From assembly GCA_964036195.1 (NCBI GenBank), contig OZ038459.1:23061206-23125205 (forward strand): a DNA stretch of 64,000 bases, read 5' to 3'. Made by a program: the position numbers and the translations under genes. Origin of the DNA: Sphaerolaimus hirsutus. Its lineage: Eukaryota > Nematoda > Chromadorea > Monhysterida > Sphaerolaimidae. The notes beneath the pieces are model-generated. The model saw nothing but the letters and a program-made list of their open reading frames with translations, was not told the origin of the DNA and searched no databases. Positions 1-64,000 of this stretch are shown piece by piece (the stretch's first letter is position 1; each line of letters opens with the position of its first letter).

Positions 1-565
1 AAAATTTTGATGGGGGGTTAAACGAGGGGGGTATTTCGAGGCTTGGGGGGGGGGGGTGGGAGATTTCGAGGGGGGGTATTTGTTTTGCAGAAATTTTTTT
101 CACTCGCACTACTAATTTGTTGTCTGTAACGTACGTAGACGTAGAAAAATGCAACAATAATCACCACATATAAGAGTTTACCTATATACTTAGGTATTGT
201 ATGTATAGATGGCACAAACCCTCTTCTAACGTATACTCGGATGACATTAGGCAATACATTTTTCCAGAGGAAACACTCCATCATGACATCATCACTTTCA
301 TCATCATCATCATCTCTCGTCATCACGTCGTCTTCATAATGTCAACACTTTGTCATCATCATGTCTTTCCAAAGTTTTCAGCTGGCTGTCTGCCAGCTGA
401 AGACATAACTCCTATCTGTTTGTAGAGTATAGTGTCTGCCGAGTATAACACAGTCATTATTTTTCAGGTGTGTTCTGCATTGCCTGGATAACAAACTGCA
501 GCTTTTGTCATTTACGTTCTATTTACACTCAATTCGGGGGGGGGGTATTTCGAGGAAATACGGTA
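1..565. repeat. TACCGTATT-family element, right portion
   Basis: G tracts at 38-56 and 70-78 and the right terminus (gaggaaatacggta) at 552-565. The inner part with CAT/ATC microsatellite at 280-360 is the reverse complement of 27240-27520, showing that a several-hundred-base internal segment is shared by the two copies. The left end lies outside the window. Confidence 0.75.
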
Positions 566-720
566 GAAACACAATAAGCAAAAATAGAACAAACATGCTG
601 CCATTGTTGCCCAAAAACGATTCTAAACATAGATCCAACTGTTTTTCGCTCGTAAAATTCGCCTTAATTGCGTCTTCATAGCACTCTATAACCGCGTCAG
701 TATTCACATGGGGGCGCCTT

Positions 721-1006
721 CTGGGAGGCACTCACAGACCCTGTAAAATGCCCTGCAAAATGGTAAATGTCAATTTGACATTTTCATTGACATTTTACAT
801 GAATTTTCAGACTTTTCATGACGTTTGACTTTTTTCAAAGCATTTTACATGACTTTTGACACTTTTCATGACATTTGACATTTTCCAGGGTATTTTACAT
901 GGCTTTTGACACTTTGCGCGACAGTTGACATTTTTCATGAATTTAACTCTTTACATAACATTTGACATTTTACAGGGCACTTTACAGGGTCTGGGAGTGT
1001 CACCTG
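721..1006. repeat. MITE of the CAGACCCTGTAAAATG family
   Basis: Inverted ends (cagaccctgtaaaatgcc near 735 and ttttacagggtctgggagtg near 985) enclose a body made of degenerate 'cattttacatgactttgac' units. The right terminus, read outward in reverse complement, is CAGGTGACACTCCCAGACC, nearly the same as the 5' boundary of intron 1 of the ADP-ribosylhydrolase gene. Confidence 0.75.
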
Positions 1007-1139
1007 GGGGGCGTGTGCAACAGATGCCCTACTGCGGGGCGATATGTGCAACATGGGGACCGTTCGATTTTGATTTCTAGAGCACATCTGGGGATGGGGT
1101 TATTGGTTTGCGTGCGGATTTTTACGTGGTTTCAATTAA

Positions 1140-1272
1140 AGCTGTTAAAACGTATTTACGTTTACTCGAAAAATACACATACTCGAGTACTGAGTAAAAA
1201 CGTTTACTTGGAAAAGTACGTGTACTCCCCTTACACACACTTTTTGAAAGTACTCGATTACAGAAAACGTAT
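1140..1272. repeat. Degenerate element with TTTACG/TACTCG array
   Basis: Begins gctgttaaaacg and contains repeated tttacttg, tactcg and gtacgtg units as in the CAGAGTTGTTAAAA element at 44140. The ends are decayed. Confidence 0.5.
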
Positions 1273-1656
1273 TGCAGATGGCCCTGTGCCGGTACACATC
1301 GAAACCCATTTCATAGGTGGCGGATCTAGATGTGAAATGGGTTTAGATGTGTATTGATCCTCAGTCGTTGGATTCCTCATCGCAGCAAAAAATTTAGAAA
1401 TTTCAGTTGACAATTTAAACTATCTTAGGGCCGATAAATATATTAAAATTGGTAGATTTCACCACAAAGTACACAAAAACGCTAACCTATCCAAACAGGA
1501 TAGTTGCTGTAAATATTGGCTTTCTGCCAACGTGTCCATGCAGTAGAATAATTTCACACAGTTGCAAACTGGCAATGTGACGTTCGCTGCGGTCTGGGTG
1601 ATTTCGAAGGGTTTTGTTTTATTGGGCCCACACACTAGTTGACGTCGGGGGTGCAC

Positions 1657-1864
1657 TGATACGCACATCTGCCCGTTACGCACACTTGTCCGTTTTTTTC
1701 ACTTGACACTTTTCCAAGTGATTTTCAGATATGAGTGAAGTGAAAAAAGTTCACTAATGTCATTGCGCAACTTTTTTTCACTTTACTCATATCTGAAAAT
1801 CACTTGAAAAAGTGTCAAGTGAAAAAAACGGGCAAATGTGCGTAACGGGCAGATGTGCGTATCA
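1657..1864. repeat. Foldback MITE with TIR TGATACGCACATCTGCCCGT
   Basis: Long, nearly perfect inverted repeats: tgatacgcacatctgcccgt at the left and its reverse complement ending at 1864. Both arms continue inward through a 'tgaaaatcacttg' segment to a short loop. It lies inside an older element whose ends are gggcccacacactagttgac (1624) and tgtcccgttgacatca (1868). Confidence 0.75.
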
Positions 1865-2135
1865 GGCCTGTCCCGTTGACATCAAATTACGTGTCCGCTA
1901 AATCCAACTAAAGTTTGGTTAATTTTGGTTCAAATTTTCTACTGTAGTATTCGATTGAACTCGAGTTCAATCAACTAAATACAGCACTATGTGAATGAGC
2001 ATAGTTAATTATATCGTGAAAATGAATTTTCATTGTCAGTAGCATTTTTTACATTTAACATCTTAAAGGTAAGTTTCCGATGCCAAACTTCCTACACATT
2101 TGGTGAAAATTAACTTCCATTGATTTAGGTAGTGT

Positions 2136-2337
2136 TTAGTGATGGAAAAGCGCCAGAAAAAAGGGCGCCAGGCGCCAATGGCGTCATGGCGCCATTCGGA
2201 AGCTGGGTGCCAGGGAAAAAAGGCGCCAGGCGCCAAGGGCACCATGACGCCATTCAGAATGTGGGCGCCAGGCGCCAAGGGCGCCACAGAAAGAGGACGC
2301 CAAGTGCCACGGGCGCCATGGCGCCATTTGAAAAATA
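2136..2337. repeat. GGCGCC-array MITE, copy 1
   Basis: Starts tagtgatggaaaagcgcc and consists of alternating GGCGCCAGGCGCCAA and GGCGCCATGGCGCC blocks separated by short A-rich spacers. Sister copies are at 3100, 7411 and 8107. Overlapping long open frames in all directions come from the palindromic hexamer and are not genes. Confidence 0.8.
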
Positions 2338-2392
2338 GGGTTTGCAAGTTTGACAGTTCATCATTATCTGCTCCTGATCGATTAGACTCATC

Positions 2393-2617
2393 TGGTGCCG
2401 GTTCCGCAAGTGGAAAAGTTAAGAGTTTAAACTTAAGAGTTGAGTAAAATGATAAATGATAAGTTAAGAGTAAAGTTAAAAGTTAAAAGTTGAGTAAAAT
2501 CATTTGTCGTTTTACTTGACTCTTAACTCTTAACTTGACTCATAACTTGTCATTTGTCATTTTACTCAACTCTTAAGTTTTAACTCTTAACTTTTCCACT
2601 TGCGGAACTGGCCCCTG
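2393..2617. repeat. MITE with GCCGGTTCCGCAAGTGGAAA ends, copy 1
   Basis: The inverted arms (ggttccgcaagtggaaaagt and acttttccacttgcggaact) hold many degenerate copies of 'aagttaagagt'. The whole element can fold into one long hairpin. The second copy is at 4289-4516. Confidence 0.8.
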
Positions 2618-3099
2618 ATGAACCGTTGGACAAAAAACAATTTCATCCACTCGTACCACTTCGTCCATTTTTACAGCGAATTTCGATTAACCACAGACCA
2701 TAGGCGGCGTAACTGCTTGTGCGCTTGTGAATGTCACAAGTGGGATTTTTGGTGTCACAAGCAGAAATTTCACTGTCACATTGTGACATTCACAAGTGTG
2801 TATTGTACAAATAATAGTGTAAGCTCAAAATTAACTCAAAATCGCTAAAATCTGCTCTATTTTGACCATTTTTACCTTTATAATCACTATTTTCATCTAT
2901 ATACATGGTTATATACCTATTTTTAACCAATTTTACGTATATTTATAGCGATTTCGAAATTTTTGGCTGACTGCCAACTACACAAAAGGGCTCCGATTAA
3001 AAGGTGTCACAAGGGGAAATTTTGGCTAATGTGAATGTCACAAGCGCAAATTTAGACCTTGCGCCGCCTATGCCACAGACAGTCATCTTGAAACTAAGC

Positions 3100-3276
3100 T
3101 GGCGCCATTTTGGCGCCCTTTTAGGACAGGGCGCCACAGAAAAAGGGCGCCAAGCGCCAAGGGCGCCATGGCGCCTATCAGAAAGTGGGCGCCAGTCGCC
3201 AATGCCACAGCAAAAGGGCGCCAAATGCCTATGGCGCCATGGCGCGGCGCCCTCAAATGGCGCCATTCCATCACTA
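3100..3276. repeat. GGCGCC-array MITE, copy 2
   Basis: Same design as 2136-2337, in opposite orientation. The right end is ggcgccattccatcacta. Confidence 0.8.
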
Positions 3277-3358
3277 GTAGTGTTGAATTCTTCCTTGCAA
3301 CAGAAAACCGTTTATTTTTAGATCACATTGTATTTTCTGTAAAAAAATAGAAATCATA

Positions 3359-3731
3359 CACAGCAAATAATGGGTGTCTGGGTGCGCGGTGAAGCGTCGG
3401 GGAGTGTCTTCACGCCGACACTTCCCGACGCTTCACGCAGCACGCAAGCGCTTCCACACACATCACGAAAATCTGCGGGAAGGCACTTCACGCTTCCTTA
3501 TATGACGCTCCCACACACATGTATACGTACGGGAAGCGTGTGGAAGCGCCAGCGCGGTGAAGTGTCTTCCGCATGTTTGGATGCGCGTGAAGCGCGCGGT
3601 GAAGCTAGCTGGAGCGTGTGCAAGACACTTCACCGAGATTTTCGTGTTGTTGGTGGAAGCGTGTGGAAGCGCGCCGCTTCACGCGCATCCAGCCCGCTTC
3701 CACACGCATCACGGATTCATTTTTCGCTGTG
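3359..3731. repeat. CACAGC-ended element with GTGAAGC array, copy 1
   Basis: Ends cacagcaaataatg and cattttTCGCTGTG. The interior is built from GTGAAGCG, GGAAGCG and CTTCACG units in both orientations and is GC-rich against an AT-rich background. The second copy at 8987-9228 has the same ends, with GTGAAGTGC units. Confidence 0.75.
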
Positions 3732-4288
3732 ATACTTATTTAGAATAGTGACAGAGCTGAAAACTGAGATTCCAGTTTTAAATTCAGTTTTGTCAGCTCA
3801 AAGTTCGGAACACATGAAATGTTTCAAAACAAAAAAACGCACTGTGAAACTTATGTCCCATCCGAATGCCAGGGCGGCCACAATCAGCCATTTTTCATCC
3901 ATATTTTTCTTGTAGAACGCAAATGAAAATCTTTCAAATTGTGGGAATATAGTGCCGAGTAAAAGTTGACACGAAACATTTTATCATGAACATTTAGCCA
4001 TTAGCAAATGCGTCATTAGCATTTATTTGGGTCATTCAGATTTGGATGAAAAGTTATGGGTAGAATAGCGTTGGGAAAAACCGTGGGAAGTGCCCGAAAA
4101 GTGTCAAGTGCCCGTAAAGTGACGAATTTTTCAGACATGCTTCAAATATTACAGCGCATTTATAAATTTAGTTGTTTTGTTTATTTGCATTGGAAGACAT
4201 TTGAAATTCTTAATTTGGAATTTTCTTAATTCTTAATTTTAAAATTTCGAGCTTTGTTTGATACTCGTCTATTGACGGCACCAGTGAT
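3732..4288. other. Gene-free AT-rich stretch
   Basis: No open frame of interest and no clear repeat apart from short 'gtgcccg(t/a)aaagtg' motifs near 4090-4125. Confidence 0.5.
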
Positions 4289-4516
4289 CAGGGGCCAGTT
4301 CCGCAAGTGGAAAAGTTAAGAGTTAAAACTTTAGAGTTGAGTAAAATGAGAAATGACAACGTATGAGTAAATTTAAGAGTTATAAGTTGAGTAAAACGAC
4401 AAATGATTTTACTCAAGTCTTAACTTTTAACTTTACTCTTAACATTTAACTCTTATCATTTTACTCAACTCTTAAGTTTTAACTCTTAACTTTTCCACTT
4501 GCGGAACCGGCACCTG
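4289..4516. repeat. MITE with CAGGGGCCAGTTCCGCAAG ends, copy 2
   Basis: Left end caggggccagttccgcaagt; the right end is its inverted counterpart, ccacttgcggaaccggcacctg. The interior is degenerate 'aagttaagagt' repeats in both orientations. Confidence 0.82.
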
Positions 4517-5400
4517 ATTCCAGTCCCGCACCCTGGGAAGTGAATAATCTAGGGTCATGTAAATATTATGAAAAATGTCATCAAAATTTGTCTGTTGTCA
4601 TGCAAAGTGTCGAAAGTTCAGTAATCAAGTCTACTCCTTTTATTTTGATTCACATTTCACATGATATTTGACAGTTGACTTTACACTTTACAGGGTGCAG
4701 TTCCACGCCCTGTAAAATTGCATGAAAAGTGTAAAAAACACTTTTTTCCATTTTACAGGACATTTTTTAGGGTTCGGTAAAAATAATTTCCAGTTGACAT
4801 AATGATTTCCAGTTTATTTTTTATGCTGCCCACTGACCAGAAGCGTTCAATCAAAATTCTATTAAACTTTGAGTTTTCATTTACCGATGCGTAAACAGGG
4901 ATATCATAATTAATGCGATAACAGGTGCGAAATTAAATTAGCCCCACACTCGAATTTCGGGTAACCCGAATAACTGAATGGAGGACATAATTCGCACAGA
5001 AAGTTACCATATTTTCATGAATACGGTGATATGACAAATTCTGTGTTTAGTTATCAAATCGTGAAGAGGGTGTAAATATTGTTAACAAAAAACAAAAAAA
5101 AATGTCGTTTTTATTCGGATGGGATATGGTAGCTTTCGGTGCAAGGTGCGCAGTCATAAAAAATACTATACCCATGAAATCGGGCATTTATACTTTTGAA
5201 TGCAAACTATTGGGCTGCCCGAAAAACGTGTCGGGATAATTAAAATCCGTCCCGGATGTGTTTTATTTATGCTAAATATGGCGGTAAAAAACGACCAATA
5301 AAAATGATCATCAAAAATATCAGAAATATTTTCAAAACAAGTTGAACCTAAAAAATGACGCACCATTGAGTACGAGACCTAATTTGTCAATATCGCAACG

Positions 5401-5499
5401 TGACAAGTGAAAGTGGGTAGGTATGAGTTAAGTATGCGTTAAAGTGACAAGTGAAAGTGGGTAGGTATGAGTTAAGTATGCGTTAAAGTGACAAGTGAA
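5401..5499 (+). repeat. 44-bp tandem repeat, two copies plus part
   Basis: The unit beginning tgacaagtgaaagtgggtag occurs at 5401-5444 and 5445-5488 without a difference, followed by a partial third (tgacaagtgaa). It sits inside an AT-rich stretch (4780-5890) with further scattered 'gtgacaagt' motifs and no gene. Confidence 0.9.
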
Positions 5500-6910
5500 C
5501 TTAAAAAGCTACGTTAACAGTTTGACGAAAAATTGAAGATGAAAAGTGAAATAAAAAGTGAGCGAAAAATTCATTTCTTTCATGTTCTTAACTTTTTTTT
5601 AAATTCATGTTCAAAACTCCATTTTTCACGAAAACTTATCATATGAGAGCTGTTTTTTCATAATATAAACGAATCATCATAACAAAAGACAAAAAATTAT
5701 AATTTTTCGGTAACTATTTATTTTTCGTTTCACCTTTCGCCAAGCTGTAAACGCCCCTTAAGTGACAATAAATTCCAAGTGACAAGTAATCAAAACACAC
5801 ATCAGTTCACTTATTCCTAGTTTTACCACTTAAATACAACTTTACGATCACTTACCAGCTTTTTGTCACTTGTCAACCAGCGGAATTGACCCCTGAATTA
5901 CAAAAAATCACACGAAATTCACGGCGGTTTGAAGGCAGCGCTCCCAGCGGATTTTGTTGTTGCTCATGGCTTTCTCGTGAAAAGTTAGGCAATTTGCCAA
6001 CATGCTTTCAAATTCGGGAGTTGCGACCAGTTTTAGCTCGCAACTGCGCAAGTTTTTGTCATTTTGAACATTTGGAGGTGTTAAGGATTTATTATTTGAT
6101 TTCTGACAGATTTTTTGGGTTTATATGGAACTATATTTTCTGCAATTATCCATTTTTGGACTGCTATCGAGAATTGGTAAATTTTCGACAACAATTAGCT
6201 AATATCTTGAAAAATATTTGATGTTAATATTCTTATGGCGTCGATGTATCGATATCGACCGTCGACAAGGTTAAATGATGACATTCTTCATGTATCGATG
6301 TACCGTATTTGCTTGAATAATTCCCCCGTTAAGGTATATCTTCAATTTGCTATGTCCGATTTGAACAAAAATGTTATATTGTGTTTAAAAAGCATATTTT
6401 GTGGAATCAGTTGATAGAAACATGCCTCAAAATTTCATCAAAATAATAATTCCCCTCTCAAAAAAGTCTGACGAAAAAATAATTCCCAGGGAGAATTCTT
6501 CGATCAAATATGTAAATACACTGTAACGCTGTAAACTGTACCCCAAATGGGTGGTGCATAGTTCCCGGTCGCTCAAATTCAGTAAATCCTGGGAGCAGTC
6601 GCACGACGCCCTGCACTTCTCGAATTCGCTCAGATCGAATTGCAAACGCTTGGCTGCGAGATATTTTTTCCCGAAATTTTCTTTTTGTGTGAAGGAACGA
6701 TTTTTTTGCATTTAGTAGAGTTTTTAAGTGCAAGTTGTTTACCGCATGTTTTTAACCGGTAAATTGTGGACCGGAAAGTTTGAATTTACTGAGCGCAAAC
6801 GCTTCGTTCAGAATGCTTCCGAAAGTTGATAAACAATGTGATGCGAGAAATGTCATCCTACAGTAAATTCTGGTAAATTTTAGAGAAATTTTCATTCCTT
6901 TCTCAGATTT
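5500..6910. other. Gene-free stretch
   Basis: AT-rich, with overlapping minus-strand open frames near 6427-6733 that contradict each other. An end fragment like the TACCGTATT family lies near 6303-6330. Nothing else can be supported. Confidence 0.4.
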
Positions 6911-6953
6911 AACAAGCAGATTTAAAAAAATTCATGAGCGCAGACATACCTAA

Positions 6954-7178
6954 ATGCAAAAACAAAAACAAAAAAAATGCACCCTGAGACTTCAGCTTAT
7001 AGCACTGCCAATAGCCAAAAGCAGTGCCTCCAGTCCGTTTCACTCTCTCGTGTCCAACATGTTCACCGGCGTCAAGTACGGCGAGCTCTCCGACCTCTTC
7101 AGCGGATCGCTTGCGGCGTTTGTTCATGTTCAGGCCGCTCAATCTATTCGGACGCGGGCCTTCGCAGCTACGAAATAA
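6954..7178 (+). other. Possible coding island of unknown identity
   Basis: A GC-rich island, unlike its AT-rich surroundings. It has an open frame containing SSASSPFHSLVSNMFTGVKYGELSDLF and reads through to TAA at 7176. G/C-ending codons dominate, and an AG acceptor-like site lies near 6986. All three plus-strand frames and at least one minus-strand frame are open here, so the coding frame cannot be chosen with confidence. I do not recognise the protein. It could be one exon of a gene otherwise hidden in the repeat-rich left arm, or a transposon remnant. Confidence 0.25.
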
Positions 7179-7204
7179 AAATACTTTAGGTACCGTTACC
7201 ATAT

Positions 7205-7369
7205 TGGCCCCCCACACGCTAGTTGACATCGACACCAAATGTCAACTGGTTCCGTTCCCAATTCAAAGCATGCGTTTGAACGTCGTTCGTCGGCTCGTCA
7301 GCAAGCTTTGTATCAGGAACGACACCAGTTGACATTTGGTGTCGATGTCAATTAGCGTGTGTGGGCCCA
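7205..7369. repeat. MITE with TGGGCCCACACRCTAGTTGACATC ends
   Basis: Inverted ends of about 50 bp (…ctagttgacatcgacacc… and its complement), with an inner segment 'caaagcttgc..gaacgtcgttcg'. Relatives are at 11906, 45025, 52471, 58634, 59624 and 61315, with fragments at 18906 and 60185. Confidence 0.85.
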
Positions 7370-7410
7370 TTACCGTGAATAGAGATCTTGTTTTGAAGTG
7401 TGCCGTGATG

Positions 7411-7640
7411 CCATTTAGTGATGGAATGGCGCCATGGCGCTGGCGCCATTTGAGGGCGCCAAAGGGCGCCGCGCCATGGCGCCATTGGCGCTTGGCGCCC
7501 TTTTTCTGTGGCGCCCTTGGCGCCTGGCGCCCACTTTCTGAAAGGCGCCATGGCGCCCTTGGCGCTTGGCGCCCTTTTTACGTGGCGCCCTTGGCGCCCG
7601 GCGCCCTGCCCTAAAAGGGCGCCAAAATGGCGCCAGCAGG
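7411..7640. repeat. GGCGCC-array MITE, copy 3
   Basis: Starts tagtgatggaatggcgcc; about two dozen GGCGCC or GCGCC hexamers follow, to 7640. Confidence 0.82.
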
Positions 7641-7715
7641 GTTTCAAGGTGAAGGTTGGGTAAACGGCAAAAAAATAAAAAAAGCGTCCGTGGATAATCG
7701 AGATTCACTGGAAAA

Positions 7716-7925
7716 ATGGACGAAGTGGTCCCATTGGATGGAAACGTTTCATCCAATGATTCAGCAGACGCGTCTCATGGATCAGAAGCTGAAAATTATG
7801 CTCTGTTGAACTTGCAAACTCGTAAATCAACACATTCAAATAATCGTACTTTCGTTTTGAGCCTCTTCAAGAAAACATCCATTGGAACCATCTGTTTAAA
7901 GTGGATGCATCGTTTTGTCAAATGA
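7716..7925 (+). other. Small open frame of unknown identity
   Basis: A 69-residue frame starting MDEVVPLDGNVSSNDSADAS, with an acidic, serine-rich first half and a basic second half. It is free of the simple repeats around it but matches nothing I know. It could be the start of a gene, a transposon-encoded fragment or chance. Confidence 0.18.
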
Positions 7926-8106
7926 CTATTTGCATTGCATTTCAGGTGAATGTGTGTGTGTATGAATTTAAACAAAAAAATTGTTCCTGGCTTCCTTTAT
8001 GTGCTGATTACATCATAGAGAATGTGAATAAAAAGATGAATGTGTGGTATACAGTGTTATAGCAACATTTTTAGCACACACAGGGTTTTGTATGCACTTA
8101 TTTACT

Positions 8107-8349
8107 CTGGCGCCCTTGGCGCCTGGCGCCCTAATTTCCAAATGGCGCCATGGCGCCCTTGGCGCTTGGCGCCCTGTTTCTGTGGCGCCCTTGGCGCCTG
8201 GCGCCCACTTTCTGAATGGCGCCATGGCGCCCTTGGCGCTTGGCGCCCTTTTTCTGTGGCGCCCTTGGCGCCTGGCGCCCAGTTTCTAAATGGCGCCATG
8301 GCGCCATTGGCGCCTGGCGCCCTTTTTTCTGGCGCTTTTCCATCACTAA
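8107..8349. repeat. GGCGCC-array MITE, copy 4
   Basis: Right end ggcgcttttccatcacta mirrors the left end of the copy at 2136. The inside repeats a block of about 60 bp (ggcgcc-ttggcgc-ttggcgccc-tttctg) three times. Confidence 0.82.
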
Positions 8350-8986
8350 TGCCATTGGCGTTTGGATGAATTTGGAAAAAAAATTTAAAAAATTGTGACT
8401 CATAAAATTGGCACCAGTCCAACAGCCACACAAAAACCGTAAACTCACTAAGTGCCATTAGCCCCGATAACAGCCTCGACGCAATATTCGAGCGTATTCA
8501 GCGCGGTCAAATTGGCTTTGATCGCATTTTCATAGCACTTTATGATGCCTCCAGCGTTTATTCTAGGCGGGGGGTTCAGGGGGTGTCCCAAATGGGGCAA
8601 CAGGGGGTTGTAGGTTTTCTCCAATCGCTTCACTATGATTTCTGATGAACATCTGAAAATTGTAAATATTTATGGATAAATGGTGTGGTTAAAGTTTAAA
8701 GTGCAGTGTCAACTCGAAAAAACCCAGGAGGTTTATGTTTTGTTTGATACTTTTTTGAAGGGGGTGTTATTTCAAGGGGAGGAGTTATAACCCGTAACAC
8801 ATTTGTCAGAACATTATTTAGCCGTCGAAAATCTCGAATGGCATTTTCCCACCCCTATAGAAACTAGTCCTGTGTATCGATGGAATGGCGCCATGGCGCC
8901 TAGCACCATTTCTCTGGCGCTTATCATCACCACTGAGGTGCCACACACGAACATGTCACAAAGCTTAGATAGGTAAACCAAAAAAG

Positions 8987-9228
8987 CACAGCAAATAATG
9001 TGCTCGTGAAGTGCACTGAAGTGGTCTGAAGTGCCTCTTGTGATCACTCTTCAGCGCCTGATCACCGATGGAATGCACTTCACCGACCCTTCACGAATGT
9101 TATTACTAAATTGTCTACAGAAATAAAAAATCTGAAATTGGTGAAGTGCGTTGGAAGTGCCTGCAAGGCTCTGCGTGAAGGCACTTCACCGCAGATCACG
9201 GCAGATCACCAGCGCATTTTTTGCTGTG
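8987..9228. repeat. CACAGC-ended element with GTGAAGTGC array, copy 2
   Basis: Ends cacagcaaataatg and cattttttgctgtg, with repeated (g)tgaagtgc and gatcac units. A sister of 3359-3731. Confidence 0.75.
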
Positions 9229-9759
9229 AAGCATTCCACCACTGAAAAAAATGCAAAAAAACCTGTGCACGCAGGACTGCTGTCTCAAATACTTGCTCTC
9301 AGCCAGGGTGTCCATGCACAGAAACAGCCTGACACAATTGCAGAATGTGGGGGGGTCTTCAGGGGGTTCCTGTGTTGTCATGTCCCCCTGCCCGTCAGAG
9401 GGGAGCTACAAAATTGGTAGGTATATTTGTAGATGAAATTTTGATGCCAGTGGCCCCCCCACACATAAAATGTACAATGTGACACCAATGGCGTCCCACA
9501 GACCAGTTGACACACGTGTGTCAACTGGTCTGTGTCAAGTTGTCAACTTGTCTGTGTCAAGTTGTCAACTCAGCTTTTTGCTTCATGTGTCACAGAGCGA
9601 TCAGCAAATGCACATGCGGCAATGTTGAAAAATAAATACCACGGCAAGCGCTTTGGAAGATCGCCCTGCGGCAATGAAGACAGTCAAAAATAGCGTAAAA
9701 TAAGCAAAAAGTTATGAAAGAGAGTGATTGTGAGTGACATTTCTCGAAAATTTTGGCGA

Positions 9760-9935
9760 TATTTTCAAAAGTACTCACGTTTACGTTTTCTGCGGGGAAA
9801 AGTACGTTTACTCACAAGTAAAAGTAAAAAAATATACTTTACGTTTTCTGTACTCAAGGGGGGAGTAAAAAATAAATACTTTACGTTTACGTATACTTTG
9901 AAAAAAGTTCGGTACTTTTAACAACTCGGGTGTAG
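9760..9935. repeat. Decayed element with TACTCACG/TTTACG array
   Basis: Units of gtactcacgtttacg and a right end ttttaacaactcggg, as in the CAGAGTTGTTAAAA family at 44140. Confidence 0.5.
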
Positions 9936-10616
9936 AGAGCCAGTGAACCCGGGTGTCGGGGGGGGGGGGGGGCTGCCCCGCACCTTGTTTATTTCAAGGT
10001 AGTGTCATGTCAATTAAAATTAGAAAAGCTAATTTTATATTTACGAACTTTTGACATTTGACATCGCATTCGACAAACTTGTATGTCATTTGACAAATTT
10101 GTGACACTTACGCTTCACTTGACACTTTACAGGGTGCTAGTCTGGCACCTGAAGCAGTAAAAAATCGGCAAAAGACAACTTCCCAGGGGTGCGACAGTGG
10201 ATAGTTTTTGCCCCCCCCCCCCCTCTGGAGACCCCCAAATAACCCAACAAGAAAACAAACCACACTGCAATGTAGAAAAGTGACAACAATAACTGCCACA
10301 ATAGAGAACTCCATCATTAAAGTAGCTTTTATTCGATTTTTGTCGCTTTCAAAAACTCAATTGAACAATGAAATATATCCGCGCACACGCTTTTATATTG
10401 ACCATGGACATTGACCAAAAAACGACAAAACAATCATTTGTATAGAATTGATTCAGCCATGTAAGAAATGCTTGCTGACCGAGATTTTTGAATGAGTATA
10501 AATACTCGTGGCGTCAAAAAAAAACTAAATAATAAAATGCTCGAAAAATTGATGGAAAATGTGCCAATGACACGCCATGGGTATTTTGTGGAAACTTGTT
10601 GTAGCTTACCGTATAT

Positions 10617-10727
10617 ACTTGAATAAGCCCCCAGCGACAATTTTTGGGCGATAAAAATGTGACCACTTTCCCCAGCCCATTTTGAGGGGGGTTTATTAGA
10701 GGGGGGATAATTCGAGGTAATACGGTA
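10617..10727. repeat. Short TACCGTATT-family element
   Basis: Left end taccgtatatacttgaata and right end ttcgaggtaatacggta enclose about 75 bp, including the family's 'ccccagcccattttgagggg' block. Confidence 0.8.
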
Positions 10728-11488
10728 TCTGCCATTTTGAAATAAAGATTGCGGCATTTATGCGACTAGATAGTTCGCCATACTCACGACAGATGGGGGA
10801 GTTATTCAAGCAGGATGTAATTTTTTCGTTTTTTCGGGGTTCTGATGGAGGGATATACTATCACTGTAAAATTTGCGTAAATACCTGGACCTTTGTTCAT
10901 AGTGATTTCTCTTTATGCTCCAGAAAAGACTAATAGGATATTTACGGTATGCAGTATTTATTGAGCCAAACATATTGATTGGGCATATTAATTCCACCGG
11001 AAATAATAAATAAAAAACCGTGAAACATTTGCCTATTGATAGCACAAATTTCTGACAATGAAATCATCATCTGAAAACGGTATAACAAACGAAATCGTTC
11101 ATATCAAGTAAATTCAACGAAAACACACGAAAAAATACGGCATGAAATTGAAAAAGCGCCATTTTTCGCTGGCGCCAGTTTAAGTGACGTTTCTTCCAAC
11201 ACTTAACGAGTAAAAAGAAAACAAAAAATATGTCACATTAAGCCAAAAATGCGTTACAATCCGCATGGCTAAACCTTTTATTTTACTTAAATGTACAAAA
11301 ATAAACTACACATTTTTCGGTGGACGAACAGTGAACAGTAAAAATATGCATTTTGAAATCCCGTTTTTTTTCACTTCTTTTCGAATCGCATTTCAAAAGA
11401 AAACAAAAATAAAGCAGAACCTAGGCTAGATATTTCACTGAAGGCTACTACTAAAAAGCATTTGTACAACTCTAGCATTTAAAATGAC
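10728..11488. other. Gene-free AT-rich stretch
   Basis: No gene or clear repeat is seen. One GGCGCC-like relic (aaaagcgccatttttcgctggcgcc) lies near 11150. Confidence 0.45.
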
Positions 11489-11873
11489 TACCGTATTTCC
11501 TCGAAATACCCCCCTCAAAATGGCCACTACAAATTTATTAGCCCCCCTTGAAATACCCCCCCCCTAAATTGAGTGTACAGAGAACGTACACGACAAAACT
11601 ACGGTTAGTGATTCGGGCAATGCAAAGCACACGCTAATATTTACAGTTACATACATATAAGTTACGAGTTACATACATATAAGTCAACATACTCATATAT
11701 AGCGGTTATTGTGTGCATTTTTCTATGTCTGCATACGTTACAGACGACAATTTAGTGCTGGAATTTCAAAAAAAATTTCTGGCGAAATAATAAGCCCCCC
11801 CCCTCGTTTAACCCCCCTCAAAATTCTCACACTGAAACAATCACCCCCGGGGGTATTTCGAGGAAATACGGTA
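11489..11873. repeat. TACCGTATT-family element, complete
   Basis: Left end taccgtatttcctcgaaata; the right end is its inverse, ending at 11873. Internal blocks: C tracts, an 'acgttacagacgacaattt' segment shared with 42285 and 43490, and a second C tract. The TA at the ends suits a TA target duplication. Confidence 0.85.
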
Positions 11874-11905
11874 ATTACGCACAAAAACAACTTCCCTTCG
11901 AATAA

Positions 11906-12062
11906 TGGCCCCACACACACTAGTTGACATCGACACCAAATGTCAACTGGTTCCGATACCAATTCTAGCTTGCTGACGAGCCAACAAACTACGTTCAAAA
12001 GCAAGCTTGGAATTGGGAACGGAACCACTTGACATTTGGTGTCAACTAGTGTGTGTGTGGAC
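11906..12062. repeat. MITE with TTGACATC ends, copy 2
   Basis: Left end tggccccacacacactagtt and right end ctagtgtgtgtgtgg. It carries the same 'gacaccaaatgtcaactggttccg' arms as 7205-7369. Confidence 0.8.
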
Positions 12063-12504
12063 AATACCACATCAAGCCCTGAGCCACACCATTTCACACA
12101 AACTCAGCTAAAACACGCTAAAAAGTGCAAAAAAACAAGGCACACTAGAAATCCTAAAACAACACTGACAAGAACGAGAAAAAAAACTAGGCGAGCCCAA
12201 AAAGAGAAAATATACACCAGAGGCTTGATACTATGCACGCGCAATTTTATGTCTTTCGTTGGCAGCGTGACAAAAATAGAGTCCACTGAGGGAAATTTAC
12301 AATAAAATTTGCTATGTCACATCAGAATATCAAACCCCCCCAAAAATTTGGTCGTCACATTGAATTGCTCTCTGTGGCGGAATTTGAGGCACAATTTTTA
12401 GCTTTACTTTTCACAAACGCTCGATATCGTGCAATAGCCGAATGCGTTAGTTATCATTGGCACGCTGCCAACGTGAACTAAAATCACTAAGTAAAACACA
12501 AAAA

Positions 12505-15500
12505 TCACCACTCAGATTGCGCATTTCCGCCCGGTTGTCCCAAAACTCCCCTCACATCATCATACCACAATTTGGGCTCATTCTGTTTCCTCTCTTTAAT
12601 TAAATTGTGATATTTCCTGGCACGATTCCCAGTTTTGCGACTGTCAACTGTCTGAACGATTTGCATATTGATTTCTTCCAATGAAAAGGGTCTTTCCAAT
12701 GGGGGATTAAAATCGTTCGGTCGGTGTTGGAAATCAGGCCTCCATTGAATGTCTGCCAGGGTCTAAAGGGGGGGGGGGGGTGAATTTTTTTTGGCGTCAG
12801 TCCAAAATGCGAAAATTTTGTGGCCCCTAGATCGAAACTAGCTCACCACATTGCCTCACAGAGAGTATGTAGTTGAATTTGAAATTAATTTAAATTTAAT
12901 CCAATTTTTAAATTTAACTCCAAAAGTGATAAATCGGGTTCGAACTAGGGATGGCCGGTGTTTTTTTAACCGCCCTTTAAAAAAAAGGTTTTTAAAACGA
13001 ACAAACAAACAGGGTCGTAAAAAAACACATTTTTGGCCATCCCTAGCTCGAACGCATTCAAGTTAACCAACAATGAGGAGTCTGTAAAGAAATTAATTCA
13101 GGTGAACTCAAATGTGTTCAGAACAAATTGATCAGCTTTGAAAAGTTCTGTTGTTAACTAGTGCTTGGCATGGATAAAATATGGGACTATTCGAATCGAA
13201 CCAAATGGAAAAATTTGCCATCGATATCGAATTATATAGATCGCATTAAATGCTCCCATCAACATATTTCAAATTCAAATTTCCCAAACCTACCAAAAAA
13301 ACCTCCAAAAACCTCACGCACCCTAAACTCCGCCCCCGGCACGCTATCCGGTTCCCCATTGGCCAGAAAGGTTATCTTTTTCACGTGAAACACGGGAAAC
13401 TTGAAGTAGGTTAACGTGAGGCCGCACACAGACAGAGGTTGTAGGGTGACTCGCACCCTATCCAAACTGAAGGTTGATTTGAGGGTGTGCATTATCTGCT
13501 CGAACCTGTAACCGGTCCTGCACTCGATCGTCTGGATGTCCTGAAAGGGGTGGATTTTTTTTGGGGGGTGGGTCTAATCGAAGTTGACAGGTAGATGATG
13601 TTTTGCATTTGGATGTCTGCCAAATTGGGGTTTTCAGGTGTCAAAGCCAAGTAAACAAGTGATAAAAATTGCCAGTGAGTAATGAGCTGAACATAGGTGT
13701 GGGGATTTGATAGGATAAAATTCTCAGAGCCCTGAACAGGTTTCAGGAATTCTCGATCTGTATGGCAGAGTTCAGAAAAGTTCCGTCAATGTGGGAGGGA
13801 TTCCTAATTTCGATCCCAATCCAAAATTATCCCCATAAATGTATACTATCCCCCTAAAAAATTTCCCCTGTCCAAAAACACAAAAAATCCCCCAGCGCAA
13901 ACCTCCAAAATATCTCTCAAATTCACAATGATAATCAAAGGCACTTTTTCGGCGGCCGCCCACATCATATGCCTGATTTCGTAAAGCGGCACCTGAAACA
14001 AAATTTACTTATTTCGGGGTTAGTCATCAATGCAAAATGTCGCGTAAAATATCTAATTTAGGGTTCGCAATAAATAGGGTTGGCAAGCGATTATTTCACT
14101 GCGATTTTGTATAAAAACTTTCAAATGTAATTGTGTAAGGGCCCCAATTAGCTGAATGTCAACTGCATTCATGACTTAGGGTTCAAACGGGACCAGTTTT
14201 TCGGACCGGGACCGGGACCAGAAATTTTCTAATGTCGGGACCGGGACCGGGACTGGGGGGTCGGGACCGGGACTGGCTTTTTTCAACTGTCGGGACCGGG
14301 ACCGGGACTGGGGGGTCGGGACCGGGACTGGGATTTGCCGAACCAGGTACCGGCACCGCGGTATTGTTTGAAATTTATTGGTATGTAATATCCAGCCAAT
14401 GTTGTTCCACACACCTCCACTGTGTGAAGGACCACTCTCAATGTATTAGCCTTTTCTTATAACATTATTCAAGCAGTATTCCATTGCCATCTTCACTTGA
14501 ACTTGTGAATATATGATGAAACGCAATGTACGCAGGATTTTTTTGGGAGGGGGGGGGGGGCGGCGCCAGTTGTAGGCGCCAGCGCCATGCCAGCATTGGC
14601 GCTGGCGTTGGCGCCAACGTCTATAATATAGGTATCTATATATACCTATATTTCGTACTAGAATCATGTTGGGGACCGTTCTAACGCTGTCACATTATGG
14701 AAAAATACATAGTAATCATTGGCTGGGTATTTGCGCGCTTGCGCGCAAAAATTTTTTAGATGTCCCTACAAAATCGCTTTAGAAAAAGTGCCATTTCTGG
14801 CAAAATTTTTTTGAAAGATACGTTTTTTCCATCCCTTGTCGGGACGACTGAGGCTCTCTGTGCATGTTTACCCGCTGTGCATGTTGACCCTAATTTTCAC
14901 ACAAAATCGCTCATTTTCATACCATTTGATACATTTTCACCTTCAAAATACTAGTTCATGTGTTTTATTGTCTATTTTCAGCTATTTCTTGTAGTATATG
15001 TGCTTATATACCCATTTTTAGTAATTTTTCACCTACTTTTAGCGATTTTTCTACCTTTTTTCCTCATTATGAAAAAGCCTATACAATGAACCCCCACGAA
15101 CCCCCAAACCCCCTAAATTTTTTTCCCTAGCTATCTATCCCTCCAGAGGAGCGATTAGCTATCTATCCAACCCCCTGGAGGGTCAAAGTCTTGAATACTC
15201 CTGACATGCACAGCGGGTAAACATGCACAGAGGCACAGGCCCGTCGGGACCGCTATAAAATTCCGGGACCGAGACCGGGACCGGGACTGGGTGGTCGGGA
15301 CCGGGACTGGCTTTTTTTAATTGTCGGGACCGGGACCGGGACTGGGGTGTCGGGACCGGGACCGGGACCGCCCCAGTCCCGACTTTTTGCCGAACCATGT
15401 ACCGGGACCGCGGTCCCGTTTGAACCCTAATTCATGTCAACTAAATTTCGGTTAATTATTTTTTTCAATATTCCCATGTGTTAGAGCATAGTTAATTTTA

Positions 15501-18500
15501 TATAGTGACAGTAAATTTCATTGTTTCTGTTGAGTGAGATGCTTTAAAAATGTTTTCTTTTATGTTATTTAGTTGACATAATATGGCATTCAATTTGACA
15601 AAAACTTACGATGTCAACTAGCTAAAGGGTCCAAAGTGTCAAATCTCACCTCGGGAGCCGATCTAACACATCCGTGGTCGACCATGAGCACGCGCGCCGT
15701 CTCAGAGGCAGAATCCACATCCAGTGTCACCCCCCGCTGCCACAGAGGCACTGTCATTTTCGTGGGGCCCTGGGGGGGGGGGTGATTTTAGTAGGAGGTC
15801 CGGGGTAGTGCACACGTCAGGGGTCACCAATGAGGGGTGTTGTTTTTTTTGTATCTATCCATCTTGGAGCCCCGTGAATAATCACCGAAAAAATCCTGGA
15901 CACCCGCTTTCCCACTTAAATCGCGCGCCAAAAGTCGCCTACTATCAAACTGACTTGGCACTGATCCAAACCCCTCAAATCGCACAAAACAAATCGCATC
16001 AAACATCCATTCATCATTCAGCACCAGTAATTACCAAGATAAAATGGCACCCCCAAACTGACGACCAGTCCCTTGACAGCCCCCACGGCACAATCGTGCG
16101 GCACGAAACACGCCATCCCTGGGTTGCTCATTAATTTCGCAATCGGTATAGCTTCACCGCGGTCGAGAAATTCCATCAGTTCGTGATGGGAATCCGCCAT
16201 TGTGCCGGGCTGAAATTTTAGTGGGGAACTATTTGAGCAGGGGGTTAAATTTCTTAATTGGGGGTTGTTGTTTTTTGGGAAATTTGTGTTTTGTGCAGAA
16301 AGGGTATCGGGTAATAAAGGGTAATAAAGTGTCAACTTTGAACAAAACACGCTAACTCGATAAAAACGTCAAAATACAGCAAAACTCCACCTGCTTCAAC
16401 ACCAAAGCGGCGGGGTCGTGCGCGTCGACCAGCTGCAACACCATGGGCTTGTCGAACTGCATGAAGCCGGGCTCGGTGAACATGTACTCGTTCCTCCTGG
16501 TGATCCACTTCCTGCCACCAGACGAGACGTTCGACGACTGCCCTGCGTGCAGATGGAAAAGACTGGACTGAAAAAGTGGCTGTTTATTGTTATAAGCAGT
16601 GACTGTCATGTAGTTTGGACCCCCCCCCCACCGCTGGAGTTAGATACGTAGTAAATTGCCTACATATTGAACCCCCGCAACCCCTCCAAAATTTGTGTTT
16701 TATAAGCTATCTATACTTCCGGAGGAGCGATTTGCCATGTATCCACCGCCGCGGGGAAGTGTCAAAATCCACTGTTTGCTGCCCGCTGCGCGCAATGAGC
16801 GCAGATGTCCAGAAGTGTTTGATGCCCAGGAATAGGGTTGGGAATTTCAAAATTTTCGGTTCCGGTTCTCGGTTCCGGTTTCCACGTTCGCTTCCGGTTC
16901 GGTTCTTTCAGTTCCAAAAGGTCCAAAATTTCGGTTCCAGATAATAAAATGAGCGGGTCTCTGGCAATAATTTTCGGAATAACACAGTAAGAACATAACG
17001 ATGTAGTGTAGCAAAGTCGAACCCTACACTCAAACTACACCCACCCTCGAAATACGCTTAGGCCTGAGGGAGAATACATATTTCCAACGTATTTCCCAAG
17101 AATACATCTGTACGGTGGAACAATGCGTGCTGGCGCGCGAAATTTTTTGCATGGCACGTCACAAAATTGTACGGAAAGTTGTATTTTTCCGAGTTTTTCA
17201 CGTCTCTGGGTCATGATAAAAACATTACGGTTCTTTCGGGTATTAAGTTCGGTTCCGGGTATAAGTGCCGGTTCTCGGTTCCGGTTCGGTTATTTTCTTC
17301 GGATCCGGTTCTCGGTTCCAAAATATGCTTGGAACCGCGGTTCGGTTCGGTTCGGGTCGGTTCGGAGTCCCAACCCTACCCAGGAGTTTTTGGCCATACC
17401 CCAACTCCCTACTATACTAGATCCCACTTTATCGGATTGTATCTTTCCGCAGGATTGCAAATATCATAATGTCACTCCGAGTTATACCGACTCAATATCT
17501 TAAGTTTTTTTAAACAAAAGGTTTTTTCAATACACAACTAACCAATATTCTGCGGGACGAAAATGCGCATCCCCTCCGGGATGGGTCTTGGCTGGTGGCC
17601 AAAACAGAGATAACTGCCCACTTCGCTGCCGCAGTCGGAATTACTGTCGTCTCCGCGCATTTCCATGTGCATCTGCTCGTTCATGCGTTCCGTTTGCCGC
17701 CGTGAAGCCTTGCCTGCGTGGGAAATTGAGTTGTGAAAGTGGAAATTGTTGTTAAATTTCCAAAATTAAAAGTTTAAAAAGTGCCACCTCAACATTCTCA
17801 TACGAATGTTCAAAATCTATCCCCATGCAAAAAGTGCAAAAAAATCAATAACACAACGCGGTCTCGAACCCGTTCTGAGGGCGGCATATCCCTGGGGCCT
17901 GAGCAAGCCAGTGCGCTGGTCGATCATGGGGCCTGGCGCGTTGGGCAACCTGCACACCTCGTGCCACTGCTTGTATTCGAGCGGGGTGCGCGGCCGCTGA
18001 GAGATGCAATTTTGAAGGCACGTTTGTTTGGTTACGTTGCAACTAGGGTTGGCTAGGGTTCATTACGTTTAAAAAAAAATCGTTATCGCATGCAACACTG
18101 AAAATTTTGTCTAAGCGTTCGAACGTTTTCGCCCCGCAAGTGCGGAAATGACATTTTTGAAACTCGTGATTTTTGGGATATGGGGCAAAACCAATAGACA
18201 GGTCCCGGGTAACCTCAGAGTTTTCTCAGGGTTAGAAAAGTAAAAAAGTGTTAAAAGCAAAAGTAAAATATCGTTATTCAATATTAAAAAGTATACCAAC
18301 ATTCGATGCAACGGAATATGCAGCCTCTGAAATTCCTCCAAGAGCGTCGGCGCCTAGGGGTAGTGTCTGAAATACGAAATTTAACACATGTGGAATGGGA
18401 AAAACGTCACAAAACTTTTTGAACCATGAATTGCGGCACTTTTAGAGATGTCGCATGCCGAAACTGCTGTTGTTGTTTTTCACACCGTCATTTTCACGAA

Positions 18501-21500
18501 ACACAAAATGTTTATATTTTCACAAAACACAAAATTTCCATATTTTCACAAACCAAAATTTCCACGTTTGCCATAAAACACAAAATATTCCGTCTCACTT
18601 CCAAATTTCCCAAACACCCCCCCCCCCCAAAAAACCCACATCAGAATCATCGACATCGTCCACTCTACTATTCGCGTCGTCCAATATGTCCTGCATGCCC
18701 AACTTCAACCTCTGGTCCGGCGCGAAGTTCGACCCGCCCACCAAAGTGTGGTAGCTGGAGGCGGGCGAATGCCTGCCTGATCGGTCGGCCGCTGGCTGGC
18801 GCCTGGGGGCAATGGGGCGGAGCTTGGCTATGTGGGTATGCTGATTGGTGCAGGGATTACTTCGGGGATTTTCTCATTCAATGTATTTCGAGGGGGGGGG
18901 GGGCACTTTTGCGTTTGAACGTCGTCCATCGGCTCGTCAGCAAGCTTTGAATTGGGACCGGAACCAGTTGGCATTACGTGTCTTTGCATGGGTTTAGTAG
19001 GGGGGGGGGGGGGGGGTTGGGGGTTATCCCCCAAATCCGCCAGCTATCGATCTATCCCGGAGGCCCGCTCAGCTATCTATCTATTCATCTATCTATCTAT
19101 CTATTCAAAATTTTAATTCATGTTCCTTCATGTATTGCCTATTTTCGGCTATTTTTTGTTCTATATGTACTTACATACCTCCGGGGTTCGATCCCCGGAA
19201 CCACCCTTCCTCCCTGAGCCACTGTCAATTCTGAACTTCTGGCCACATACACTGCCACATACATCATTCCGAAGGGGGGTATTTCGAGGGGGGGGGGGTA
19301 TTTTTTCCCCAGCCCATTTTGAGGGGGCAGGGTTAATCCGAGGGGGGGGGATAATCCGAGGTAATACGGTAGGTTTTCAACCAGGGACGTATCCAGGATT
19401 TTCGAGCGGGGGGGGGCTGCTTGTTTACGGAGCCCAGCGAACGGGGGGGGGGCTCAGCCCCCCCCCCTTGAACTTTCGCCTACATAGTGACGGAATGGCG
19501 CCATGGCGCAGGCGCCATTAATAGGCGCCACGCCATGACACTGGCGCCATTCATAGGCGCCACGCCATGACGCCATTGGCGCTGGCGCCAGCGCCAGAAA
19601 CCGCTGTATATGTGTGTAAAAACACGTTAATATACAGCGGCGAGCACACGATTTCATGGATTTGTGTCACCGGGGACCGATCGGCTGATAATTAGATGTC
19701 GGAAGGGAGGATCGCGCGCTAGCGCGCGAAATTTTTGCACCTACCGTGAAAAATGTATCGGAAAAGTTGCATTTCCCGGGATTCTTTAGGTCTCACCCCG
19801 GGAGCGGGGGGGGGGCTGCAGCCCCCCCCCCCCTGGATACGTCCTTGTTTTCAACCTCCACCCTACAAACCTTGGCATAGAAATTCGCTGCTGTACGCGT
19901 ATCCCACTGCCACGCGCCGGAACCAGTGGCAACACATCATTGGACATTGGCGGCGCTTGCGGCGGTCTGGGGCCAATTCCAAACAATGTCAAGTGCCAAG
20001 TGGTTGAATTATAGTTTTTGAAGTAACTACATTAAAGGTAAGAAATGGGTAAGTTGTAAAATTTTGTGTTAACCGTCAAAATGGGGAATTTGCAGTTGCA
20101 GTTTTCAGCCATGTTTCGACGATAACAATAAAAAGGCACGCAACCAGTCAAACACCAATATTCTAGATTGCAACCAGTCTTGGCACACTTCCAAAAACCA
20201 AATTCAACCCCAGACATTATGTGAAATTGGCCCCTGGCATCGGCGGTGTTATAGTTTGTAGAAGAGCGTAACAGTTGCCCGCGACCCGCGGTGGTGTTTC
20301 CGAGTGAATACATTGACTGAAAAGTAAGGGATTGGCTTTTTATTGTGGAATTTCAAGAGTGTCAGTGATTGATAAATAAATGATACAGTGTGGTTCACGC
20401 GAGCAACCACAAAAAAAACTAAAATCAAGGCGCACGCACCCAAATTTTGCGTTCAGCGTTAGGCCCAGACATACAAGTTGACATGGCGAATTCGTGTCAA
20501 CTGAATATAAACTAAATAACGCCAAAAAAATTCAAATAGAAATTATGTCACGATACCAAATAATCTATCCCATATCAAGTTTTGGCACTTGATTTTTTAA
20601 CTGATTTTTCTTAAATCTGATTTTTTTAATCACAGGGTGGGAACTGATTATAATTTTTTTTTAATCAAAAGGCAAAATTTCTGGTAGACATGCAGAAGGT
20701 ATTTTGTAATTATTAGCGCGCAAGCGTTTAAAAAAAACATCGGCCAACCCTAGTCCGGACAACTGATATATGGGGACTTTCTTTCCAAAAGTTTACATAT
20801 CCAGATTTTTCGATTTTTCAAAATCGCATTTTAAAGTTTGGCGCTGGCCCGGCAGCGCCATGTTTGGGCGACAAAGCTAGCCCTGCACTTTTCAGATATC
20901 TCGGACATTTGTCAACAATTTTTGTGTCCCTAAATTTTGTCGGCTGGTAAATATTTTGGGAGTTATGTCATATTTTGTAAACCACCCAAAATAAGGAGTA
21001 AATTTGAAAATTTGAACTTGAAATGTAAATAACTTCCTAACAGTGCATCGCAGGGCAAAACCAATTACACCACTGAGAAGCACTTTTCGAGAAGTACACA
21101 AACCTAAATTTTCAGATCTATATTTAAACCCGTATACGATTTATAGAGCAAAATATTTTTGGAAATTCACGTATGCACATTTGGAAATGAAACTTTTTTT
21201 TGTATGGGAAATCCGGCCGGCTCTTCGCGAGCGATCCGGAGCACGCGTGCACTTTTGGAAATGAAACTATTTTTTGGATATGTGCACTTATGAAATGAAA
21301 CTCCGGTGGTCCGACATGGATATGTGCACTTACGAAATGAAAGTCCTGTTTTTCATAGGGGATCTGAGATGGATATGTGCACTTTCGATATGAAAATTGT
21401 GATTTTTCTGAAAAACGGTACCACTGTATCTCGGGAACGAAATGGACTATAACACTATTTTTTTACCAAAATGGGCAGAATTATACGTGGATGTCGAATC

Positions 21501-22162
21501 CACAGCTAACTCGATTTTTCTGGATTTGACGCTTGTGAACTTTTGTAACGGAAGTCCCCATATGTTGACTCATAACCATTATTGGGAGCATTTAAAAAAA
21601 CGATTCATTTGAAAAAACGTTTTAACTAAAAAACAACAGGGTCGTTAAAAAAAACATTTTCACCCATCCCTAGTACCGCGCCTAAAAGAACTCACTAATT
21701 GCCGCGTGGTCGCACTTGTCAGCACAAAACTGTGGCCAGGCTGGGGCGCGGGCAAAACAACCATTCCGGTCGAAAGCGCCGCTGTACCGTCGAAATACTG
21801 CGCTTCTGTCGCGGGTCTACGGTTTGATTTGATTGTGTGAGTTTGAATTTCGTTTGTTTTGTGTGTGGGAAAGAGAATTTGGCACGGTTCCAAGTGGATT
21901 ATTGGAAATACCGACAAAAAATTGGTGAATGTAAAGGCTGCATTAATGATCGTGTATCAATGATCGACCACAAAAAAATTCATTAAAAGGGAATATTCTC
22001 GGCAATCCACACACGTCACAGCTTTTGGAATAGTGCCAACCAAGTTTTTATGATAATCTCAAAAAGCAACCTGTTCTCGTTTGAAACCAAATTTTGCACG
22101 GGCCGACTCCTCTCGCCACTACGCGGCGGCATAGACGGTTTCTTGCGTTTTGAATCACTCAT
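12505..22162 (-). CDS. Tudor/SN-like domain protein, 13 exons, 630 residues
   Basis: Exons, in transcription order: 22162-22071, 21816-21696, 20316-20189, 19966-19871, 18802-18640, 17996-17870, 17713-17543, 16542-16391, 16209-16063, 15769-15650, 13992-13903, 13540-13313, 12762-12505. The summed length is 1893 nt, an open frame ending in TGA, and every junction has GT-AG and matching phase. The N-terminal 300 residues are low-complexity and rich in Arg, Gly, Pro and Ser. Residues about 335-470 resemble an extended Tudor domain: a block starting LQLVDAHDPAALVLKQ, then PGMACFVPHDC, then ARVLMVDHG followed by VPLYEIRHM, matching the family pattern V.FVDYG...VPL.ELR. Tudor proteins usually bind methylarginine partners, often in the piRNA pathway; whether this one does is inference. 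The usual DYG is DHG here, so aromatic-cage function is uncertain. I cannot assign a named orthologue. Exon 3 and the exon 9 donor are the least certain; exon 3 was chosen because it alone restores phase. The start ATG is the first in the exon-1 frame. Confidence 0.66.
12946..13045. repeat. hAT-like MITE TAGGGATGGCC, 100 bp, in Tudor-gene intron
   Basis: Ends tagggatggccgg and ggccatcccta, inside poly-T/poly-A with 'aaccgccctt'. The flanking 8-mers gttcgaac and gctcgaac differ at one base, which fits an 8-bp target duplication. Confidence 0.8.
14177..15429. repeat. CGGGAC-array hAT-like element, disrupted
   Basis: Left end tagggttcaaacgggacc; the right end, its inverse, is at 15429. Both arms carry (CGGGAC)n tracts (14205-14345 and 15245-15415). 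Between them lie a fragment of a tacgcaggattttt element (14528-14850) with a GGCGCC array and a piece with 'gatagctatctatcc'. The flanks share ATTCATG imperfectly. Confidence 0.7.
16833..17378. repeat. GGTTCGGTTCC-array hAT-like element in Tudor-gene intron
   Basis: Ends tagggttgggaa and ttcggagtcccaaccctA. Both subterminal regions are arrays of GGTTCG/GGTTCCG/GGTTCTC hexamer variants (16855-16935 and 17225-17365). The flanking 8-mers cccaggaa and cccaggag differ at one base. Confidence 0.88.
19382..19847. repeat. hAT-like element CAGGGACGTATCCAGG, copy 1
   Basis: 8-bp target duplication ttttcaac on both sides (19374-19381 and 19848-19855). The terminal repeat cagggacgtatccagg is followed by G and C tracts in opposite order, making strong inner hairpins, and a GGCGCC/GCGCCA array lies in the centre (19495-19590). 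Confidence 0.9.
20580..20765. repeat. Decayed TTTTTTAA-rich element end
   Basis: Runs of 'tttttta/ttaaatctgatttttttaatc' and the right end aaaaaacatcggccaacccta, as in the TAGGGTTGGCCGATG family at 47528. The left end is not clear. Confidence 0.45.
21170..21400 (+). repeat. Degenerate tandem repeat around 'atgtgcacttatgaaatgaaac'
   Basis: About four units of 60-70 bp, each with (g)tgcactt-(n)-gaaatgaaa and then a variable part with 'ggatatg'. Found in an intron of the Tudor-like gene. Confidence 0.6.
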
Positions 22163-22498
22163 TTCGATTTCGTGGCAACTAAAGCCGAATTGGCCCGAAT
22201 TGTGCCGCACTTTCACTTTTATTATTTTTAAAGTTTTGAAATTGATGGAGACACTTGTACTTTTAGTAGTTCCGGAATCTAACAGGTTTATGTTCAATAT
22301 GCGACGGCAGTTTCATGGATTCTCACAGGCGTTAACTGTTCGCAACAAAAGTTTTCAATTTTTTTTGTACATTTTATAATTTATCGCTAGTATTCATTGA
22401 TCATAAGCATTTATTTGATTTCAAATAGCGACAGAATTAATTTCAATGCATTGCATAATAGGTAGTTTATAAAAATTTACAGAGTAAGGGAATGAACT

Positions 22499-22692
22499 TG
22501 ATCAGGTGGCAATCCCAAGCCCTGTAAAGTGTAAAGTAAAGTGTCAAATGTAAAGTCAAATGCAAAGTAAACTGTCAATTGTCATGCAAAGTTCAGTAAT
22601 AACATCTTTTCTTTTTTGTTTTAATTGTCACTTTACTTTGCGTTTGACTTTACATTTGACACTTTACTTTACACTTTACAGGGCTTGGGACT
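22499..22692. repeat. MITE of the CCCTGTAAA family
   Basis: Left aggtggcaatcccaagccct and right agggcttgggactgcccccag. The interior is repeated 'aaagtgtaaagt / actttacattt' units that pair end to end. Confidence 0.8.
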
Positions 22693-23130
22693 GCCCCCAG
22701 GGGGCAGTGCCGTGCCCGTAAAGTGTGCAGAAATGTGTCAAATGCCATGCAGTCTCAATTAAAATAAACAATTCATTGTAATTTTTTGACATTTTGCATG
22801 ACATTGGCAATGTGTGGCAGACTGAACACAAAATCAATACTAACCATAATACACATTCAATACTGACCAAACTGCACACTTTAGACGGAATGTTAACAAA
22901 ATTTGATGATTTAAGACATGCAAAGGTCCCCTGTTAAATTTTTCCTAAAAATTGCAGCTTATGTAATGTGAGAAAAAAGTTTAAATTGTGTTCACTTTTT
23001 CAGATTGAATGGTACCTTTCAGAGTAAAGTGTGCAGTCAGTAAACTATATCACATTTAACTATTGTAGTGCTTACTGTTTCACCCTATTCCCAAAGGCCA
23101 TAACAGTATCCCACTGGCTCATATCAAGTT

Positions 23131-26100
23131 CTATGCTGTATATTTGCAAGTGATTAGTTCCTCAACAAGTTGCTCAATATCCATGCATTGTGCCGCACGG
23201 AACTTCTCATTCCTTTCATTTGTAGCCTGTGATGAGAGGACAAATTGTTGAAAAAATGGTGCTTGAAAACAATGGATACTGCCACAATGCACAAGCCTAC
23301 CATTCTGACAGTGTCCTTCCATTCTTGCGGTATGTGGCTTGCACCAAATCTGGCACCAAGTGCCGCACCAGCAATGCACCCATTTGTATCGGTGTCCCCA
23401 CCTCTTTTGATGACATCTTGTAAACCACTGGCAAATGATGTGGCAAATTTCACAGCATGAATTGTGTTTTGCATGGCAACACCTGCTTTTTCATTTTTAT
23501 TAAAATTATAAATACAGCAACCTTCATTCAACTGGTGAAAAATTTTTTACCTACAAAGCCCTGAAATTCTCTGGAATCAGTCATCACTGCACCCTGATTT
23601 GGTATGTTTATGGGCTCAGGCTCCCCAGATAGTGCTGAAGAAATGCACTCATTCCACACACTATGCTCACTAATGTGCTGTGCTGCAGCTGTAGCTTTCT
23701 ATATGGGGAAATGAGCAAATATGTATTATAAAAGATTAAATGGCAGAAATTGTCAGCTGGAAACTACATACTAAACACCTTCCTGATCAAGTCGGGCCCC
23801 CTATTTTTATTTTCACTTCGCATGCCCTATTTATGGTTGTGTGAGGGGTGGAAAGCTAATACTTGTGGGTTATATAGGTGCAACCCCCACTACCCCTCAT
23901 GAATAAATGGGGCAGCGGTGACTCATTATAGAGGGGGTCGCTGTATATGTGAAAAAAAATTGCGGTGTTTTCACTGTCCCGCACAGGTCCGGCCCCCAGT
24001 TCATTTCTTACACTACGGCTTGTAAAAAGGGGCGTCAGACGCCAATAACACCACAGGAAAATGGTGCTAAGTGCTAATGACTTTCTCAAATGGCGCCAGT
24101 GCCATGGCGCCATTATATCACTAATCCCGATGCCTCGATATTTTTTCCCAATCCCAAACCTTAAATTTTAAAAGGCTTTTTTTGCTTTTTTTTGTGACAA
24201 ACTTGACCCGCTGGTTTAGGGTGTTTTATAGAGGAAGGTTTAAGGTTCCAAGTTGCGTAAAGAACTATACCCCAAAAATGCCTCCATAAAAAAATTTACT
24301 TGGGGTTAATTCAAATTAGAAAATTTTGACAATTTTTGTTCCTGTAATGGCGTAATTTTGACATCATAAAGTTCACCCCAAGTAAATTTTATAATTGAGG
24401 CATTTTAGAGGTAAAGTTTTTTACGCAGCTTGGAACCTTATACCTGACTCTTAAAAACATCCTAAACCAGCGTGTGAAGTGTGTAAAAAATAAAAGCAAA
24501 AAGTGAATTTTTAAATTTGCCAAGTTCTTTTTCTGGTCTGCTGCTTAGGGGGTGGGTGTTTGTGGAATGTTTGTGGCTTAGGGCCATGGCACTGGCGTCA
24601 TTTGAGGTAGCCACGTGGTGCCACGCAGGCTGTCTGCGAGATTACCACATTTTCTGTACCACACCACACCACGCAAATTCTGTTACACAAAAAAATGCAA
24701 TAACACATACCCCGTTTATATTCCTATGCAATGGGAGAGCATTATTCTCTCACACGTTGCCCTGTGTGTTAACAAAAAAATGCTCACACGCTACAGGAGG
24801 TCAACTTTTGGGTGACCTCTGTACACACCACGCAACAACACGTCTCAAAAGTTGTGCCCATTATACAGTGTGGGTTACAAATATTGTTTTGCAAAAAAAT
24901 ACTTTTTGATTTGCATATGCTGATACATTTTATTTGCAAGTTGAAATTTTGATTTGCATATGGAAATATACACTTTTGCAAATTAAAATTTTATTTTGAA
25001 TTTTTCAAATTTTGAAAAAATACATTCAATTTAAATTTTGATTAACAAATACTTGAATGTTTGTATAGGCAAATTGAAAAATGTAAGATACATCCTTTTC
25101 TTTATGTGCAAACATGTAAAAACATATATTATGCAAATAGAGATGTCATTTTGCATATCTTTTGTACTTTGAATTTTTAGATTTGTGGAAAAAAATAAAA
25201 TTTGTCAATTTTATGATGCAAAAATATGTATGTAAACATGCAAATTCTGTTTTAAGTTACATATATAAATAATTTTACTTTGCAATGAAAATTATATATG
25301 GGAAAAACTTAATTACAGTACAGTGTGGGACACCTGGCATTTGCCCTCTCACTATGCCAACGTGAGAACAGATGTGGCTATCACGTTGCATAGTGATGCA
25401 CCACTATTTTGTAGCACGCACAACACGCTGCACAGCTTTATAGTGTGTTGTGCAGTATTGAATACCACATAAAATTTTTGTGTCCGTGAGATGCACAAAT
25501 CGTTTACCCGCATTGCTTACCACGCTTGTATACCACAGGGTATACTTTCACAGACAGCCTGGTGCCATGCCATGGCACCTATTTCCTGTGGCGTTATTGG
25601 TGCGTGACACCCCTTTTTCAAGCCATAGCATGAGAAAAAAACTGGTGGCCGGACCTGTGCGGGACAGTGAAAACGCCGCAAAATTTTTTCACATATACGG
25701 CGACCCCCTCTATAGTTAGTCGCCGCTGCCCCATTTATTCATGAGGGGTAGTGGGGGGTTGCACCTATATACCCCACAAGTATTAGCTTTCCACCCTGCC
25801 CACAAACAGAGATAGGGTGTTCGTAGTGAAAATAAAAATAGGGAACCGGACTTGATCGGGAAGGTGTTTATAACTTACATCCACATCACCAGACAACATA
25901 AGTTCCTTGAGTAATGTTACATAAATTGCAACTGCATTTACTGCCAGTTTATTTGGATTGGTTATGACAGTGTCCTGAGCAGCCACTTCCACTAGTTGTT
26001 CACTGCTCCAATGCAAACCAGCTATGCTCAGGGGAGAAATGCGCATCATGCACCCATTTGATAAGCTGCTCTGAAAAAGGGGGCATAACACTTGCAGAAA

Positions 26101-27080
26101 ACTGGAATTACTCACTGGTGTTATGCACACTAGTTTACTGCTGGTTAACTGAGCTATGTATATATTGACATTGAAAACATTTTTGAAACATTTATATTTA
26201 ATTGGATTTATTTTTTCAGCCAAATGATGGAGACAAGAACCATGCATTAAAGTGACTAAAATGCACTTAAAACAGTTTTTTCAGTTGACCACCAGCTTCA
26301 GATGACCAGTATGAGTCTATAAGTGTGTATCAACATTATTGAAAACATTTACAAACACTACATCTCTGATATGACTGTTTAGTTATTTTTTCATAGACAT
26401 CTTCCTTTGATGACCATCTCCCCATGAGTGCCTTTACAGTGGTATTGCCAATATCTGGCGGGTCTGATCTGGATAAAATAGAATGATTTATCTTTGAAAG
26501 TTTGACATTTTCAATATTGAATAAATACAATTGTATTCAAGATGCATTCTTACCTGCACCATTGATGGTAAGAAAATGCAACATCATCCCTGTCATATGA
26601 GCCACATCTGACCAAACTTCTTGTAAGTGACATGGCTAACTCACTGTCATCAGTTACCTACATGACAACAATGTATGTAGAATTGGCTCATTGCCAAGAA
26701 AATAAAAAAGTAATTTTTATCTAACTTGTCCTGGTTTCACAGAGAATGGCCCTCCTCCCTTGATGGGAATTATGTCCAATTTTCCTTCAACAGAATCTCT
26801 CCACATGGCATTAGTGACATCACCAGAGGTGCCAAATTCATACCTGGGGCACTCCAAGAGCTGTAAAATACTCTTTACAATGTCAAATATCATTCAAAGT
26901 GGCAAACATCATGTAAAATGCCACCTCAGTTGCCATTTTACATAAGTTTTGACAGTTTGAATGACATTTTACACTTTACAGGACATTTTACATGGTCTGG
27001 GAATTACACCTGGCGCCAAAAGCATCACCAATAAGCTGCCCATACAAACATCCCAAAGCATGATCTTTGATTGCAGTCAT
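23131..27080 (-). CDS. ADP-ribosylhydrolase (ADP-ribosylglycohydrolase family), 8 exons, about 337 residues
   Basis: Exons, in transcription order: 27080-27010, 26843-26726, 26657-26554, 26468-about 26366, 26070-25879, 23698-23551, 23482-23301, 23226-23131 (stop TAG). Family hallmarks: ALGCLYGQLIGDAFGAR at the N terminus; VTDDSELAM with the metal-binding Asp pair near residues 66-67; DIGNTT; SNGCMMRISPL near 136-146; and the second metal site GGDTDTNGCIAGAALG near 273-288. These enzymes use two Mg ions to hydrolyse ADP-ribose from proteins or from ADP-ribose derivatives; the substrate cannot be read here. Total length is normal. The end of exon 4 is uncertain: the join after KQSYQ matches the family, but no clean GT lies there (nearest GT about 3 nt further on). 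Most introns are 68-85 nt. The two anomalous ones are intron 1, which coincides with a MITE, and the 2180-nt intron 5, which is filled by a foldback element. Predicted to be soluble, with no signal peptide. Confidence 0.9.
23774..25868. mobile_element. Foldback element with TIR AACACCTTCCYGATCAAGTC, 2.1 kb
   Basis: Terminal repeats of more than 30 bp at 23774 and 25868 (inverted), flanked by TA on both sides. Inside are a second symmetric pair, 'cctctatagtgagtcgccgctgcccc'-type blocks near 23900 and 25700, and an inner hairpin at 24195-24475 shared with the copy at 32369. It fills intron 5 of the ADP-ribosylhydrolase gene; without it, the intron would be about 83 nt. No transposase frame is seen. 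Confidence 0.85.
26844..27009 (-). repeat. MITE that coincides with intron 1 of the ADP-ribosylhydrolase gene
   Basis: On the minus strand the intron begins GTGTAATTCCCAGACCATGT and ends GGAGTGCCCCAG. The two ends are inverted (ccagaccatgtaaaatg with tattttacagctcttgg) and enclose degenerate 'cattttacatga' units, exactly the build of the MITEs at 721, 22499, 59058 and 60413. The element borders fall on the splice sites within a base or two. Confidence 0.8.
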
Positions 27081-27164
27081 TCTTAATGCAGATTTTTGTT
27101 AAATAGTCAGTTGCATGTGTAATCTGGAATGGGTTCATGGGATGATTTTTTGACAGGGCGAGGG

Positions 27165-27734
27165 GAGTTAATTAGTGGGGGGGAATATTTCAAGGGTTCA
27201 ATTTTGTTTGCTTATTCTTAGTGGGTTTATCTATGTACTATTGCCCGAGTATAGAATGTTTTTACAAAAAGCGATTGAATGTAATGCGATATCCTGATAA
27301 GAACATATACTCGGCAGACACGACACTCTACAAACAGATAGGAGTTATGTATTCAGTTGGCAGACAGCCAGCCGAGAACTTATGGAAGGATGATGACAAC
27401 GAAGTGATGACTTCATGAAGACGACATGATGGCGAGAGATGATGATGGCGATGAAAGTGATCATGTCATGATGGAGTGTTTCCTCCGGTAAAATGTATGG
27501 CGTAATGTCATCCGAGTATACTAGCTACATACGTATATATACATACTAGCTGTGATGCAAATTGACATCGATTAATACATCGGTTAATTACATATTTACA
27601 TGATGTATTTACCTACCTTATCCCAGACAGGGATATTTCGAGGGGGGTTTATTTTTTCCTCAGCTCGATAACACTTGGGGGTATTTCGAGAGGGGGGGAG
27701 CTTATTGAAGGGGGCATTTCGAGGAAATACGGTA
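27165..27734. repeat. TACCGTATT-family element with GAT microsatellite
   Basis: G tracts at 27176-27183 and 27630-27715 and right end cgaggaaatacggta. The middle (27240-27520) is the inverted counterpart of 200-450 and holds a GATGATGAC/GATGATGGC microsatellite. Confidence 0.75.
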
Positions 27735-28186
27735 CTTATACACATCAAGTTCCTTTATTTAGTATAGATTTCACTATTTTTAGGTGATAGTTATTCAAAG
27801 GTATTATAGGTGCTATTAAAGGGGGAATATGCAATCTGTAAATTCAGATTGTTTACAGAACAAAACTGTTTCACTTTCACCAAAATGAATAATATTTATA
27901 AACTCTATAAAATGACTGGTTCCAACTCTGTTAAATACAAAAGAATGCTTGCATCAAAAAATAATCTTGCACCACAGGATGATTCACGAATATAACACAC
28001 CAGTGATGGGAAACAAAAAATTTTAAGACATTTTTTTCGAGTTTTCAGGAAAATAATCACTGGAGGACAAGACTTGGATCAATTTTTGCCCAAAAAAATA
28101 ATTTAAAAATAAAATATAATTTTTCTGGGAAGTAAGATTGTAAATGAAATTCTCAAGACTCAATGAAAATACACAATTCCGCTTCA

Positions 28187-28817
28187 TATAGTCGGCGGAC
28201 AGCACACTACGTATGAAAACCTACCATAATTTAATGAATAAAACATTGTGATAAATTCCGTAATTAATTATTCTACAGTAAAAACGAAATACCGTATTAC
28301 CTCGAAATACCCCCATGGGGGTTTATTATTTCGCCAGCAAAATTTGAGGGGGGGTTAATTCGAGGGGGGGGTTTATTCGAGGGGGGGTTTTATTATTTCG
28401 TCAGAAATTTTCATAAAGGATCGTAGTAAAAAGTAGGCATTTGCATACCGAAAACAGGTAATAGATGTGTCCAAACAATATATATTTGGACATAAAAACG
28501 TAGATAGCTACACAAACTAGTCTATGTGTAGCTGCAATGCAAATACAGTAATATACATCATGTACATTGCATACATGACGTATTTATTATGTACATGACG
28601 TACATCATTCCGAAGGGGGGGGGGGTATTTCGAGGGGGGGGTTTATTATTTCCCCAGCCCATTTTGAGGGGGGGTTAATTCGAGGGGGGGTTAATTCAAG
28701 GGGGGGATAATTCGAGGTAATACGGTATTATGATTAAAAAAACTGTATAATTTTTGGTAAATAATTCAGATGGGTTATGGTAGGTTTTCATACTAAGTGT
28801 GACGTCTGCCGAGTATA
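28187..28817. repeat. TATACTCGGCGGACAGCACAC MITE with a nested TACCGTATT element
   Basis: Outer ends (tatagtcggcggacagcaca and its inverse ending gccgagtata) carry the shared 'gtatgaaaacctaccataattt' arms. A complete TACCGTATT-family element with four G tracts sits inside at 28290-28727, so it is the younger of the two. Confidence 0.82.
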
Positions 28818-29369
28818 CATTAGGTAATGGTGGAATGACAAACAAGTGAAAATGCGTGTCTGCGGGAACGATTTGAAACCAAATTCATGGAGCAATTCTT
28901 AAAGTGGTGGGAAACTTTGAAAATGGATAATCCATTTTTTAAACCAAAAATAAGAAAACTATATCCAAACAATACGAAGATGGGACGAATACAGATTATA
29001 AGATAATAAGACATATTATAAATAAAACAAAATTCTAAATTCGAAAGCTCATTAAAAATGCTTTTTAAACCCCCAACTTTCTCTGTAGTGAATTTTCCAT
29101 CACTAAAACACACTCAAATGTGAAAGAAGAATTGACCTTGACAAGAAAGGCTTTTATTATAACTAATAACTGTACTGTGTGTCCGTGAAACATGACACTT
29201 TATATTTGCACAGTTTTGTTGGCTCAATGCCAGAAAACATAATCTACATTCTTTCACAAAAACATTCATCCTCGCCAAATTTTTGCGCTGTAATGTTTGT
29301 TGCAATAGTTTTTCTCTACCCACTTCGATATTTATGTAGTTTGAAACTGACACAATCATTTTCAGCTGT

Positions 29370-29822
29370 AGGCCGTATTTCTTCTAATAGAAGAGCGCCG
29401 TTCTATTTTTTCGTCAACTTTTTTACCTGCCGTTCTATTAGAGGTGCCGTTCTATTGGAGGCTGCCGTTCTATTTTTTCACCAATATTTTTCAGACATTT
29501 TTCATTTGAACATAGTGTTTTTTATAAAAAATGAACAACATTTTACTACCAGAGCATCAATTCAAACAAAACCAAATGCGAAAATAACCCTAAATCGTAG
29601 TTCTGAACAGGTTGGATGTTCTCACCACCCATTTTTCCTATATTTGTGTGTTCTCGCACTTTTCTAACGTAATTTCTACCTGCCGTTCTATTGGAGGTGC
29701 CGTTCTATTGGAGGCTGCCATTCTATTAATTTCGTGAGAGCAAAAAAGTGCCAAAACCTGCCGTTCTATTGGAGGTGCCGTTCTATTGGAGGTATGCCGT
29801 TCTATTAGAAGAAATACGGTAT
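29370..29822. repeat. Element with CCGTTCTATTRGAGGTG tandem units
   Basis: Ends ccgtatttcttctaatagaa and its inverse ttctattagaagaaatacgg. At least seven 16-21 bp units of tgccgttctattggaggt lie in two clusters (29395-29480 and 29670-29810). A shorter relative is at 59930-60055. The first half of the terminal repeat (CCGTATTTC) recalls the TACCGTATT family. Confidence 0.8.
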
Positions 29823-29877
29823 TTAAGTTTTTAGAAATTAATATAAGATTCAAATGTTATGTCTAGCGATGTAAATG

Positions 29878-30025
29878 TGCCATGGCTCCAGCGCCAAAGT
29901 GAAAAGCTCCATGGCGCCTTTGACGCTTGGCGCCGTTTTGCGTGGCGCCATTGGCGCTAGCATTTTAAAAACGCCAAAACTCTGGCACTTGGGGCAAAAG
30001 TCTTGGCGCTTTTTGCACCACTAAA
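29878..30025. repeat. Decayed GGCGCC-array element
   Basis: Diverged GGCGCC/GGCGCT hexamers between 29890 and 30015, ending ttttgcaccactaaa. Confidence 0.55.
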
Positions 30026-30408
30026 CATGGCTCTATTCCCCCGTACTTTTTGATATTTTTTCAGCTGGCTAAACAAATAGTCTACACTATTTCATATTTT
30101 AAGGTAAATTTATAAATTATCGTTTCTTTGCACAGGCTAAAACCACTTTAGTCTTGTCCGCCCCTTTATAAATGATTTAGGATACAAAACCCTGGTTTCG
30201 GTTTATTTATTTTTCACTTTAATCAAGACACGGTACTTCTGTAGTTTTCTGAGATGTTTCTACTGGGGTACCGTGCAAAATGTCATGTAAAATGTCACAC
30301 AAATTTTCCAAATAACATGTATTGATTATGTAAAATGCCAAGCAAAATTTACTTTTCAAATTTCGTGGTATAGTATTTCATATTTTATGAAACTTTTTAC
30401 TTGACAAA

Positions 30409-31162
30409 ATGTGCCCGCGCACACTAGTTTTCACACGAAATTTCGAAAACTCACAAATCAGCTTAGAACGCATTTGAGTTTTCTACAATGATGTGGCCGT
30501 CAACTGCAGTTGACGCAGATTAAAAATGACTCACTGTGGAAAACTCAAACACGTTAAAAGTTCATTTATGAGTTTTCGAAATTTCGTGTGAAAACTAGTG
30601 TGCGCAGGGTAGGGTTCAAACGGGATTGACTTTTCGGGATCGGGATCGGGATTCACTTTTTGAGATTCCGGGATCGGGATTGGGGTTTCGGGATGGGGAT
30701 CGGGATTGGTATTTTGAGATTTCGGGATCGGGATCGGGATTGGCCGGGATTGGGGTCACGGGATCGGGATTGGCATTTTTTAGGGATCGGGATTGTGGTC
30801 TAGGGATAGAGATTTTCGTCACTGTTCTGGCATTCACAGTTGTGTATAAAGGTCTCAAAACACTGTTGGATGCCAGAAAAGTGACATAAAATGGACGCTG
30901 GGGGTTTGCGTTCACATTTTTGCACGCAAAAATGTCATTTTTTCACTTTTTATAATTTTCACTATTTTTTCCGGGATTGGGATCCCGGACTTGGGAGATT
31001 CTCGGGATCGGGATTTGAAAGTTCTCGGGATCGGGATCGGGATTGGTATTTTTGGATTTCGGGATCGGGATTGGGGTTTCGGGATCGGGATCGGGACTGC
31101 TAAATCCCGGAATTTCACGGGATCCGGGATCGGGATCCCGTTTGAACCCTAGCGCAGGGCCA
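30409..31162. repeat. MITE TGCGCACACTAGTTTTCACACGA with a nested element
   Basis: Inverted arms (cgcacactagttttcacacg at 30418 and its complement up to 30605) make a hairpin of about 190 bp. The CGGGAT-array element at 30610-31151 has inserted into its right end, duplicating gcgcaggg. Confidence 0.75.
30610..31151. repeat. CGGGAT-array hAT-like element, copy 1
   Basis: Terminal repeat tagggttcaaacgggat, with 8-bp target duplication gcgcaggg at 30602-30609 and 31152-31159. Both arms are arrays of CGGGAT with TTGG and TTTC interruptions. The unique centre (30800-30960) is shared by all copies. Confidence 0.95.
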
Positions 31163-31396
31163 TTATATCAGTCATTTGGCATGAAATTTTGCATGGCACA
31201 GGATTGGCCCCCGATGCAAACTCAAAATAATTATTATTTACCATTCTTTACTTGATGGATCATTTTTCAACTGTCATCATTTGCAAGTTCTTTCTTTGAT
31301 TGTGTAATGACTCAGACAAATATTTTACATCATATAAATATGATTAACCACACATTTTATCACCCAACTTTCAGACCTACGAATATCCATGACACC

Positions 31397-34300
31397 ATGC
31401 AGTCATTTTTTAAAAAAATCTCATTTTTACCATTTTTCACACTATTCACATTTACTGGAGCATCTGTGAGTGATGGTGATATAGCCAGATTTGTACAGAA
31501 ATTGTGGGATTCAGATGAAAATGGTGCCACCAAAAGTGAGGTCCTAATAAATACTCAGAATAAAGTCAGTTATTCACAGAATGCTGACACAGCCAATGGG
31601 AGGTTGGTTTAGCTGTTTTTTTGTCAAGTGTCATGTAGGGTTCAAACGGGATCCCGATCCCGGATCCCGTGAAATTCCGGGATTTAGCAGTCCCGATCCC
31701 GAAAATTTTCAAATCCCGATCCCGATGCTCAAAACTCAAAAGATGATGAAAACTTTGATCCCAGATGAAAAACTCAAAAGTCCGGGATCCCGATCCCGGA
31801 AAAATTAGTGGAAATTATCAGAAGTGAAAAAATGACGTTTTGCATGCAAAAATATGAACGCAAACCGCCAGCGTTCACTTTTCTGGCATCCAACAGTGTT
31901 TTGAGAGCTTTATGAACAACTGTGAATGCCAGAACATTGGCCAAAATCTCTATCCCAATACCCCAATCCCGATCCCGATCCCGTGACCCCAATCCCGGCC
32001 AATCCCGAAATCTCAAAAAACCAATCCCGATCCCGAAAAGTCAATCCCGTTTGAACCCTAGTGTCATGTCAATTGTCAAGTGGTCAATTTCAATCGACCT
32101 GGTAAGTGGAAAGTGAAGTTTCAGATGTCCCTCACAAACATATCACCAGGGACCAGTCCGACAGTCTGTAAAATGTCAAAAAAATCTTACAAGTGTCCTG
32201 TAAAGTGTAAAATGCAAGTATTTTTTTTGCTGTGTAGCATTATTTTTCATTTTGCAAGACACATTACAATTTTGTATGACTGCAAATGCGGGGTGCTCAG
32301 GTGTTCAAGTATCTTAGGTAATCATATAGATAACGTATGTTAGTTGTACGCGGCGGACATCACACATAAACACCTTCCCGATCAAGTCCGGCCCCCCATT
32401 TTTTATTTTACTTCTGACGTCCTATCTCCTGTTCTAGGAAGCGCCAGAAGCTGAAACTTGGGGTAGATATTGGCGCAACCCCCCTCTACTTCGCATGAAT
32501 TGAAGGGGTCGCGGCGACCCCCTACAGGGTGGGTCGCCGAGTGCAAAAAAAATTTGCAGCTTTTTTAGTGTCCCACACAGGTCCGGCCCCCACTGATTTC
32601 TTCCACTGCGGGTGCCGTACCTCCACATGTGGGAGGGGTATGAATCTAAAATTTTGGGTATGTGTCGCCAACACCCCTCCCCTACTATACACTGGCCAGG
32701 CGGTCTTTGGCAACTCACCACAATGTGGGGTGCAAAGTTTAAAATTTATTAAAATGTTACTGTCCCACACAAGTACAGCATCCAATTGAATTTCAAAAAA
32801 TGGACACTTTTGTGTTGTTTTAACACTAATGTGGTTGACAATGTGAAATAAGCATGAAATATCCTCTAAAAATTATCTTATCCGACCTAAAACTGCCCAC
32901 CACATGAACCCCTCCCCCAAGTGGGTGACAAAAAATCACTTTTTACAACTTTTTCATCAGACACTTGAACTGCTGGTTTACTATGATTTATAGAGGAGGG
33001 TTAAATGTTTCAAATTGTGTAAAAAACCTTACCTCAAAAATGCCTTCATTAGAAAATTTGCTGGGGGTAAATTTAAAATTGTGAATTTTGCCTATTTTTG
33101 TTCCTGCAATGATGTCATTTTTACAATTTGAAATTCACCCCCAGCAAATTTTCTTATGAAGGCATTTTTGAGGTATGATGTTTTACACAACTTGAGACCT
33201 TTAACCCTCCCCTATAAATTATTGTAAACCAGCCGTTCAAGTGTCTAATAAAAAAGTTGTAAAAAGTGATTTTTTGTCACCCACTTGAGGGAAGGGGTTC
33301 ATGTGGTGGCCAGTTTTAGGTCAGATAAGATATTTTTTAGAGGATATTTCATGCTTATTTCACATTGTCAACCACATTAGTGTTAAAACAACACAAAAGT
33401 GTCCATTTTTCGAAATTCAATTGGATGCTGGACTTGTGTGGCACAGTAACATTTTAATAAGTTTTAAACTTTGCACCCCACACTGTGGTGAGTTGCCAAA
33501 AACCGCCTGGCCAGTGTATAGTAGGGGAGGGGTGTTGGCGACACATCCCCAAAAATTTTAGATCTATACCCCTCCCACAGCTGGAGATACGGGACCCGCA
33601 GTGTAAGAAATCAACCGGGGGCCGGACCTGTGCGGGACAGTGAAAACGCTGCAAATTTTTTTCACGTATATGGAGACCCCCTCTATAGTGAGTCGCCGCT
33701 GCCCCATTTATTCATGCGGGGTAGTGGGGGGTTGCGCCTATATACCACCCAAGTTTTAGTTTTCCACCCCTCCCGCAACCGGAGATATGGCCTGCGAAGT
33801 GAAAAAAAAAATAGGCGGCCGGACTTGATCGGGAAGGTGTTTAGTATGAAAAACTACCATAACTCATCTGAATAATGGACCAAAATTTTTACAGTTCTTT
33901 CATCATATTATTTGGTTTTTACTATGGAATAATAAATTACGAAATTTTTCAGAAGATTTTATTCATTAAATTATGGTAGGTTTTCATACTAGGTGTGCTG
34001 TCCGCCGAGTATACTCAATAATGACAAATGGCATTTGGCACATTTTCTTTTCAAATAAATAAATTTATTAAATTCTCGTTTTAAAATACTTTTTCTTAGA
34101 ATTCCTTTATTATACCTACACAGGGCCGTATCCAGGGGGGGCGTGGGGGCTGCAGCCCCCCCCCCTCCCGGGGCGAGACCAGAAAGTGACCAGAAAATGC
34201 GACTTTTTCAACGTCAACGTAAAAAATTTTGCGCGCAAGCGCGCATTCTTCACCAGATATAAGGTATTATCATCAGATTTGCTCCATGTGGCCGCAAATC

Positions 34301-37300
34301 ATTAAAAATGTTGTGCTTTTTGCTGTTTTGTATGTATATTTACATACATATACAGCGTTCCGTGGCGCCATTCCGCCACTATGTAGCTAAAATTTTAGGG
34401 GGGGGCTGAGCCCCCCCCCCCCCTCGCCGGGCTCCGTAAAGAAGCAGCCCCCCCCGCTCAAAAATCCTGGATACGTCCCTGTACCTACAACTTCCAAATA
34501 CTTTCAAAAAACACTTCTAACTTTTTTCCACAGACTATTTGTGCGTGTCGACGACTCATTACTTCAGAGACCCACCTATAAAACAATGATCGATTTGTTC
34601 AAGGAATATAAGGAAAATACTGATGTAAATGACCAGTCGCCGCAATTGCAAACGAAAATTGATGCATTTCTTGATGCTGTTTTGGATACAAAAGTCATGA
34701 AAATTCTGAGGGATTTTCTTAAAAAGCAGGGTGTGTTGTGATTTACCGGGGTGATTTTTAAACGGGAAATGTTTTTCGAAATGTGTTTATACACACTAGT
34801 TTTGAAAAACCTGTTTCAATGCTTGTTTAAAAAAATTCGTTTAAAAAACCCTGTCCATCCATAAATAGTAAAAAACTGTTGAGAATTTGAGATTTCGTTT
34901 TTTTCAAAATGTTCAGAACAGTTTTCAAAATTTCTGCTGTAAACTAGTGGTCCAGTAGTTTTTACAAACATTTATAGTTCGCAATTCAGTAACTCCACAG
35001 AAGTCTTATTATGATATTGAATCTGAACAAAAAATAAAAATCGGCACGTAATTTTCCGTATTTTAAGTTTAAGCCCAAAAATAATCTTGGGAGATATTGG
35101 AAGTGGGAGATCCCAAAGTCAACCACAAAAAGCTTCTATTAAAAATTTGACCCATAACATAAATCTTAACACCCCATCATTACTTAAAATCTGAAATATA
35201 TACCGCGGGCACTACACTTTTTCAGATTACAGTTTTGCATCCACAGAGAAAGCATTTCGCAGTCACCTGAAATCTTTGTGGTTTGCACCATATTCAAGAT
35301 CAAAGGGCGTTCCCGGGACATCTGGATTTGAACACACATTTGTTGGTACGTTTTTTCGATGAAAAATGCGTGAATTGTATACTGGATGCCGCACCGCACA
35401 CTGAAATTTTGCGTTCAGCGTTCGAACGTTTTCGCACGCTGAACTACAAACGCTGAAATCAAAATCTAACGAACACAGCGTTTTTAAAGCGTAAAAGTTC
35501 GGAATTTGCAGTATTTCGCGTAATTTGCATGCGAGCTGCGTTTTTTGCGCATTAAAAACGTTCTGTTCTTTAGATTTTGATTTCAGCGTTTGTAGTTCAG
35601 CGTGCAAAAACGTTCGAACGCTGAACGCAAAATTTCAGTGTGCGGTGCGCCAATGACGGCTCAAAAATATATCTACAATATCCCGTCTGAATGAAAATTT
35701 GGGGAAAAGTTTTAAACCCCCAACAGTTTCGGTTTCTCATGACAAATTGCTTACTCTATGGTTGAATTTGCTACACATTGTTCACACAACACAAAACGTG
35801 TTTTTGTATTTAGGGTTCAAACGGGATCCCGATCCCGATCCCGGATCCCGTGAAATTCCGGGATTTAGCAGTCCCGATCCCGATCCCGATCCCGAAACAC
35901 CAATCCCGATCCCGATCCCGAAATCCAAAAATACCAATCCCGATCCCGATCCCGAAAACTTTCAAATTCCGATCCCGATCCCGAGAATCTCCCAAGTCCG
36001 GGATCCCGATCCCGGAAAAAATAGTGGAAATTATAAAAAGTGAAAAAATGACATTTTTGCGTGCAAAAATGTAATTGCAAACCCCCAGCGTCCATTTTAC
36101 ATCACTTTTCTGGCATCCAACAGTGTTTTGACACCTTTATGAACAACTGTGAATGCCAAAACAGTGACGAAAATCTCTATCCCTAGACCCCAATCCCGAT
36201 CCCGAAAAAATGCCAATCCCGATCCCGATCCCGTGACCCCAATCCCGGCCAATCCCGATCCCGATCCCGAAATCTCAAAATACCAATCCCGATCCCGATC
36301 CCGATCCCGGAACCCCAATCCCGATCCCGATCCCGAAATCTCAAAAAGTGAATCCCGATCCCGATCCCGAAAAGTCAATCCCGTTTGAACCCTATTTGTA
36401 TTGCGTTCAGCCCACTCAGCAGGGGTTTTGTAGATTTGGACCCCCGCGGGATAGATAGCTGAAAAAAAATTTTGGGGAGGGGGTTTAATATATAGGCTTT
36501 TCCGAGGTATAGAAGGAAGAAAAAGGGGAAAAATCGCTAAAAGTAGGAGAAAAACAGCTAAAAATAGATATATAAGTACATATAGTACAAAAAATAGCCG
36601 GAAATAGGCAATACGGAACATGAATTAGAATTTTGAAGGTAAAAAAAACTATAAAAAGGTATGAAAATTTGCGATTTTGAGCGAAAATTTGGGCAAAATT
36701 TCTTTAAAATCGCCGCAGATAGATAGATAGCTGGCCGATTGGGGGGGGGGGGGTTTAGGGGCTAGTAGCCCAAAATTTTGCCTCCGGGATAGATAGATAG
36801 CTGGCGGATTTGGGGGGTTGGGGGTAACCCCCCCCCCTACTTAACCCCTGCCACTCAGTATAAACTCAAATGATTCATTGTTACACGATTTGAGAGCAGT
36901 TAGATAAAAATAGTTATGTCTAGGGTGTCAAAAAAGAATTTTTTACGGAAAACGGAAATGGAAAAAAAATTTCAGCGGCCGGAAAACGGAACAGAAAACG
37001 GAAAAAAATTTGCACTAGGCGGAAAACGGAAACGGAAAAAAAATTTCAGTGGCCGGAAAACGGAAAAATGGGCCGGAAAAACGGAAACGGAAAAATGAAA
37101 TTTGCATGGAAATGGCAAAATTTGCTGAAATTTTGCCAGAAAACAGATAAAATTTGCTGGAATTTTGCTGGAAGTGAAAATTTTTTGCTGGGAACAGTAA
37201 AAAATTACGTAATTGACAATCTGCATGAATTTTTTCCCAGTTTGGCTGGAACAGAAAACAGAAAGTTGAGCCAAAAAAGGTAAAATGAGGCGGAAAAACA

Positions 37301-40288
37301 GAAAATTGAGGCAGAAAACGGAAAAAAGGCAGAAAAACTGGAAATTGAGCCAGAAAACGGAAAAAGGCGGAAAAACTGAAAATTTAGCTGGAAAACGGAA
37401 AATGAACCGGAAAAACGGAAATGGAAAAAAGTGGCCGGAAAACGGAAGGGAAAACGGAAAAAAAGATTCAGCAGCCGGAAAACGGAACGGAAACAGAAAA
37501 AATTTGCCTGCAGAAAACAGAAATGGAAAACAGAAATTTGACATTCTAGTTATGTCTACTATTTATTTTAATTTCATTGACAAGTTTCCATTCGTTACAT
37601 ATTTAGTCAATATTTTCATTCTGATACTTTGGTGCACCGCACACTCAAAATTTTCAAGGGCGGTTCGAACGTTTTTGAGTTCCGCCAAGGCAGAACTCCA
37701 AGGGTGGTTCGAACATTTTTATTTAGGAAAAATGTGTCATTTTTAGGACATTCGGATGAAATTCACATGAATCCTGATGAATTCACACAGTTTTTGTCCA
37801 TTTGCATATCATAACAAAACGTTTCAAAAACATTGGGACACTTTCAATTCCACCCTTGACTTAAGAGATACGCCCTTTAGAGAAGGTTGTTATGAGAAGC
37901 ACATCTTATTTATCTTACCAAATATATTTGTGAAAAAAATTTTATAGGTAGATGTAGGCTTTGTCTTCAAAAATGAATAGAGAAATTTTTTAATAATACC
38001 CACTTGTTTAAAAGATATTGAAGTTCACCGTGTGGCATATTTGTGTAAACCGAAACTGAATTCCACCCTCTAGAAAGTGTCCCAATGTTTTCTTGCCTAG
38101 ATGGCGCACTGCACACTCAAAATTGTCAAGGGCGGTTCGGACGTTTTTGAGTTCCACCAAGGCAGAATTCCAAGGGCGGTTCAGACATTTTGCACTTTCC
38201 TACCTGTCTGAAAAAGTTCCACCCATGCACAATCCGGGGCAATTCCGCCATCGTGCAAAGTGTTCGAACGTTTCATGTGCGGAATTGAAATTGGGGGCAC
38301 TTTGAACGTTTTTGGATTCCGCCCCCATTTTTAATTCCGCCCTTTTGAATTCCACCCTTGAAAAAGTGTTCGAACTGCAACTGAAAATTTGAGTGTGCCG
38401 TGCAACATTCGCTTGGATCAGTGCCAAATTTTTGTTATGCACAAATTTCATTATGTGCATTTAGGATCACTAGCAAGCTTTATTGAACTGTTTCATCCCG
38501 GAGAATTGCATAAAAACACTTTTCCACATTAATTTTGTTCCATGCATTACAATAATTCAAAATTAATCTAAAAATTATACCCATTTTTCAGGTGAAAACG
38601 ATGATGGCAAACTGAAAGGCATGCATAATTGGGTGAGGTTTTACCTGCTTGAGAAGGACCAGGGGGCAGATTATGCTGGATACACCAAAGAGAGAGATGT
38701 GAGTGTGTGAGGAACTTTTTTATCATTTTTTATTGAGGTATGAGTTGTGAAAATCGTGGTCAAGGACGTATCCAGGGGGGGGGGCGGGGGGGGCTGCAGC
38801 TCCCCCCCCCCCGTTCCCAGGGTGAGACCCGAAAAGTTCAGCAAAATGCCACTTTCACTAGAAATTTTAGAACACAAGAACATATTTGTAAAAATTTTGC
38901 GCGCAAGCGCGCAATTTTCCTCCACACAGAAGGTATGTTCTGCAGAGCGTTCCCTATATAGGCAAATCCGTCACAATTCCCTAATTTTCTGCCCGTCGCT
39001 GTGTAATTTATACATATTTACCTACTACAGCACGGCACTTTTTGGCGCTAGCGCCAACGCCAATGGAGCCATGGCGCGGCGTCTACGAATGGCGCCAGCA
39101 CCATTGCGCCATCCGATCACTCCGTAGGGGAAATTTTAGGGGGGGGGGGGTTGAGCCCCCCCGTTCGCGAGGCTCCGTAAACAAACAGCCCCCCCCCCGT
39201 TCAAAAATCCTGGATACGTCCCTGATCGTGTTGTATTTGTTTCGGATTGGATTTTAGTATAGTTTTACGCCAGTATCACATGAATTGGCTTTCAGAGATA
39301 TTCTAGATCAGTGGAGAAACTACTTCAAAATGTGACAATATTCAAAGAAACTCTCCGGAACACAGGGGTATCTTGAATTTTGACCCTCCGAGTGGTTGGA
39401 TAGATAGCTGTGCGACTTTCGAGATAGATAGAAAGCTGGAAAAAATTTGGGGGGGGGGGGTTGTGGTGGTTCGATATATAGGCTATTTCAGGGTGTAGAA
39501 GGAAGAAAATGGGTAAAAGGGAAAAATCGCTAAAAGTAGGTGTAAAACAGCCCAAAATTGGTATACAAGAGCATATAGTACTAAAAATAGCTGAAAATAG
39601 GTAAATAGGAACAACAACTAGTATTTTGGAGGTGAAAATCTATAAAAAGGTATGAAAAATAGCGATTTTGAGTGAATATTGGGGTATAGTTTCTCAAAAA
39701 TCGCTCCAGATAGGTAGATAGCTGAGCGATTTGGGGGGGGGGGGGTTAGGCAGTAGTAGCCCGGGATAGATAGATAGCTGAGCAGCCTCCAGGATAGATA
39801 GATAGCTGGGCGGTTTGGGGGGACCCCCCCCCCCCAATCCCCCATTCGATAGCCCTACCTGAACAACTTTTTAATCATTCAAATATTTATGCTCATATTT
39901 ATTTCCCCACCACCACAAATCACTACCAATTTTACAGCACATACTATCCATCAAATATCGACACCACTCACAATGGAAATCTTCCAGTATGTTCATCAGA
40001 ACCAGTCCAGAACTGGAAATGGCAATATACACACTTTGCTTCACATTGAGAGAGGGCAAAAATCAGTGTCATTTTGAGTTGCCAGACTGCACTCAAGTGC
40101 ACACCACAACTTATGAGCAAAAGTATAAACAACAAACTATGATTGGCACGGCTTACCCTGATTCTAAAGGCTCAAAACAATGTCTTTTGTACAGTAATAA
40201 TAGAATGGGTGATACTGATGGTGCTGTTACCGTCGGTGTTCCTGTTATTTTTGCATTCTTTTTGGCAATATTTGCATTGATGTTTTAA
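31397..40288 (+). CDS. EndoU-type poly(U)-specific endoribonuclease, secreted or membrane-anchored, 5 exons, 326 residues
   Basis: Exons: 31397-31602, 34534-34730, 35226-35345, 38592-38698, 39938-40288. They sum to 981 nt with all phases matching. The start ATG opens a hydrophobic signal peptide (residues 1 to about 23, MQSFFKKISFLPFF...). The XendoU domain follows: LFVRVDDSLLQRPTY (about 70-84), a helix with VMKILRDFLKKQG, the first catalytic His in SGFEHTFVG (His171), the second in GMHNWVRFYL (His186), and the conserved Lys before SSMFIRTSPELE (about 224) with LYTLCF-like IYTLCF. EndoU enzymes cleave single-stranded RNA at uridylates, usually Mn-dependent, leaving 2',3'-cyclic phosphates. 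The last 20 residues (VTVGVPVIFAFFLAIFALMF) are strongly hydrophobic and end the protein, suggesting a GPI-anchor signal or tail anchor. Introns 1, 3 and 4 are 1.2-3.3 kb and repeat-filled. Confidence 0.92.
31636..32060. repeat. CGGGAT-array hAT-like element, copy 2, EndoU intron 1
   Basis: 8-bp target duplication gtgtcatg at 31628-31635 and 32061-32068, perfect. Same termini and centre as copy 1, in inverted orientation, with shorter hexamer arrays. Confidence 0.95.
32345..34017. repeat. TATACTCGGCGGACAGCACAC MITE, split by a foldback element
   Basis: The left part (tgtacgcggcggacatcacaca) ends at 32366 and the right part resumes at 33844 (gtatgaaaaactaccataac), ending ctgtccgccgagtata. The two parts join to the same sequence as the intact copy at 44811. 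Confidence 0.82.
32369..33841. mobile_element. Foldback element with TIR AACACCTTCCCGATCAAGTC, 1.47 kb
   Basis: Terminal repeats at 32369 and 33841, TA on both sides. Nested symmetric blocks follow: 'ccaccacatg / catgtggtgg', an almost perfect inner hairpin at 32935-33300, and 'cctctatagtgagtcgccg'. Related to 23774-25868 and 41929-42217. Confidence 0.85.
34121..34481. repeat. hAT-like element CAGGGACGTATCCAGG, copy 2, EndoU intron 1
   Basis: Perfect 8-bp target duplication tacctaca (34113-34120 and 34482-34489). Inverted G/C tracts and a 'gcgcgcaagcgcgc' motif typical of the family. Confidence 0.93.
35389..35651. repeat. Near-perfect 263-bp palindrome, EndoU intron 3
   Basis: Arms start gccgcaccgcacactgaaat and its complement. 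Each arm contains gcgttcagcgttcgaacg and 'tcagcgtttgtagttcagcg', around a short centre near 35510-35530. A longer relative with GGCGGTTCGAACGTTTTTGAG units is at 37631-38404. Confidence 0.85.
35811..36394. repeat. CGGGAT-array hAT-like element, copy 3, EndoU intron 3
   Basis: 8-bp target duplication tttgtatt at 35803-35810 and 36395-36402. It has the longest arrays in the window (up to four uninterrupted CGATCC hexamers per block, many blocks on each arm). Confidence 0.95.
36410..36850. repeat. GATAGATAGCTG element fragment
   Basis: Contains ccgcgggatagatagctgaa, G tracts, 'tagaaggaagaaaa' and 'gggggtaaccccc'. A relative of the complete copy at 61661-62183. Confidence 0.6.
36921..37548. repeat. 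AAACGG-array hAT-like element, copy 1, EndoU intron 3
   Basis: Ends tagggtgtcaaaaaa and atttgacattcta, with target duplication gttatgtc (36913-36920 and 37549-37556). The arms are arrays of CGGAAAA and AAACGGAA. Confidence 0.93.
37631..38404. repeat. GCACCGCACACT element with GGCGGTTCGAACGTTTT units
   Basis: Left tgcaccgcacactcaaaatt and right ttgagtgtgccgtgca. Units of 'aagggcggttcgaacgtttttgagttccgcc' occur at both ends, with a second left-type end at 38102. A relative of the palindrome at 35389. Confidence 0.7.
38761..39224. repeat. hAT-like element CAAGGACGTATCCAGG, copy 3, EndoU intron 4
   Basis: Flanks atcgtggt and atcgtgtt differ at one base. G10/C10-type inverted tracts and a central GGCGCTAGCGCC array. 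Confidence 0.9.
39363..39862. repeat. CAGGGGTATCTTGAATTTTG element, EndoU intron 4
   Basis: Same left end and internal order (gatagatagctg, G tract, 'tagaaggaagaaaa', a second G tract, C tract) as 61661-62183. The right end is less well kept and no duplication is evident. Confidence 0.75.
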
Positions 40289-40604
40289 GATTGATAGAGT
40301 TGTTATACTCTGGTGATTTGTTGCTGTGCACATTGCTTTTTATGTGTCCATGTTGGCAGCATGCCAACCATAACTCATGCATGTAACTTTTGACAGGAAT
40401 TTGCAAGTGACAAGAATTTGTTGTTGTTTGAATGTAAGCATGAAAAATTTTTACAACCATGATTTTTTTGTATTACTTTACAGGAGTCACATGCATGACT
40501 TATGGTTGGCTCACTGCCAACATGAAGACATAAATTACTGTGCATGAGGTATGGAATCAGCGGATTATATAATAGCGGCATTTGTTTCATTGTTGTATTC
40601 TACA

Positions 40605-41181
40605 TAGGGTGTCAAAAAAAAATTTCTACGGAAAACGGAAACGGAAACGGAAAAAAATTTTCAGCGGCCGGAAAACGGAACGGAAAACGGAAAAAAATTT
40701 GCACTTGGCGGAAAACGGAAACGGAAACGGAAAAAATTTTCCAGCGGCCGGAAAACGGAAAAAGAGACTGGAAAAACGGAAACGGAAAAATCAAATTAGC
40801 ACGGAAATAGAAAAACTTGCTGAAATTTTGCCGTAAAATGGATAAAATTTGCTGAAATTTTGCTGGAAGTGGAAAAAATTTGCAGTAATTTTGCTGGAAA
40901 CAGAAAATTTTTCACATCATTGACAATCTGCATGAATTTTTACCAGTTTGGCTGATCAGAAAACAGAAAGTTGGGCCAGAAAAAGGTGACGCGGACAGGA
41001 CAGGTGATGCGGACAATGGAAAAAAAGGCGGAAAAACTGGAAATTGAGGCGGAAAATGGAAAAAAGGCGGAAAAACTGAAAATTTAGCCGGAAAACGGAA
41101 AATGAGCCGGAAAAACGGAAACGGAAAAAAAAGTTGCCGGAAAACGGAACGGAAAACGGAAAACGGAAATTTGACACCCTA
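40605..41181. repeat. AAACGG-array hAT-like element, copy 2
   Basis: Target duplication attctaca (40597-40604 and 41182-41189), perfect. Ends tagggtgtcaaaaaa and ttgacaccctA; arms made of ACGGAAAACGG. Confidence 0.95.
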
Positions 41182-41189
41182 ATTCTACA

Positions 41190-41724
41190 TGCCAGTTTCT
41201 TTGTGTTCATGCTTATTTATGTGATAGCAGATTGCCTTGAATAATTTTCCCATGTTCTGGAGCTGGCTGTCAGCTCTGAGATAAACAGGATATCACCACA
41301 CAATAAACAATGTGACAGTTAAATACAAAAATAGAAATTATACCAAAGTGTTTACTGAAATTACTTGTGAATTTTATCGATGTTTTTCAGAAAGTCACCC
41401 TTTGAGTGGTTCTTTCCAATGTATTTAGTCAAACCATAGTGTGAAATAAATATCACTTATAGTTATTCAAGGTAACATGCTGTTTGTGGGGCATAGATTC
41501 TACATTTCTGTGATGGCTGCTTTTTGTTTACACACATGCATATTTACATATCTTGAAAAAGTGAATCTTGAGCAAAATAATTCTAGTTGTTCATATTTTT
41601 CTCAATAGCTTGGTGGCATTACATTGAATAGCGTTGTTTTGTTTTCTTGTGTTTTTCACATCCATTGACAATTATCCAATGACTGTGTCGTCAAATGCTA
41701 ACCGAATATAAATATGGATCGAGA
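41190..41724. other. Gene-free stretch
   Basis: AT-rich sequence downstream of EndoU. AATAAA-like motifs occur near 41303 and 41446 but are too far from the stop to call a poly(A) site. Confidence 0.4.
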
Positions 41725-42445
41725 TACCGTACTTCCTCGAAATACCCCCCCCCCCTCGTTTGACCCCCCCTCTCGAGACCACTATGAAACAATCACAATC
41801 GAAATACCCCCCCAAATTGAGTGTAAAGGGAACGTACATGACAATAACTGTAGTTTGTGTTCAGTGTACTGCAGAACACACGTTAAAACAATGTCGGTGT
41901 CACGTTAGAACAGTGTACATACCATCTAAACACCTTCCCGGTCACGTCCGGCACCCTATTTTTGATCTTACTTGTGACACCATATCTCCAGTTCTAGGGC
42001 GCGCCAGTAGCTGAAACTTGGGGTAGGTATTGGTGCAACCCCCCTCTACTTCGCATGAATTTGGGGGGTCGCCGCGACCCCCCAAATTCATGCGAAGTAG
42101 AGGGGGGTTGCGCCAATATCTCCCCCAAGTTTCAGCCTCTGGGGCGCCCTAGAACTGGGGATAGGATGTAAGAAGTAAAATAAAAAAATAGGTGCCGGAC
42201 GTGACCGGGTAGGTGTTTACATACTAATATTAGTCTACAGAACCTTATAAATGGCGGTTTTTGTTGCATTTTTCGACGTCTGCATACGTTTCAGACGACA
42301 ATTTCGTACTCGGTTTTCAAAAAATTTCTTGTGAAATAATAACCCCCCCTCGAAATACCCCCCCCCCCTCGTTTAACCCCCCCCCCCCTCTCGGGACCAC
42401 TATGAAACAATCACCCCCCGGGGGGTATTTCGAGGAAATACGGTA
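41725..42445. repeat. TACCGTATT-family element with a nested foldback element
   Basis: Ends taccgtacttcctcgaaata and its inverse ending at 42445. Inside, at 41929-42217, lies a 289-bp AACACCTTCCCGGTCACGTC foldback element flanked by TA. Its centre (42050-42110) is a perfect palindrome around ggggtcgccgcgacccc. Confidence 0.85.
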
Positions 42446-43359
42446 TTGTTAAAAAAACTCTTTATCGTTTAAAATTCATCAGCATTGAAGTTACCTATCG
42501 TTGTTGATGTGCCATGTTTAGATCATTGCACAAATACTTTATTTGTGTATATCTTAGGTGTGCACACTTGACAATGAAATCTACACGTTAGACCCAAACA
42601 ATTTACCATACACTCCAGGAAAAATGTCTTTAGCCTCCTGAACAGGAACAAAAAAATTCAATGTGTCCCCTGCTAACGTGCGACCTGTGTTGGGTTGGGA
42701 TATACATGGGATGAATTCTTGTAGACTACGGTGCCTTTATGCCACATGTCGATTATATGTGGCTGCTCATTTGACAGCCATTTAAAGTCAAATTTCCGGT
42801 GGAAAAATGTCTTTAGCTTTTTTTGTGAAAACGTTTTTAACAAAGGAAAAAAATATGTTAAAACGATGAAAAGGGCTGTGATGTGACGTGAAAAACACAA
42901 TGCACTGCTCAAACATTCATCTACTCGCGAATTTTTATTCAAAAAGGTATACATGGTTGACTTGATACTCTGCACTCACTGTGATTTTGCATCATGTTCG
43001 CACTCGTCTACAGTCGGTTGGCAGACAAATATTGACCTGGCATGGTGCATATTTTTGAATTAATGAACAAAGCAAAATTTTGGCATCATGCCAGCGCATG
43101 GCCGCGCGCATTTAGCGAAATGTAAAAAAGCAAAAAAATCACAGAAGGCGTTGCATTCATGGCTGACAAAATATTGACTATATACGCAGCAGAGAGGCCA
43201 TGTTTCTACTGTGGGGGGTTGACATAATGACCCCCTCTATGTCAGAGTTCCACCCCTCGGTGACCCATATTTAATGTTTGGTTCGCGATTGAGCCAAAAA
43301 AATCAAAGGGCTTAAGACATTTTTCCTGGAGTGTATTTGACAACCAATGAATAAAGCAT

Positions 43360-43666
43360 TACCGTATTTCCTCGAATTTCCCCCCGGGGGTGTTATTTTT
43401 TCAGAGTGGAAATTTTGAGCGGGTTAAACAAGGGGGAAGTTATTATTTTGCCAGAAATTTTTTTAAATCCCAGTACAAAATTGTTGCTTGAAACGTACGC
43501 AGACGTCGAAAAATGCAACAAAAACCGCCATGTATAAGACTCTATAGACTTGTTTCAGTACGTTCCTTATACACTCAATATTTTTTTTTGGGGGGGGGGT
43601 ATTTCGAGGGGGAGTTATAAATTCATAGTGCCCATTTTGATCGGGGTATTTCGAGGAAATACGGTA
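43360..43666. repeat. TACCGTATT-family element
   Basis: Ends taccgtatttcctcgaattt and tttcgaggaaatacggta. Carries the 'cgtacgcagacgtcgaaaaatgcaaca' segment shared with 11720 and 42265 and with the left edge of the window. Confidence 0.82.
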
Positions 43667-43904
43667 GGTATATCCCTGATATTTACATCGACAGGGTTTT
43701 TGCGTTTCATAAATGTTGTTTTTGTATAAATTAATTATGGACACGAAAATGTCCATCAATGAATCGATTCATGAAAATACCGACGGAATAAAATTTTTTT
43801 CGCTATTGTTTTTCTGGTACTTTTTCCACCACTAAATGCAATACCTTTTAGATTTATACACTACCAAAATCATGTACCAATTTTATCGACTTGGATTAAT
43901 GATG

Positions 43905-44125
43905 TAAAGCCACCAGGGCACCGGTGACCCGGCTCTGGGCACCAAAGGGTTACAATTTTCAGACATGCCCTGCCGGTGCCAGTGCCATTTTTTTCCGTAT
44001 AGTACCGGTGTCGGTGCGGTGCCTTTCGGTGCTAGCACCGCCCACCGGCGACCTGTGTGTGCCCTTCGGTGCCGGTGCGATTTTTCTGACATGGTGCCGG
44101 TGCGGTGCCCTTTTTTGTTGGTGCC
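43905..44125. repeat. GGTGCCGGTGC-array element
   Basis: Hexamer-like units GGTGCC, GGTGCG and CACCGG in both orientations across the stretch. Ends are not resolved; the next element (44140) starts 15 bp later. Confidence 0.6.
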
Positions 44126-44139
44126 AGGTGTCATATTAC

Positions 44140-44747
44140 CAGAGTTGTTAAAAGGTACGTACGTTTACTCGAAAAATACGCGTACGCGAGTACGCGGTAA
44201 ATACATTTACATATACTTTTCAAAAAAATACCGTACGCACTTGTACGCGTACACTTTCAAAGCGTACGCGTACGGAAAATGTATTTATGAAGATTCAATG
44301 TGGGACATATTTATAGAGTAACTACACTGCTATGTATTCACAGAAGTGGTTCCATTGAATATTTTAGATATGTGGGGGTAGTGCCTTTAAAAATTTCAAA
44401 ATTCGCAACCAAATCGAAATGGTTGTGGAGACAATGGATGTGGTAAACGAGTCGGGAGAACGATGATTTTTATCTCCTAGAAAAAAGAGACCTTGAAAAC
44501 TATATAATCTGTCATTTGCTTATAGAAAAACATACGTTGTGTTGTACACGTATGAAAAAGTGCCCACTTTTACACATTCTATGAAGAAAAGTAGTCGTTT
44601 CAACACTCACAAAAAAAGTACCCACATTTACGCGTGCATACGAGTAAAAAAAAAGTATTTTACGTTTTCTATACTTTGTGGTGAGTAAAAAAAATACTTT
44701 ACGTTTACATATACTTTTAAAAAAGTTCAGTAATTCTAACAACTCTG
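44140..44747. repeat. CAGAGTTGTTAAAA hAT-like element with TACGCG/TTTACG array
   Basis: Perfect target duplication catattac (44132-44139 and 44748-44755). Both arms carry tacgcg, tactcg, gtacgtttac units. Confidence 0.92.
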
Positions 44748-44810
44748 CATATTACCCCGTACCTTAAACACAACTAAATAATTTCGATTCCTACCACTGA
44801 CACTCTGAGG

Positions 44811-45005
44811 TATACTCGGCGGACAGCACACCTAGTATGAAAACCTGCCATAATTTATTGAATAAAATCTTGTGATACATTTCATCATTAATTATTCCAT
44901 AATAAAAACGAAATATTATGATTAAAAAAACTGCATAATTTTTGGTTCATTATTCAGATGGGTTATGGTAGGTTTTCATACTAAGTGTGATGTCTGCCGC
45001 GTATA
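44811..45005. repeat. TATACTCGGCGGACAGCACAC MITE, intact
   Basis: A 195-bp element with inverted ends tatactcggcggacagcaca and gtctgccgcgtata. It serves as the reference for the split copy at 32345-34017. Confidence 0.85.
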
Positions 45006-45024
45006 TCCAAAAATGCCTCTTCAT

Positions 45025-45257
45025 TGGGCCCACACACACTAGTTGACATCGCAAATTCGCGTCAACTCAGTGTCAATTGAATAAAACAAGAAGTTTGTAA
45101 AAAGCATCACACGTAACAGGAACAATGAAAATGAAGTGTCATGATGTAAAATTGACTATGCTCTATCAGATAGATAAGTTGAAATCACAGTATCACTTAA
45201 ATTCAGTTGACATTTAGTTGACATGAATTCAGTTGACATCCAGTGTGTGGGGGCCCA
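45025..45257. repeat. TTGACATC-ended MITE
   Basis: Almost identical over 230 bp to 58634-58865, so one of the two moved recently. Ends tgggcccacacacactagtt and cagtgtgtgggggccca. Confidence 0.88.
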
Positions 45258-45884
45258 TTTTTTACCAATGATTACCACAGAGCCATCTGTTTGAGGTTGG
45301 CGCCATAAAATGGCTTTATCGTTGTGCTGATCTGACTGAACGCTGCACAAAAATGTTACCGTATTTTGATGAATATAGTCACGTGAAAGAATATGCGCAA
45401 ATTCATCTGAATGAGAGGCGAAAGCTGTGTAATGTGACGATATATTTACCTAAGATTTTTCAAATGTATTTTTTGGGCTTTTTTATTCAGACGGAATGTG
45501 GTAGATTTCTACGATAAATACTGATAAACGCAAGAATACAATCAACAACCCATAAAATGTGACGGAATTGTAAGTTGGTGGCAAAATATTTCATTTGTAA
45601 TGATTTATGGACCTATTCCAGGTATTTCAATGCTGTCCATTCCGTTTTTTATTTATTTTTCACTGCTCGTCACTTTTTGTTGATCCGCCCCACGTAATAA
45701 AGTGTATGGCACCGTGCCAACGTGTGAAATTACACGTTGGCAGTGTGCCGAAATTTTGGCACTTAAAAAGTGTGCAAAAATAAGTGACCACGCAAAAGTC
45801 TGCGTGACAAAACCCACCTTCCATTTTCTCACACCAAAACAAATTCCTTGTAATATTCACAGGGTAAACTTATCGAAATTTACG

Positions 45885-48800
45885 ATGTTATCGAAAGCGG
45901 CGCTTCGCTTGGGCGTGGCCAGCCGGCTGGCGCCAAAGGTTTGCGCCATTTTTTGGCGCTGGCGCCATTTTTTATCTGTCATTTTTCCTCACAACGATAA
46001 ATATTAGTGACTTTTTCAGGCGTCCACAAGTAGGGGATATACTACGGCGACTTACGGGGGAGATTATCAGGTTATAGATCACGCTTTCGATGCTGTTGTC
46101 GTGGGCGCTGGTTAGTTTTTTATTGGTTTGAGTTGAGGGCAGGGGTCTCCGGGATTTTCACTAGGGTTCAAACGGGACCACTTTTTCGGACCGGAACCCT
46201 GACCGGGACCAAAAATTTTCTTATGTCGGGACCGGGACTGGGGAGTCGGGACCGGGACCGCCCCAGTCCCGACTTTTTGCCGAACCATGTACCGGGACCG
46301 CGGTCCCGTTTGAACCCTAATTTTCACCCCAGGGGGTTGGAAAGACAGATAAAATTTTTTGAGGTGGAGTTAGGTATTTTCCAAGGTATTTCTGGCAGTA
46401 AGGGGGTAAAATCGTTAAAAATTAGAATACAAACACAAGCTAGTAGTTTTGAAGGTGAAAATTGGGAAAAAGTCACCAAAATCGCCCAGGTTGAGCAAAA
46501 ATTCTCAATATCTCTCCTGATAACTAGATACCTGGTCGATTTGGGGAAGTTTACCCCACACCCCCATTGAAGATCCGTGATATCAAAGCGTTAATTTTTC
46601 AATATTTTTAAAATCTCCATTTTTCTCTCCAGGTGGAGCGGGTCTCCGCGCAGCTATGGGTCTCGTTGAAAAGGGTTTCAACACTGCCGTAATTTCAAAG
46701 TTGTTTCCCACAAGATCGCACACTGTCGCTGCCCAGGGGGGCGTTAATGCGGCATTGGGAAATATGGAACCTGATGATTGGAAGTGGCACTTTTATGATA
46801 CTGTCAAGGGTGGGTATTTTTTTTTTTTGGGGGGGGGGTTGGTTTGCCAAGTGATCGGAAAACTGATATGTGACAAGTAAATTTGTTGCGGAAAATAATT
46901 GCTACTTACCTAGGTGTACTTGTTACTTTGCGTACTATTTTCTTAACTGACTTTACTTAACACTTTTTCTGTCACTTGTCCACTGATGGAATTTACACTT
47001 TGAGTTTATTTTTCGCAGTCGCTTTCATTTAAGCGCTTTATCCTTGAAGCAAAATCCGTCGAATATTGTCGAATATTTATTTAGTAAAGTCTCGAAAAGT
47101 CGAAAAGATCAGAACCGACAATTCTCACCACTTTAATAACGTAATCTTCCATCAATATTCACACTTTATCCACTCACAAACCACATATTTACGTTTCATC
47201 GAAAATCTATCCCAGGTTCCGATTGGCTGGGTGACCAAAATGCCATTCAATACATGACGCGCGAGGCGCCCAGGGCCATCATCGAGCTGGAGAACTACGG
47301 CATGCCCTTCAGGTCGGCTTGCATGTGCCATGTTTCAATTCATCGGCATTCTTTTTGCGATCTTTTTTGATAATGTGCCAAAAATTCGATTGGGATTATT
47401 GATTTGGATACGGTTTGTACTTTGCATTACATACAAATTTGTAATATTTTCACAATATTTTAGGCTCTGCTTAGGCTTAGGTCTGAGTGTTTTGGTGACG
47501 CGCTCATTCTCTGGAAGGAGGTACAAGTAGGGTTGGCCGATGTTTTTTTTAAACGTTTTTTTAAAAAAACAACGTTTTTTTTTATTTAAAAAAACATGAC
47601 GTCCGAAATGTTTAAAAAAAACAAACATCGGCCGAAACTTTTAGTACTAAGCACTAGGTATTTTGCAAAATTTTTGCGCGCAAGCGCGCAATGTCACACA
47701 CAAATTGACATTGGTGGTTGTTTTCATTGGTTTTGTGGCATTTTTAGTATCAAAATATCCATTTCTATGTGCTACCATGGGTTAATAAGCCGTCATATGT
47801 TGCTGTAGTATATAATATTGAGGTAATGTGCTTCCATGTACCTCCACAGTGTGTAACTTCACTCCCAAAGTAACAACCTCCTTTTATAACCTTGTTTGAT
47901 CACTATTCCGTGCCAAACTTTACCTGAAGTCACGAACATTCGACATAAAGGCGATATACAAACGATATGTCGACGAAAAATGGATATTTTTGACACAAAT
48001 CACCACTTATAATGCTATCCCATGGCTCCACAGACATTATATGGTCATATATAACATCACAGAGTATTGCCACTGTCTGATATACCTATATATGTTGACA
48101 CAAGGTCATATCTGGGAGCTTTAAAAAAAACGTTTTTTAAAAAAAACATCGAGTTAAAAAAAACGTTTTTTTTTCCAACCCTAGGTACAAGTGTAACTTG
48201 GACCTAAGCCAACTAGTAAACGAACACTGACGAATCGTTTGCCGCATGTGGCCGTTGGGAAGGCACCAGACTTGAAATTGAAAGGGGCAAGGGCGTACGC
48301 AGGGGGGGGGGCGGGGGGGCGGCCGCCCCCCCCCGTTCCCAGGTCGGACAGAAAAATTCGCCAGAAATGGCACTTTTCTGAGGCGAACTGGTAGGCACTT
48401 TAAAAATTTTTTGCGCGCAAGCGCGCAAATCTCCACCCCATTCTTTAATATGTCTTTTCAAGCGTCAAATTGCACTAGAAAAGTGTCCAACAGTGCCAAA
48501 AGCGGACCTAGTACCATATATAGGTATAAATAGATACCTATATGGTAGACGTTGGCGCCAACGCCAACGCCAATACTGCCATGGCGCTGGGGCCTACAAA
48601 TGGCGCCAGCGCCATGGCTCTATTCCTTTACTATAGGACAAAATTTTAGGGGGGGGGCGCCGCCCCCCCCGTTCGCCGGGCTCCGTATACAATCCGCCCC
48701 CCCCGCTCAAAAATCCTGCGTACGTCCCTGGAAAGGGGTGTTGGGGGAACCAGCGGGGGTCTAGTAGGGGCCCCCAAACGCTCCAGATATTTATATTGAA

Positions 48801-51800
48801 ATAAGTATGTCTTTTAGTTATTTCAATTTTAACGACACTTGACATATCTGAATAGATGATATTACATGATGAATTAAACAACCAAACAAAAATATAGAAA
48901 CTGGACCGAATTTTCGCGACTGAGAGCGACATTTCTGTCGCCCCCACTAGGATTGGGCCAGGGGTCTTCAAGATTTTGGCCCTCGCGGGGGCTGGATAGA
49001 TAGCTGAAAATTTTTCTGGGGGGGGGGCTCGCGGGGGCAAAATATATATGCTATTTCAGTGCATAGAAGGCAGAAAATGGAAAAAAATCGCTAAAAACAG
49101 GCTCAAAATGGCCAAAAATAGGTTGAGGGGGTAGTAGCCAAAAATTTTGCCTCGGGATAGATACATAGCTGGCGGATTTGGGTGGGCAAAAGTGATTTTA
49201 AGTCAGAGTTGCGAAAGTGTATTTACACTTACCCGAAATACCCGGGTAAATGGGTATTTATATTTACACTTACACTTACACTTTCATAAAATACCCATAC
49301 ACTTTTTTTACACTTTCCTGAGCAAAATACCCGGGTACAGAAAGTGTATTTTTATTCTTTCAGATGGCCCTGTTTTATGCTTTTGAGAAATATAAAATAG
49401 GGTCATGTACAAAAAATAACTGTACATTGCACACATGCAGTTATGCATTGAATGTAGAAAATACAGCAAATGTACAAACTAGCCTTTGATCTCCTACCTT
49501 TGATCAGTACTCATGGTATTCTACAGTTTCATCATACTTTTGTAAAAAGAACACGATCAATGGAAATTCACCAGCTGGACACAAAGTCAACTGGCTTTTG
49601 CATTGACATTTGCTGCATGTCCATTCTTGCATTTAAACAGTGTGTATCGCATTGCCTAATCAGTAAAATATCAATACTGAAAAAGTGCCATTATTAGGGA
49701 ACTTCATACCACTACAGTATTTGTTACAGTCTGAAATGTTTCATAAAAAGCAGTAAAATGTGAGATAATGCATGAAAATGAGAAATAATTTGATCTAAAG
49801 GTGAAAACAGCTGTGTTTTCTAATGCTCAACAGTGAGAGCTCTTTCTAAAAAATTTTTTTACACTTACACTTTTTTTACACTTTCCTAGGTATTTTTAAA
49901 ATATCTTACACTTTTTGTATCCATACTCAAAATTTGGAAAGTGTATTTACACTTACACTTACACTTTCCAAAAATACCGGTATTTTAACAACTCTGTTTT
50001 AAGCTACCCGATTTAAAAAAATTAATACAAAAAAACACTCTTACCCCCACCGCAGCCGCACAAAAGACGGCAAAATCTACCAGCGCGCCTTCGGGGGTCA
50101 ATCGTACGATTACGGTCGCGGTGGTCAAGCGCACCGGTCCGCCTGCGTGGCCGACCGTACCGGACATTCTATGCTGCACACTTTGTACGGTCGCACTTTG
50201 GCCTTCGATTGCAAATATTTCATCGAATATTTCGCAATGGATCTGCTAATGGAGGGCGGAGTTTGCAAGGGGGTGGTCGCTTTGGATTTGGAAACTGGAC
50301 ATATTCATCGGTTTAGGGCTAAGAGTACCGTTTTGGCCACTGGAGGGTATGGAAGGGCTTATTTTAGGTGCGTGGGGGTATTTGAGGGTGTCGGTGGGGT
50401 AAAAGGCGGAGTTTAATTACTATAATTTAGGGTGAGTGCAACCCGAGGTGTTTTTCATTTCCACACAGTCCGACACCGAGAATATTGAAACTATTTATAT
50501 TATTACGTTTTTTTTGGATCAGTGCCAACTTTCGGTTGCGCATTTCATCCTATGCGCATCAAGGACATCCTGCGCGCTTGAGCATTGGACTGTTTCATTT
50601 GGGAGACTTGCATACCATTAAGTCACTCCAGTTTTACAACTAATAAAAAACAAATCAACCTCCAAAAAAAACTAAACCTTAAAAACCTCCAAAAACCTCC
50701 CAGCTGCACCTCCGCGCACACGTGCACCGGCGACGGGACCGCCATGGTGTCCAGGGCGGGCCTGCCCAACTCCGACATGGAATTCGTGCAATTTCACCCT
50801 ACCGGCATTTACGGCAGCGGGTGTTTGATCACGGAGGGTTCCAGGGGCGAGGGAGGTTTTCTCGTCAATTCGGAGGGTGAGAGGTTCATGGAGAGGTTGG
50901 GTTTGAAGGGTGCTTTTTTAGTTTTGAGGGTTTAGGCTTGGTTTATGGCCGTTCTTTCGGGTTGCGACGGGTGCAAATGTAGCAGATGAAGCAGTCGCTC
51001 AAGTCACTGTTTCTTTTATACATTTTAAGGCGCTTTTGGCATGCTGCCAGCCGTTCCAAAAGTCCAAAATTGCATCTATTATTAGAGGGTACCTCATATT
51101 GCAGCATATACCTTCTATTTTGGGTAATACAGTAGTAATGACACAGGTACGCGCCAGTAGCCAAGGATTTAGCGAGCAGGGACGTTGTGTCGCGCAGCAT
51201 GAGCATCGAAATTCGCGAGGGCCGCGGAGTGGGACCCAAAAATGTTTGTCGCGTTTATTTTGTTGAAGATGGGTAATTGGTCGTCAAATTAAATACTTTG
51301 GTAGAATACATAGCTAGGTGATTTGAGTTTGCTGTTTCAGGGAGAAGTAGCCAAAAATTCCGTTTTGTATAGATAGATACACATGTGCGGAGCGGTTTCT
51401 GATGTAGAAAAAATACCTGAGCGTTTGAAGGATAGGTAACCCCATCCACTATACTCCGCTACTTATTTTCTACCCCAACCCCCCCCCCCCCTTCCACCCC
51501 CCAATTTACCCCCCCCCCCCTCGCAGGACCACATCTACCTACAACTGCACCACTTGCCCGCCGCCCAGCTGCACGCGCGCCTGCCCGGCATCAGCGAGAC
51601 CGCCATGATTTTCGCTGGGGTTGACGTGACCAAAGAACCGGTACCCGTGATACCCACCGTGCACTATAATATGGGGGGTACCCCGACTAATTGGAAGGGG
51701 CAGGTGATTAAGATTGATGAGGATGGAGGCGAGGATAAGGTGGGCTTTCGGGGGGTTTTCTGTGTTGGATTTTGGGATTTTTTTGAGTTTTGTTATGTGC

Positions 51801-54800
51801 GGGCTGGTTTCAAAATTTCAGAAGCTTATGTTTGAGTTTACCGGAGTGAGACGTTTTGGTTCTACGTGTTGTTGATTCCCACCTTGAATAAGAACCCCAC
51901 CCTCCCTGAAAAAAATCCCACCACACCTTTGAAACGAGTCCCACCCCCCACCTAAAATAAAACCCCCACCCCCATAAATAAAACTCCTACCCCCATAAAC
52001 AAAATCCCCACCCCACCTCAAATATAAGCCCCACCCACCTCAGAATACCCCACGCTTACCTCAAATAACCCCCCACCCAGGTAATCCCGGGCCTGTACGC
52101 CGGCGGCGAGGTGGCAGTGCACTCAGTTCACGGAGCCAATCGTTTGGGCGCTAATTCCCTGCTAGATTTGGTCATTTTCGGACGCGCTTGCGCTAATACG
52201 ATCGCTGATATTGAAGAGCCTGGAAAGGGGGGTGCCCACTTTGAAGGCTAACGCGGGGGAGGAGTCTGTGGCTAATTTGGATAAACTTAGACATGCTAAT
52301 GGTGCGTTTGAAGGGGGGTACTGTTGTTGGGGTGGGGGTGGCTTTAGGTTTCATTACTATTTTAAAGTGAGCATATTTTGTGGTCTTGAAAATTCTACAC
52401 AAAAATTTTTTTCCACGGAACGATGATTTTTTTCAAAGTCAAGGTGAATACTTTTCCCAAAACGCGCTTAATTGACGCTAGTTGACATCAACACCAAATG
52501 TCAACTGGTTCCGTTCCCAATTCAAAGCTTGCGTTTGAACGTCGTTCGTCCACTGGTCAGCAAGCTTTGAATCGGGATCGGCACCAGTTGACATTTGGTG
52601 TCGATGTCAACTAGTGTGTGTGGGCCCATTAATGTTTGTCGAAACTTGACAGGTTCCATCCCGACACCGGAAATGCGTCTGGCCATGCAAAATACGATGC
52701 AAGAACATGCGGCTGTATTCAGAGATGGGCCGACTTTGAAGGCTGGCGTCAAGGCAATGCTCGCTCTGTATAAGGATATGGATCAGCTCAAGGTTTTTTT
52801 CGTTTTTTTTTTGGTTGTTGGATTGGATGGATTGTGGGTGGAAAAAACGTTGTTTTTAGACCTCGTTTAAAAAGTTTTTTAATCATATGTTTCTTTTAAA
52901 ATATTTCGAATATGGTTTTGTTTCGACATAAACTTATGTCTACAACGTGTATCTATAGCAGTAGGGATGGAAAAAAGCGCTTGTTTTAACGGCCCCGCTT
53001 TTTTTTTTAAAAAGCGCTCTTTTTTAAAAAAACGCGCTTTTTTCGCTTTTTTTCAAAAAAATGTCAAGACATTTCCTAGAAAGCTCCCAAATATAGTTCT
53101 GAGTCAAAATGTACAGGTATATCATACAGGTGGCAGCACTTGTGATGATATATAGCCATAGAATGGCTGTTGAGCAATGGGATAGCATTATAAGTGGGGT
53201 TTTATGCCAAAAATTTCACTTTTTATGTTGACTTGTGTTGTAAATTGCTATTTAAGTGAAGTTAGGGATGAAATGGTGCTTAAATAAGGTTATAAAGAAG
53301 GCTACTACATTGAGACTGGTGTTTCCCACTGTAGAAGTATGTGGGAGCACATTGGCTGGATATTATATACTACACTAACATATCATCTGCTTATTATTAT
53401 ATGATAGCATGCAGAAATAAAAGCAGTGACACTAAAAATACACAAAACCATGCAAACAACCACCAGTGGTAATGTGTATGTGAAATTGCGCAAATTGAAA
53501 TTTCAAATTGAAATTGAAAATTTTTACAAAATACCTACTGCATAGGTACAAAATTTTTCGCCAGCGCTCTTTTATAAAAAAAAGCGCTGGGACCCTTGCG
53601 CTTTTTTTTTTTAAAAAAGCGGCGTTTTTTAAAAAAAAAAGCGCTTGAAAAAAAGCGCTGGCCATCCCTATATAGCAGTACTAGTAATGAGTAGAAGCAG
53701 GGACGTACGCAGGATTTTTGAGCGGGGGGGGGGGCGGATTGTATACGGAGCCCGGCGAACGGGGGGGGGCGGCGCCCCACCCCCCCCAATTTTGGCCCTA
53801 TAGTAAAGAAATGGAGCCATGGCGCTGGCGCCATTTGTGGGCGCCAACGCCATTTCAGTATTGGCGCAAACGTCTACTATAAAGGTACCTTTATATAGCT
53901 ATATTTCATACTATAATTATGTTGGGTACCTTTCTAATGCTATAATCATTTGGTGGGTATTTGGTCGCTTGCGCAATTTCCCACCACTCAGAAAGCATTT
54001 TCTATAGATCGTTCCCGTATAGGCAAACCGATGTAAATACGCTCAATTTTTTGCCTGTCGCTGTGTAATGTATGTTTTTTACATATAAATACGGCAGTTT
54101 TTGACGATAGCGCCAATGCCAATGGTGCCATGCAGGGGTATCTTGAATTTTGACCCTCCGAGTGGTTGGATAGATAGCAAATCGCTCCTCGGAGAGATAG
54201 ATAGCTGAAAAATTTTCTGGGGGGGGGTTGGGGGGGTTGTGGTGGTTCGATACATAGGCTTTTTCGGGGCATAGAAGTAGGGTTCAAACGAGATTGACTT
54301 TTCGGGATCGGTATCGGGATTCACTTTTCGAGATTTCGGGATCGGGATTGGGGTTTCGGGATCGGGATCGGGATTGGTTTTTTGAGATTTCGGGATCGGG
54401 ATTGGCCGGGATTGGGGTCACGGGATCGGGATCGGGATTGGCCGGGATTGGGGTCACGGGATCGGGATCGGGATTGGGATAGGCATTTTTCCGGGATCGG
54501 GATTGGGTTCTAGGGATAGAGATTTCGGCCATTTTTCTGGCATTCACAGTTGTTCATAAAGGTCTCAAAACACTGTTGGATGCCAGAAAAGTGGCATAAA
54601 ATTGACGCTGGGGGTTTGCATCCACTTTTTTGCATGCAAAAACGCCATTATTTCGCTTTTTATAATTTCCACTAATTTTTCCGGGATCGGGATCCCGGAA
54701 AAATTAGTGGAAATAATCAGGGACGTATCCAGGATTTTTGAGCGGGGGGGGCTGCTTGTTTACGGGGGCCGGCGAACGGGGGGGGCTCAGCCCCCCCCCC

Positions 54801-56868
54801 TAAAATTTGTCCCTATATAGGGACGGAAAGGCGTTTTGGCGCTAGCGCCATACAAAGGCGCCACGCCATGGCGCTATTGGCGTTGGCGCCAGCGCCAGGA
54901 ACCGCTTTGTATGTATGTAAATATGCATACATATACAGCGAAATTTGGAAAAATCTGTTCATTTCCAAGGAAATTGGTTTTCAGGGGCCGATCCGCTGTA
55001 AATACAATGCATGGGCAAGAAATTGCGCGCTTGCGCGCAAAAATTTTTAAGAAACATCGAAAATATATAGGAAAAGTGGCATTTTCCGAGACTTTTTTGG
55101 TCTCACCCCGGGAAGGGGGGGGGGGCAGCCCCCGCCCCCCCCTGGATACGTCTTTGGAAATAATAAAAAGTGAAAAAATGACATTTTTGCATGCAAAAAT
55201 GTGAACACAAACCCCCAGCGTCCATTTTATGCCAATTTTCTGGCATCCAACAGTGTTTTGAGTAGGGTTGGCCGATGTTTTTCTTAAACGTTTTTAAAAA
55301 AAACAACGTTTTTTTTAAAAACATGACGTCCGAAATAAAACATCGGCCGAAATTTTTAGTACTAAGCACTAGGTATTTTGCAAAATTTTTGCGCGCAAGC
55401 GCGCAATTTCACACACAAATTGACATTGGTGGTTGTTTTCATTGGTTTTGTTGCATTTTTAGTATCAAAACATCCATTTCTATGTGCTACCATGGGTGAA
55501 TAAGCCGACATATGTTGCTGTAATATATAATATTGAGGTAATGTGCTTCCATGTACCTCCACAGTGTGTAACTTCAATCCCAAAGTAACAACCTCCTTTT
55601 ATAATCTTGTTTGATCACCATTCCGTGCCAAACTTTACCTGAAGTCACGAACATTCAACTATAAGGCGATATACGAACGATATGTCGACGAAAAATGGAT
55701 ATTTTTGACACAAATCACCACTTATAATGCTATCCCATGGCTCCACAGCCATTATATGGTCATATTTAACATCACAGAGTATTGCCAGTGTCTGATATAC
55801 CTATATATGTTGACACTAGGTCATATCTGGGAGCTTTTAAAAAAAACGTTTTTTTTAATAAAAAAAAACGTTTTTTTTTTAAAAAACCCATCGAGTTAAA
55901 AAAAAACGTTTTTTTCCAACCCTAGTTTTGAGACCTTTATGAACAACTGTGAATGCCAGAACATTGGCCAAAATCTCTATCCCAAGACGCCAATCCCGAT
56001 CCCGAAAAATGCCAATCCCGATCCCGAAAAGTCAATCCCGTTTGAACCCTAGGTGCGAGTGCAGGGTATTAGTATTTTTACGGGAACTTATTTTATGAAT
56101 ATTTACTGTGGAATAATTGTTTGGCTGTGGAAAAATTGTTTGTTTATACTGGATTGAATAACTGTTTGGCTGTGTGAATAGCGTTCCAAAAACCTCGTGT
56201 AGAGAAATTTATACCATTGTTTTAAGGCAACAAAAATTATAAAATTAGCAATTTTTCTCAAAATTTCTGTCCCAAACTGAATGAAAATGTAAAATTTCGC
56301 AGGACCGTCTGGATGAATTAAACTACTCGGAGCCGCTGGAAGGGCAGAAAAAGAAACCGTTCAAAGATCACTGGCGCAAACACACCATGTCTTGGATCGA
56401 TAATGACACTGGAGAGGTATGTGTATTTTTGTGTATTTTTGGGTATTTTTTGGGTATTTTAAATAGGGTTATTGGGTATCGGATGAATCGAGGTGTTTTA
56501 TGTCGGATTTTATCAACCAATTACATATTTGTGTTGGCTTTCATCGAATGTTTCGTTGAATTGCGCGCACAAAAATCTCGATTAATTTACCTATCGTATT
56601 TCTCAATACCGATCTTTCGTTGAAGACAGCAGTTTTGGTCTTTATTTTTCAAAAGTGATTTGATATTTGACAAATTACATTGGTATTTTACAGTGCGCGG
56701 GACTGACTCCCAAAATTCCGCTTTTTCACGCTTTTTATCGCACTTTTTTTTCGCTCAATTTTTTTTTAAAATTCTCTTTTTCAGGTTTCGCTGAAATATC
56801 GGCCAGTTATCGATACGCCGTTGGACAATGAAGTAGAATGGATCCCTCCGAAAGTGCGCACGTATTAA
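45885..56868 (+). CDS. SDHA: Succinate dehydrogenase flavoprotein subunit, mitochondrial; one exon absent and one frameshift
   Basis: Exons: 45885-45938, 46020-46110, 46633-46809, 47216-47312, 50056-50367, 50704-50895, 51147-51243, 51527-51739, 52081-52301, 52653-52792, (expected exon missing), 56303-56416, 56785-56868 (TAA). This is the FAD subunit of complex II, oxidising succinate to fumarate at the inner mitochondrial membrane. Visible: a basic, acid-free leader ([18 protein letters not shown]), the FAD motif VVVGAGGAG, the covalent-flavin His in [12 protein letters not shown] (His78), RGGQAHR, the substrate-loop segment [52 protein letters not shown], and the C-terminal [11 protein letters not shown] and RPVID. 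Exon 9 has one G too many at 52227-52232, which shifts the frame. Between 52792 and 56303 no exon encodes the expected segment of about 48 residues that carries the catalytic SRGAHxRED region. With the extra G ignored, 596 residues remain versus about 645 expected. Either an assembly fault or a damaged gene. Confidence 0.95.
46162..46319. repeat. CGGGAC-array hAT-like element, SDHA intron 2
   Basis: A 158-bp minimal copy with target duplication attttcac (46154-46161 and 46320-46327). Its right arm (gaaccatgtaccgggaccgc...) matches that at 15385-15429. Confidence 0.95.
47528..48183. repeat. TAGGGTTGGCCGATG hAT-like element, SDHA intron 4
   Basis: Target duplication ggtacaag (47520-47527 and 48184-48191). 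Arms of AAACGTTTTTTTAAA type. The centre holds gcgcgcaagcgcgc and a long unique stretch, nearly identical to 55263-55924. Confidence 0.95.
48288..48730. repeat. hAT-like element CAAGGGCGTACGCAGG, SDHA intron 4
   Basis: Target duplication gaaagggg (48280-48287 and 48731-48738). A subfamily with TACGCAGG in place of TATCCAGG, with a GGCGCC/CGCCAA array in the centre. Confidence 0.93.
49204..49996. repeat. CAGAGTTG hAT-like element with TTTACACTTACACTT array, SDHA intron 4
   Basis: Flanks ttttaagt and ttttaagc (one mismatch). Arms of tttacacttacac and 'acccgggtaaa' units at both ends, about 450 bp of unique sequence between. Confidence 0.85.
52227..52232 (+). other. SDHA: Frameshift: G run in SDHA exon 9
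   Basis: Six G residues follow GGAAA here. Five are needed to keep the reading frame from EEPGKG into [24 protein letters not shown]. With six, a stop (GGC TAA) follows within about ten codons. The sequence on both sides is clearly SDHA, so this is one extra base, either a homopolymer error or a real mutation. Confidence 0.85.
52471..52628. repeat. TTGACATC-ended MITE, SDHA intron 9
   Basis: Shares 'gacaccaaatgtcaactggt' arms and the inner 'caaagcttgcgtttgaacgtcg' with 7205-7369. It ends 24 nt before exon 10. Confidence 0.82.
52962..53670. repeat. TAGGGATGG hAT-like element with AAAAAAGCGCTTTTTT array, SDHA intron 10
   Basis: Target duplication tatagcag (52954-52961 and 53671-53678), perfect. 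Arms made of AAAGCGC/GCGCTTT. Confidence 0.95.
53699..54277. repeat. Truncated element pair next to the SDHA exon gap
   Basis: A cagggacgtacgcagg element starts at 53699 but breaks off near 54134. A CAGGGGTATCTTG element starts there and breaks off at 54277 at its 'ggcatagaag' block. Neither right end is found downstream. Confidence 0.75.
54278..56051. repeat. Composite CGGGAT-array element with two nested elements and mismatched flanks
   Basis: Left end tagggttcaaacgagatt at 54278, right end gtttgaaccctA at 56051. Nested inside are a CAGGGACGTATCCAGG element (54718-55156, target duplication gaaataat) and a TAGGGTTGGCCGATG element (55263-55924, target duplication gttttgag). The outer flanks, catagaag and ggtgcgag, do not match, unlike all four intact copies of this family. 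Confidence 0.88.
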
Positions 56869-57308
56869 GAAACGATTTTTCAGCTATTTTAGGTACACTT
56901 CCCGATTTTACGTCGTAACGTTTAGTTTGAAACGTTGTCATACGTTGCTGCTTGGCTTGATTCGGAATTTCTGGGAATTTTTTTATTTTGGCTGAAAAAA
57001 CTGAAAAACAGTGCATTTGGCAGGGTCAATTTTTGATGCACATATTATCCGTCAACTGTAGTTACCGAACACCTAATTCCTGTAAACTAAAATACCATTC
57101 ACAATTCACAATTGATTTATGAGTTTACCGAGTTTTTAGTTTACTTGCAGCAGACTAGTGTGTGCAGCGCCATCGGGGGTTAATAAATTTGCAGTAATAA
57201 CCCCCTGGGTTTATTTCGAAGAAATACGGTATCCCACTCGATGGTTTTTCGTTTTTCACTGCCCAGTAAAATTCAGTAACAGGTCAAGCGCATGTCTAGG
57301 ATGTAATT

Positions 57309-57677
57309 TTGTTGGCGATTTCAGATACAAAAATTTGTGCAATTTGCTTTACATCAGAAAAGAACGTGCTTATTACGGAGTACAGTTTTCACAATTTTAT
57401 TAGTGTTTTTTTTACCGTGTTTTTCTGCATAAAATTTTTTCTTGGGATTATGTTGTTAGTATTTTTCCGTTGTTTTTGTGATATCATGGCGAATTGTCCC
57501 GCAACTTTTTGGGAAATTTCAAGTGACAAATTCCGACAAGTTTCATATTATTGGCAAACTATCATGTTAAAATCAACAGATAAAGTTTTGGATACCTCGG
57601 AATTTGAAACTATCTGTAATTTGTCGCTTATCAATTTATCATTGGGTGGGGGGTTTGGCCATGGTTTTTTGATGTGA
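57309..57677 (+). other. Open frame downstream of SDHA, probably chance
   Basis: A 122-codon frame, rich in Phe, Ile, Cys and Leu, in AT-rich DNA between SDHA and the carbonic anhydrase. No recognisable domain and no codon bias. Listed only because it is the longest uninterrupted frame of this intergenic stretch outside repeats. Confidence 0.12.
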
Positions 57678-57985
57678 GAGGGATCACGAAATGGGTGAAA
57701 GGTTCAGACTGAACTGAATCAAACAGTGCTGATAAATTTAATAATTCTATTTATTTAATAGTCTATTTATCCCCGAATTTAGGCATATTAGCTTAAAAAT
57801 CTCGTGTTTTTAGGGTTCTATCTACTCTTAAATAGATTATACATAAATGTTGGAACATTGCCCCATGGAATTGTGTTTAGTCAGAATTTCGTGATCGAAA
57901 AATGAACGTAAACCAACTTTCAACAACTAGATATTAACTGCAGTGCAACAGTGTGTAAAATATAGTTGGCGACATGACTTGTGTC

Positions 57986-58575
57986 GACTAGGGTTGGAAG
58001 CAAGGACGTATCCAGGGGGGGGGGCGGGGGGGGGCTGCAGCCCCCCCCCTTCCCGGGGTGAGACCTAAAAGGTCCCGGAAAATGCCACTTTTCCTATATA
58101 TTTTTCGATGTTTCTTAAAAAATTTTGCGCGCAAGCGCGCAATTTCTTGCCCATGCATTGTATTTACAGCGGATCGGCCCCTGAAAGCCAAATTCCTTGG
58201 AAATGAACAGATTTTTCCAAATTTCGCTGTATATGTATGCATATTTACATACATACAAAGCGGTTCCTGGCGCTGGCGCCAACGCCAACAGCGCCATGGT
58301 GTGGCGCCTTTGTATGGCGCTAGCGCCAAAACGCCATTCCGTCCCTATATAGGGAAAAATTTTAGGGGGGGCTGAGCCCCCCCCGTTCGCCGGCCCCCGT
58401 AAACAAGCAGCCCCCCCGCTCAAAAATCCTGGATACGTCCCTGGTTGGAACTATATGATTTTTCGATATCGATAGATATTCATTTTTTTCCTGACAGCTG
58501 ATTCTATCGATACGATGTGGGACTTCGATATCGATATTCGATATGAACAAATGGTCGATATTCGATACGATTTAT
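57986..58575. repeat. TATCGA-array element split by a CAAGGACGTATCC element
   Basis: tagggttggaa at 57989 continues after the insertion as gttggaactatatgattttt followed by CGATATCGATA units to 58570. The inserted element (58001-58443) has flanks gttggaag and gttggaac. Confidence 0.75.
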
Positions 58576-58633
58576 TGTCTCAACCGTTACTGCTATTTCT
58601 ACGCGACCCCGTCGCATCTCATGTCGCCGGCAA

Positions 58634-58865
58634 TGGGCCCACACACACTAGTTGACATCGCAAATTCGCGTCAACTCAGTGTCAATTGAATAAAACAAGA
58701 AGTTTGTAAAAAGCATCACACTTAACAGGAACAATGAAAATGAAGTGTCATGATGTAAAATTAACTATGCTCTATCAGATGGATAAGTTGAAATCACAGT
58801 ATCACTTAAATTCAGTTGACATTTAGTTGACACGAATTCAGTTGACATCAGTGTGTGGGGGCCCA
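58634..58865. repeat. TTGACATC-ended MITE, near-identical to 45025
   Basis: Ends tgggcccacacacactagtt and gtgtgtgggggccca. Only a few differences from the copy 13.6 kb away. Confidence 0.88.
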
Positions 58866-59057
58866 ATGTGACCACATTCTGAAGTGTAATCAATGCAGAA
58901 AAGTTGCATTTTATCTTATTCAACTGTTTCGATTTATTTGGTATTTAAAACGCACGTGACCGCATTCATTTGCATGTGTAAAACGGAATTGCAAAATCAT
59001 AACTGCTTTTGAAGAATTTTCGACATGAGTTGTGTACCCGGTCATGCTTGTGCCCCT

Positions 59058-59222
59058 CACAGACCCTCTAAAATGCCCTGTAAAATGTAAAATGTTCTGA
59101 AAAATACCGAAAGTCGTGGAAAATGCCGTGCAAAATTCAAGTTTTTCAACGGTCGTTTGTCATTTTACAAGGGAATTTTACATGACTTTTGACACTGCAT
59201 CACATTTTACAGCGTCTGTGAG
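59058..59222. repeat. MITE of the CAGACCCTCTAAAATG family
   Basis: Ends ctcacagaccctctaaaatg and cattttacagcgtctgtgag, with 'ccctgtaaaatg' units inside. It lies just upstream of the carbonic anhydrase start. Confidence 0.78.
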
Positions 59223-59414
59223 TGGCCCCTGGATTATCTGAAACGGAAAACCTTTTTGCACAGTTGTGATTTTGCAAGTCTGCTCTTAGGTATGCAAATG
59301 AAAATGCTATCTAAGCCATTACGTCTAACCCAATACCACCATACTTGCAGCTAAATTCACTGTTTACACTATAATATCAATTGTCACAAATCCAAAAAGT
59401 TTAAAATTCCAAAA

Positions 59415-62400
59415 ATGCCTGTCGGCTTCGAACGGCTAATAAGGGGTGTTTTAAAGTACGAAAAAACGCTGAAATCAACTTTAGTGAAACAATTCAAAGA
59501 AATCCGCGACAACCCCCAGCCAAAAGCTGTAATGTTCACTTGCATGGACAGTCGCTTGTTGCCCACTAGATTTACGCAGGTCAGTTTTTTGTGTATTTTT
59601 TATGGAATGTAAGTTTTGTGAAGTGGGCCCCCAAGGCTAGTTGACATCGACATCAAATGTGAGCTGGTTCCGTTCCCAGTCCAAAGCTCTCGTTTGAACG
59701 CCATTCATAGGCTCATCAGCAAGCTTTGAATCGGGACCGGCACCAGTTGACATTTGGTGTCGATGTCAACTAGCGTGTGTGGGCCCAATGGGGTTAGAAT
59801 TTTGTTCTACGGTGTCAACTGTTCCCGGTCCCAATTCGAAGCTCGCGCTGACTAGTAAAAACCCGCAATGGCGCTCCACAACGATTTTTAAAAATAAGAT
59901 TGAACGTTTTTTGGCAAAGTGTGAATAGTGTATTTCTTCTAATAGAAGAGCGTCATTCAATTTTTTTCCTGTCAACTTGTTTACCTGCCGTTCTATTGGT
60001 GGTTGACGAAAAAAATAGAACGGTGCTTTTCTATTAGAAGATATACGGTATTCATGCTTTGCCAAAAAATGTTCGAACTTATTTTAAAAATCGCTGTGTG
60101 GAGCGGCATTATTGTGTATACCCTCGGCTGACACATTTCACAACAGCAATATTTTTTTCAACAATAAATACAGGTTCATTTGCAACATGATTCAACACTT
60201 TTGCGTTTGAAATTCGTTCGCCAGCTCGTGAGCAAGCTTTGAATTGGGACGGGAACCAGTTGACATTTGGTGTCCTTGTCAACTAGTTTGTTCAGGGCTT
60301 ATCTAGCAAGCGTTCTAAATATTTACGCTCATGCAGGCACAAGTGGGCGACATGTTCATCGTGCGAAATGCAGGCAATACCATCCCTCCTGCCAGCACTT
60401 TCGGTAATTTACCCAGGGGCAGTCCCAGACCCTGTAAAATATCAAATGACATGCAAAGTGTCAAAAGTCATGGAAAATGCTCTGCGAAATGGCAACTCGC
60501 TTGACATTTGACATTTTACAGGGCATTCATTTTACAGGGTCTGGAACTGGCACCAGGGGTCTTGGTTTTTGAAAAAGAGGTCTTTTTGAACAACGTTTTT
60601 AAAAACCGCACTACACAGCACACTTATTTACCCCCCCCCCCCAGGTCACTACACAGCCAATCGTTTCGACTCTGAAGTGTCAATTACAACGGAACCTGCC
60701 GCCTTGGAATTAGCCTGCGCCAGGTGCCACATTCAATTAGGGCGTAAGGCGCCAGAGACGCATCACGTGCATAGGGTTCCAAAAAGTGGTGATTTTCGGT
60801 GATGGGTAATTTTGTATTTTTAATCACAGTTTGCATTCAATTTTTTTACCTCAAAAATCACACTTTTAGATCCAAAACGTGGTGTTTTTCAGAAAACATA
60901 AGTAAATATTATCTCAGAAAATCTCACAAAGGTAAATATGTCAAACTAAATCTCCCTGAAAAAGCGCAGAGAAAATGAGATAAAATAAAAGATTAGATTT
61001 GAAAATATATTCAAAAATTTAAAAAATATAAATCTCCCGACATTTTGGGGCTTTTTACACGCGTTAACTCTAGTCTAGGACGCCCTACCTTCAAATTGGA
61101 TCTGGCCCCAGGGGTGGCATACAGCACGTGGTTGTCCTGGGGCACAGCGATTGCAAAGCTATGAATACTTTGTACGGACTGGCGAAAAATCCAGACACTT
61201 TTGAGCCTAGTAGCAGCATCGATTGCTGGTTGAGAAGGTGCGCTGTTTTTTCTTTTTTCTTTTTTTGAAGGATGTGTAAACTCGAGTGACGTATTTCTAT
61301 AAATGTGTCTGCAATGGCCCTACACACTAAATAGTTGATATTGGCGTCACACACGCTGAATGTCAACTGACCTCGTGTCAACTAAATTTTTGTGAATTAT
61401 GTGATTTCAACTTTTCTATCTGATAGAGTATAGTTAATTTTACAAAATGGCACTTAATTTTCATTGATTCTGTTAAGTGTGCTGCTTTTAAAATTCTTTT
61501 TGTGTTATTTAGTTGACATTGAGTTGACAGAAATTTGCGATGTCAACTAGCGTGTGTGGACCCAATGACATCGGATGTCAACTGGGTTGACTGGTCCCCA
61601 CTTTCCATCCACATTTTAGTTGACGGGTCGCGGAACCATGTTTAAATGCACATAAAATACCAGGGGTATCTTGAATTTTGACCCTCCGAGTGGTTGGATA
61701 GATAGCAAATCGCTCCTCCGGAGGGATAGATAGCTGAAAAATTTTCTGGGGGGGGTTGGGGGGGGGGGGTTGTGGTGGTTCGATATATAGGCTTTTTCAG
61801 GGCATAGAAGGAAGAAAAGGGAGAAAAATCGCTAAAAGTAGGTGTAAAATAGCTCAAAATGGGTATACAAGAGCATATAGTACTTAAAATAGCTGAAAAT
61901 AGGCAGTTAGACGCATGAACCAGTGATTTTGGAGGTGAAAATCTATATATAGGTATGAAAAATAGCGATTTTGAGCGAAAATTGGGGTATAGTTTCTGAA
62001 AAATCGCTCCAGATAGGTAGATAGCTGGGCGATTTGGGGGGGGGGTTTAGGGGGTAGTAGCCCAAAATTTTGCCTCCGGGATAGATAGATAGCTGAGCGG
62101 CCTCCGGGATAGATAGATAGCTGGGCGGTTTGGGGGGGGGGGTAACCCCCCCCCCCCCAACCCCCCCCCCATTCGAGACCCCTGTAAAATACCAATATTA
62201 ATTCCTACTCGACAATGTCGCGTGTAGGGTTCAAACGGGATATCGATCCCGATCCCGGATCCCGTGAAATTCCGGGATTTAGCAGTCCCGATCCCGATCC
62301 CAAAACTTTTCAAATCCCGATCCCGATCCCGAGAAACTCCAAAGTCCGGGATCCCGATCCCGGAAAAATTAGTGGAAATTATCAAAAGTGAAAAAACAAC

Positions 62401-63086
62401 GTTTTTGCATGCAAAAATGTGAACGCAAACCCCCAGCGTTCATTTTATGCCACGTTTCTGGCATCCAACAGTGTTTTAGACCTTTATGAACAACTGTGGA
62501 TGCCAGAACATTGGCCAAAATCTCTATCCCAAGACCCCAATCCCGATCCCGAAAAAATGCCAATCCCGATCCCGTGACCCCAATCCCGGCCAGTCCCGAT
62601 CCCGATCCCGATCCCGAAATCTCAAAAAACCAATCCCGATCCCGATCCCGAAAAGTCAATCCCGTTTGAACCCTAGTCGCGTGTGCACTTGAAAATTGCC
62701 ATGCAACCCGTCAAATAGAAGCTGAATTAATGTGGAAACCAGTTTAAACCCAGCATGTGTAGTGTCAAAAAAAACCGTCCGTTAAAGCGAACGTTGGCAC
62801 TTATCCAAAAAACTTGGTTTGATGTCGTGTGAAAAGATCTTAAGCTCACTGTCTTACTGGATTTTTTACACTCCTGATTTTACGAGTAACTATAAAACCG
62901 CGCCATGGAAAAACCGAAAAATCTATTTTTAGACACGCCTACGTCAGCTACCGTAAACTGGAGAAGAGGTTGAAAGATGGCCCAAACGTCCCATTGAAAT
63001 TTGCTGAACAAGCCCCCGAACACGTGCAAATTTCTGCTTACATCGACAAACCCGATAAATTGGTTGATACGGATAAATTGAGCCAG
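59415..63086 (+). CDS. Beta-class carbonic anhydrase, 5 exons, 3' part beyond the window
   Basis: Exons: 59415-59579, 60337-60403, 60645-60723, 61112-61237, 62933-63086. They give 197 residues in frame; the last exon ends at a GTATGT donor, and no further exon is seen before 64000, so the final quarter lies outside. The enzyme interconverts CO2 and bicarbonate with a Zn ion. Zn ligands and the Asp-Arg dyad are visible: Cys43, Asp45 and Arg47 in TCMDSR, then His115 and Cys118 in VLGHSDCKAMN. VGDMFIVRNAGN and EPAALELACA are further family signatures. The N terminus (MPVGFERLIRGVLKYEKT) is like animal beta-CAs, which are often mitochondrial; a targeting peptide is not obvious. Vertebrates lack this class, which helps place the organism. 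It lies about 2.5 kb downstream of SDHA on the same strand. Intron 2 holds a MITE 8-9 nt after its donor. Confidence 0.93.
59624..59787. repeat. TTGACATC-ended MITE, carbonic anhydrase intron 1
   Basis: Ends tgggcccccaaggctagttg and ctagcgtgtgtgggccca. A partial relative follows at 60185-60300. Confidence 0.8.
60413..60552. repeat. MITE of the CAGACCCTGTAAAAT family, carbonic anhydrase intron 2
   Basis: Left caggggcagtcccagaccct and right agggtctggaactggcaccag. It begins 8-9 nt after the exon-2 donor. Confidence 0.82.
61315..61564. repeat. TTGACATC-ended MITE, carbonic anhydrase intron 4
   Basis: A diverged member. The right end tcaactagcgtgtgtggaccca is well kept; the left has tggccctacacactaaatagttga. 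Confidence 0.75.
61661..62183. repeat. CAGGGGTATCTTGAATTTTG hAT-like element, carbonic anhydrase intron 4
   Basis: Perfect target duplication taaaatac (61653-61660 and 62184-62191). Order inside: ccctccgagtgg, GATAGATAGC units, G tract, 'tagaaggaagaaaa', degenerate tgaaaatagg units, two more GATAGATAGCTG blocks, C tract. Confidence 0.93.
62225..62675. repeat. CGGGAT-array hAT-like element, copy 4, carbonic anhydrase intron 4
   Basis: Perfect target duplication gtcgcgtg (62217-62224 and 62676-62683). Same termini, arrays and centre as the copies at 30610, 31636 and 35811. Confidence 0.95.
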
Positions 63087-63205
63087 GTATGTAATTAAAA
63101 TCGTAAAAGTATACCATATCGAGTACAATATCGAATTTAGAAAAGCGACCTAGAAATTTTTTAAGCAATGTAAAAACAAAAATCTATCGTGTTATTTTTC
63201 TATGT

Positions 63206-63832
63206 TACCGTATTACCTCGAATTACACCCCCTTGAATTAACCCCCCCTCGAATTAACCCCCCCTCAAAATGGGCTGGGGAATTAATAACCCCCCCCCTC
63301 GAAATACCCCCCCTCGTTTGGAATGATGTACGTCATGTACATAATAAATACGTCATGTACGCAATGTACATGATGTATATTACTGTTAATTTGCATTGCA
63401 GCTATACATAGACTAATTTGTGTAGCTATCTACGTTTGTATGTCCAAATATATCCTGTTTGGATACATTTATTACCTGTTTTGGGTACGCAAATGCCTAC
63501 TATTTACTACGATCCTTACGAAAATTTCTGACGAAATAATAACCCCCCTCGAATAAACCCCCCTCGAATTAACTCCCCCTCAAATTTTGCTACGCATAGA
63601 CTAGGTAGTTCGTGTAGCTATCTACGTTTTTATGTCCAAATATATCCTGTTTGGACACATTTATTACGTATTTTGGGTACGCAAATGCCTACTATTTACT
63701 ACGATCCTTACGAAAATTACTGACGAAATAATAAAACCCTCCCTCGCATAAACCCCCCCTCGAATTAACCCCCCTCAAATTTTGCTGGCGAAATAATAAA
63801 CCCCCATGGGGGTATTTCGAGGTAATACGGTA
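63206..63832. repeat. TACCGTATT-family element with an internal duplication
   Basis: Ends taccgtattacctcgaatta and its inverse ending at 63832. A 130-150 bp unit (gtgtagctatctacgtttgt ... cttacgaaaa) occurs twice, at about 63419 and 63613. The same unit is in 28410-28560. A further left end begins near 63928 and runs off the window. Confidence 0.82.
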
Positions 63833-64000
63833 TTGGTTTTGTTAAAATTTGTCGTTCTCGAACATCATGATTTTGCAGAGCTGTTCTGCACATGCAGTTT
63901 CCCGATTTCCCGACCATTTTCCGATTACCGTATATCCTTGAATAAGACCGCCCCAAAAAACTCCCCCTTGAATACGCCCCCCCCCAAAAAAAAAACTCCA

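Follow-up and report, generated by a model that had tools for sequence, protein, structure and literature searches.

We find that intron 1 of an ADP-ribosylhydrolase (ADPRH) gene of the nematode Sphaerolaimus hirsutus is in all likelihood an introner, with a probability that we put at about 0.88: judged from its sequence, it would be a near-palindromic, non-autonomous DNA transposon that a NuwaI-type transposase most likely moved, and in which the duplicated CAG of the insertion site serves as the acceptor. The window, i.e. the whole stretch of DNA that we analysed, comprises 64,000 nucleotides (positions 23,061,206 to 23,125,205 of contig OZ038459.1, assembly GCA_964036195.1).

The ADPRH gene lies on the minus strand, and its model consists of 8 exons and 340 codons free of stops. 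Exon 1 (27010..27080) and exon 2 (26726..26843) of this PF03747-type gene are placed by the model and by alignment to homologues, while the gene model places exons 3-8 and introns 2-7 within 23131..26657 (exons 3-5 at 26657-26554, 26468-26357 and 26070-25879; exons 6-8 at 23698-23551, 23482-23301 and 23226-23131, the last including the stop codon, which was read from the sequence). Compared with PF03747 proteins, the predicted protein yields 574 matches at E <= 0.001, with a top identity of 44% among the best 120 of the 574, and solved ADP-ribosylhydrolases also match it. The seven introns measure, in order, 166, 68, 85, 286, 2180, 68 and 74 nt; the sequence-only reading had described most introns of the gene as 68-85 nt long, which fits four of the seven and leaves those of 166, 286 and 2180 nt outside. 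Intron 5 (25878-23699) holds a different inverted-repeat element, with the ends AAACACCTTCC(C/T)GATCAAG, and a similar end is seen near 32371.

Intron 1 runs on the minus strand from 27009 down to 26844 (166 nt) and its boundaries, read directly, are GGCGCCAG/GTGTAATTCCCAGACC...GGAGTGCCCCAG/GTATG (slashes mark splice boundaries), which confirms the length and the position, 26844..27009, that had been proposed for it. The same boundaries, taken together with the other copies of the family, bear out the proposal that the intron is end to end a member of a MITE family. The MITE itself is 163 nt long (26847..27009, minus strand; 5' end GTGTAATTCCCAGACC, 3' end GGAGTGCCC) and is followed by the downstream CAG of a target-site duplication (26844..26846), which ends the intron and gives the AG of the 3' splice site; the upstream CAG (27010..27012) forms the final three bases of exon 1. 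We read the flanking triplet as a target duplication because a further copy in the window, at 60417-60553, carries CTG at both ends; this rules out the flanking CAG as a part of the terminal repeat, against which it also counts that dropping one CAG loses a conserved Arg codon. The sequence-only reading had placed a donor, CAG/GTGA, inside the terminal repeat and had derived the acceptor from an element terminus, GCCCCAG: the GTG end is indeed element and the acceptor boundary does coincide, whereas the CAG in both cases is target duplication and not element.

Removal of the element together with one CAG gives GGCGCCAGGTATGAATTTGG, which encodes GARYEFG within GDAFGARYEFG, so that the insertion lies in an exon and its removal restores the frame. 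In a stretch of 21 residues around the junction arginine, 116 of 120 homologues (the best 120 of the 574 matches) align to the query without gaps. When the joins between exon 1 and exon 2 were enumerated (GT or GC donors by AG acceptors, 24 by 12), 39 stayed open, and among these the join 27009/26844 scores highest, with 158.7 bits on a profile built from these 120 homologues; the second-best open join, at 152.1 bits, uses a GC donor. The empty site thus restores a conserved, ungapped protein, which supports the earlier suggestion that insertion of such a MITE into an exon could create a removable intron at once.

We scored splice sites with small matrices based on 16 of the window's other introns (leave-one-out). 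The donor of intron 1, at 4.6 bits, exceeds 4 of the 16 window donors and is equalled or surpassed by 10% of the GTs of the window, a moderate score that does not sustain its description as a "strong" donor. The acceptor, likewise moderate at 3.0 bits, exceeds 3 of the 16 window acceptors, with 13% of window AGs scoring as high; of the 6 candidate acceptors that the interval lists, it ranks first. Stronger donor-like sites lie within the element at 26907 (GAT/GTTTGC, 6.2 bits) and at the opening of exon 2 at 26843 (CAG/GTATGA, 8.1 bits), and the internal TTTTACAG (26861) could be a decoy, the use of which would shift the frame. Folded as RNA, the element forms a single hairpin that joins its ends (-61.8 kcal/mol, z -6.45, 0/200 shuffles). 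Rfam gave no match in the window at the gathering threshold.

We counted 13 occurrences of the motif CAGACCCTGTAAAATG (<=3 mismatches) in the window, where 0.71 would be expected; 100 shuffles reach at most 3. Family copies lie at 724..1003 (minus strand, away from any gene seen, CAG on both flanks, GTG end at 1003), at 22506..22697 (plus strand, downstream of the ADPRH gene, CAG on both flanks, GTG and GGG ends), at 59050..59228 (plus strand, flanked by CTT and CTG, GTG and GGG ends) and at 60417..60553 (minus strand, CTG on both flanks), with degenerate copies near 4504-4696, 9968-10155 and 32146.

The window also contains a gene for the succinate dehydrogenase flavoprotein, SDHA (46062-56868, plus strand), whose protein has a top match of 69% identity; among the best 120 matches listed, the named ones are animals, nearly all at 65-69%. 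We did not find in the window a conserved SDHA piece of about 45 residues round MVWNTDLVETLELQN, although exons before 52792 and after 56300 are present, and near 52226 a run of G carries a frame shift of one; the missing piece and the frame shift reflect either an assembly error or a damaged copy. The SDHA introns were considered as further introners and set aside, none being an end-to-end element by eye (the two longest were checked at their ends only). One of them, 52306-52640 (plus strand), holds an inverted repeat round TTGACATCAACACCAAATGTCAACTGG and its complement that stops short of the splice sites. Recurring repeats round TACCGTATTACCTCGAAATACCCCC with tandem CGAATTAACCCCC units, at 27640-28730 and 63216-63780, resemble another short inverted-repeat family, and open frames at about 31256-40285 (plus strand) may be exons of an EndoU-type endoribonuclease, which they resemble by eye.

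When the assembly that contains the window (348.5 Mb, 762 contigs) was searched at the DNA level, 2472 candidates emerged at first look; 40 places among them received scores, and all 40 were retrieved. This sample is biased, its ranking being likeness to an intron copy. End-to-end pairing succeeded for 37 of the 39 non-self copies (L027 and L030 could not be paired). In 21 of these 37 the two flanking triplets agree (CAG in 15, CTG in 6), and in 16 they do not; L033 and L034, both among the 15 CAG copies, share their flanks and are probably one duplicated insertion. That every identical triplet is CAG or CTG lends further support to the creation of an intron by insertion. One end reads GTG in 35/37 and the opposite end GGG in 29/37, and the consensus of 38 copies is a 177-bp palindrome with arms of ~83 nt, broken only by three bases at the centre and by the unlike tips, GTGC and GGGG. 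In a profile scan of 20 stretches of 10 kb across contigs (200 kb), 29 places were found at E < 1e-5, many of them partial. Exact family-end patterns had no match in viral_contigs (2 patterns) or genome_contigs (1 pattern), collections from which this and near genomes may be absent.

We then consider the copies that lie inside other genes. Flanks were joined minus the element and one duplication for 44 paired copies, namely the first 37 and seven later ones (L061-L067, the first seven pairs with CAG on both sides on contig C1 by coordinate). Pfam was consulted for 36 of the 44, with junction-spanning frames picked by eye, mostly one frame each (L013, L014, L020, L028, L034, L035, L038 and L064 were left out), and with a counting line set after the results were seen. 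A Pfam match crosses the junction in 7/36 copies, an uncontrolled raw count. Above the Pfam cut-off are Pkinase at L003 (2.9e-32), HSP70 at L004 (2.5e-27), DNA_pol_B_thumb at L015 (1.5e-21) and Oscp1 at L063 (3.4e-19); below it are Zip at L024 (6.4e-8, 32.6 of 35.1 bits), Cpn60_TCP1 at L026 (1.7e-4, with support from the PIKfyve chain), and Sugar_tr (1.1e-3) with MFS_1 (3.5e-4) at L008, which has no other backing. Three further matches were not counted as spanning: MFS_1 at L029 (1.2e-3), which extends only about two residues past the junction, MdcG_N at L019 (0.008), and LRR at L062, which does not cross the junction. By flanking triplets, the spanning matches fall on 4/20 copies with CAG on both sides, 2/3 with CTG then CAG, 1/5 with CTG on both sides and 0/8 of the rest; within the L061-L067 subset, 1 of 6 tested copies (L063) has a spanning domain.

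The chains of solved DNA polymerase beta (L015), PIKfyve (L026) and MAP3K2 (L003) show no gap at the junction, the structure alignments of L026 and L003 being gapped elsewhere. A PDB search with L011 and L036 gave no match at E 0.1. Likeness to the family thus extends as far as both intron boundaries in several genes, with the boundaries inferred from protein continuity. An AG stands at the 3' boundary in six of the seven spanning copies, three of the six being below the Pfam cut-off, and these six copies within Pfam matches add to the support for intron creation by insertion.

The exception is L004, a copy of 265 nt (about 1386-1650, minus strand; contig C2 near 2868320) that is flanked by CTG on either side, has no AG at the boundary and splits the coding sequence of an Hsp70. 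By its sequence this is an exonic insertion that would be unspliceable at the element ends; it favours insertion into exons and speaks against the view that all exonic copies are introns. At L015 and L026 the exon retains CTG and the intron ends in CAG, the leucine of the exonic CTG corresponding to isoleucine in DNA polymerase beta (L015) and to leucine in PIKfyve (L026). The simplest reading of both would be an insertion at CTG, the downstream copy of which later mutated to CAG and so made an acceptor.

Exact ends were also counted over the whole genome. On the donor side, CAG followed by GTGCCANTCCCAGACC occurs 2183 times and CTG followed by GTGCCANTCCCAGACC 1900 times; on the acceptor side, GGTCTGGGANTGCCCC is followed by CAG 1760 times and by CTG 1185 times, and the backward controls of all four patterns gave 0. 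The genome search that had been proposed for this MITE family thus returned thousands of exact ends, with gene boundaries judged from protein continuity. CAG exceeds CTG on either side (donor p 1e-5, acceptor p 3e-26), and the acceptor excess is above that of the donor (odds ratio 1.29, p 2e-7). Random orientation predicts equal CAG and CTG, and a target bias should affect both sides alike; a surplus of CAG on the acceptor side is the prediction of selection for AG, i.e. for splicing. The excess is thus suggestive of selection on splicing, and it may also stem from a mutational bias acting on acceptor ends. If the donor ratio is treated as the bias, the surplus would amount to ~400 exact-ended copies. 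Within the first 11.82 Mb of contig C1, the places listed comprise 100 CAG and 86 CTG donors and 64 CAG and 39 CTG acceptors; ends less than 215 bp apart pair as CAG with CAG in 21 cases, CTG with CTG in 16, CTG with CAG in 4 and CAG with CTG in 1, which supports true target duplications.

These counts bear on two other explanations. If the family were an ordinary MITE unrelated to splicing, its coincidence with intron 1 would be a single chance event, as the 29/36 copies without a spanning Pfam match and the nearly equal donor-side counts of CAG and CTG might suggest; we regard this as extremely improbable, given that other copies with a 3' AG sit exactly between the coding halves of conserved genes and that CAG is in excess at the acceptor. 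Reverse splicing has been proposed for fungal introner-like elements, and an RNA-based introner, the spliced copies of which reverse-spliced into new sites, would likewise place copies at coding junctions with exact ends in the thousands. The terminal inverted repeats, the CWG duplications and the many CTG-flanked ends without AG (1900 on the donor side, 1185 on the acceptor side) point instead to DNA transposition, and leave the RNA route hardly credible for this family.

The age of the insertion was assessed from the copy itself and from paralogues. At 77.9% identity to the consensus, the ADPRH copy has diverged further than any other of the 38 aligned copies; the remaining 37 are at 84-95%, and the insertion therefore looks old. 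A protein search of the genome identified ADPRH paralogues at C15:17967175-17968784 (54-84% identical) and C14:23378342-23388370 (53-79%). In the C14 paralogue, residues 1-32 and residues 23-65 are matched separately, with 114 bases in between. The window gene is split in the same way, and the paralogue probably has an intron of roughly 140 nt at the same place, as estimated from coordinates. In the C15 paralogue no contiguous match to exons 1-2 is seen, and several of the matched stretches contain stops, as do some of those of the window gene itself. Because the C14 paralogue is split at the same residue, intron 1 appears to be a gain and yet not a recent one, probably predating the duplications of the ADPRH paralogues.

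The shared split, and the divergence of the ADPRH copy, would also suit an ancestral intron into which a MITE landed, the old intron sequence then being lost and the element left as the whole intron. This course of events would require that both remnants were lost with single-base precision and that exactly one CAG duplication, which restores a conserved codon, stayed behind, and the same exact fit is seen again in unrelated genes; we consider it quite improbable. The preferred reading, insertion of the transposon into an exon, would proceed as follows. The element, the probable mover of which is a NuwaI-type transposase, would insert at CWG triplets and duplicate them; the PHIS superfamily, in which NuwaI is placed, comprises relatives of PIF/Harbinger. 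Its tips are unlike, GTGCCA at one end and GGGGCA at the other, and insertion into a CAG target with the GTG end first would give exon-CAG/GTG...CCCC-CAG/exon. The donor would then come from the element and the acceptor from the duplicated CAG, and splicing at the element ends would give back the original frame exactly, possibly helped by the long RNA hairpin, which would draw the ends together.

A wider reading, which we put forward tentatively and at somewhat less than even odds, is that a CWG-targeting transposon was pre-adapted to make introns. CCAGGT is a classic proto-splice site; a transposon with CCAGGT as its target would leave CAG at both exon edges, and a change of the tip from GGG to GTG would have supplied the donor. 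Following insertion at CTG, the downstream copy would be turned into CAG by selection, so that "wrong" insertions too could become introns, and the imbalance of CAG between acceptor and donor would mirror hundreds of introns of introner origin within a single animal genome.

How new introns arise, and why they prefer CAG/G sites, has long been asked. Among animals introners are rare, and here one genome holds thousands of copies with measurable divergence, with the same element in spliceable (CAG) and unspliceable (CTG) insertions and with a mover for which a named candidate exists. One could measure directly the selection that acts on new introns, the creation of acceptors through point mutations and what unspliceable insertions cost. 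Among the literature matches listed (titles and abstract openings), which are not proof of absence, there was neither a NuwaI or Harbinger introner nor this family.

Introners are transposon families whose ends lie at splice sites (Gozashti et al. 2022, PMC9860276), and the class with an element-borne donor and a co-opted acceptor is already known from that survey, which reports introners in just two animal groups; neither "Harbinger" nor "superfamily" appears in its main text. Chrysochromulina introners carry a 5' splice site, co-opt a 3' site and have 4-bp target-site duplications (PMC9860276, Fig. 2C legend). The family described here resembles them in its element-borne donor and co-opted acceptor and differs in being a near-perfect palindrome with a 3-bp CWG duplication; the Chrysochromulina elements display no terminal inverted repeats. 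NuwaI, of the PHIS superfamily, has the target-site duplication 5'-CWG-3', terminal inverted repeats of 12-61 bp usually beginning with GGG, and a distribution in animals only; the passages considered from this source (PMC4482050) do not mention introns made by NuwaI. The CWG duplication is found here as well (21/37 identical triplets, all CAG or CTG, with 16/37 unmatched), and the GGG tip is present at one end (29/37), the other end being GTG (35/37). Unlike those of NuwaI, the inverted repeats are ~83 nt long, and because such arms exceed the 12-61 range we do not file the family as a NuwaI member. The target of zebrafish Harbinger3_DR is AAACACCWGGTCTTT, with insertion centred on CCWGG (PMC3016246), and the ADPRH site GCGCCAGGTATG fits CCWGG, a likeness by target site only. 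On these comparisons, the sequences point to an animal introner family, with NuwaI as its probable origin.
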